DNA of 38,204 nt, taken from the NCBI GenBank assembly GCA_017886705.1, contig JAGHJJ010000099.1:1-38204 (forward strand), in the 5' to 3' direction. A model generated the notes under the pieces. That model was not told the DNA's origin. It did not search any database and saw only the letters and a program-made list of their open reading frames with translations. Position numbers and translations under genes: made by a program. How positions within the stretch are numbered: position 1 is the first letter of the stretch; every line of letters begins with the position of its first letter. Source of the DNA: Bacilli bacterium (lineage in GTDB: Bacteria; Bacillota_I; Bacilli_A; RF39; UBA660). Below, in pieces: positions 1 to 38,204 of the stretch.

Positions 1-113
1 AGTAAAATAACAGTAACTAGCACCCCGGATAAAAATAAAATTAAATCGAAAGGTCGAAATAATCCAAGGATTAATTGACCTCTCTTTGTATTAGCAGGTA
101 TTAAATAATTCAC
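1..113 (-). CDS. PrgI/VirB3-like membrane protein, 5' part only
   Basis: This gene is cut by the window edge; only the first 37 codons are present. It starts at a GTG at 113-111, with an AAGAGAG ribosome-binding site about ten bases upstream, 23 bases after the VirB6-like gene stops. The product begins MNYLIPANTKRGQ, then LGLFRPFDLILFLSG and the start of a hydrophobic segment. A short polar N-terminus with a 'P-x-[DN]' turn followed by one or two membrane helices is typical of the PrgI family, the Gram-positive counterpart of VirB3 in conjugative type IV secretion. Its position right after a VirB6-like gene supports this. In many such clusters the next gene encodes the VirB4 ATPase, so one is expected just outside the window. 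The family call rests on 37 residues and context. Confidence 0.55.
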   Translation of the reverse strand, partial: MNYLIPANTKRGQLILGLFRPFDLILFLSGVLVTVIL

Positions 114-136
114 TATATATCACACTCTCTTTCATT

Positions 137-2236
137 CTATGGTCTAGGAGGAGGTCCACCAGCACGAGGTGTTCCAATCGTAACGTCAGGATTTTCATGA
201 TAAGCATTGGTATCGGTAGAACTATATTTATCAGGACTCCAACGATTATCACTACGACGGCTTCCACTCTTATCCCAATCCTCAGGACTTCCAGTAATAC
301 GATCATGCAATGTTTGGTGAGCAGAATAACGGCCACTAGCAGCACGATAATCACCACGTTCTCTTGGAGCATCACCCCATCCAATACGTTCTTTTAAACT
401 CCAGCGATGTTCATCTTCAAAGCTAGGCGTAACACGATGAGAATCCGCAAACTTTTTAGCATCTTCATAATGTGTTTTAGCTTGAGCAGCACGTGTTTGT
501 GCCTCAGCCATCTTAGCGTAAGCTCTTTTACGATAATGATCAGATATAACTTGATTTCCTTGAGAATCTACTGTCAATCCACCAGCCATGGCAACTTGAT
601 CCATTTCTTCTTTTGTTAGATTACCTTGTGTCAAGCGATTATAATAATCTTGTAATTCAGATGCTCGATCCTGTGCAGCAAACATATTATTCTTAGCTTG
701 TTTAACACCATTAGCTGTAACTCCATATAACTTACGTGCTCGATTAATTCCAGCATCTCTCATTAGACGATCATTAAGAGAATTAATTAGTCCTCCTTTT
801 GCCTTTGGATCACCAGTTTTAATTTGTGCAGCTAAATCTGCACCCGTTTGCCAAGCAGGTGGTGCCTGTTTACCTTGAGAAGCAGCCATAGCACCAGCAT
901 TCATACTACTTAATGCTCCAGCCATAGCACCTTTTACTCCACCACCACCAACAAAGGTAGCAGCGCCACCAAGGACACCGCTTAATCCAAGATTAGACAT
1001 ACCTGGTCCTTTTAATCCAAGTACATCTTTAATGAACTTAGGAGCCATTCTAGCAAAGAAGAATAAACCTATCCAAATAAAGATACATGAAATAATACCA
1101 ACCATACCGCCAGCCTGATCGATAATGATACCGTTTACCATCATATCTTGAATAATAAAAATTACAAAATATACAATAGCTAAGCGCAAAAACAAATCCA
1201 AATAAGTAGAAGTAAGAGCCTTTACCCAGGAAGCAAACATACCATCTTTAGCTGATTTAGGTTCAACATAACTAATAATAGGAATTGGTGCCAGTAAACG
1301 AAGTATTGCTAATTTAATAGAACGAATCGCAATATCAACAGTAAAAGCAACTAATAAAACTAAAAATATAGCTCCAACAATCAAAGCAAGTATAAAATTA
1401 AAAGCAAATACATACTTAGAGTCTCCAGCAATTAAATTAAGGCCTGGAATACTTGCCTGCCAATTAAGGTTACACTTTGCTTTAACGATTGGATCACTTA
1501 ATAAAATTGTAGGAGAAACATCTAATTGATTATACATATTAATAGCAGTTCTATGATCATTAGTTAAATCATCTCCTTTACAATACCAATTTTCAGGATT
1601 CGTCTCGTCATTATCAACTCTTTCGTCCTCTGTAACCAAATTAATTCTTAAAAAGCCCTTTAAAATTGTCGATGAAAAAATATTAGCAGACTGTTCTAAT
1701 TTTTCCTGTTGAATCTGAGCTTCCGTCTTTCCTGTTTGATCAACCGCATCAGGATTTTCAGCTGTATCTGTAGTACCAAGGATAAGTCGTCCCAGAGTAT
1801 TTCCAGATAAAATTCTATCCTGTAAAGAATATAATGTACCAAATAATAATCCATTATTATTAATATACTTTTCATATGAATTTGCATTTTGTACATCCGG
1901 TACATTAATAGGAACAATAACAGCAAGCATGATTAAAGCAACTACTACCCTAGTAATAATAGAACCAAAACCTTCTTTATTACTCATAAATTTTTCCGGA
2001 TCCATAATACCTTGCAAAATAGTAATAGCTAACTTAAATACCATAAAAACACCAATAATAAGTTGTACTCTGCCATAAAAGTTCTTTATGGTTTCGCTTT
2101 CAAATAATTGTGCACTAGCAACATTAAAGAAAATTTGATACATAAGTCCTAGCAAAAAGTAAACACAGAAGTTAAGAGAAGCCCCTAACGTTCTAACCAA
2201 ATTCCCTACAACACCAGGTTCTAAAGTATCAGTCAT
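137..2236 (-). CDS. VirB6/TrbL-like polytopic channel protein
   Basis: This 699-residue integral membrane protein looks like the VirB6/TrbL class of inner-membrane channel proteins. Hydrophobic segments are visible near residues 20-40, 57-76, 92-110, 277-305, 308-322, 345-365 and 375-396. A large polar loop (about 115-270, two cysteines) lies between the third and fourth segments and is probably outside the cell. From about 405 there is a Gly/Ala-rich stretch, then a hydrophilic tail to 699 with Ala/Gln/Lys-rich helical runs (about 510-640, likely coiled coil) and a Pro/Arg-rich end. Long soluble tails of this kind are common in Gram-positive VirB6-like proteins. It lies between a VirB2-like fusion gene and a PrgI-like gene. 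The family call rests on topology and neighbours, not on a catalytic motif. Confidence 0.65.
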   Translation of the reverse strand: MTDTLEPGVVGNLVRTLGASLNFCVYFLLGLMYQIFFNVASAQLFESETIKNFYGRVQLIIGVFMVFKLAITILQGIMDPEKFMSNKEGFGSIITRVVVALIMLAVIVPINVPDVQNANSYEKYINNNGLLFGTLYSLQDRILSGNTLGRLILGTTDTAENPDAVDQTGKTEAQIQQEKLEQSANIFSSTILKGFLRINLVTEDERVDNDETNPENWYCKGDDLTNDHRTAINMYNQLDVSPTILLSDPIVKAKCNLNWQASIPGLNLIAGDSKYVFAFNFILALIVGAIFLVLLVAFTVDIAIRSIKLAILRLLAPIPIISYVEPKSAKDGMFASWVKALTSTYLDLFLRLAIVYFVIFIIQDMMVNGIIIDQAGGMVGIISCIFIWIGLFFFARMAPKFIKDVLGLKGPGMSNLGLSGVLGGAATFVGGGGVKGAMAGALSSMNAGAMAASQGKQAPPAWQTGADLAAQIKTGDPKAKGGLINSLNDRLMRDAGINRARKLYGVTANGVKQAKNNMFAAQDRASELQDYYNRLTQGNLTKEEMDQVAMAGGLTVDSQGNQVISDHYRKRAYAKMAEAQTRAAQAKTHYEDAKKFADSHRVTPSFEDEHRWSLKERIGWGDAPRERGDYRAASGRYSAHQTLHDRITGSPEDWDKSGSRRSDNRWSPDKYSSTDTNAYHENPDVTIGTPRAGGPPPRP

Positions 2237-2253
2237 CTAAATCACCTCCATTA

Positions 2254-3450
2254 CTACTTAAGTAAACATAACTGGCCATCTGCAGTATAACCTAAAACGT
2301 TTAACATAACACTAACTAAAGTCGGAACTAAGAATAAAGCAACTGCCAACACAAGACGAATCATTAACTTTTTTTCAGCTTTCTTCATTGACTCATCATC
2401 ACTAGCAATAATTGCTTTCGCAAAATCCATGCTACTCAAGATAACAACTAAAATAGGTCCTAAGATTTTAATATAGTTCAATATCTGTTGCAACAACCAA
2501 GCTACAGATTCTTCATTATCAGGTTCTCCTAAAATTCCATTACAAGTCGTAGATTGATTGTAAGAATTTAAGTCTTCTTTTAAATCATCTAAAGTAACAC
2601 TACCATCACTACTTCCATCATCTGGATCACCATATCCAAGGTTGGCATAATTAGAACCAAACTGTTGACCATCCCCTGTACTCAACGTATCATTACTACA
2701 CATATTTCCAGAAGTAGACAATTCATAAGAATAGCCACCCTGCACCCTATTTACACAACGATAAATACTACTAGGACAAGTTAAGGAATTAGAAGAAAAT
2801 ATAGAATCTATCAAGGAACCATTAACAGAAATAGAAAATTTCTCACTACCATTAATAGAACCTGTAATAGCTTCACTTACTGGAACATAAGTAGCTCCAT
2901 CAATAGACCATTCCTTCGTACCATCAGAAAACAATCTAAAATAAGGATAAACATAACTTTGACGGTTATAAAATCCCATAGAAGAACCAGAACAACTAGA
3001 TACAACCTTTTTAGATTTAATTCCACTTTTTTTAGCACTATCTGATAACTTAGGCGAAGCAGAAGCCTGATAACAATTACCAGTATATACACTGCTAGAC
3101 AATGGATAAGGATATACAGTAAATCCAGACTCATTCTGTTGAACAAAAATAGAAGGACAAGTAACCGTATTCTCATCTATAGAGAAAGCATCATAAAACT
3201 TATCACTAAATTGTTCACTATGATACCAGCTTAAATTAGTATTAGCATAATTTTCCCCATCACCAAAAGGAAGCCTAACACTTCCATCTGATAAAACTTG
3301 ATATTTTAATTTAATTTGATTACCACTTACATCAGTAAACTGATAATTACAACTTGCTATTTCATTACCTAAAGCACTCGTATTATATGGAATACAAACA
3401 AAACCCAAGATAAATAATAGTAAAAACAAACGTAACTGTTTCACATTCAT
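2254..3450 (-). CDS. Exported protein with C-terminal VirB2-like membrane hairpin
   Basis: This is a protein of about 398 residues. A signal peptide (KQLRLFLLLFILGF, ending near NTSALG) leads into about 290 polar, Ser/Asn/Gly-rich extracellular residues with roughly nine cysteines. The last ~85 residues form two membrane helices joined by a short charged loop (KAIIASDDESMKKAEKK), ending in one cysteine. This hairpin matches the 118-residue protein at 3520-3876 and the N-terminus of the NlpC/P60 protein at 22943-23785. An in-frame GTG at 3444 has better spacing (8 bases) from the GGAG site than the ATG at 3450, so the true start may be two codons later. Its own promoter lies at 3479-3507 and it heads the T4SS-like operon. 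A surface or tip version of a VirB2-like subunit is an inference. Confidence 0.6.
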   Translation of the reverse strand: MNVKQLRLFLLLFILGFVCIPYNTSALGNEIASCNYQFTDVSGNQIKLKYQVLSDGSVRLPFGDGENYANTNLSWYHSEQFSDKFYDAFSIDENTVTCPSIFVQQNESGFTVYPYPLSSSVYTGNCYQASASPKLSDSAKKSGIKSKKVVSSCSGSSMGFYNRQSYVYPYFRLFSDGTKEWSIDGATYVPVSEAITGSINGSEKFSISVNGSLIDSIFSSNSLTCPSSIYRCVNRVQGGYSYELSTSGNMCSNDTLSTGDGQQFGSNYANLGYGDPDDGSSDGSVTLDDLKEDLNSYNQSTTCNGILGEPDNEESVAWLLQQILNYIKILGPILVVILSSMDFAKAIIASDDESMKKAEKKLMIRLVLAVALFLVPTLVSVMLNVLGYTADGQLCLLK

Positions 3451-3478
3451 CACTCCATATAAACATTTACACAGAATA

Positions 3479-3507
3479 ATTATATCAGAATAAAAAAAAA
3501 ATAGCAA
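3479..3507 (-). promoter_or_regulatory. Promoter of the T4SS-like operon
   Basis: On the minus strand, TTGCTA (3502-3507) and TATAAT (3479-3484) are separated by exactly 17 bases. The -35 box lies inside the 3' arm of the terminator at 3491-3518, and the terminator's U-tract makes up most of the spacer. It drives the VirB2-like fusion gene and presumably the VirB6-like and PrgI-like genes. Confidence 0.7.
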
Positions 3508-3518
3508 ATATTTTGCTA
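3491..3518 (-). terminator. Rho-independent terminator after the VirB2-like gene
   Basis: The minus strand reads TAGCAAA-ATA-TTTGCTA followed by a long run of T. This is a 7-bp stem with a 3-base loop, starting directly after the stop codon of the 118-residue gene. It overlaps the next promoter. Confidence 0.8.
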
Positions 3519-3519
3519 C

Positions 3520-3876
3520 TTAATTTATACTATTCCAACAATCAGCCCAATTTTGAGTATTTGCTTCTGATTGATCAGCGCCTCTACCAACTAAAGACAT
3601 AATAATACTTACTAAAGTGGTAATAAAGAAAATAGCTACTGCATAAATACATCTTTTTATCAATCTACTTTGAGCTTGTTTTACTTCTTTATCATCACTA
3701 GAAATAACAGCTTTACCTAAATCAATAGTACCAAATACAATCAATAAAATTGGAATACCAATTTGTACAATTGGAAATACACCATTTTTTATAATTCTAA
3801 CGATAGGTGCTAAACCACCGCAACCATCATCAACAGTACCATCACCAACATCGCCTATTTGAAATAAATCTAACAT
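3520..3876 (-). CDS. VirB2-like small membrane protein (candidate pilin or channel subunit)
   Basis: This 118-residue protein has a short N-terminal region containing Cys19, a hydrophobic segment at about 33-56, a charged loop (SSDDKEVKQAQSRLIKR, DD at 61-62), a second hydrophobic segment at about 76-97, and a short tail with Cys113. Size and hairpin topology resemble VirB2/TrbC pilins of type IV secretion, and the next operon encodes VirB6-like and VirB3-like proteins. The same hairpin recurs in the 3' part of the 2254-3450 gene and at the N-terminus of the 22943-23785 protein. The gene has its own consensus-like promoter and strong terminator, so it can be expressed alone at high level, as expected of a structural subunit. 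There is no obvious cleavable signal peptide. The VirB2 assignment rests on topology and context. Confidence 0.6.
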   Translation of the reverse strand: MLDLFQIGDVGDGTVDDGCGGLAPIVRIIKNGVFPIVQIGIPILLIVFGTIDLGKAVISSDDKEVKQAQSRLIKRCIYAVAIFFITTLVSIIMSLVGRGADQSEANTQNWADCWNSIN

Positions 3877-3903
3877 AATAACCTCTCCTTCAATATCAAA
3901 TAT

Positions 3904-3932
3904 ATATTATCCTAAAATAATTTGTTTGTCAA
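3904..3932 (-). promoter_or_regulatory. Promoter of the single VirB2-like gene
   Basis: On the minus strand a perfect TTGACA (3927-3932) lies 17 bases from TAATAT (3904-3909). A GAAGGAGAGG ribosome-binding site follows before the ATG at 3876. The perfect -35 box suggests strong expression. Confidence 0.65.
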
Positions 3933-3934
3933 CA

Positions 3935-4918
3935 TTATCTACGAAATAAGCCAAATATTTTCCCTCCAGATTCTTTTTTTTCTTGTTGCTTATTAATTAA
4001 TCCTAATCTAGATAAAAAATCTTCAAAGATAGGATTCTTTTTTCTCTCATCTAAAGGTGGCATATTATAAAATATCTTTGCTTTTGCTTCATATTCAAAA
4101 TCCACAATATCTTTATTAGTTAACAAACTCTTATTTAAAATAACCTTTTTATGCTGAAGTTTAGAAAAAATCATATGATTCTTTCTCATTAACTTGTTTA
4201 ATTTAATTACAGAAGGTTCTAATAAATATAAGACGTCTCCACAAAAAGAATCATCAGGGAAATCATTTAAATCAATTAATATAATAGAAGCTCCTGCATA
4301 TCGTACTAAACATCCTTGTAATTGATCAGCAGTAATAGAAATCATATTTTTATCACCAAAATATTGAAAATCATTTTTATTAATTTCTAAAGCAATGATA
4401 GTATCACCAAAATGTGCTTTCAATTCATGCTTTAATATATAAATAAAAGTAGTAGCACCAGCATGTTCTGTAACATTTCTAATACCAATAATCTTAGAAC
4501 CATTTTCAACTTTTTGTGTTATAGCAGTAGATACTTCATTTAATTGCTGAATATGAGCAACCTGTTTATAAGTATTAGGGTGCTCCAATAAATATTTTAC
4601 ACCTTCAACATTAGTAGTAAAATTATAAATTCCCATAGAAACTAATTTAGATAAAAAATTAGAGGTACATACATCCGTACCCTCGGGTAAAAAGAAAACA
4701 ATCTTTTCAACATCAAGTCCCATGGCTATTATCTGAAAATTTTTCACATTATGGTAATCTTTTATGGCAGTAACATCCAAAATCATCTTATTATAGAAGA
4801 AATTTTTAAACATTTCTACTAATTCACTAGCATCATACTCTCCAGAGATGCTTTTAATAACATCAATATCTAAGCCTGATAAAACATTACGTTGTACGTT
4901 ACTAACAATAACATTCAT
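3935..4918 (-). CDS. CpaE-like protein with degenerate P-loop
   Basis: This 327-residue protein is placed where Tad loci encode CpaE/TadZ, a MinD-related protein that localises the pilus machine. Its layout fits: an N-terminal receiver-like α/β part (about 1-120), then an α/β ATPase-like part starting near 141 with KIIGIRNVTEHAGATTFIYI. In MinD/CpaE proteins this position holds a deviant Walker A (K-G-G-x-G-K-T). Here residues 148-157 read NVTEHAGATT, keeping the Gly/Thr-Thr end but lacking both lysines. A hydrophobic strand ending in Asp (SIILIDLNDF) occupies the expected Walker B position. The C-terminus (KIFGLFRR) is basic and could touch the membrane. I infer a non-hydrolysing CpaE-like scaffold; similarity is mainly structural and positional. 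Confidence 0.5.
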   Translation of the reverse strand: MNVIVSNVQRNVLSGLDIDVIKSISGEYDASELVEMFKNFFYNKMILDVTAIKDYHNVKNFQIIAMGLDVEKIVFFLPEGTDVCTSNFLSKLVSMGIYNFTTNVEGVKYLLEHPNTYKQVAHIQQLNEVSTAITQKVENGSKIIGIRNVTEHAGATTFIYILKHELKAHFGDTIIALEINKNDFQYFGDKNMISITADQLQGCLVRYAGASIILIDLNDFPDDSFCGDVLYLLEPSVIKLNKLMRKNHMIFSKLQHKKVILNKSLLTNKDIVDFEYEAKAKIFYNMPPLDERKKNPIFEDFLSRLGLINKQQEKKESGGKIFGLFRR

Positions 4919-4932
4919 GTAATCACCCTATT

Positions 4933-5412
4933 CTAATTAAATGGCGTAATCAATTTTGTATTACCAGAAACTTGAAAAATTTTCAGATTAGGCATAATCT
5001 TATTAATAATTGGTATATCAACATTTATTTGTGTAGTAATTCTATAATAAACTTGTGTATCATTTTCTGAAATTGAATCATCACCATTACCAGAAACAGT
5101 ATACTTTTTATAACAGTATCCACGCTGACAACCACAAGATCCAGGTTCATCACAACCTTCATAACCAACACTATTTAAATCAAAATCAGGAGCGCTATAC
5201 CCTATTTGAGCAATATAGTCTGATATTTTCTGAACACAAGCATCACTGTCATTATCACAATTACCTTCATATTGTTCAAAAGCAGTAATGATATAGTTTT
5301 TGACACGGAATGCCTTTGTGTAATTAACATTAAATGCTAAATAACCACAAACCAAAAGAAGAAAAACTACAATCATAGCTAAATTGACGATTCCACCATA
5401 AGCATCCCGCAT
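4933..5412 (-). CDS. TadE-like minor pilin / pseudopilin
   Basis: This 159-residue protein has a short N-terminus (MRDAYGG), one hydrophobic helix (about 8-28, IVNLAMIVVFLLLVCGYLAF) and a soluble domain outside the membrane. That is the layout of TadE/TadF pseudopilins, and the gene directly follows the Flp pilin gene. The middle of the domain (about 50-102) holds six cysteines in a compact pattern, including CDEPGSCGCQRGYC, which points to disulfides or metal binding. The C-terminal part (about 118-159) looks β-rich. The gene lies 19 bases after flp and 14 bases before the CpaE-like gene, so all three probably share the flp promoter. Sequence similarity to characterised TadE proteins could not be tested. 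Confidence 0.55.
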   Translation of the reverse strand: MRDAYGGIVNLAMIVVFLLLVCGYLAFNVNYTKAFRVKNYIITAFEQYEGNCDNDSDACVQKISDYIAQIGYSAPDFDLNSVGYEGCDEPGSCGCQRGYCYKKYTVSGNGDDSISENDTQVYYRITTQINVDIPIINKIMPNLKIFQVSGNTKLITPFN

Positions 5413-5431
5413 CTTCTACACCTACCTTACT

Positions 5432-5605
5432 TTATCTTCTCTCAACAACAATGTATCCTGTTGGTTGATCACTAGAAATATTTCCCCATTGTCTATTAAT
5501 CGCACTTTGAATTGTAGGCCACATAACCCAGAAAAATCCAATAACAGCTGCAATAGCAATCAATGTAATAACTGTTAAGTTTAATTCACCAGTTGCTGCT
5601 TTCAT
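5432..5605 (-). CDS. Flp-like major pilin
   Basis: This 57-residue protein begins MKAATGELNLTVITLIAIAA and continues as one long hydrophobic helix to about residue 31, then a polar tail ending YIVVERR. Length, a Gly-Glu pair just before the helix (candidate processing at Gly6/Glu7) and position between tadC and a TadE-like gene all fit a Flp/Tad major pilin. The GE motif resembles the G/xxxxE site of type IV pilins but is not the canonical Flp sequence. An AAAGGGTG ribosome-binding site precedes the ATG at 5605. The gene has its own promoter at 5653-5681 and a 17-base palindrome in its leader. No prepilin peptidase gene is in the window. Confidence 0.7.
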   Translation of the reverse strand: MKAATGELNLTVITLIAIAAVIGFFWVMWPTIQSAINRQWGNISSDQPTGYIVVERR

Positions 5606-5630
5606 CTAATTAAACACACCCTTTCTCAAT

Positions 5631-5647
5631 TGTATATACTATATACA
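5631..5647. promoter_or_regulatory. Perfect 17-base palindrome at the flp transcription start
   Basis: TGTATATACTATATACA reads the same on both strands around its central base. It begins 6 bases downstream of the -10 box of the flp promoter, so it covers the expected transcription start. It could be an operator for a dimeric regulator or a 5' hairpin protecting the pilin mRNA. The sequence does not decide between these. Confidence 0.5.
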
Positions 5648-5652
5648 TTAAT

Positions 5653-5681
5653 ATTATAACAACATAATTTATAATTAACAA
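5653..5681 (-). promoter_or_regulatory. Promoter of the Flp pilin gene
   Basis: On the minus strand, TTGTTA (5676-5681) and a perfect TATAAT (5653-5658) are 17 bases apart. The pilin ATG follows at 5605. This gives the pilin, the TadE-like and the CpaE-like genes a transcript independent of the long upstream operon. Confidence 0.75.
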
Positions 5682-5709
5682 CATTTTTGTAATTTTTTAC
5701 AACTTATAT

Positions 5710-6495
5710 TTACATATTAAACATCATCATCATAGAAATTAATATAATAACCATAGTACCAGCACCAGTAACAACAAGCATTACTAATGTCTGATTTTCC
5801 ATATGATTAAGTCTTTCTTTATATTTTGTTTCACGTGCTTTGTTTTGAAGGTTAGATACAGTTCTAGAAAACATCATCAATCTTTCTTGTTTTCTTTCTT
5901 GTGAACCTAAACCTAAACGATACAATAAACGCATCATACGCATAGAATCACGTACGGGATAAGTATTAGCAAATTCCATATAAGGATCAATAGTAGAATC
6001 ACCAGCATTAATACGTTCAATTAATTTACGAAGTCCAGGTTTAAAAATATCTGGAGCATCATCAATAGACTTACCTAAGGCAACAGGAACTGTATAATGT
6101 TGAATTAAAATTTCCAAACTCTTTAGATAATATGGTAGCATAACATCAATATCATGCAAATGTGCTTTATAAAAAGTTTTCAAATTCATATATGGGACTT
6201 TAAAAATTAAAGCAGCTACTACAACACAAAATACAACATTAAGAAATGATAACTGATTTAAGAAAATAAATAAAAATATAATTCCCATAATAACAGCATA
6301 AAATATTCTCTTTCTAAATAACTGGTTAGGATCAACATCTTCCCCGTATTTAGCATAAACTAAAAAATTATAATCATCTTCTCTTAAAATATCAAAATAT
6401 TTCTCGTTATCTGCAATAAACTTATTTTTATCAATGGTATTATTATATATCAAAACAAATATAATAATAGCTCCAACAATAACAATCTCTACCAT
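5710..6495 (-). CDS. tadC: TadC-like inner-membrane platform protein (T2SS F domain)
   Basis: This 261-residue polytopic protein is the second of a pair of GspF-fold proteins that form the membrane platform of Tad pili. A hydrophobic segment opens the protein (about 3-17), a second region spans about 69-103, a soluble helical domain covers about 105-225 (the T2SS F domain, with the GLGSQERKQERLMMFSRT helix), and a final membrane helix lies at about 236-259. It starts within the stop codon of tadB (TAATG overlap), so the two are translationally coupled. The order tadA-tadB-tadC matches canonical Tad operons. Confidence 0.75.
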   Translation of the reverse strand: MVEIVIVGAIIIFVLIYNNTIDKNKFIADNEKYFDILREDDYNFLVYAKYGEDVDPNQLFRKRIFYAVIMGIIFLFIFLNQLSFLNVVFCVVVAALIFKVPYMNLKTFYKAHLHDIDVMLPYYLKSLEILIQHYTVPVALGKSIDDAPDIFKPGLRKLIERINAGDSTIDPYMEFANTYPVRDSMRMMRLLYRLGLGSQERKQERLMMFSRTVSNLQNKARETKYKERLNHMENQTLVMLVVTGAGTMVIILISMMMMFNM

Positions 6496-7406
6496 TATTC
6501 AGCACCTACATTCTCATTATAATATTTCTCACCCTTTAATAAGAAAATAGTATTAACAATTAAAACCGCATGTAATAAAAATTTTACATACCAACGATCT
6601 AACATAATCAAATAAGTCTCTCTACCCAACAAATATTGTACTAACATAACCATTAAATAAAGCATAATACCAAATTGTAAAAATGATTTATGAAAAGATG
6701 CTCTTTCAATACGATCTCGATAAACACTTTCAACAAGCATGTCAATATCAAGCTGCATATTATCTAAAGATTCCATTGAGTTTCTAGCACCCTCCTTAGT
6801 AATCTGTAAAAATAACTGGTGCATATTTTTTACAATGTAGTAAGGATATAACTGGCTCATATAAGTCAATGCTTCATCAATACTTCCATTCTGATAAGCA
6901 AGTTCTATCATATGATCAACATCACTTTTAACAGGATCCTCTAAAATTCCAGAATTACGGACTCCTTCTAAAGCCTTAACAAAAGACTGTGTAGTTGCAA
7001 ACTCCATAATAGTATTAGAAGTATAAACCTGAATTTGCTCAAAAATAAACTCACTGTAAACACGTTTACATCTTAAATAAGATAAATACGGAACAAACAT
7101 AATAACAACAATAATATAAACTAGTGAAATAAATAAGTTATAAAAATATAAGTAACTAACTACTCCTGTAAAGGATGCCATAACAATAATTTGAATTAAA
7201 TATTGCCTTGCAGTATATTCTTGTCCCAATTCCTTTGTTTTTTCACGAACAACCTTAAAAGAATAAGGAGCAAATTTATCATAAACACCTTGTACTTGAC
7301 TAGTAATAAACTTACCAATATTTTGTCCTTTATAATTACGATAAAGAAATAAAACAACAACTAGTACAATTAGAAAGACTAACTCTTCTATATACATAAA
7401 ATTCAC
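6495..7406 (-). CDS. tadB: TadB-like inner-membrane platform protein (T2SS F domain)
   Basis: This 303-residue protein has an N-terminal membrane helix (about 6-22), a hydrophobic region at about 74-108, a cytoplasmic helical F domain (about 115-235, including ITKEGARNSMESLDNMQLD) and two C-terminal membrane helices (about 243-262 and 275-292). This is the TadB layout, and the gene lies 6 bases after the TadA ATPase gene and overlaps tadC. TadB and TadC together are thought to convert ATPase movement into pilin assembly. The name rests on gene order and topology. Confidence 0.75.
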   Translation of the reverse strand: MNFMYIEELVFLIVLVVVLFLYRNYKGQNIGKFITSQVQGVYDKFAPYSFKVVREKTKELGQEYTARQYLIQIIVMASFTGVVSYLYFYNLFISLVYIIVVIMFVPYLSYLRCKRVYSEFIFEQIQVYTSNTIMEFATTQSFVKALEGVRNSGILEDPVKSDVDHMIELAYQNGSIDEALTYMSQLYPYYIVKNMHQLFLQITKEGARNSMESLDNMQLDIDMLVESVYRDRIERASFHKSFLQFGIMLYLMVMLVQYLLGRETYLIMLDRWYVKFLLHAVLIVNTIFLLKGEKYYNENVGAE

Positions 7407-7412
7407 TCCTCT

Positions 7413-9020
7413 CTATTCTAAATTATCTAATGAAGAAAAATCTACAGTAGAAGGCAAACTAATCGTTTGATTTATAGATTGATTATCATTTGCAGATGGA
7501 ACTAATCCAGACATATTATCAGCGTGAGATGCAGTAGGCATATTACTAACATCAGTAACATTTTGATTAACAGAAGCTTCTACAGAAGCCGTAGGCGATT
7601 CAATATTTGAAACCGTAACTACTGGCGTTGAAGCAACAACTTCTGCATCTTGTACTGGAACAGAGATAGCATCGTTACTTTCACTATTCACCTCAGCCGG
7701 TTGAATGGTTACTTCTCCAACAGAAATTGGTAAATCAACAGAACCACCACTTTGGCCTTCTTCTTCACTAGCATCATCAGAAGTAGAATTATCAGTTTCT
7801 ATTTGAATATCATTAGCAATATTAGAAGAAGTAGCAGAATCATTAGAAACATTAACATTTTCAGCAGTATCAACATTAGTATTAGTATCGCTATTATCAC
7901 TAGTATCGTGATGATTCTCCATATATTCTTCTCTTTCAAGATCATCCTTAAAAGGTAAATCATCATTCAAACGTTGAGTAATAGAACTAATGTCAATATT
8001 TTGATTCTCTAAGTATTCAATTAAATGAGGACTAGGTTTACGCATAACAGGTTCTTGACCAAATAATTTTTGATATATAATCCTACATTGTGGTTTATTA
8101 TTTTCATCAACATAAAATTCACAAACCTCATCAACTTCTCTATGGAATTTACCCTTTTCCTTACTATAGTAGGCCTTAATATGCACACCAATTTGAATAT
8201 ATCGATAAATTGTATTTAAAAATTGATTAACATCTAAATCAGTCTCCATCAAACTATACATACGATAAGGAATAGCCGAAGCTTTATCTGCATGGATAGT
8301 AGATAAAATATTATGTCCTGATGAAATAGAGTTACGTACCGCCGAAACAGCCTCAGCACTACGAACCTCGGATAATAATATCCATTTAGGATTCTGACGC
8401 ATACAAGTAACCAAAACGTCTGTATAACTAGCAACATTATTAGTTTTCATAGCAACAATATCACGTTGTGGAAAGATACGATCCAAGTGTAACTCCAACG
8501 TATCCTCAATAGTAATAATTTTCTCATCCGTACGTGTATGAGCAGCAAGATATTTAACAAACTCAGTCTTACCAGAACCAGTCTCTCCACAAACGATAAT
8601 GTTACAATGACCTTCAACACACTTAATTAAAATATCATGAATATCTTGAGTAAAGTAATCATCCTTCAACAACTTATCCTTTTCAAGTCTAATCTTAGCA
8701 GGAGTTTTACGAATAACCATAGCAATTCCATTGGTAGCAATAGAAGGATGAACAAAGTTCAAACGTAATTCAGTAGATTCAGCATCCAAAAATGGTTTAG
8801 CATTATTGAATGTTGTTCCCATGACATTAGAACATTGAAAAGCAAGCTTTTCAATAAATTCAGGAGTAAGACCTTGAACTTCTACTCGCAAAGATCCTTG
8901 TGTTAAAGATCGAACCCAGATTTGCCCATTATTATCAAAAGAAATATCTGTAATATCATCATTATCTAATAAAGGTCGTAATGGCCCAAAATCAAGTTTA
9001 TCAAAAATATTTTCGTTCAT
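7413..9020 (-). CDS. tadA: TadA/CpaF-type assembly ATPase with unusual acidic tail
   Basis: This 535-residue ATPase belongs to the VirB11/CpaF superfamily, which powers Tad pili and related secretion. An N-terminal domain (about 1-120) is followed by the Walker A GETGSGKT at 145-152, an acidic strand IITIEDTLELHL at 168-179, a Walker B-like WILLSEVR at 213-220 and the His box GHNILSTIHA at 235-244. The catalytic core therefore looks intact. From about 370 to 535 there is a low-complexity extension rich in Ser, Asn, Asp, Thr and Val that contains no Lys, Arg, Cys, Trp or Tyr. Ordinary CpaF/TadA proteins end soon after the core. An AAGGAG site precedes the ATG. It is first of the tadA-tadB-tadC set. 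Confidence 0.9.
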   Translation of the reverse strand: MNENIFDKLDFGPLRPLLDNDDITDISFDNNGQIWVRSLTQGSLRVEVQGLTPEFIEKLAFQCSNVMGTTFNNAKPFLDAESTELRLNFVHPSIATNGIAMVIRKTPAKIRLEKDKLLKDDYFTQDIHDILIKCVEGHCNIIVCGETGSGKTEFVKYLAAHTRTDEKIITIEDTLELHLDRIFPQRDIVAMKTNNVASYTDVLVTCMRQNPKWILLSEVRSAEAVSAVRNSISSGHNILSTIHADKASAIPYRMYSLMETDLDVNQFLNTIYRYIQIGVHIKAYYSKEKGKFHREVDEVCEFYVDENNKPQCRIIYQKLFGQEPVMRKPSPHLIEYLENQNIDISSITQRLNDDLPFKDDLEREEYMENHHDTSDNSDTNTNVDTAENVNVSNDSATSSNIANDIQIETDNSTSDDASEEEGQSGGSVDLPISVGEVTIQPAEVNSESNDAISVPVQDAEVVASTPVVTVSNIESPTASVEASVNQNVTDVSNMPTASHADNMSGLVPSANDNQSINQTISLPSTVDFSSLDNLE

Positions 9021-9054
9021 ATGCCCAACTCCTTCTTATTCTTCATAAATAACT

Positions 9055-9858
9055 CTACATACCTTCATCCCAATAAGTAACAGTATTAATCCAATCACGT
9101 AAAGTAGTACTACTAATTTCCAAGTCTCCTGGTTCATCTTTCAAACTTTCATTTGTAGGAACTGGAACAAGCTCAGAGTCATAAGTTTGTAGATAACTAG
9201 CTTTCTTTAATAAAAGATAATGTTCTTCTGGAACTGCAAACACAATCATTGCCGGTGTTCTTTGCTCATCCAAATTAGTAAATACTGGTTGACCAGAAGA
9301 ATCTTTAACAGCCAAAACTTTAACATTTTCAACAAGTTTTCCATACATAATTTCATCATTAGTTGCAGTTTGACCTTCAGCCACTTTATGAACAGCTTTT
9401 AAATAAATATCAATATAATTACCAGGATAAATTGAGTTACCATAAGTACTTTCAATATTAACTGGCATGTTATATAAAACATAACCTTTTGGATAATCCA
9501 AAATAATATTTGCAGGTAATTGTTCTTTCTCTACGACTTGACGAGTAAAAAACAAACTTCCTTCTGGAATTAAAGTATCTGCATTAGAATACTTATCAAT
9601 AACTTCAGCCTGATTCGTAATAACATCATCACTAACCATAGAAGGTGGAACTTGCATAGTTCCCACCATATCCTCCGTAATTTGTGTTCCCGGATTAATT
9701 TGCTCTCTAGCATATGGAACATTAATAGGGTTTACTGCTGCATTAACACGCATAGTATAAGCAATATAAAGCACTATGACAGCAAGAACAGCACCAACAA
9801 CAGTAACTGTATTTTTATTTGATAAAAACTTCTTTATTCCGTTAGTAAAATTTCCCAT
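9055..9858 (-). CDS. cpaB: CpaB/RcpC-like pilus assembly protein (SAF domain)
   Basis: This 267-residue protein has one N-terminal membrane helix (about 17-36), a SAF domain (about 43-110, with NVPYAREQINPGTQITEDM and IPEGSLFFTRQVV) and a second β-rich domain (about 120-225) typical of CpaB/RcpC. In Gram-negative Tad systems CpaB links the pilus to the envelope. In this Gram-positive setting it probably acts in or just outside the membrane. The start has a GAGGAGAGG site and the gene lies just upstream of tadA in the same operon. Confidence 0.8.
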   Translation of the reverse strand: MGNFTNGIKKFLSNKNTVTVVGAVLAVIVLYIAYTMRVNAAVNPINVPYAREQINPGTQITEDMVGTMQVPPSMVSDDVITNQAEVIDKYSNADTLIPEGSLFFTRQVVEKEQLPANIILDYPKGYVLYNMPVNIESTYGNSIYPGNYIDIYLKAVHKVAEGQTATNDEIMYGKLVENVKVLAVKDSSGQPVFTNLDEQRTPAMIVFAVPEEHYLLLKKASYLQTYDSELVPVPTNESLKDEPGDLEISSTTLRDWINTVTYWDEGM

Positions 9859-9876
9859 TTTATCCTCTCCTCCTTT

Positions 9877-10338
9877 TTATTCAATTGCCTTTCCAAAATC
9901 ACTTTCAATATCTTTAAGTTCATTAGTAACTAATTGATCCTTATCGTAAGTATTTTCTAATATTGCATCTAATTGTGTTGACATTTCTAAATTATCACCA
10001 TTAAAACTCAAAACAGTAGAAGAATCAACCTTAACACTAACCTTAGGAGGAACTTCGTTTAAATCATAAAAGGCTACTTGATAGTTTCTAGTATTATCAA
10101 CTGAATCAGCAAACCTACGAAGAAAACTTTCAACAAATTTCTCCTTATCAATACGAAGCAATCCGTTTTCTCGATAATACTTAACGTCAATTGCATCAAC
10201 CATAGCCGCTTCACTAGTTTCTTTCACCAGGTAGTAATCCAACTCACTACCTGATGAATAATTAGTGATAATATTAATCATTAATAACGTAGCTAAACTT
10301 AAAATGATAATACCAACAGTTAACATCGCTTTATTCAT
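9877..10338 (-). CDS. Small single-helix membrane protein, pseudopilin-like
   Basis: This 153-residue protein begins with a hydrophobic helix almost at the N-terminus (about 5-25, LTVGIIILSLATLLMINII), followed by a polar extracytoplasmic domain starting ELDYYLVKETSEAAMVDAID. That arrangement, a helix continuing into an amphipathic stretch with small residues, resembles TadE/TadF-type pseudopilins. The gene sits between the giant exported protein and cpaB. Its GGGGGATG ribosome-binding site lies in the last codons of the upstream gene, so translation is probably coupled. I do not recognise the specific family; a minor-pilin role is inferred from topology and place. Confidence 0.5.
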   Translation of the reverse strand: MNKAMLTVGIIILSLATLLMINIITNYSSGSELDYYLVKETSEAAMVDAIDVKYYRENGLLRIDKEKFVESFLRRFADSVDNTRNYQVAFYDLNEVPPKVSVKVDSSTVLSFNGDNLEMSTQLDAILENTYDKDQLVTNELKDIESDFGKAIE

Positions 10339-10341
10339 AAA

Positions 10342-13284
10342 TTACTCATCCCCCTGTCCTTCATTATTTATACCAGGTTTACCTTTAACCACAACAGCAT
10401 CACCAATTACATTCCATAAATCACTATAATAAACAGTAACTCCATTTTTGACTCTAGCATCTCCATCAAAATCCGTATATTTCTTATTTCTATTAAATTC
10501 ACGAATCTTAGCTAATGTCTCAGTATCTAAAACAAACTTATAATCTACATAAGTATCTCCATTATATATAGTAGACTGTCTTTGTTGAATATTATTGATT
10601 AAAGATAATGGATCAATTTTATAATCTGGATTCTTAGCATTTAATGTCGTTAATATAGAAGTATCCTCAGAATCAATTCCTAATGTCCAATTGTATCCTG
10701 GTTGACGTCCAACACCAACAATAGATGGCGTATTATCTTCAGATTTATTATCAGTTTCAGGGAACATATCAGAAGTATCTATAATTCTAAATGCGTAATC
10801 TCTAGTAGAAATCGTTGTTGGAGGATCTTCTTCATCACCAGGAGGATTACCACCAGGAGGATCACCACCAGGAGGATCCAAACAACATCCATTTTGATCA
10901 AGATCACAAACTTCATTTCTAAGTGCATAGAAGCATTCGAAATCAAAGTTCCATCCAAAATATCCAAAGTCTGTAGTAGAAGCATGAATATTATAATTAA
11001 TACTATTAGAGATTTGATCTGGTGGATAGCAACTATCTCCTACTTCACTCCATTCCCACCAAATAGTGTTAACACTCTTAGCATCTAATGGAACACAGAA
11101 TTTATCTTCTTTTAAATGCCATGCCTTATTACCTGATTTATCAACAAAAGTAATATCTCCTGTTTTATTATTAATCCAAGTACCAGGGAAACTCCACTCT
11201 GCTTGATACCAATTTCTATTATTTGAATCAACATAGCATCCATCATATCCAAGATAATCTTTATCATCACTCAAGAAAATCTCTGTACGACCAGGACTAG
11301 CGGTTTCTTGACCTTTACCAAGACTAGGTAATTTTGATGGTTCACTAGAATTATAAGGGAAAGAAATGGTTTCTTTCTTTTCAGCACCATTAACATCATG
11401 TGTATAATCAACACTGATTTCAAAATAAGCAGTCTTAGTAGTACAACTAGCAGAAGCTTGACATTGAGAAATAGCCTGATTATATTTCTTCATATTTTGT
11501 ACAGTATCTTTAGCAGCATCTTCTTCATTCATATAACTATTTGCAGTACAATCATTCTTTTCCCAAAAGCAATTATCACTACAAAAGTTACCATTACCTC
11601 TATTACGACGTTTAAATCCATTCTCACGAGCAGCATATCTACCATGATCAGTACAAGTTCTTGATGCTTCAACATCATGATAATAACGAGCATAAGTGTA
11701 AAAATCTTCAGCAGATACCCAAACAATAGAACCATTTTCCCATTGATAACGTCCTGAATAACCAGGGAAACCAGCCGTATCACAAGAATCAGTAGCAGCA
11801 TTATAACCTAATCTTTTTGCTTGAACATCATAATGAAAAGCTAATGGATCAAGCGAATTATCTGATTTTCCATAGACTTCTTGATAACACTGATTACTAC
11901 ATTTTGTAGAATATTTTCCACCATCACATTCTGCAATACATTGTTCAAACTCATCATTTGGTCCACCTTGATGTTCATGACCTGCTGGATTATCAGATCC
12001 ACTAGAATCTTGGCATACAGGAGTTGGAGAACATATACCAGGAGTCGTAGGAGCATGAATACCAGAAATATCAGATTCACATACTACTCTACTAGTAACC
12101 TTAACTTTATATTCAAAACAAAGTCCGGCTTTGGAAGCAACTGGAGGTCCATATTCCACAACAACAGATTCTTCACACGTTCTTTTACAAGCTCCTCCTG
12201 AAACAGTCTCTGTATTACCAGGATGATCAATATCGGTACCTGTATAATGATATGTATAATTAACACCCTCAGAATCTTCTTCTTTAGCATAATAATAATC
12301 TTTATTAACATAATAAGCGTCCCCTGTAGTACCAGTTGCTCTTTTCTGCCAATCACAAACCATGCCAAAACGAGAATCATCTAAACTACCATCTGAAACT
12401 CTACTTGTATAATCATGACCTAAAGCCAAAGCCTTATTTTTTGCATCATTAAATGCTGCCATAAAATCTTCAGATACTGGAGTTTGATCATAATTACCAC
12501 TTGCTTCTTTTAAACGATAAATATCAATTGCCGAACGAATCATAGAAGCTACTTGTTTTTCAGTATAGTTAAATTGAACATTACTAGGACTAAAACAATA
12601 AGAAAGAACATTTTCATATTCATTTTTACCATTAATATCTACTGCAGCATAATTATACTTTTCAAACTCACTCTGACTAACACCTGCACCAGATAAAGAT
12701 GAACTATATTGATTATAGTTAGTACCATCTCTAAAAGCAGCACAGATACCATTATAATTATTATTTGAAAAAGTTATATTTGTAATAGATTGATATAAAT
12801 TCAAAGTAACTGTTTCAGTATAAGTTCCACCTTGTTTACCCTGTTGTTCTAACGCTTCTGCATCTGCGTAAGAAAGACATTTATCATCAGTCTCCACTAA
12901 TCGCAGATTTAACATAACATCTGCAGTTACATTCTGATAATGAAATGAAATAGGATGACCAGGAGTAATTACTCCAGCTTTTGTAGGATCCTCAACAAAA
13001 GCTGATGGCATACTTACAGCTCCTACAACAAATGCTCCACGATCAACACTAATAGTAACAGTTCTATTAGCTCCGAGTTTAACGGCTATATTATAATAAC
13101 CAGTCATATGTGAACAATTTTCTCCAGTAGTAGTTTTATTTGCTTTTACATCTCTACGCTCAACTTCTGCATCTGAAGAAGTATCTGAAACAAAACTCAT
13201 CATTTCGCGAAAACCAAAAAAAGCAACAAATACCAACACAATAACCAAAAAAGCCCTTTTTATAATCTTCTTATGCTTTTCCAT
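10342..13284 (-). CDS. Very large cysteine-rich exported protein of the pilus operon
   Basis: This protein of about 980 residues has a basic N-terminus (MEKHKKIIKR), one hydrophobic helix (about 12-28) and an extracellular remainder. The ATG at 13284 is preferred because a GGCGGGGAAAAG site precedes it; it overlaps the sortase stop by 14 bases. About 29 cysteines are spread over the first ~800 residues, often paired (GACKRTC, GICSPTPVC, KCSNQC, FCSDNC). A Gly/Pro hinge (CCLDPPGGDPPGGNPPGDEE, about residues 795-815) then leads into a cysteine-free C-terminal domain of about 165 residues. There is no LPXTG-like sorting signal or C-terminal anchor, so the N-terminal helix may be the anchor. It could be a pilus-associated adhesin or tip protein, which is an inference from size, export and position. 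No known family is recognised. Confidence 0.6.
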   Translation of the reverse strand: MEKHKKIIKRAFLVIVLVFVAFFGFREMMSFVSDTSSDAEVERRDVKANKTTTGENCSHMTGYYNIAVKLGANRTVTISVDRGAFVVGAVSMPSAFVEDPTKAGVITPGHPISFHYQNVTADVMLNLRLVETDDKCLSYADAEALEQQGKQGGTYTETVTLNLYQSITNITFSNNNYNGICAAFRDGTNYNQYSSSLSGAGVSQSEFEKYNYAAVDINGKNEYENVLSYCFSPSNVQFNYTEKQVASMIRSAIDIYRLKEASGNYDQTPVSEDFMAAFNDAKNKALALGHDYTSRVSDGSLDDSRFGMVCDWQKRATGTTGDAYYVNKDYYYAKEEDSEGVNYTYHYTGTDIDHPGNTETVSGGACKRTCEESVVVEYGPPVASKAGLCFEYKVKVTSRVVCESDISGIHAPTTPGICSPTPVCQDSSGSDNPAGHEHQGGPNDEFEQCIAECDGGKYSTKCSNQCYQEVYGKSDNSLDPLAFHYDVQAKRLGYNAATDSCDTAGFPGYSGRYQWENGSIVWVSAEDFYTYARYYHDVEASRTCTDHGRYAARENGFKRRNRGNGNFCSDNCFWEKNDCTANSYMNEEDAAKDTVQNMKKYNQAISQCQASASCTTKTAYFEISVDYTHDVNGAEKKETISFPYNSSEPSKLPSLGKGQETASPGRTEIFLSDDKDYLGYDGCYVDSNNRNWYQAEWSFPGTWINNKTGDITFVDKSGNKAWHLKEDKFCVPLDAKSVNTIWWEWSEVGDSCYPPDQISNSINYNIHASTTDFGYFGWNFDFECFYALRNEVCDLDQNGCCLDPPGGDPPGGNPPGDEEDPPTTISTRDYAFRIIDTSDMFPETDNKSEDNTPSIVGVGRQPGYNWTLGIDSEDTSILTTLNAKNPDYKIDPLSLINNIQQRQSTIYNGDTYVDYKFVLDTETLAKIREFNRNKKYTDFDGDARVKNGVTVYYSDLWNVIGDAVVVKGKPGINNEGQGDE

Positions 13285-14077
13285 TCTTTTCCCCGCCTTC
13301 CATAATATCTTTAACCTCTTCATACTTTTCAGTTGGAACCACATCATAGTTTAACTTTAACTCACCTTTACGAACTAATCTTGCATCTACCTTAAACTCA
13401 ATATTATTATAATGTCCATACATTCTAGTACAAGTAACCAAAGATAAAATTTTATCATTTTCATCAACATCTATATCAAACTGAAAGAGACTATCATCAA
13501 GAGACTGCTTAATATACTGTCTCATTTCTTTTTTACTTAAGTTCTCTTTAGTATACTTAGGAATATCATCATCTTCTGGATAAGAAACAGCAAATATTTT
13601 ATAAATATAATCTTCACCATTTGCTGTATATTGAATATATTTATTTTCTTTTACAAAATCTAAATAAGTAAAACTCATCAATTGTTCAAACCTTGTATGT
13701 CTACTATCAGCAACCAAAGGATTAGAAGAAAGATTTAAAATGTTATGTCCACTAACCGTAATTTGATTTAAAAGTTCATCAGCATCCACTTCATTCCAAA
13801 GAAAGCTATCTGTCTTATCTGAAAAGTCATAATAGGGAGCATAAATAATAGGAAAATCAATATTTGTACCCTGAACCCTAAGCCATCCTGTAGTAGTGTA
13901 ATCTTCTGTATCATGCTTTGCATACTTTTCTATTTTTTCCACTCTAGACTCTATTGGATAATAATCATAGAACAACAAGAACAAGACAGCACATAGTAAA
14001 CACAAAAAAGAAAGAATTCCTAAAAATAGAAATAACTTCTTTTTGCGCATAATAATCTTCTTACTCCGCATCTTCAT
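13271..14077 (-). CDS. Class B-like sortase
   Basis: This membrane-anchored cysteine transpeptidase has about 268 residues. A basic N-terminus and one long hydrophobic helix (about 14-37) precede the sortase fold. The segment GWLRVQGTNIDFPIIY, the catalytic His in VSGHNILN (His111), the Cys in LSLVTCTR (Cys216) and the Arg in VDARLVRKGE (Arg233) form the expected triad and resemble class B sortases. The ATG at 14077 has the best spacing from the AGGTGAT site; upstream GTG and ATG codons are possible. The gene lies between the Ig/repeat protein and the giant cysteine-rich protein and overlaps the latter. No protein in the window carries a clear sorting signal, so the substrate is unknown: pilin linkage or anchoring of a protein encoded elsewhere. 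Confidence 0.85.
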   Translation of the reverse strand: MKMRSKKIIMRKKKLFLFLGILSFLCLLCAVLFLLFYDYYPIESRVEKIEKYAKHDTEDYTTTGWLRVQGTNIDFPIIYAPYYDFSDKTDSFLWNEVDADELLNQITVSGHNILNLSSNPLVADSRHTRFEQLMSFTYLDFVKENKYIQYTANGEDYIYKIFAVSYPEDDDIPKYTKENLSKKEMRQYIKQSLDDSLFQFDIDVDENDKILSLVTCTRMYGHYNNIEFKVDARLVRKGELKLNYDVVPTEKYEEVKDIMEGGEKNGKA

Positions 14078-14090
14078 ATGCATCACCTAC

Positions 14091-15893
14091 TTACTTCGTT
14101 ATAATATATGGATCTTGAGAAGTACCTTTACCACGAACAACAACACAATTCTTATCTAAATAACCTACTGGACGCACTCCATATTCACCATAATCATATA
14201 AATCTCCATACATAACAACGCCTATATCAGAAACAACTGCTTTTGTATATTGTCTCTTAGAAGAATTAATTAACCAGTAAGATTTCATAGCAACTGAATC
14301 ATAATCAAAAGCACTAAACATTTCATACATATCAGGAGCAGCAAGTTTCACTTTATACTTCTTAGTACTACTCTCTTTACCATAATTAATATTTCCTTTA
14401 TAAATAGGCACTTCGATTTGTTTATTTACAAAATACTCTGTATCCACAAACTGACTAGCTTGATTTTTAATAAAGTAACCAACATTTCCTTTTTGTGTTG
14501 GATTATATATTTTAGCAGTAGCATCAGTATTATATAAAGTTAAAACTCTTTCACCATTATTATAAAGTGTTGTATTAGCAATAACTTTAGTAGTACCATC
14601 ACTATCAGTATCAACAATTCTCCATAATATACCAGAATAAGAAATATATTCTCCACTATATCTAGTATTAACTAAATCATTAGTTTTAGCAGAAGTAAAG
14701 TCACCAATGGAATAAGGGTTTTCCTTAGTACCATCACCAGAAACTACTAAACTATCTCCCTTAATAGTAATTACTGGACGTACTCCAAAATTATAATCTT
14801 TACTAAAGCTCATATAATGAACATCTGTATTAAAGAAAACATTTCTAACGGTATAAGCTTCCGCATCATTTTTACTATTTCTTACCCAAGAAATACTACG
14901 AGGATATAAATAATTACCCGATGCATCATTCGCCTGATTAATATCACTAGCAGACAAAATAGAAACTTCCTGTTCATCTGTATAAGAATTACATTCTATC
15001 ATACTACCAACATTTCCATCATCAGTACTCATATTACAATACTTATTTTTAACAATATATTTCTTAGATTCCTTAGTTAAATGATCATAATAATATTCTA
15101 ACCATTCATCTATCGCAGAATAATTAACATTACTAACATCTTGATAAGCAACAATCTTTACATTCTCACCATCAAGACCAACAATTCTAAATAACATTCC
15201 TGAAAAATACATATAATTTGCAGGATCATTTCCAGTATAAATACCAGAATCATTTGTAGTTTTCTTCACAAGACTTTCAAGTCTAGATACAACATTAACT
15301 TTTCTAACTTTTCTAGTCTCATTATTTAGACTATCTTTAACACTGTAAACAACTTCATAGCTACCAGTAACATCCGTATTAACTTTACTAGAATCAATAG
15401 TAACATCATCAACATTCATCTTACCATCAGAATTATCAACAACACTCTTAACACCCAACTCTTTATATTTGCTACCTTGGTCAATAGTAATAGAGTCATC
15501 ACCATTTAAAGTTATCTCAGGTCCTTTATGGTCAACAATAGAAGAAATAACTCCACATTTTAAATAAGTATAATATTTATATTCACCATCTTCTCTTCTA
15601 ACCTTTACCCAACTTTCGGTAATAGAACATGGTTTCTTAGAAAAAGGAACATAAAAATCCTCTTTTAAATATGACTGGTCAAACAAATCTTGAACACTAA
15701 CTGTCTTAACTCTAGTACCTGTAGGCAATTGACTAGAATTAATTTCAAAATATCTTTTAGCAGCAGCTTCCACTTGACTTTCATAACCTTTAAAAGTAAA
15801 TAATGGTCCTAAAACTAAAAACCATAAAAATAACGCTACAACAATAACAACAATAGCAAACTTAAGATATTTTGTCATCTTTTTCTTATCCAT
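14091..15893 (-). CDS. Membrane-anchored multidomain surface protein (Ig-like plus two repeats)
   Basis: This 600-residue protein has a membrane helix near the N-terminus (about 12-33). An amphipathic region (ESQVEAAAKRYFEI) and a small Cys-containing domain (about 38-113) resemble the head of a pseudopilin. Next comes an Ig/HYR-like domain (about 118-200, GPEITLNGDDSITIDQGSKY ... TGSYEVVYSVKD). Two copies of a ~190-residue module follow, each starting with an [FY]SG-[MI]-L-[FW]-RIV motif and ending GVRPV ... G-x-GT...PY-[SI]-I. The repeats resemble domains of unknown function common in gut Firmicutes surface proteins, with a GVRPV end reminiscent of formylglycine-generating-enzyme/C-lectin folds. 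It is the second gene of the Tad/sortase operon and probably displays binding modules at the surface. Confidence 0.6.
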   Translation of the reverse strand: MDKKKMTKYLKFAIVVIVVALFLWFLVLGPLFTFKGYESQVEAAAKRYFEINSSQLPTGTRVKTVSVQDLFDQSYLKEDFYVPFSKKPCSITESWVKVRREDGEYKYYTYLKCGVISSIVDHKGPEITLNGDDSITIDQGSKYKELGVKSVVDNSDGKMNVDDVTIDSSKVNTDVTGSYEVVYSVKDSLNNETRKVRKVNVVSRLESLVKKTTNDSGIYTGNDPANYMYFSGMLFRIVGLDGENVKIVAYQDVSNVNYSAIDEWLEYYYDHLTKESKKYIVKNKYCNMSTDDGNVGSMIECNSYTDEQEVSILSASDINQANDASGNYLYPRSISWVRNSKNDAEAYTVRNVFFNTDVHYMSFSKDYNFGVRPVITIKGDSLVVSGDGTKENPYSIGDFTSAKTNDLVNTRYSGEYISYSGILWRIVDTDSDGTTKVIANTTLYNNGERVLTLYNTDATAKIYNPTQKGNVGYFIKNQASQFVDTEYFVNKQIEVPIYKGNINYGKESSTKKYKVKLAAPDMYEMFSAFDYDSVAMKSYWLINSSKRQYTKAVVSDIGVVMYGDLYDYGEYGVRPVGYLDKNCVVVRGKGTSQDPYIITK

Positions 15894-15903
15894 AGAACTC
15901 TCC

Positions 15904-17460
15904 TCATTTTAACTCATAAGTATATTCCTTATTACGAATTGTATATATCAACCGAATTTTACTAGCCTCTTGTAATTCACTTGGAACTTCTATATACATA
16001 TAATTACCATCATAATTACGATTAACTGCATCCACTATAGAAAGATTATGAGACTTACCTTTATTATCTATATAAACAATTTTACCATATTCCATAGAAA
16101 AGTCAACGAAATCTTTACCAGTAAATGTATCCGAAGTAAAGAAAATCTGCATTAATAATTTTCCTTCGTTTGCTTGCAAAACATTAGCTTTAGAAGAACA
16201 AACATAATTATTAGAACAAGTCACAGAGTTATAAGTAATTTGATTAGAGATAGAATACTCTTCAATAGTAAATAAATAACTTTCATCACCTACAGAAATA
16301 GCTTGAATATCTCCTAACGCTTTTAGCTTTTGCTTCTCAATCTTACTTAAATCTTCCATTTCTAACTTAATTTTTCTTAAATATGGTTGATTGTTTTCTA
16401 CTTCTTGATAATATAAAACAAAACGATTAGCATCTAATTTTTTATCAACTTTATATATGAGAAGTATTCTTTTTTTCTCACCATTCTTTAAAGTTAATTT
16501 GTCATACACACTTCCTAAGTCCTGAAAATCAACTGCATAAGTTCGATAAGTAGGAGAATAATTATGAGTACCATTCATAATATGAAAACGATTAAAATTA
16601 ACTTCTCTTTCAGACACATTATTTTGAATCGTAAGATCTAAAATAACGAAATTACTTTCTTTAGAAATAATAGCTCCATGATAGTCTTTATTAGTAAAAT
16701 AGCTATGATGAATATCTATCGTATAACCATTAGTATCAATAACATCTCCTTCACGATATGATTTATGAACAATAAAAACATAATTATAAATAGAAGCTAA
16801 ACTAATAACTAATAAAATAACAACAAGCACATGAACAATTAATTTATGTTCCTCATATACATACCCTATATTTCTCAAAAGTCGTCTATATGTTCTACGG
16901 AAACTTTCTTTATCGATATTGATACTAATTTCCACTTCTTCTTTATCTTCATTACTCAACTCTAAGTATTCTTGATCAGACTTAAAATCAAACTTATTTA
17001 AATCAATCCCAAAAATTCGAATTAAAAATATAATAATAACGAAATATTGTGGAATCGCACTCATAAAAAGCAAATCACTAATCGCTCGAATAACAGTAGT
17101 ACCAGTTCCATCTTCATATCCATTAAAATAAGCAACAGTAAATAGAAATACAATCAACATAAAAGCATAAGACAAAACAGGAATAATATATAATTTCCAT
17201 GGCTTTTTCTTATGCCTTAATACAATAACTAATGCAAGGGAAAGACCAATAACAATTAATAAACTTATAATAGCAAGTCCTGAAACATAATCAGTAACTG
17301 GTTCATAATAAGAATCATAAGTCCCTAATTGTAAAAACTCCGAAACAAAAGACCTAGTTTGCATATTTTTATAATAAATATAGCAACATAAAAGTAACAA
17401 AAAGATATGAATCTTTTTAAAGTTCTTAATCAAAAATGCGTACGGTTTTCTAATAATCAT
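15904..17460 (-). CDS. Polytopic membrane protein with extracellular β-rich domain
   Basis: This 518-residue protein is the first gene of the long Tad/sortase operon. Hydrophobic segments lie near residues 14-30, 50-72, 82-103, 125-147 and 206-227. After the last one, about 290 residues form an extracytoplasmic region (from HKSYREGDVIDTNGYTID) with strand-rich sequence such as NFVILDLTIQNNVSEREVNF, reminiscent of DUF4352-like immunoglobulin folds. A charged cytoplasmic stretch (about 160-200) separates the fourth and fifth helices. Two cysteines (VTCSNNYVCS) could form a disulfide in the outer domain. No catalytic motif is visible. Position ahead of sortase and Tad genes suggests an accessory role in the envelope machine. 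Confidence 0.5.
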   Translation of the reverse strand: MIIRKPYAFLIKNFKKIHIFLLLLCCYIYYKNMQTRSFVSEFLQLGTYDSYYEPVTDYVSGLAIISLLIVIGLSLALVIVLRHKKKPWKLYIIPVLSYAFMLIVFLFTVAYFNGYEDGTGTTVIRAISDLLFMSAIPQYFVIIIFLIRIFGIDLNKFDFKSDQEYLELSNEDKEEVEISINIDKESFRRTYRRLLRNIGYVYEEHKLIVHVLVVILLVISLASIYNYVFIVHKSYREGDVIDTNGYTIDIHHSYFTNKDYHGAIISKESNFVILDLTIQNNVSEREVNFNRFHIMNGTHNYSPTYRTYAVDFQDLGSVYDKLTLKNGEKKRILLIYKVDKKLDANRFVLYYQEVENNQPYLRKIKLEMEDLSKIEKQKLKALGDIQAISVGDESYLFTIEEYSISNQITYNSVTCSNNYVCSSKANVLQANEGKLLMQIFFTSDTFTGKDFVDFSMEYGKIVYIDNKGKSHNLSIVDAVNRNYDGNYMYIEVPSELQEASKIRLIYTIRNKEYTYELK

Positions 17461-17490
17461 ACAAACACCCTCTATTCTTACTTTATAATC

Positions 17491-17519
17491 AGTATACCGT
17501 ACTTTTACTTTTTTTTAAA
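17491..17519 (-). promoter_or_regulatory. Probable promoter of the long Tad/sortase operon
   Basis: On the minus strand TATACT (17491-17496) is a good -10 box. The hexamer 17 bases upstream is TTTAAA (17514-17519), a weak -35. A perfect TTGACA at 17527-17532 is too far (30 bases) to pair with it. The promoter may need an activator. Confidence 0.4.
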
Positions 17520-17530
17520 GTTATTTTGTC

Positions 17531-17564
17531 AAAAAAAAATAAACGAAGTTTTTCTTCGTTTATT
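17531..17564 (-). terminator. Rho-independent terminator of greA
   Basis: The minus strand reads AATAAACGAAG, a 5-base A loop, CTTCGTTTATT, then a run of T. The 11-bp perfect stem (17538-17564) includes the greA stop codon. It separates greA from the Tad operon. Confidence 0.9.
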
Positions 17565-18030
17565 GAATAGCAGTAATTTCTACTTGATAAGCTCCATTTG
17601 GACTATCTACTGTAACAATATCTCCAACTTTATGATTAAATAATGCTTGAGCAATAGGACTCTCGTTAGAAATCTTGCTTTCAAAAGGATCAGCTTCTTG
17701 ACTACCAACGATTTTATATTCATCCTCTTCATCATCATCTACATATTTAATAGATACAGTATTACCAATACTAACAGAATCAGTAGATACATCAGCGATA
17801 ATAGATACATTCTCTAGCATTTTTTCAAGTTGCTTAATTCTAGCCTCGATAACAGCTTGTTCATTGCGAGCAGCATCATATTCAGCATTTTCTGACAAAT
17901 CACCTAACGCACGAGCTTCTTTAATAGCTTGAACATTTTCTGGACGTCTTACATTAATTAAATCGTCCAATTCTTTCTTTAAATTATCCAAACCCTCTTG
18001 TGTTAAATAAACTGTATTTTTATTTTTCAT
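17560..18030 (-). CDS. greA: Transcription elongation factor GreA
   Basis: This 156-residue protein rescues backtracked RNA polymerase by stimulating transcript cleavage. The N-terminal coiled coil (about 8-78) carries the acidic tip region GDLSENAEYDAA, with the Asp/Glu residues that enter the polymerase active site, and the C-terminal FKBP-like domain ends PNGAYQVEITAIQ. Length and motifs are canonical. An AGAGGTGATT site precedes the ATG, and a consensus promoter and strong terminator make it monocistronic. In B. subtilis greA lies downstream of the yrrM-yrrN-yrrO genes, and the same neighbourhood is kept here. Confidence 0.97.
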   Translation of the reverse strand: MKNKNTVYLTQEGLDNLKKELDDLINVRRPENVQAIKEARALGDLSENAEYDAARNEQAVIEARIKQLEKMLENVSIIADVSTDSVSIGNTVSIKYVDDDEEDEYKIVGSQEADPFESKISNESPIAQALFNHKVGDIVTVDSPNGAYQVEITAIQ

Positions 18031-18078
18031 AATAATTAATCACCTCTAATGTGTTATTTTTTAAACTCAACTTGCGAT

Positions 18079-18107
18079 AGTATATCACATTTAAAAAAGA
18101 TATGCAA
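18079..18107 (-). promoter_or_regulatory. greA promoter
   Basis: On the minus strand TTGCAT (18102-18107) and TATACT (18079-18084) are separated by 17 bases, with the -10 preceded by TGTGA. The greA start is about 50 bases downstream. Confidence 0.7.
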
Positions 18108-18122
18108 GTAGTAACTAAAATT

Positions 18123-18851
18123 TTATTGATTCTTATTTCGAGATCGATTATTTTGCGGACGAGTATAAGAAAGAGCACGTTTTTTCTTTTTTGCACTAGC
18201 ATGAAGAATAGAGTTAAACTCACTATCACTAAGCCCTATTCTTAATTCATCAGCCAAAAGAGAAGTAGGCATAATACCATCCTCAGCATATTCATCAAGC
18301 TTGTCTAATCGGCTATCTCCACCTCTTAAAAGTGATGAAGTTTGCTCTGGATACGCATCCATAAACTCTAAAACTTCAGACTGATGTTGACTACGATATT
18401 TTAGTCTTTTAATCCCGTTAATAGCACTTTTAGTATTAAGAATATATTTAGCAGATACCAAAATAAAACCAGCTGCGACAACACCAAGACCAGTAGCAAA
18501 TACCCCTGGATTATCAGTTAATTGAAAAGCACCAGTCGCATCACTAATAGCAAAAACTGAAGATCCTAAACCAGCAACAACAGAACCAGTTACTCTCTGC
18601 ATGATACCCGTTTTTCTAGCACGAACCAGTTTAGGTAAATTATTAACTCCTAATTGCATTTGTTGCTGTAGTTCTTGTTCAATATGTTGAATATTTTGTC
18701 CTAAATAATCTGCCTTCTCTGTATCACCATCAGCATAAGATACTTGGAAAACATCATTACGTCCTTCAGATATTAAATTAACGCCAGTAATAAAGTTATC
18801 TCTATCAAAGTCCTCAATCAAATTTCTATTAACAATTGAATAATCTTTCAT
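18123..18851 (-). CDS. Hypothetical two-helix membrane protein
   Basis: This 242-residue protein starts at the ATG at 18851 (MKDYSIVNRN), preceded by AGAAGGG. The first ~90 residues are charged and soluble. Two hydrophobic segments follow (about 100-118, VTGSVVAGLGSSVFAIS, and 128-150, PGVFATGLGVVAAGFILVSA), then a polar C-terminal tail that ends very basic (KKKKRALSYTRPQNNRSRNK). No enzyme motif is recognised. It has its own promoter at 18883-18911 and lies between the dGTPase gene and greA. The function is unknown. Confidence 0.7.
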   Translation of the reverse strand: MKDYSIVNRNLIEDFDRDNFITGVNLISEGRNDVFQVSYADGDTEKADYLGQNIQHIEQELQQQMQLGVNNLPKLVRARKTGIMQRVTGSVVAGLGSSVFAISDATGAFQLTDNPGVFATGLGVVAAGFILVSAKYILNTKSAINGIKRLKYRSQHQSEVLEFMDAYPEQTSSLLRGGDSRLDKLDEYAEDGIMPTSLLADELRIGLSDSEFNSILHASAKKKKRALSYTRPQNNRSRNKNQ

Positions 18852-18882
18852 CCAAATCCCTTCTTTCCAAGAAAGTAGCACC

Positions 18883-18911
18883 ATTATACCACATTTTAAC
18901 AAAAAAAGCAA
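18883..18911 (-). promoter_or_regulatory. Promoter of the hypothetical membrane protein gene
   Basis: On the minus strand TTGCTT (18906-18911) and TATAAT (18883-18888) are 17 bases apart. The -35 lies in the 3' arm of the preceding terminator hairpin and the U-tract forms part of the spacer. Confidence 0.65.
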
Positions 18912-18924
18912 GACCTATCTTGCT
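18900..18924 (-). terminator. Terminator of the trhP1-trhP2-dgt unit
   Basis: The minus strand reads AGCAAGA-TAGG-TCTTGCT followed by T residues. The loop includes the stop codon of the dGTPase-like gene. It overlaps the promoter of the next gene. Confidence 0.85.
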
Positions 18925-20039
18925 CTCTTAATCTCGCGTATAAACATATCATCAGTCATTCCTGCAATAAAATCTATAACCATACGCTTATCACTAGTAG
19001 AAGAAAGATAACGAGGACTTTGAGAATCTAAAAATAATCGATAAATAATACTAGACATATTCTTTCCTTGAATATCATTTAAGTAAAGATGATATATCTT
19101 ATTCATTCCCTCTCGATAATATGCAATATCGTTAACACTCATACTTTTACTATAAATATGCTCCCCGTTAAACTTCTTTAAAGCAAATAAAGCATGATAA
19201 ACCTTATCGCTTAAAGCAATATAAGGTTTATCTAAACTATTTTCTATAATATCTAGAATAACAGTATTCATAATTTGACTATTGGTATTTCCTAAAACAT
19301 CTGTAATTTCCTTAGGAAGTTCATCTCTTCTAAATAAACCTAGTTCAATAGCATCTTCAATATCACGACCAATATAACCAATAATATCACTAATTCTAAC
19401 AACACACCCTTCCAAAGTCATAGGATGATTGTGACTAGATGTTTCTAAATCATGATAAGCATTCTGATATTGTGTCAGAAACTCTTCTTTCGTCTTCTTA
19501 ACTGGAGTATAAATATTAGATAACATCTCACCATTATGACACATAATCCCATCCAATACTTGAACAGTAAGATTAAGACCCTCTCCATGATTTTCAACTT
19601 CCATATAATGACGAACACCTTGAATATTATGTGCAAATGATTCGCCTAACTCTCGCATCGAAATTTCATTTAATAACGCTTCTCCAGTATGTCCTAAAGG
19701 AGTATGACCAACATCATGTCCTAAAGCAATCGCCTCAATTAAATCACAATTAAGATTAAGTGCTCTACCAATCGTTCTAGCAACTTTACTAACTAATTGA
19801 ACATGTAACATTCTCTCACTAATATGATCGTTCTCTTTAAAAGAATATACCTGCGTTTTATCCGCGTATCTAGTATAACTTAACGCATGAATAATACGGT
19901 CAACATCCCTAAAAAAAGGTGCCCTAATGTCATCTTCAATAGGATAAAAACGAACCATCTCGCTACTCTTCGTAGCATATGGAGAATACGTCTTTTCTAT
20001 TGCTAAAAAGTTTTGCTTAATTTTATCAAACTGACTCAT
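18915..20039 (-). CDS. dgt: dGTP triphosphohydrolase-like HD-domain protein
   Basis: This 374-residue HD-superfamily phosphohydrolase probably cleaves dNTPs to nucleoside plus triphosphate. The metal-binding motif is complete: His79 in LHVQLV, the His108-Asp109 pair in LGHDVGHTPLGH, and an Asp in RISDIIGYIGRD. The preceding ARSxxDxDRI-like stretch (RAPFFRDVDRIIHALSYTR) fits Dgt proteins. It lies 5 bases after trhP2 and is followed by a terminator, so it is the last gene of that unit. Whether the true substrate is dGTP or another nucleotide cannot be read from sequence. Confidence 0.85.
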   Translation of the reverse strand: MSQFDKIKQNFLAIEKTYSPYATKSSEMVRFYPIEDDIRAPFFRDVDRIIHALSYTRYADKTQVYSFKENDHISERMLHVQLVSKVARTIGRALNLNCDLIEAIALGHDVGHTPLGHTGEALLNEISMRELGESFAHNIQGVRHYMEVENHGEGLNLTVQVLDGIMCHNGEMLSNIYTPVKKTKEEFLTQYQNAYHDLETSSHNHPMTLEGCVVRISDIIGYIGRDIEDAIELGLFRRDELPKEITDVLGNTNSQIMNTVILDIIENSLDKPYIALSDKVYHALFALKKFNGEHIYSKSMSVNDIAYYREGMNKIYHLYLNDIQGKNMSSIIYRLFLDSQSPRYLSSTSDKRMVIDFIAGMTDDMFIREIKRAR

Positions 20040-20043
20040 ACTA

Positions 20044-21234
20044 TCACCTCCTAGAAGAAAGTAGTCTTATCATCGAATAAGTAACAATAGAAATATCGGT
20101 ATCTAAAGATAAATAATAAACATTATCCGGATGTCTAGCAACCTCTACTTCATTCATATCCTGATCATATAACTTATCTACCATAAACGATACTCTATCA
20201 CCCTGAGGAGTAAATAACTCTACCATATCTCCTACTTCAAAATAATTTCTCTCATAAAATTTTACTAACTTACTCTCTTTATCATAAGAGATAACTTGTC
20301 CTAAATAATCTTGATTACTAGCTTCATTTCTACCAGTATAATATTGATCACTTGCATCCGCTTCTTTTAAAAGATAATGCGTAGAAACATCACGATTCGC
20401 AACCCTAGCAAGTCTTTCTTCAAATACCTTCAATTTATCTTCAGTCAATGTCCCTGCATAATAACAATCAATAATCTCTCGATAAGTACCAATCACTGTT
20501 GCTAAATAATATAAAGAACGCATACGACCTTCTACTTTTAAACTAGTAACATGAATATCAATTAACTTACCAATATACCTAGCTAAATTATTATCTTTAG
20601 TAGCAAAAGTAAAATCTTTCTTGCCATCTACAGCAAAAGAAAACCGACAAACTTGAGCACATCCTCCGCGATTAGCATCACGATTAGTAACATAATTAGA
20701 TAAAGCACATCTACCACTATAGCAAGTACACATAGCACCATGAATAAATACTTCAATATCAATACCTGTCTTATCGATAATCTCCTTCATCTCATCTAAA
20801 GACACCTCACGTGCTAAAACAACACGGTCCACTCCCTCTTTTTTAAAGTACTCTACTGCTTTATAATTCGTAGTAGAGTCCTGTGTAGATAAATGAACTT
20901 CTACCTGTGGAAAATGTGATTTAATATAAGAAATAATAAATGGATCACTAACAATAAATGCATCAATTCCACAATCGACTACAGATGAAATATACTCTTC
21001 TACTCCTTCCATATCTTCATTATGAAAAACAATATTTAAAGTAAGATAGACTTTCTTTCCTAAATTATGAGCAAACTGACATCCCTCTTTAATTTGTTCT
21101 AAAGAAAAATTCGTAGCATTCGCTCTAAGTCCATATTTTTCTCCTCCAATATAAACCGCATCTGCTCCATATAATAACGTAACTTTTAATCGTTCCAAAT
21201 CTCCAGCAGGAGAAAGTAATTCTATTTTTTTCAT
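20044..21234 (-). CDS. trhP2: tRNA uridine 5-hydroxylation protein TrhP2 (U32 family)
   Basis: This 396-residue protein of the peptidase U32 family carries the signature EVFIHGAMCTCYSGRCALS (161-179) and further cysteines at 192 and 196 (GGCAQVCRF), the residues expected to hold an iron-sulfur cluster. In B. subtilis the paired U32 proteins YrrN and YrrO (TrhP1/TrhP2) make 5-hydroxyuridine at tRNA position 34, which TrmR then methylates. Here the partner gene lies directly upstream with a 4-base overlap, and trmR is two genes further up. An older name for this family is 'collagenase-like protease', but the tRNA role fits the context better. Confidence 0.88.
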   Translation of the reverse strand: MKKIELLSPAGDLERLKVTLLYGADAVYIGGEKYGLRANATNFSLEQIKEGCQFAHNLGKKVYLTLNIVFHNEDMEGVEEYISSVVDCGIDAFIVSDPFIISYIKSHFPQVEVHLSTQDSTTNYKAVEYFKKEGVDRVVLAREVSLDEMKEIIDKTGIDIEVFIHGAMCTCYSGRCALSNYVTNRDANRGGCAQVCRFSFAVDGKKDFTFATKDNNLARYIGKLIDIHVTSLKVEGRMRSLYYLATVIGTYREIIDCYYAGTLTEDKLKVFEERLARVANRDVSTHYLLKEADASDQYYTGRNEASNQDYLGQVISYDKESKLVKFYERNYFEVGDMVELFTPQGDRVSFMVDKLYDQDMNEVEVARHPDNVYYLSLDTDISIVTYSMIRLLSSRR

Positions 21235-22085
21235 TTCTTCACCCTATAGATAGTTTTCTTAAAAAAGAAACCAGTACTATCCCCTAACTTTTTATATTTT
21301 TCAACATAAGAAGTATCTCTACAACCTAAAGAAATATAATTCTTAGTATCACTAATTAACTCTAAAAATGCAGGTATACCTTCTTCTCTAAATAAAACAT
21401 AATCAACACCTGCTTGATATAAAGAAGAAATAACAGAAGTACCATTTAAAACTTCATCTAACAAAAAGCCAGTCCCAGCCTCTTCTTCCTTCACTAAATA
21501 CTTCTTATTAGTAACTTTCTCTAAAACAGTAAGAGAACTTGTTCCCTGTTCTTGGTAATATTCATAATAGTTATGAACTAACTTTCTCCGACTAAAACCA
21601 ACACTAGGTAAACTAACCACTTCAACAATCGTTTGAACAGATGACTTCCGAGAAATTTCAACTATCTCATCTAAAGTAATCTCCTTAGAAAGTAAAGCAT
21701 AAGAAACACCCTTTTGATAATAATAATCACAAGTTCTATAATTAGTAACCATATGAGTCTGACTCCATACTAAATCAAAAGACAAAGAAAGTTCATGTTT
21801 TAATTCTAATAATGCTAAATCATAAAAGAAAACACCACGAATAGGAATATCATTAAGTTCTGTTAAACACTTTCTAACCTCATCAATCTCTTCATTAAAA
21901 AGATTCTTATCCATTTTAACAAATATTTCTAACTGAGGATATTTTAAGACAATATCTTTAATCTCATCTACAGTAAAACTAACCATATTCATAACCGAAA
22001 ACTTATGAATTCCAAGTAATAAAGCATCACATTTATCAACATAATTTTCAATATTCTTACTAGCAACTTCAACTAATACTTTCAT
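21231..22085 (-). CDS. trhP1: TrhP1-like U32 family partner protein
   Basis: This 284-residue TIM-barrel-like protein of the U32 family lacks the cysteine signature of its neighbour, as does the YrrN-type partner. It starts MKVLVEVASKNIENYVDKCD and contains segments such as FDLVWSQTHMVTNYRTCDYY typical of this short class. It overlaps trhP2 by 4 bases, so the two are probably made together and act as a complex in wobble-uridine hydroxylation. Translation starts after a GAGGTG site. It is the first gene after the DUF3298-like gene and has a possible promoter of its own. Confidence 0.8.
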   Translation of the reverse strand: MKVLVEVASKNIENYVDKCDALLLGIHKFSVMNMVSFTVDEIKDIVLKYPQLEIFVKMDKNLFNEEIDEVRKCLTELNDIPIRGVFFYDLALLELKHELSLSFDLVWSQTHMVTNYRTCDYYYQKGVSYALLSKEITLDEIVEISRKSSVQTIVEVVSLPSVGFSRRKLVHNYYEYYQEQGTSSLTVLEKVTNKKYLVKEEEAGTGFLLDEVLNGTSVISSLYQAGVDYVLFREEGIPAFLELISDTKNYISLGCRDTSYVEKYKKLGDSTGFFFKKTIYRVKK

Positions 22086-22101
22086 AATACACCTCGCCTT
22101 T

Positions 22102-22130
22102 ATTATATAGCAACACTAAAAAAAAGAAAA
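22102..22130 (-). promoter_or_regulatory. Possible promoter of trhP1-trhP2-dgt
   Basis: A perfect TATAAT (minus strand, 22102-22107) lies 17 bases downstream of a poor -35 (TTTTCT, 22125-22130) inside the U-rich tail of the preceding terminator. The -10 alone makes this plausible. Confidence 0.4.
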
Positions 22131-22153
22131 GAAAAAAGCAAGACCACTTGCTT
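22124..22153 (-). terminator. Terminator of the ireB-to-DUF3298 operon
   Basis: The minus strand reads AAGCAAG-TGGT-CTTGCTT and then a long T/C-rich tract. The stem starts at the stop codon of the DUF3298-like gene. Confidence 0.85.
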
Positions 22154-22934
22154 AATTAGAAATCTTAAACTCATAACTTTCATCATCAAAAAACTCTTCT
22201 TCAGAAAATACAGAATAAATACTAAATCCACGGTAAGCAATCAAACTACCATCTCTAACATAGTAATGTACATCATCCATATAATCACTAACACCACGCC
22301 AGTTCAAAAAGCACTGATAATTACATTCTTCTGCAATAAGATATCCCTCTTCTACTTCCTTCTGATAATACTCTTCAAATTGCTTTTGAATTATCGAAGA
22401 AACATCATCCTTAGTAACTTGAAATAACGATAATACTTCATCATCATCCATCAAAGTCTGTGTAGTTAAATCAAAATTATAAGTATGAAATTCTGACTCA
22501 GGAAAAGAATAACCATCACTATAATCTTTCATCTTAATTAATACAGACAACACTTCTCCATTAACTTGAGAATCATATACAAACAAGTTATCTTGATTCT
22601 CTAAAAATGACTCAGCATACTCTTCGATAGCTTGATTAACGCGTCTAGCATCAGGACTATCAATATTAATAAAAGGAATCTCATTACGCATATTCTGTCT
22701 ATTATAAGAACTAGACTGTGTATATACTAAATATTGATCAGTATCTACCTTAATATAATTATAATTACTATAATAATTTTTATATAAATAATATCCTACT
22801 AATAAAATAATTAAAATAACCAATCCTAACCAAGGCAATATCTTTTGAAAACGAAAAGGAAGTCTTGAAAAATGAAAATGACTAGTACGCCTTACTTTAG
22901 GTTCTTCTTTTTCTTCTTGGACAACTCCAAACAT
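22152..22934 (-). CDS. Membrane-anchored DUF3298/RsiV-like protein
   Basis: This 260-residue protein has a basic cytoplasmic N-terminus (about 1-33), one membrane helix (about 34-51) and an extracellular domain. The outer domain runs from NEIPFINIDSPDARRVNQAI, a start typical of DUF3298/DUF4163-type domains found in RsiV and related surface proteins, through a segment with two cysteines (EECNYQCFL), to the C-terminus. It lies 8 bases after the VirB2-like/NlpC-P60 fusion gene and 66 bases before trhP1. The two genes are inserted together in an otherwise conserved tRNA-modification neighbourhood, so they may act together at the cell wall. No enzymatic motif is visible. Confidence 0.6.
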   Translation of the reverse strand: MFGVVQEEKEEPKVRRTSHFHFSRLPFRFQKILPWLGLVILIILLVGYYLYKNYYSNYNYIKVDTDQYLVYTQSSSYNRQNMRNEIPFINIDSPDARRVNQAIEEYAESFLENQDNLFVYDSQVNGEVLSVLIKMKDYSDGYSFPESEFHTYNFDLTTQTLMDDDEVLSLFQVTKDDVSSIIQKQFEEYYQKEVEEGYLIAEECNYQCFLNWRGVSDYMDDVHYYVRDGSLIAYRGFSIYSVFSEEEFFDDESYEFKISN

Positions 22935-22942
22935 AAGCCCTC

Positions 22943-23785
22943 CTAATTAACACCATTTATTCTCATAATACCTAAAATACTTCGATATTTATAAGTACTA
23001 GAAACCTTAACTCCCCCGCTTGGATATGGTCTAGAATTACTAGCATGGACCATTTCCTCACCATTACCTGTAAGTATTCCTACATGGCCATCATACATAA
23101 CAACATCCCCTGCTTTAATATTTCCGTCGGTAACTAAAGTATAAGTATCAGTAGCCGCCCATTGGGCATAAGTTGTTCTAGGTAATTGAATACCAAAATG
23201 AGAAAACACCCCGGAAACAAAGCCACTACAATCAGTAGGTGTATAAGGCTTTTCACCATTCCAAATACCACCATAACGATACTCTTGCCCTACAAATTCC
23301 ATAGCATAACTAACAATTGCCCTACCAGTAAGACTACCTGTACTAGAATCACCTGGACTAAGATTAGGAAGTTGAGTACTCAACATAAAAGATTGTGGCT
23401 GTTTATTTGATGTAGAAACATAAGTACTATTTGACTCTTTCAATAATTCTCTTGATATTTTAGCAGTATCCCAGCAAGCACCCAATTGAAAAGTCTCAAT
23501 ATCAGATGGCAATAAACTCAAAGATAAATCTACTAAATAAGGAACAAAGAAACAAAGAAGTGCTGCAATAAACTTATTTAATAAACTCTTAGTCTTCTTT
23601 TTATCATCGGGATTTACCAACAACTGTGTAAATTGTATAGCCAGTGCTACCATCAATATAATAGGTGCTATTAACTGTATTAAATCTAACACTTTTCTAG
23701 AAACATCTAAAATTGTAAGTAAACCATAATCTGTACAACAAGTACCTAAAGCTTCACTACAATCTAAAATCTGAAAAAACCTCAC
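22943..23785 (-). CDS. VirB2-like hairpin fused to NlpC/P60 peptidoglycan hydrolase
   Basis: This protein has about 280 residues. Its first ~115 form a membrane hairpin (segments about 32-56 and 70-92) with a DD-containing loop (NPDDKKKTKS) flanked by cysteines, matching the VirB2-like proteins at 3520-3876 and the end of 2254-3450. After a Ser-rich linker (about 115-150) comes an NlpC/P60 domain with catalytic Cys186 in TDCSGF, His234 in DGHVGI and His247 in VHASNS, so it should be an active γ-D-Glu-diamino acid endopeptidase. The GTG at 23785 is preferred because AGAGGGTGA has proper spacing to it; a GTG at 23794 is also in frame. Type IV secretion systems need a wall hydrolase to pass through peptidoglycan, and this protein would supply it. 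Confidence 0.75.
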   Translation of the reverse strand: MRFFQILDCSEALGTCCTDYGLLTILDVSRKVLDLIQLIAPIILMVALAIQFTQLLVNPDDKKKTKSLLNKFIAALLCFFVPYLVDLSLSLLPSDIETFQLGACWDTAKISRELLKESNSTYVSTSNKQPQSFMLSTQLPNLSPGDSSTGSLTGRAIVSYAMEFVGQEYRYGGIWNGEKPYTPTDCSGFVSGVFSHFGIQLPRTTYAQWAATDTYTLVTDGNIKAGDVVMYDGHVGILTGNGEEMVHASNSRPYPSGGVKVSSTYKYRSILGIMRINGVN

Positions 23786-23797
23786 CGCAATCACCCT

Positions 23798-24391
23798 CTA
23801 TTTTTTAGTACTAACAGAAATACCATCACCAACATTAAAAAATTCTGTATCATATCTACTATTTGATTTTAAATAAGCAATATAATCCTTAATTTTACGA
23901 ACTAAAGCACGTAAATTCTTACTCTTAATTTCATACTCTTCTTTTTCAACTAAACCATGAAATTTCAAATTATCTGTAATAATAGCGCCATCTGTTTTTA
24001 AATTACGTTCAAAATGTTCAAAAAACTTAATATTTTGAGCCTTAGCAGCATCAATAAAAATCAAATCAAACTCTTCATCTAATTTAACATTGAATGCATC
24101 ATTATAAATAAGCGTAATTCTATCTTCTAATTCAAAAGCTTTTACGTTCTTTACTGCTTCTAAATATCTTTTTTCATCTCTCTCAATGGTAGTAATTTTA
24201 ACATTAGGGTGAACTAATGCCATCATAATAGCGGAATACCCTATAGCAGTACCAATTTCTAATACATTCCTAACATGTTTTTTTAATATAAAAGTAGTTA
24301 AAAAATCAATACCCTCATCTACCATAATAGGAACATTATTTTTTTTAGCATACTCTTTGATTTCTCGAATCATAGAATAATTACCTACCAT
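23798..24391 (-). CDS. trmR: tRNA 5-hydroxyuridine methyltransferase TrmR
   Basis: This protein of about 197 residues is an O-methyltransferase of the Rossmann class. The SAM-binding motif is VLEIGTAIGYSA near residues 43-54, the acidic residue follows in TTIERDEKR, and the DxxFIDAAKA motif lies near 110, as in the metal-dependent COMT family. B. subtilis YrrM (TrmR) converts 5-hydroxyuridine 34 of tRNA to 5-methoxyuridine. The same order mltG-trmR and the nearby trhP1/trhP2 support that role. The ATG at 24391 is chosen because GGGTGA has a 6-base spacing to it. The gene overlaps mltG by 7 bases. Confidence 0.85.
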   Translation of the reverse strand: MVGNYSMIREIKEYAKKNNVPIMVDEGIDFLTTFILKKHVRNVLEIGTAIGYSAIMMALVHPNVKITTIERDEKRYLEAVKNVKAFELEDRITLIYNDAFNVKLDEEFDLIFIDAAKAQNIKFFEHFERNLKTDGAIITDNLKFHGLVEKEEYEIKSKNLRALVRKIKDYIAYLKSNSRYDTEFFNVGDGISVSTKK

Positions 24392-25455
24392 ATCCAATCA
24401 CCCTTATCTTTAATTTCTTGCACCATGGCTTCGTGCTCCGCTAAGGTATTAGTATAAAATATATTTCCATTTTTGTCAGCAACAAAATACAAATATGTAT
24501 TATCCACTGGTTCAATACTAGCCTCTAAACTAGATAAACTAGGATTACAAATCGGTCCAATAGGCATCTTTCCTCCCATGTTAGAAGCTCTAGTATTATA
24601 AGGATTAATTGTTGCAAACTGAGCAGTTGTCAAATCACTAGTCATTGGATATTGTAATGCATAATATGTAGTAACATCACTACCAAGATTCATATTAGCT
24701 GCTAATCTATTTTCAAAAATACCAGCAATCATCTTACGATTATCAGTATTTGTACCTTCTAGCTCTACCATAGAAGCCATAGTCATATAATAATGAACAT
24801 TATTAGAAATCCTATCTTTATATGGCTCTAATTCACTCTCCATCTCATCTAACATCTTCTCAACAATAGTATTAACGGTAACATTCTTATTTTCAAATTG
24901 ATAAGTATCTGGTGCTAAATATCCTTCCAATGGATAATAAATTCCCTCTTGAAAAATAGAATCTGTTAAAAACCAATACTTAGTCTTTAATTCCTCTAGA
25001 TAAGTCCTATCATTCATCATAGCCAGTACTTCTGACTGTGTATGATTAGTAGCATCAGCAATCTCATTAGCATAATCCGTAATCCGCTCTCCCTCTTTAA
25101 AGGTAATAGTAATAGCATCAGGATTATATTTATTACCAGAAATAAGAGCATCAATAATCTCTTCCATAGACATATCTTTACTAAGTTGATAAGTAGATGC
25201 TTGTAAATAAGAACCTCTCTTAGTCTTAACCGTAATCACAAACACGAACTCATTACGAATCAAATCTTTTTCTTTTAAAATTTTAGCAATCCCAGAAACA
25301 CCAGTTCCATTAGGAATAACAACTTCTACTGCATTAGAATTACTTTTATCCACAGGACTTGCTAAAAACATATAAACTGCCGCTAGTAAAATTAAAAAAG
25401 AACCCGATAATACCAGAAATATCAATAATGGCTTTGGTCTTCTTCTCACTACCAT
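24385..25455 (-). CDS. mltG: Endolytic murein transglycosylase MltG
   Basis: This 356-residue protein has an N-terminal membrane helix (about 10-32). A LysM-like subdomain follows (about 42-120, VEVVIPNGTGVSGIAKILKE), then the YceG/MltG catalytic domain. The catalytic Glu is in MASMVELEG (Glu231), followed by the family stretch ENRLAANMNLGSDVTTYYAL. MltG cuts nascent glycan strands near the divisome and elongasome and sets glycan length. Here it sits in the conserved order ireB-ruvX-DUF1292-mltG-trmR. A small hairpin between it and the upstream DUF1292 gene could reduce its expression. Confidence 0.93.
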   Translation of the reverse strand: MVVRRRPKPLLIFLVLSGSFLILLAAVYMFLASPVDKSNSNAVEVVIPNGTGVSGIAKILKEKDLIRNEFVFVITVKTKRGSYLQASTYQLSKDMSMEEIIDALISGNKYNPDAITITFKEGERITDYANEIADATNHTQSEVLAMMNDRTYLEELKTKYWFLTDSIFQEGIYYPLEGYLAPDTYQFENKNVTVNTIVEKMLDEMESELEPYKDRISNNVHYYMTMASMVELEGTNTDNRKMIAGIFENRLAANMNLGSDVTTYYALQYPMTSDLTTAQFATINPYNTRASNMGGKMPIGPICNPSLSSLEASIEPVDNTYLYFVADKNGNIFYTNTLAEHEAMVQEIKDKGDWIW

Positions 25456-25470
25456 AAAATACCCCTTCAG

Positions 25471-25493
25471 AAAACAAAAGAGCTATTGCTCTT
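25471..25493 (-). terminator. Possible weak terminator or attenuator before mltG
   Basis: The minus strand reads AAGAGC-AATA-GCTCTT then TTGTTTTC, with the DUF1292 stop codon in the hairpin. The stem is only 6 bp and the U-tract is interrupted, so partial termination inside the operon is more likely than a full stop. Confidence 0.45.
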
Positions 25494-25779
25494 GCTCTCC
25501 ACTATTATTGGCAGCATTTCTAACTTGTTCTTGTAAAGTCTCTAATATTGTCTCAATTACTTTCCATTCTTTCTCAGTCTCAATTGCTTCTAATCTACTA
25601 TGTGGATCATTAGGATCATAAATAGAAGCATAAACTTCTACATTTCCTTGTTGATCTTTGGTATTATCTGTATATACAATATAATTTTTATGAGTCTCCT
25701 CACTCTCAAAAGTAAATAAAACATCATATACTGTTTCATTACCATTTTCATCTATCATAGAAAAACTATTTTTCTTCAT
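25483..25779 (-). CDS. DUF1292 family protein (YrzB-like)
   Basis: This 98-residue acidic protein begins MKKNSFSMIDENGNETVYDV and contains LFTFESEETHKNYIVYTDNT and VEVYASIYDP, the pattern of DUF1292 proteins such as B. subtilis YrzB. It is soluble, with no catalytic motif, and its biochemical role is not known. It starts one base after ruvX ends, in the classic ireB-ruvX-DUF1292 trio. Confidence 0.88.
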   Translation of the reverse strand: MKKNSFSMIDENGNETVYDVLFTFESEETHKNYIVYTDNTKDQQGNVEVYASIYDPNDPHSRLEAIETEKEWKVIETILETLQEQVRNAANNSGEQEQ

Positions 25780-25780
25780 A

Positions 25781-26197
25781 CTATCTTTTCTCCTTATCTA
25801 AATATGTTTGTAATATTATAGTAGCTGCTACACTATCTACAACTTTCTTACGATTTTTTCTAGAAACATCAGCATAAATCAACATATCCGTAGCACTCTT
25901 AGTAGAAAGTCTCTCATCCTGTAAATAAACAGGAATAGATAACACTTTTTCTAATCTTTCTTTAAATCGTAAACTAAGCTCCCCTTTAGGTCCAATAGTA
26001 TTATTCATATTCTTAGGAAAACCTAAAACAATAGCATCTATCTTTAACTCTTTTACTAAAGAAGCAACTTCATCTACTAACTTAGCATACTCTTCTTGAT
26101 GACGAATTGTCTTATAACTGCTAGCCAGTAATCCCGTAGCATCACTAACCGCAACACCCAGAGTACGGCTACCTAAATCAAGTCCTAAATAGCGCAT
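25781..26197 (-). CDS. ruvX: RuvX/YqgF-type Holliday junction resolvase-like nuclease
   Basis: This 138-residue RNase H-fold protein starts MRYLGLDLGSRTLGVAVSD, whose Asp is the first catalytic residue. It continues with AIVLGFPKNMNNTIG and QDERLSTKSAT, and has a late Asp in KKVVDSVAA, so the catalytic set appears complete. Members of this family act on Holliday junctions and in RNA processing. Its start overlaps the ireB stop (TAATG). Confidence 0.93.
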   Translation of the reverse strand: MRYLGLDLGSRTLGVAVSDATGLLASSYKTIRHQEEYAKLVDEVASLVKELKIDAIVLGFPKNMNNTIGPKGELSLRFKERLEKVLSIPVYLQDERLSTKSATDMLIYADVSRKNRKKVVDSVAATIILQTYLDKEKR

Positions 26198-26448
26198 TAC
26201 TTATCTCTATAAAATTCCTGCAATAATACTTCCACAATCTTCGCACGATCAATTTCTTGTATTTTACTACGTGCATCTTTATAACTAGAAATATATCCAG
26301 GATCTCCACTAATTAAATATCCTACAATTTGATTACTAGGATTATATCCTCTCTCTTCTAATGCTTCCCAAACTTCATCCAAAATACTATGAATCAATTT
26401 AGAATCAATATCTTTTAAATTAAATAGACTAGTCTTATCTTGTGACAT
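26197..26448 (-). CDS. ireB: IreB regulatory phosphoprotein (DUF965)
   Basis: This 83-residue protein has the family segments YNPSNQIVGYLISGDPGYIS and an N-terminal TSLFN, matching IreB/YrzL. In Enterococcus IreB is phosphorylated by the PASTA kinase IreK on threonines near the N-terminus and influences cephalosporin tolerance. A threonine is present at position 6 here. It is the first gene of a six- or seven-gene operon with a good promoter. In B. subtilis alaS is its upstream neighbour; here that place is taken by a rhomboid gene. Confidence 0.93.
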   Translation of the reverse strand: MSQDKTSLFNLKDIDSKLIHSILDEVWEALEERGYNPSNQIVGYLISGDPGYISSYKDARSKIQEIDRAKIVEVLLQEFYRDK

Positions 26449-26477
26449 AATATCACCTCACTATAATATTTAATTTT

Positions 26478-26506
26478 ATTGTACCATGGTTTAAAATCGA
26501 TTACAA
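26478..26506 (-). promoter_or_regulatory. Promoter of the ireB operon
   Basis: On the minus strand TTGTAA (26501-26506) and TACAAT (26478-26483) are 17 bases apart. The promoter begins two bases after the U-tract of the rhomboid gene terminator. It serves ireB, ruvX, DUF1292, mltG, trmR, the P60 fusion and the DUF3298-like gene. Confidence 0.7.
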
Positions 26507-26508
26507 CC

Positions 26509-26538
26509 AAAAAAAAGAATATTACACTTGTAATATCC
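26509..26538 (-). terminator. Terminator of the rhomboid gene
   Basis: The minus strand reads GGATATTAC-AAGT-GTAATATTC followed by eight T. The stem has one G-T pair. It lies directly after the stop codon. Confidence 0.85.
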
Positions 26539-27690
26539 CTATATGACATAGAAAAATGCCATGTAAATAGAAAAGGCTAAGAAAATAATCGTAATAATCC
26601 AACCATTCATTCTCTCAAACCAGCTACTCTTATCTTTAACACCTAAAGCAATAGACATTAAAGTACCTCCAATAAGTCCACCAATATGAGCAAAGTTATC
26701 AATTCCTGGCATACAAAATCCTAACAACAAGTTAAGAACTATTAAAGGTATAATTTGACTCTTAATAACTGTTCCTAAATAAACACGATAATGATATCCA
26801 AAATAAACTAATGCTCCCATGAGACCAAAAATGGCACCACTTGCTCCAATAGATGCAAAATTTCCACCAAAGATAACAGAGAATAACGCACCAGAAATAC
26901 CAGCAACTAAATAAATAATAGCAAACTTAATACGTCCTAAGAAATTCTCTACTTGTGACCCTATCACATACAAAGCATAACAGTTAAATAACAAATGAAG
27001 AATACCACCATGTAAAAAGATACCAGTAAGTAATCGATAATACTGTCCCTCACGAATAGCAGGTCCCCAGACAGAATAATTATTAATTAAATCATTGTAT
27101 TGTCCAAATAAAATTGGAATAACATATATAATAACATTAACAGCAATTAACCAGTAAGTAATCATAGGAAACTTATTCTTAAAAATAGCATTAATCTTTT
27201 TAGCATCTTGCTTATTATGTTCATTAATATCACTAGTTATTTTAGCAAATAAAGCAATTCCCTCTTCACTATATTTTAATTTTTTAGTTAAATCAGGAAA
27301 CTCCTTCTTTATAACATCACTCTTCTTAAAATCAGACTCAGTATTAATCTTAACACACTCAACATTAGGAATCGCATGAATATCTTGACTAACATTTTCC
27401 CCTAAGTCTAAAAAAATACTTAAAGTATTAATGTTAAATGACAAAGTCTTTTTCTTAATCTTTTTAACAATTCTCTTAGTCTTAAACATATCAAAATTAA
27501 ACTGTTCATCATTATGTATATAAGAAGATACAATACGAACTACTTTATAATCTTCTTCTAAGTTTTCTAACCAAATTTCATTTTCTACACCTTGTAAAAT
27601 AATAGGATTATAATTTTTGTCTATAATAAAATAATGAAGTAACTTCATCACAAGAACATTCTTGTCATCCATTAAAATTTCATTTTCCAT
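26539..27690 (-). CDS. Rhomboid-family intramembrane serine protease
   Basis: This 383-residue protein has a soluble N-terminal domain of about 175 residues and a C-terminal rhomboid core with six to seven helices. Conserved features are HGGILHLLFN (227-236), the catalytic Ser284 in GASGAIFG and the partner His335 in NFAHIGGLIGG, so it should be active. Similar long rhomboids (YqgP/GluP type) occur in Firmicutes; in B. subtilis YqgP cooperates with FtsH in membrane protein quality control. The N-terminal domain begins with a charged region resembling the YqgP cytosolic part, but that similarity is not certain. A GGAGGG site precedes the ATG, and the gene diverges from tspO. Confidence 0.92.
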   Translation of the reverse strand: MENEILMDDKNVLVMKLLHYFIIDKNYNPIILQGVENEIWLENLEEDYKVVRIVSSYIHNDEQFNFDMFKTKRIVKKIKKKTLSFNINTLSIFLDLGENVSQDIHAIPNVECVKINTESDFKKSDVIKKEFPDLTKKLKYSEEGIALFAKITSDINEHNKQDAKKINAIFKNKFPMITYWLIAVNVIIYVIPILFGQYNDLINNYSVWGPAIREGQYYRLLTGIFLHGGILHLLFNCYALYVIGSQVENFLGRIKFAIIYLVAGISGALFSVIFGGNFASIGASGAIFGLMGALVYFGYHYRVYLGTVIKSQIIPLIVLNLLLGFCMPGIDNFAHIGGLIGGTLMSIALGVKDKSSWFERMNGWIITIIFLAFSIYMAFFYVI

Positions 27691-27754
27691 TGAATCCCTC
27701 CAAAATACTACTATTATTATATACTAAAACATAAAATAAAGAAAGAGGTGTTTT

Positions 27755-28213
27755 ATGAAAGCATTTTTCAAATTTATTATTATTCTACTTCCCTGGTTCC
27801 TATCTTCTTTAATTCCAATCGATAAAGAATTCTATAATTCTCTAACTTTACCATTCTTTACTCCACCACAAATGGCATATGGTATTATATGGTCTATTAT
27901 CTACATTTGCATCAGTATTAGTATTTACCAAATATTAAATACTTACAAGATAAAAGATATACCTAAATCATATAAGTATACCCTACTATTAAATTATATA
28001 GCAAATCAGTCTTTTCAACCTTTATTTTTCTTATTAAAAAGTCCCTTTCTAGGATTTGTATCTTGTATTTTAACTTTTATTACTTCTCTATTTTTATACA
28101 AAGAAACAAAAGATTTAAAAGAAAAAAGTGCCAAATATTTAATACCATATATCTTATTTAGCCTATTTGCAACAATTCTTTCACTCTCAATTTATCTATT
28201 AAATCTTAATTAA
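27755..28213 (+). CDS. tspO: TspO/MBR family membrane protein
   Basis: This 152-residue protein has five hydrophobic segments and the TspO family motifs [20 protein letters not shown] (first loop into second helix) and [13 protein letters not shown]. TspO proteins bind tetrapyrroles and related ligands; their role in bacteria varies. It is one of only two plus-strand genes, starts after AAAGAGGTG, diverges from the rhomboid gene and converges on the histidine kinase gene with an 8-base overlap of the two coding ends. Confidence 0.88.
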
Positions 28214-30506
28214 TATGCTTACTATATTCACGAACTACATCTAAATATTTTTGTAGTTCGTTTTTTAATTCAGAAAAATGTTCTACACAATAAGAATAGT
28301 CATTTTCTTTACTTTTTAACTCATGTTGATAACAAATATCTGCATACGTCATAAATCCTAAATATTTAGCATCACTTTTCATAGAATGAACTAAAATAGC
28401 ATAGTTTGGCATATCATGAACATCCAAATATTTTTTTAATTGTTCAACTTTTCCATCAATTTCATCTAAATAATCATGTAGTGTCATTTTATACATTTCC
28501 ATATCGCCCAACAGATCTAAAGCATGATCAATATCAACACCATGACTTCTTAAATAATCTTCATTATAAACTTCTTTACTTGTAGAAGAAGTATTTACAT
28601 TATCTTCTACATCTAAAAGTTCTGTAGTTTCAAATAATTTTTCAGTAACTTCATCATCTAAATGTAAAATAGAAGCAAACACACGTATCATTTCATCTTT
28701 TTCAATAGGTTTCGCCAAATAATCATTAAATCCATCAGAAATATATTTTTCTCTCATACCTGTAATCGCATTCGCAGTTAAAGCAACAACCGGAGTAGAA
28801 AAATTAGGAAGCTGTTTTAATTTATGTAATGTTTCTACACCACTCATCTTAGGCATCATATCATCAAGTAAAATAATATCATACTTTTCTCCAGCTTGTA
28901 TTTTTTCAATACAACGAAATCCACTATCCACACACTCTATCGTAGCATGATATCTTTCAAATAGTTTAGTAGACACTTTTAAATTCAAAGTATTGTCATC
29001 AACAACCAATATTCTAACACCAGTAAGGTCTAAATGTGTCAAATTTGGTCCTTGTACTTTTTGTAGTGCACTTTCTTTTTCAATAGGTTGATCTAAAATA
29101 ATCGTAAACTTAGAACCCTCTCCATAAACAGTATGAACAATAACTTTACCACCCATTAACTCTACTAACTGTTTTGTTATCGCAAGACCAAGTCCTGTAC
29201 CTTCAATTGTAGTATTACGATCCTCCTCTAAACGTTGGAACTTAGTAAATAATTTATCGATATTTTCTTTTTTAATACCACGTCCAGAGTCTTCAACAGA
29301 AATAATCAAGCGACAACGATTGCCATTATTAACACAATTAACTTCATAACGAACAAAGCCCTTATCCGTATATTTGCTAGCATTACTCAAAATATTAGTA
29401 ACAACTTTCTTAACATTAGCATGATCACCATATAACACTTTAGGTAAATCTGGTGCAATATATACTTGGAAATCAAGACCCTTTTCATTCATTCTAGGTT
29501 TAATAAGTTTAGCAAGGCTAGAAAATAACTCTTTTGCATCATAAGGAGAATTAACAATTTCTAACTTACCAGCTTCAATCTTAGAAATATCTAAAATACC
29601 ATTAACAATCTCAAGTAATGTATTAGAAGCATTCACAATATCTTTAGCATTATCTTTAGCCTCTTCTAAAGTATCAGCATGACATATACAATCACTAAAA
29701 CCTACAATAGCATTAAGTGGAGTACGAATCTCATGAGACATACTAGACAAGAAATCAGTCTTAGCCTGATTAGCCTTATCTGCCTGTTCTTTAGCTAGTT
29801 GCAACTGCTCTATTATTTTTATATCCGGGTTTTCGATAGTAAAATAAGTCAATATAGTAATAAATGTTGCAGCTGCGGTAACTAATAAATACTGTGGAAA
29901 TGATGATTGAATAGCTGCAGCAATACCAGCTATTACTACAAAAGCAAATACTGGAATATATTTTTTAAAGCCTACTCGCTTTATATTTAAAACAATGAAA
30001 ATCACCCAGAATATAATACAAATCGCAGCAAAAGAATAACTTAAAATAGCAGATGGACCATAAGTATACATAATCTTACCATCACCATAAACATTTAAAG
30101 GTGTTACAAAAACAATGCATCCAGCAATTACAAATAATAACAAAAATAAATAAAAATATTTTCTAAAATATAAATAAACATTGGAACTTTTATCTATAAT
30201 AATATTATTCTCATCTTTATGAAAAGAAATAACAAATATATAATACGTAAATACAAATACCCAGGCAAGAATAGATATTAAATATAGTTTCCCAAATAAA
30301 TTTGTTAGGTAAAAATCTGGATAAATTAATCCTAATGAAACACTAAAACAGTCTAAAATCAATGTAATAAAAATTATTACTATTAAAGAACTATAAATCC
30401 TATTTTCCAAAGTATCTACTTTCTTTTTACAAAAATAAGCAACGCCAATTAATATAATATAAAAAATACTTGCAATTTGAAAAAACAAACTAGTAATACT
30501 CGCCAT
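28206..30506 (-). CDS. Hybrid sensor histidine kinase with receiver and Hpt domains
   Basis: This is a protein of about 766 residues. Seven or eight membrane segments fill the first ~225 residues, with no large outer sensor domain, so it probably senses through the membrane part. Next come HisKA (phospho-His258 in [10 protein letters not shown]), a HATPase_c domain (DSGRGI and EGTGLGLAI boxes), a receiver domain (phospho-Asp548 in [13 protein letters not shown], late Lys in DYLAKPI) and a C-terminal Hpt domain (His707 in [14 protein letters not shown]). This is a complete phosphorelay chain lacking only a final response regulator, which is not in the window. The ATG at 30506 follows AGGAG. 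A promoter overlaps the terminator of the upstream gene. Confidence 0.93.
28230..28266 (+). terminator. Terminator for tspO inside the kinase gene
   Basis: On the plus strand ACGAACTAC and GTAGTTCGT form a perfect 9-bp stem with a 14-base loop, followed by six T. It lies 16 bases past the tspO stop, within the last codons of the opposing histidine kinase gene. Confidence 0.75.
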
Positions 30507-30530
30507 AAATACAACTCCTACCTTGATATA

Positions 30531-30559
30531 ATTATAATACAAAAAAAAAAGAAAAACAA
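30531..30559 (-). promoter_or_regulatory. Promoter of the histidine kinase gene
   Basis: On the minus strand TTGTTT (30554-30559) and TATAAT (30531-30536) are 17 bases apart. The -35 begins inside the 3' arm of the upstream terminator. Confidence 0.65.
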
Positions 30560-30581
30560 ATAATAATTATTTATTATTTGT
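30541..30581 (-). terminator. Terminator after the phospholipase C-like gene
   Basis: The minus strand reads ACAAATAATA-AATAAT-TATTATTTGT and then a T-rich tract. The 10-bp stem is perfect but AT-rich. Confidence 0.75.
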
Positions 30582-31553
30582 CTTTTTAGTATATTTTAAT
30601 TGAAATGGCTTTTCACATTCTAACCCATGTACAGAACTTATATTAGGAATAATTGAATAAACATCATCTCTATGAATAGAACCACTTTGACATATTTTTT
30701 CTAATTCATCAACAATATAAGCACCATCATCTAAAGCCTTTTCATATAAATCCAAAAATGATGCATTAGATACTCTACCGTCCGTAGGATTTAACCATTC
30801 TTCATGTTCTAAATTTAAATATGGAATCACTTCATTAAAATCTCTATGATAAGAAAACGCCCTAGAACCCTTAGTAAGAGGATCTAAAATATCAAAAAAG
30901 ACTCTTTTTATCCCTGTCTTATCATATTTCATAACTCGCATAAATAGTGAAAGTTGTTGAAAAGCTTCTTCAAACATTTTTCCACCATCTTGAAAACCAT
31001 AAGTATTTGCTAAGCTGGTATCGATGGTAGAAATCAAGTCATTACTAATTAAAGATTTATCAATTTCAAAATCTTTATACACTTTATATGTTTTAGCGTC
31101 TATGCCTTCAAATGTTTCCATCATATAAATATCAAGCAAATTTTCTAAAATTCCATGATACCAAGTTTTAAATTCTGGATTTTTAGTATGATCACCCGCA
31201 TAATAAATAATTTGTGGATGAGTATAAGCATCTAGTAAATGATGCATTACATACCCTGGTCCAATAAACAATCGAACATCCTCTTGTTCTATACTTCCAG
31301 TTTTTTCAGCCGTTTTTAAATAATTATAAACATATTCCTGAAATTTATGTTCTTGCAATTGAACTGACATATCCACACCTTCATCAAGTGCTTTACTATT
31401 TGCCTTCTTATAAAAATCATGATAAATAAGAAAATCATGTCCTTGTACAAATATATTATATTTATCATAATTAGGAAAAGAATCCAGCGTCTTAGAATTT
31501 AATTTTCTCTTTAAATTCTTATAAAATATATCATGTGTCTTTGGTCCTGGCAT
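30567..31553 (-). CDS. Zinc-dependent phospholipase C-like protein
   Basis: This 328-residue protein resembles the zinc-dependent phospholipase C / PLPC superfamily. Candidate metal ligands are arranged as expected: His7 in PGPKTH, the His39-Asp40 pair in QGHDFL, the cluster HHLLDAYTHP (104-113) and His133/Glu136 in WYHGILENLLD. No signal peptide is visible (the protein starts MPGPKTH), so it may act in the cytoplasm or be released another way. It lies 4 bases after the permuted-papain gene and probably belongs to the same operon as 31558-32241 and 32276-32914. The substrate is unknown. Confidence 0.7.
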   Translation of the reverse strand: MPGPKTHDIFYKNLKRKLNSKTLDSFPNYDKYNIFVQGHDFLIYHDFYKKANSKALDEGVDMSVQLQEHKFQEYVYNYLKTAEKTGSIEQEDVRLFIGPGYVMHHLLDAYTHPQIIYYAGDHTKNPEFKTWYHGILENLLDIYMMETFEGIDAKTYKVYKDFEIDKSLISNDLISTIDTSLANTYGFQDGGKMFEEAFQQLSLFMRVMKYDKTGIKRVFFDILDPLTKGSRAFSYHRDFNEVIPYLNLEHEEWLNPTDGRVSNASFLDLYEKALDDGAYIVDELEKICQSGSIHRDDVYSIIPNISSVHGLECEKPFQLKYTKKTNNK

Positions 31554-31557
31554 AATA

Positions 31558-32241
31558 TCACCTCCAAAGTTTTGCCTTTCTATTAATGATTGCCGAAGAA
31601 TTCATATCCTTAATTTTTTGCTTAGACGAAATATCCGATATGGGGAAATCATCATAACTACTTCCTTGATTATACTCAGGATATTGAGTAGTTAATCCTT
31701 CATAAATAATAGAATCCTTTAAAGCACCATAAAAATCAAAAGGTCTAATATCTTTAGGCTTTTTACCATTAAAAATATCAATATTACTATCTTGTAATAC
31801 AGTAGCAACCCATTGTGAGCAAAAAAAGCTATTAGGAAAATCAATTCCCTTACCATAAATTAACATACTAGTTAATCCAACAAAATTAAAATTATATTTA
31901 TCCTTATTTTCCCAATAATAATCCATTAAAGAAGATAATTTATCATATTGTTGTTCAGAAACTTTCAACTCCATAACAGCAATTCGACTAACATCTGGTT
32001 TTAAAGCAAACATTCCTGTTCTAATATTCTCTTTAATTAAACCTGAATTAAAAGGATTATTGATTTCTTTTCTAGCAAAAGACATCATATTACCTAATTT
32101 GCGATCTCTAGACAAAGAAATATGTGAATATGTATCTCCTGGATATCTATTCCAAAATTTCATAGCAGCTCTCAACTTTATAATTTTACCAGGAACAGTA
32201 TCAGTATAACTAGCAACAATTTCAATTTTTTTATCAGCCAT
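31558..32241 (-). CDS. Permuted papain-like (YiiX/NlpC-type) hydrolase
   Basis: This 227-residue protein has the features of circularly permuted NlpC/P60 or YiiX-type enzymes. The His comes first, in DTYSHISLS (His40), and the Cys comes later, in SFFCSQWVATVL (Cys141), with an intervening polar strand. Such enzymes often act on lipids or on fatty-acyl or amide bonds rather than on peptidoglycan. The ATG at 32241 follows AAGGGGTG at good spacing. There is no signal peptide. It is paired with a phospholipase C-like gene, which suggests joint lipid metabolism; that link is an inference. Confidence 0.7.
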   Translation of the reverse strand: MADKKIEIVASYTDTVPGKIIKLRAAMKFWNRYPGDTYSHISLSRDRKLGNMMSFARKEINNPFNSGLIKENIRTGMFALKPDVSRIAVMELKVSEQQYDKLSSLMDYYWENKDKYNFNFVGLTSMLIYGKGIDFPNSFFCSQWVATVLQDSNIDIFNGKKPKDIRPFDFYGALKDSIIYEGLTTQYPEYNQGSSYDDFPISDISSKQKIKDMNSSAIINRKAKLWR

Positions 32242-32275
32242 AATTTGTAACACCCCTTAAGATTCAATAATCTGC

Positions 32276-32914
32276 TTATTTATACCTTTTTTTACAAGGT
32301 TGCATTTCATAAACTCCGTTCTTTGTATAAATATTACCTCCAACATACAAAGATGAATTCAAAAAATCAAGATTATCAAATTGTTCCATATGCATATCAC
32401 CAGTAACAACTTGTAATTCTTTTAATCCTTCAGGGTTATTTGCTGTAGAAGCGTAAAAATCTCCCATTACTACTTTTAAAGACCTAGCATAACTAAAATC
32501 ATGTAATTTTCGTAAATCTGCATCTCCCCAAACAAATTCTAAAGCCTGCATACGATCTAAAGAAACAGATGCATCATATTGGAAGCGATTAACAAAATAA
32601 GGAAATCTAGTTGTAGAACTAATAAACGTTGTCAAATCTCCTGTAACTAATCTTGAATCAATATTAAATACCTTAGAAGCAATTTTTTCTCTTCGTTTAA
32701 TATCTTGAAATTCATGATAAACTCCTCTTAATCCCATTACAAATGCAATAGGCATTATAATACTCTTTTTTGCATTACCTACAATAGTATAAGAATCATC
32801 ATTGACTTTAACTATCAAATTGCAACACTTAGTAGTTATTCGTTCTAGTTTATCACCATTTAATTTCTTATCCTCAGCTAATACAATAATATTACTTAAC
32901 ATATTATTATCCAT
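32276..32914 (-). CDS. Hypothetical protein with VxGD solenoid-type repeats
   Basis: This 212-residue protein starts at the ATG at 32914 after GAGGGGGATAATT. The N-terminal ~90 residues hold a hydrophobic patch (KKSIIMPIAFVMGLRG). The C-terminal half repeats a short motif at intervals of roughly 20-25 residues: LVTGDLTTF, FVWGDADLRKL, VVMGDFYAS, VVTGDMHMEQ and LYVGGNIYT. This looks like a β-solenoid or leucine-rich-repeat type fold used for binding. No known family is recognised. It heads the operon with the permuted papain and phospholipase-like genes and has its own consensus promoter. Confidence 0.65.
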   Translation of the reverse strand: MDNNMLSNIIVLAEDKKLNGDKLERITTKCCNLIVKVNDDSYTIVGNAKKSIIMPIAFVMGLRGVYHEFQDIKRREKIASKVFNIDSRLVTGDLTTFISSTTRFPYFVNRFQYDASVSLDRMQALEFVWGDADLRKLHDFSYARSLKVVMGDFYASTANNPEGLKELQVVTGDMHMEQFDNLDFLNSSLYVGGNIYTKNGVYEMQPCKKRYK

Positions 32915-32939
32915 AATTATCCCCCTCAATTTGTTGCAT

Positions 32940-32968
32940 ATTATAACATACTTCTTTTTAAATATCAA
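32940..32968 (-). promoter_or_regulatory. Promoter of the repeat protein/hydrolase operon
   Basis: On the minus strand TTGATA (32963-32968) and a perfect TATAAT (32940-32945) are separated by 17 bases. The -35 box overlaps one arm of the 9-bp inverted repeat described at 32962-33080. Confidence 0.75.
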
Positions 32969-32973
32969 GATTT

Positions 32974-33024
32974 ACAAAAAAAGCAGTACTAAGAAAGGGC
33001 AAAAATCCCTAAAAAGTACTGCTT
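32974..33024 (-). terminator. Two-tier terminator hairpin at the end of the small ORF
   Basis: The outer stem AAGCAGTACT/AGTACTGCTT (10 bp, 32981-32990 with 33015-33024) encloses a smaller AGGG/CCCT stem. A run of seven T follows on the minus strand. The hairpin covers the last 12 codons of the 23-codon ORF, so a ribosome on the ORF would prevent it from folding. Confidence 0.85.
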
Positions 33025-33060
33025 CATTAATAAAGTTGTAACACAATAAGCTCTCACCAT
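32989..33060 (-). CDS. 23-codon small ORF, possible leader peptide
   Basis: The ORF reads MVRAYCVTTLLMKQYFLGIF and then ALS before TAG. It has a strong AAGAGGTGAG ribosome-binding site 5 bases before the ATG and its own promoter 26 bases upstream. Its second half lies in the terminator stem, the arrangement of a leader peptide in translation-controlled attenuation. The next gene (32276-32914) also has a separate promoter beyond the terminator, so a stand-alone small hydrophobic peptide is the alternative. I do not recognise the peptide. Confidence 0.45.
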   Translation of the reverse strand: MVRAYCVTTLLMKQYFLGIFALS

Positions 33061-33085
33061 AAGAACTCACCTCTTGATATCTACT

Positions 33086-33114
33086 AGTTTACACAAAGCA
33101 AATGAAAAATACAA
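33086..33114 (-). promoter_or_regulatory. Promoter of the small-ORF transcript
   Basis: On the minus strand TTGTAT (33109-33114) and TAAACT (33086-33091) are 17 bases apart. The predicted transcript starts near 33079 and would end at the terminator near 32974, giving an RNA of about 105 bases. The remaining bases to the rluD stop (33115-33191) are AT-rich with nothing recognised. Confidence 0.6.
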
Positions 33115-33191
33115 GTCCCTAATGATAAATTTATCTTAAAAATGTTAATTATTAATTTACTAAACAAGAATTATATCTTTTGAAGAGTAAG

Positions 33192-34088
33192 TTATCCATT
33201 TTCTCGTAATTTTTCCAGCTTTTCTAAAAACTCTTTTGGAGGATCAACTTCAAAAAACAATTCTTTTCCAGTAGTAGGATGCTTAAACTTAATACTTTTA
33301 GAATGTAACATTTGTCCAAACTCTGTAGATTTTCCTCTACCATATAACGGATCATTAGAAACAGGATGTCCAATATATGCCATATGAACACGAATCTGAT
33401 GCGTTCTACCAGTCTCTAAAATACATTCTACTAACGTATGATTTGAAAATGTTTCTAACACTCGAAAATGCGTAATGGCTTCTTTTCCATGAACATCAGT
33501 AACAGCCATCTTCTGACGATTATTAGCATCTCTTCCAATAGGAGCATCAATCGTTCCCGTATCATGCTTAATCACACCATCAACAATAGCCAAATAATAT
33601 CTTTCAACTTCTTTATTTGCAATCATACGAGATAACTTATCATGTATTTTTTCATTCTTAGCAACCATCATAAGTCCACTAGTATCCTTATCTAGACGAT
33701 GAACAATACCAGGACGATACTTCTCTCCTCCAGAAATTTGAAAACGATATAACAAAGCATTGACTAAAGTATGAGAATAATGTCCTGGAGCAGGATGTAC
33801 AACCATACCACTCGCCTTATTAATCACTAACAAGTCACTATCTTCATATACAACATCAATATCGATATCTTCAGCTTCAACAGAAATTTCATAATCTAAA
33901 TCATCATTAACAGAGATAAAATCTCCACACTTCACAATATAATTACTAGAGACTACTTTCTCATTAACAGTAACTAAACTTTGTTTTATCAATTTCTGTA
34001 CCTTACTTCTAGAAATATTTAACTCTTTTGCTAAATAAGAATCAACTCTCTCCTCTATCTCGTCTTTTACTTCTATCCAAGAATTCAT
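33192..34088 (-). CDS. rluD: Ribosomal large subunit pseudouridine synthase, RluD family
   Basis: This protein of about 298 residues has an N-terminal S4 RNA-binding domain (about 14-72, SRSKVQKLIKQSLVTVNEK). The catalytic domain carries the RluA-family motif HRLDKDTSGLMMVAKN, with catalytic Asp133. In E. coli RluD modifies 23S rRNA helix 69; in Firmicutes the lspA-linked homologue is YlyB. The ATG at 34088 is preferred because AGGAGG lies 7 bases upstream; it overlaps the lspA end by 47 bases. It is the last gene of the dnaE-lspA-rluD unit. Confidence 0.93.
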   Translation of the reverse strand: MNSWIEVKDEIEERVDSYLAKELNISRSKVQKLIKQSLVTVNEKVVSSNYIVKCGDFISVNDDLDYEISVEAEDIDIDVVYEDSDLLVINKASGMVVHPAPGHYSHTLVNALLYRFQISGGEKYRPGIVHRLDKDTSGLMMVAKNEKIHDKLSRMIANKEVERYYLAIVDGVIKHDTGTIDAPIGRDANNRQKMAVTDVHGKEAITHFRVLETFSNHTLVECILETGRTHQIRVHMAYIGHPVSNDPLYGRGKSTEFGQMLHSKSIKFKHPTTGKELFFEVDPPKEFLEKLEKLRENG

Positions 34089-34578
34089 TACCATCCCTCC
34101 TAAGAATACCTATTGCTAAAATGACAAATCCCACGGTAATACCAATATCTGCAATATTAAAAACCGGGAATCCATAACCAAACAAATCAAATGACAAAAA
34201 GTCAACAACCGCACCATATAAAAGGCGGTCAACCAAATTGCCCAGAATTCCTCCAATAACAATACCAAGTCCAAAAATTCTCCACTTAGTCATAGCTTCA
34301 TCAGTTAAAACAAAATAATGTAAAAAAGCAAGAACTAAAACACTAAGAACAATTAATACAATCGTTGCTCCACTAAAAAGACTAAATGCTCCTCCTGTAT
34401 TTTCAATATGATAAATAGAAAAGAAACTAGGAATAACTTCAATCTCATCTAATAATTCAATTTTAGAACGAACAAGTAATTTCAATACCTGATCAATAAT
34501 AAGTAATACACAAGCAACACTATACACACATTCCCTATTCTTAATCAACGTCTTTTCTGCCTTAGTCTTTCTTCTCAT
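34042..34578 (-). CDS. lspA: Lipoprotein signal peptidase LspA
   Basis: This 178-residue protein has four membrane helices and the family motifs IIDQVLKLLV, IENTGGAFSLF, GGILGNLVDRL (catalytic Asp117) and FNIADIGITVG (catalytic Asp144). It removes the signal peptide of diacylglyceryl-modified prolipoproteins. The ATG at 34578 follows AAGGAGG with 6-base spacing and overlaps the dnaE end by 17 bases. The pairing lspA-rluD is common in Firmicutes. Confidence 0.95.
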   Translation of the reverse strand: MRRKTKAEKTLIKNRECVYSVACVLLIIDQVLKLLVRSKIELLDEIEVIPSFFSIYHIENTGGAFSLFSGATIVLIVLSVLVLAFLHYFVLTDEAMTKWRIFGLGIVIGGILGNLVDRLLYGAVVDFLSFDLFGYGFPVFNIADIGITVGFVILAIGILRRDGNEFLDRSKRRDRGES

Positions 34579-37528
34579 AACCATCCTCCTTCTCATTTAA
34601 AAACTTAACTTTTTGAACCACTACTTGAAATTGATCTAATCTCTTCTCAACCGTTCCTCGAATCTTTAATAAATCTCCCTTTTCTATATTCTCATACAAT
34701 CGATATACTCTAGGAAATAAAGTAAAGTCCATCGTACCAGTTTCATCACTACCAGTAATAAATGCCATCTTATCCCCTTTTTTAGTATTAATTACTTTTA
34801 TTTTATCAACTAATATCAAAGTATCAATACTTTTTCCAAAATTATTTGAAATTTGATTAATTAAAATAGTATATGGATGATCCTTTTTATACATAGTAGT
34901 AGGATGACTAGATAAATAAAATCCAAAAACTTCTTTTTCTTTTTCTAATAAGAAACTTGCTTCATATTCCTTTTTTTCTTCAATATCTGGTTGCATAACC
35001 AAAGATGGATCAATATCTTTCGTAAGTTCTGCATAATTAAATAAACTATCTAAATTATAAATAAGAGTTGCTCTATTATAAGAAAAATCATGAAAACAAT
35101 CTGCATAAATTATAGTCTCTAAATTTTTCTTACCTACACCAGCTATATAAAGTCGACTAAAAGCATCATAAATACTAACAAACTCACCTTCACTTCTAGC
35201 CTTAATAATACTATTTGCAACGACAACACCAATAGATTTAATATTAGAAATTGGATACACTATCTTTCCATCTTTTACAATATATCTAATATCACTTAAA
35301 TTAATCGATGGTTTTAAAATCTCTAAATGGTTAGCTCTAGCTTCCATAATATATTCATGAGTTTTTGTTTCACTACCAATCACATTAGTTAAAAGATTAG
35401 CAAAAAAGATAGTCTGATAATGACTTTTTAAATAAGCCATTTTATACGCAATAATAGAATAAGCAACAGAGTGTGATCTATTAAATCCATATCCCGCAAA
35501 ATTTAGTATTAAATCAAAGATTTTCTTTGAAACTTCATAACTATGTCCTCTCTCTAGACTCTTATGAATAAATTTTTCTTCTTCATTCTTTAATAGATCT
35601 ACTTTCTTCTTACTCATCGCTCTACGTAAAATATCAGCTTCTCCCAAACTATATCCAGCAAACCGATTAGCTACCTGCATAATCTGCTCTTGATAAATAA
35701 TAATACCATAAGTATTTTTTAAAATCGGCTCCAAACAAGGATCTAAATAAGTAATTTCCTCTTCCCCATGTTTTCTTCTAATATAAGAATCAATATTAAC
35801 AGCAGGTCCTGGTCGAAATAACGCAATTGCTGCAAAAATATCTTCAAATTGATTTGGTCTAAGATTACGTAAAAAATTCCTCATACCTGTAGATTCAAAT
35901 TGAAATATTCCACTCGTATTTGCAACTTCAAATATATGCAGTGCCGCAGGATCATCTAAAGGTATTTGATTAAAATTAACCTTCTCACCTAACGAAGTCT
36001 CAATATCTTTTAAAATATTATGTATAATAGTCAAATTTTTAAGACCTAAAAAGTCCATTTTTAAAAGTCCTAATTCTTCTAAATATTCCATAGAATAACT
36101 AGTTAAATACATACCTTCACTAATAGTTAAAGGCAAAACTTCATCTAAATCCTTTTGACACATAACAATACCAGCAGCATGAGAAGAAGTATGTCTTGGA
36201 AAACCTTCCAAACGACAAGCAATATGAAACATTTTACTAAGTAATAAATCACTATCAATTCTAGCTTTAAAATTAGAATTATTCTTATAAAAATCTTCTA
36301 ACTTATCCTTAGTAAAAGAAGGAATAAACTTACTTAAACTATCTACTTTATAAGTAGGAATATTTAAAACCCTACTAACATCACGTATAACTTGTTTCGC
36401 ACCTAAAGTACCAAAAGTAACAATTCCCGCAACTCTTTTCTTTCCATATTTAGAAACAACATAATCAATAACTTCATCTCTTTTATCATCTGGAAAATCA
36501 GTATCGATATCAGGCATTGTCTTACGTTCTGGATTGAGAAAACGTTCAAATAACAAATCATACTTTAAAGGATCGATCTCCGTAATTCCTAAACAGTAAG
36601 AAACTAAACTACCTGCCGCACTACCTCTTCCAGGACCAACTAAAATATCATGCTGTTTTGCATATTTAATAAAGTCATATACCACTAAAAAATAATTAGA
36701 AAATCCCATGGAATCGATAATTTTTAATTCATAACTAAGACGATTCTTATAAGCATCACTAATATTTCCTTGCAATCTTCTAGAAAGACCAGCTTTTGCT
36801 AACTCAAATAAATACTTACTAGGATCACTACATTCATAAATAGGAAGCAAAAGCTCTACTTTAGGAAATTCTAAATTACATAAGTCACTAATCTTAAGAG
36901 TATTAATAAGTCCTAAATTATCCGTATAATCTAATAAATTAGGAATCTCTAATTCATGATTTAATAAATCATACTCCACCTCATCACTAACTGTCTTACC
37001 CTCACGAATTCTATATAAATAACCCAGATAATCACTATCAATTTTATACAAATATAAATTAAGTGAAAAAAACACCACATTTTTAGTCTCTAATAAAGCT
37101 TCTCTTTCTTCATTCTTACTACGATATCCTAAATATAAATCAGAATAAATATTTTGACAAAAAGAATAATGACTACGACTTTCAAATGGTAACACACAAA
37201 TAACATCACTAGAATATTGCTCTAAATCATTAACAGTAACAACTCTTTCATTCTGAATCGTAGAAAGTTTAATTAAATTTTGATATCCTTGATAATTCTT
37301 GCAATATAAAACAACAACAAATTCTTCTAAAGAAACAGTAAGTCCAATAATAGGTTTTATATCATGCTCCCGACACTTCTTAATAAACTCCATCACACCA
37401 TACATAGAATCATCTGTAAGTGCCATACTAGAGATTTTATGATGTACTGCAAAAGATACTAAATCATCAATAGAAAGCATACTAGAAAGTAATGAATAAT
37501 AACTCTTATTATATAATGGTATATACAT
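34562..37528 (-). CDS. dnaE: DNA polymerase III alpha subunit, DnaE type
   Basis: This replicative C-family DNA polymerase has about 988 residues. It contains a short N-terminal PHP domain, the polymerase palm with GPGRGSAAGSLV and the catalytic PDIDTDFPDD (339-348), finger/thumb motifs such as GIFQFESTGM and FNRSHSVAYS, and a C-terminal OB fold (about 905-985). The PHP metal sites look lost: the usual HLHxH at the start reads PLYNKS, and ALTDH reads ALTDD. Length and sequence resemble the B. subtilis DnaE rather than PolC, so a separate PolC is expected elsewhere. The ATG at 37528 follows AGGAGG with 6-base spacing. Confidence 0.95.
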   Translation of the reverse strand: MYIPLYNKSYYSLLSSMLSIDDLVSFAVHHKISSMALTDDSMYGVMEFIKKCREHDIKPIIGLTVSLEEFVVVLYCKNYQGYQNLIKLSTIQNERVVTVNDLEQYSSDVICVLPFESRSHYSFCQNIYSDLYLGYRSKNEEREALLETKNVVFFSLNLYLYKIDSDYLGYLYRIREGKTVSDEVEYDLLNHELEIPNLLDYTDNLGLINTLKISDLCNLEFPKVELLLPIYECSDPSKYLFELAKAGLSRRLQGNISDAYKNRLSYELKIIDSMGFSNYFLVVYDFIKYAKQHDILVGPGRGSAAGSLVSYCLGITEIDPLKYDLLFERFLNPERKTMPDIDTDFPDDKRDEVIDYVVSKYGKKRVAGIVTFGTLGAKQVIRDVSRVLNIPTYKVDSLSKFIPSFTKDKLEDFYKNNSNFKARIDSDLLLSKMFHIACRLEGFPRHTSSHAAGIVMCQKDLDEVLPLTISEGMYLTSYSMEYLEELGLLKMDFLGLKNLTIIHNILKDIETSLGEKVNFNQIPLDDPAALHIFEVANTSGIFQFESTGMRNFLRNLRPNQFEDIFAAIALFRPGPAVNIDSYIRRKHGEEEITYLDPCLEPILKNTYGIIIYQEQIMQVANRFAGYSLGEADILRRAMSKKKVDLLKNEEEKFIHKSLERGHSYEVSKKIFDLILNFAGYGFNRSHSVAYSIIAYKMAYLKSHYQTIFFANLLTNVIGSETKTHEYIMEARANHLEILKPSINLSDIRYIVKDGKIVYPISNIKSIGVVVANSIIKARSEGEFVSIYDAFSRLYIAGVGKKNLETIIYADCFHDFSYNRATLIYNLDSLFNYAELTKDIDPSLVMQPDIEEKKEYEASFLLEKEKEVFGFYLSSHPTTMYKKDHPYTILINQISNNFGKSIDTLILVDKIKVINTKKGDKMAFITGSDETGTMDFTLFPRVYRLYENIEKGDLLKIRGTVEKRLDQFQVVVQKVKFLNEKEDGYEKKD

Positions 37529-37620
37529 ATAAAACCTCCTCATATATATTATATTTTACCATAAATATAGAAAGATAAGTATGTTAATTAAGAATAGATA
37601 TGGCATACAACAAATTTTAT

Positions 37621-37649
37621 TTGACTTATGCTCTATTTTATGTTAAAGT
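37621..37649 (+). promoter_or_regulatory. rpmB promoter
   Basis: TTGACT (37621-37626) and TAAAGT (37644-37649) are separated by 17 bases. The ribosome-binding site AAAGGAGG is near 37674. Confidence 0.6.
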
Positions 37650-37687
37650 TATTAAGCAGAAAGAAAAAGAGCAAAGGAGGATGTATA

Positions 37688-37867
37688 ATGGCAACTAACG
37701 TATCAAATAGAACAGGAAATGTTAAAAATTTAAGAGCTCACTCTTTAAGAGCTACAAAAAAAAGGCAAAAATTAAATTTACAAATTGTAAGACTTGCTGA
37801 TGGAACAAAAGTAAGAAAGTCTACTAAAGAAAAAAGAGAATTATTAAAAAATGCTAAAGCTGCTTAA
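37688..37867 (+). CDS. rpmB: Ribosomal protein bL28
   Basis: This 59-residue basic protein is a component of the 50S subunit. It matches bL28 in the core (TGNVKNLRAHSLRATKKRQK, then LNLQIVRL and a C-terminal KSTKEKRELLKN). The N-terminus reads MATNVSNRTG, without the cysteines found in zinc-binding versions, so this is the zinc-independent form. The ATG at 37688 is chosen because AAAGGAGGATGT stands directly before it; longer in-frame starts lack a ribosome-binding site. It is a single-gene unit with its own promoter and terminator. Confidence 0.88.
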   Translation: MATNVSNRTGNVKNLRAHSLRATKKRQKLNLQIVRLADGTKVRKSTKEKRELLKNAKAA

Positions 37868-37880
37868 TCGCAGTTTTTTT
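37858..37880 (+). terminator. rpmB terminator
   Basis: AGCTGC-TTAATC-GCAGTT, including one G-T pair, is followed by a run of T on the plus strand. The stem is short and starts in the last codons of rpmB. Confidence 0.6.
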
Positions 37881-37892
37881 ATTGCAATTTTG

Positions 37893-37921
37893 CAAAAAGA
37901 AAAGGACATGAAATATGTCCC
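37893..37921 (-). terminator. Terminator of the partial gene at the window end
   Basis: The minus strand reads AGGGACAT, a 5-base loop, ATGTCCT, and then a T-rich tract. It lies 8 bases past the stop codon of the partial gene. It is back-to-back with the rpmB terminator. Confidence 0.75.
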
Positions 37922-37928
37922 TATTTTA

Positions 37929-38204
37929 TTATTGACAAGTATATCCAATCACCATAAGACGTTGTTGAATAACATCTTTCGTATCAGTATTTACAAACTC
38001 TACATTAGCAAACGTATTACTAGTATGAAGTGGTGTTAAAGTCGCTGGATTAAAAGTAGTAAAATCTACAGATAATTTAGCAGTATAACCATCTACAATA
38101 GTAGGATCTGTACTAGCAGTAGGTACTTTTTCTAAAGTATACCCTACGATTGGTGTTTGCATTAAATTAGTAATTGAAGTATCAAGAGTAACAATACTAC
38201 TAGG
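37929..38204 (-). CDS. C-terminal end of an unidentified protein
   Basis: The reading frame is open from the window edge to a TAA at 37929-37931, giving the last 91 residues. An internal ATG at 38162 exists, but the frame continues upstream (SSIVTLDTSITNL...), so it is probably not the start. The sequence is rich in Thr, Ser, Val and Asp with alternating strand-like patterns (YTAKLSVDFTTFN, TFANVEFVNTDTKD), has almost no Lys or Arg, and one Cys two residues from the end. A secreted β-rich domain is likely. The family is not recognised. A terminator follows. Confidence 0.5.
   Translation of the reverse strand, partial: PSSIVTLDTSITNLMQTPIVGYTLEKVPTASTDPTIVDGYTAKLSVDFTTFNPATLTPLHTSNTFANVEFVNTDTKDVIQQRLMVIGYTCQ

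Follow-up and report, generated by a model that had tools for sequence, protein, structure and literature searches.

Can a pilin of a type IV secretion system (T4SS) carry a working enzyme and, if so, to what end? The question is raised, and made testable by the small size of the protein concerned, by one gene in the stretch of 38,204 nucleotides analysed here (the window), which comes from an uncultured member of the Bacilli order RF39. A preliminary description presented this gene as the fusion of a VirB2-like hairpin with an NlpC/P60 wall hydrolase, and proposed that it opens the cell wall at the site of secretion.

A pilin-type hairpin joined to an NlpC/P60 domain

The gene and its parts are as follows.

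22943..23785, minus strand: fusion gene, T4SS-pilin-type hairpin, linker and NlpC/P60 hydrolase, 280 aa
23441..23785, minus strand: hairpin module, residues 1-115
23336..23440, minus strand: linker, residues 116-150, disordered and fast-evolving
22946..23335, minus strand: NlpC/P60 domain, residues 151-280, with C186/H234/H247

The open reading frame is present on the minus strand as it had been described, starting from a GTG codon at 23785 (with an alternative in-frame GTG at 23794) and ending with the stop at 22943, so that the product counts 280-283 aa. Specifically, the N-terminal module is a two-transmembrane hairpin with a short basic loop and an N-out/C-out charge pattern: TM1 spans residues 32-50 approximately, followed by the loop NPDDKKKTK and by TM2 at about residues 73-91, the whole being flanked by Cys 9/16/17 and Cys 104, with an amphipathic helix behind. 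The AlphaFold2 model of the hairpin (mb0ab76e15bea) has a mean pLDDT of 79, with values of about 90 in the helices.

The C-terminal half matched the Pfam family NLPC_P60 (PF00877) with 56.8 bits, well above the cut-off of 23, and its best Foldseek match was 8er5 (E 1e-7). Of the catalytic residues, C186 and H234 do not vary across 17 orthologues and H247 hardly does, in agreement with the active-looking hydrolase initially proposed. Orthologues of the whole protein were found in 13 genomes of the same genus at 64-90% identity, and in another genus at about 50%. Between genomes of the target genus, dN/dS was 0.05-0.11 for the hairpin, 0.10-0.24 for the enzyme and 0.25-0.75 for the linker. In conclusion, selection acts on both the hairpin and the enzyme halves, and purifying selection is stronger on the hairpin. 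Such a constraint goes beyond the need of a plain anchor and suggests a protein partner, although the explanation that we favour below names none.

The hairpin is related to the hairpins of the T4SS locus

The secretion locus of the window comprises the following genes.

137..2236, minus strand: VirB6/TrbL-like translocon protein
2254..3507, minus strand: T4SS-locus protein of 417 aa (398 from ATG), a C-terminal hairpin behind a large N-terminal ectodomain
3520..3876, minus strand: T4SS-locus stand-alone hairpin, 118 aa
5710..9858, minus strand: Tad part, TadC, TadB, CpaF-type ATPase and CpaB-like protein (T2SSE, RcpC/SAF), TadB and TadC being putatively assigned by position and size

The T4SS core genes, namely the VirB6-like gene and those of the two VirB2-like hairpins, run straight into the Tad set, forming a hybrid chromosomal locus at 137-9858. 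In relatives, the order of the T4SS genes is two hairpin proteins, the VirB6/TrbL-like protein, two small genes and a VirB4-type ATPase of 596 aa; some genomes of the order keep this core without CpaF. The VirB4 gene of the window genome lies on a separate contig (G000:C67:1-1326), where it is cut by the contig end, and VirB4 of the 596-aa type was detected in 346 of the 386 genomes of the order (E <= 1e-110).

Compared with the T4SS hairpins of its own genome, the target matched the 417-aa ORF with an E value of 2e-5 and the 118-aa protein with 8e-5. As a gauge of false matches, the hairpin profile used in a PDB search returns GPCRs at E 7e-5; these pairwise values are therefore insufficient, because transmembrane composition alone can yield such scores. 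For the same reason, the target's match to the Pfam family T4SS_pilin (E 5e-4) was not accepted as proof on its own. We thus relied on a profile built from 65 T4SS-locus hairpins, with zero fusions included, and on 261 control ORFs with at least two transmembrane segments. This profile gave the target 48.3 bits (E 8e-14), while the best of the membrane controls reached 14.7. In addition, 81 of the 83 fusion-type proteins scored above the best control, the other two being VirB6-like. The helix placement, the P/S-D-D loop and the flanking cysteines of the target line up with those of the T4SS-locus hairpins.

As for the Pfam model itself (PF18895), the target scored 20.4-23.4 bits, below the cut-off of 26.6, which is exceeded by its orthologue in G002 (27.9 bits) and by paralogues (up to 39.8); among 26 hairpins, 21 have a match to PF18895 (best E 2e-10) and 12 to NF045849, a pilin-like conjugal transfer family of mycoplasma conjugative elements. 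Fold searches were unspecific: the hairpin model gave no Foldseek match at E<=0.001, a solved VirB2 structure was absent from the fold matches of both the hairpin and the full model, and the hairpin model retrieved generic helical hairpins (VIA rows) with Z <=6.6.

All together, these comparisons show, at the level of the primary sequence, that the N-terminal hairpin of the target is homologous to the hairpins of the T4SS locus, in line with the match that the preliminary description had noted between residues 1-115 and the two VirB2-like proteins.

A similar protein was observed in G040, which belongs to another family of Bacilli outside the order. Here, an ICE-like locus encodes a T4SS_pilin protein of 511 aa (L298:6642-8177), in which an N-terminal ectodomain precedes a C-terminal T4SS_pilin hairpin, the layout of the window's 417-aa protein; no enzyme domain was recognised in it.

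Different enzymes are carried behind a conserved hairpin

The target fusion is no one-off: a single uncultured order of gut Bacilli has a large family of such proteins. Fusion hairpins share flanking cysteines, an invariant proline and a basic P-D-D loop. In 66 distinct fusions, the upstream Cys, the Pro and the downstream Cys are all invariant. In 80 of 81 fusions, cysteines occur on both sides of the hairpin and the loop holds more basic residues than either flank (mean K+R 5.4 versus 1.5 and 1.1), as expected if both ends, and hence the enzyme, lie outside.

The inventory of cargo, in which one protein can match two families, counts NLPC_P60 (13), CHAP (8), GDSL/SGNH (5), the C39-like C39_2 (4), Amidase_3 (3), M23 (2) and VanY (2), with single cases of NAGPA, glucosaminidase, S11, GH99, YkuD (L,D-transpeptidase) and a PHB-esterase-like alpha/beta-hydrolase; a metallo-beta-lactamase-like cargo in L132 was judged by eye. 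A tree of 168 hairpins, which are short and leave it partly unresolved, contains well-supported sister hairpins that bear unlike enzymes: SGNH and NAGPA (support 99), SGNH and CHAP+C39 (99), CHAP and SGNH (96). One further clade with a support of 99 groups nine hairpins, mostly from G115, with at least five kinds of enzyme. Hairpin genes number up to 16 per genome in G066 and 11 in G115. In conclusion, the cargo has been exchanged behind a conserved hairpin.

In G066, four tandem hairpin-fusion genes (L240:1755-7436) have near-identical front ends and different enzymes. The window genome itself encodes a second fusion, in which the same hairpin precedes an SGNH/GDSL hydrolase (L006:2360-3271, G000:C106); in several genomes of the same genus, the close relative of this gene product consists of a hairpin alone (about 135 aa).

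The fusion lies in a housekeeping gene run

The target gene is not encoded with the T4SS core (VirB4/VirB6); it maps within an mltG-yrrM-U32 housekeeping cluster, and the secretion locus lies about 19 kb away. Its neighbours are the following.

22152..22934, minus strand: p260, one transmembrane segment and an ectodomain of 200 aa; next gene, 8 bases downstream of the fusion
23798..24397, minus strand: O-methyltransferase, which we take to be YrrM-like; directly upstream of the fusion
24385..25455, minus strand: endolytic transglycosylase, presumably MltG/YceG-like; upstream, in the same run as the fusion

In most genomes of the order that were looked at, the gene of a U32 peptidase directly follows yrrM. 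In the target clade, the fusion, usually together with p260, is inserted between the two. The window's genus and G028 have an enzyme of the NlpC/P60 type at this site; in G115, which belongs to the genus of G028, the enzyme is a different one, CHAP-type to judge from its motif, and the hairpin and linker of this protein are 47% identical to those of the target. In G001 and G013, the same position is occupied by a tandem of Amidase_3 and NlpC.

The product of p260 matched no Pfam family. Its gene is kept next to the fusion in relatives, on one side or the other (compare the window with L042 and L069), a pattern suggestive of two proteins that work together. We regard p260 as a candidate regulator, inhibitor or immunity protein.

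Occurrence of the fusions and of the secretion system

The spread of the hairpin was sampled within the Bacilli, related pilins being common in Patescibacteria as well. At E <= 1e-6, 40 of the 43 genomes sampled from the order gave a match to the hairpin profile; about 253 Bacilli from outside the order gave none. A mobile origin was considered and rejected: phage records gave no match to the hairpin, and the matches in plasmid records fall on the NlpC half.

The search for fusions in genomes with and without the Tad/T4SS locus gave a divided answer. Genomes of g59, g80 and g100 have no strong CpaF match, keep VirB6/VirB4 and carry fusions of the CHAP or C39 type. Therefore, the fusions do not depend on the Tad ATPase, and CpaF, absent from hairpin-bearing genomes that retain the VirB6/VirB4 core, was discarded as a marker of the secretion locus.

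Concerning the T4SS, hairpins of any kind, the system's own included, co-occur with VirB4 over 146 genomes (125/1/11/9, Fisher p 2e-8). VirB4 and hairpins are both missing from ten genomes, whose relatives in the same genus often have both (G091 versus G084). A missing VirB4 was not equated with a missing T4SS, since the locus runs off the contig in G069 and G098 and the corresponding stretch is masked by N in G170. A rough count of the fusions found them in 12 of the 38 T4SS-positive genomes classified and in 0 of 9-10 genomes having neither hairpins nor VirB4. Their absence from the ten genomes is weak evidence, because only about a third of the classifiable T4SS-positive genomes carry fusions at all; these counts were therefore set aside as a test of T4SS dependence, which also finds a counter-argument in G113 and G150, where a fusion is present and neither VirB4 nor a strong CpaF match was detected, gaps in the assemblies being possible. 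In G113, a second hairpin gene lies beside a NifS-like gene, outside any T4SS locus. Other hairpin matches on contig C1 of G113 (L123), which are membrane proteins beside pcrA/ligA, were judged spurious.

Discussion

The data described above are best accounted for, and probably so, by a portable N-out/C-out membrane module of T4SS-pilin origin that holds enzymes on the outer face, the target being an NlpC/P60 surface enzyme. The module would descend from the pilin-type hairpins of the lineage's chromosomal T4SS. Judging from the charge pattern, both ends of the hairpin would lie outside and the basic loop inside, exposing to the wall whatever domain is fused behind, and a disulphide between the flanking cysteines probably closes the hairpin on the outer face. 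In the target, the putative cargo would be a D,L-endopeptidase of the NlpC/P60 kind, exported and kept within reach of the wall by a flexible tether. Its most likely role is the trimming or remodelling of peptidoglycan in growing cells, as suggested by the tethered enzyme being encoded together with MltG and p260.

The initial proposal had the fusion act as a pilin or pore subunit that brings its own hydrolase to the secretion site, equivalent to VirB1. Its structural part stands, that is, the fusion and the outside-type charge pattern; the purpose of opening the wall at that site, which we hold to be unlikely, does not. It is true that the hairpin family is shared with T4SS-locus proteins, that the wall is the target of most cargo, and that the known VirB1 proteins of Gram-positive bacteria are all membrane-anchored with extracellular enzymes (PMC12857230). 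However, the gene sits in a distant housekeeping cluster, the T4SS loci of relatives encode a large VirB1-like hydrolase of their own (an M23/lysozyme/NlpC protein), part of the cargo is not directed at the wall (SGNH, GH99, NAGPA, alpha/beta-hydrolase), and fusions occur in G113 and G150. Convergence or composition could instead have produced the likeness to T4SS pilins in an ordinary two-transmembrane anchor, and the GPCR matches of hydrophobic profiles, as well as the unspecific fold searches, would be compatible with this. Nevertheless, such an origin appears highly improbable given the clear gap from the 261 membrane controls, the conservation of the loop, the Pro and the two Cys, and a hairpin more constrained than the enzyme it carries.

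Whether the hairpins also enter the T4SS is a separate matter; we consider this possible, though not the expected case. By extension, and more tentatively, the T4SS of the order might assemble hairpin subunits, part of them enzyme-bearing, into a surface structure, a pilin scaffold on which exchangeable enzymes active on wall and glycans would be displayed or delivered. If true, the structural subunits of a secretion machine would be enzymes themselves. Tail proteins of type VI secretion systems carry fused effectors and, by analogy, the T4SS might take up the fusions and present or deliver the enzymes to neighbouring cells, with p260 as immunity protein. The lineage-specific expansions with swapped cargo in G066 and G115, a cargo list resembling wall-attacking effectors and the presence of p260 in either gene order would fit such a role. 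We nonetheless find it quite unlikely: the target is vertically kept in a housekeeping run under strong purifying selection; moreover, p260 has no known immunity domain and delivery is purely hypothetical.

The membrane-held surface enzyme that we favour combines features of several known systems. Its catalytic fold and Cys/His/His site are those of NlpC/P60 endopeptidases such as MepS, LytE, RipB and 8er5. Export of MepS, LytE and RipB relies on ordinary signal peptides, LysM or SH3 domains are often present, and we know of no NlpC/P60 endopeptidase that is carried on a pilin-type hairpin. With the models PF18895 and NF045849 (Mbov_0395 family), the target shares the two-transmembrane hairpin with a basic loop; these describe short stand-alone subunits, whereas the target has an enzyme behind the hairpin and a gene outside the T4SS locus. 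The VirB1 proteins of Gram-positive bacteria (PrgK, TraG of pIP501, Orf14/CwlT of Tn916) are membrane-anchored extracellular wall hydrolases, as the target is by predicted topology, but they are multidomain proteins (SLT/CHAP/LytM) encoded in T4SS operons (PMC12857230), while in the target a single NlpC/P60 domain follows the pilin-type hairpin. Patescibacteria, also monoderm, have T4SS pilins that belong to the PF18895 kind (PMC12102498). As in the order studied here, their VirB2-like proteins are several and divergent, and this model recognises part of them; unlike the hairpins of this order, they are not known to include enzyme fusions. According to a 2025 review, VirB2 is absent from Gram-positive T4SS except in Patescibacteria (PMC12857230), in contrast with the pilin-type (VirB2-like) proteins found here in Bacilli, where a chromosomal T4SS combines them with VirB4 and VirB6. 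A literature search, with most subscription journals outside its reach, found no description of a pilin-enzyme fusion, and we regard the fusions as known domains in a new and systematic combination.

A pilin-related surface module common to at least 12 enzyme families across one uncultured gut order would represent an additional route for monoderm surface enzymes, with a module related to secretion pilins in place of a signal peptide or an ordinary anchor. For most of RF39 a peptidoglycan wall is predicted, and most lyt/cwl endopeptidases are predicted to have disappeared in the ancestor of the group to which the order belongs (PMC10868615); the hairpin-borne enzymes could have replaced the lost ones.

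Finally, the interval that separates the Tad genes from the housekeeping run encodes a 1001-aa protein with a Cys-rich ectodomain and a class B sortase (10342-14086), which are possibly a sorted surface component of the T4SS/Tad apparatus.
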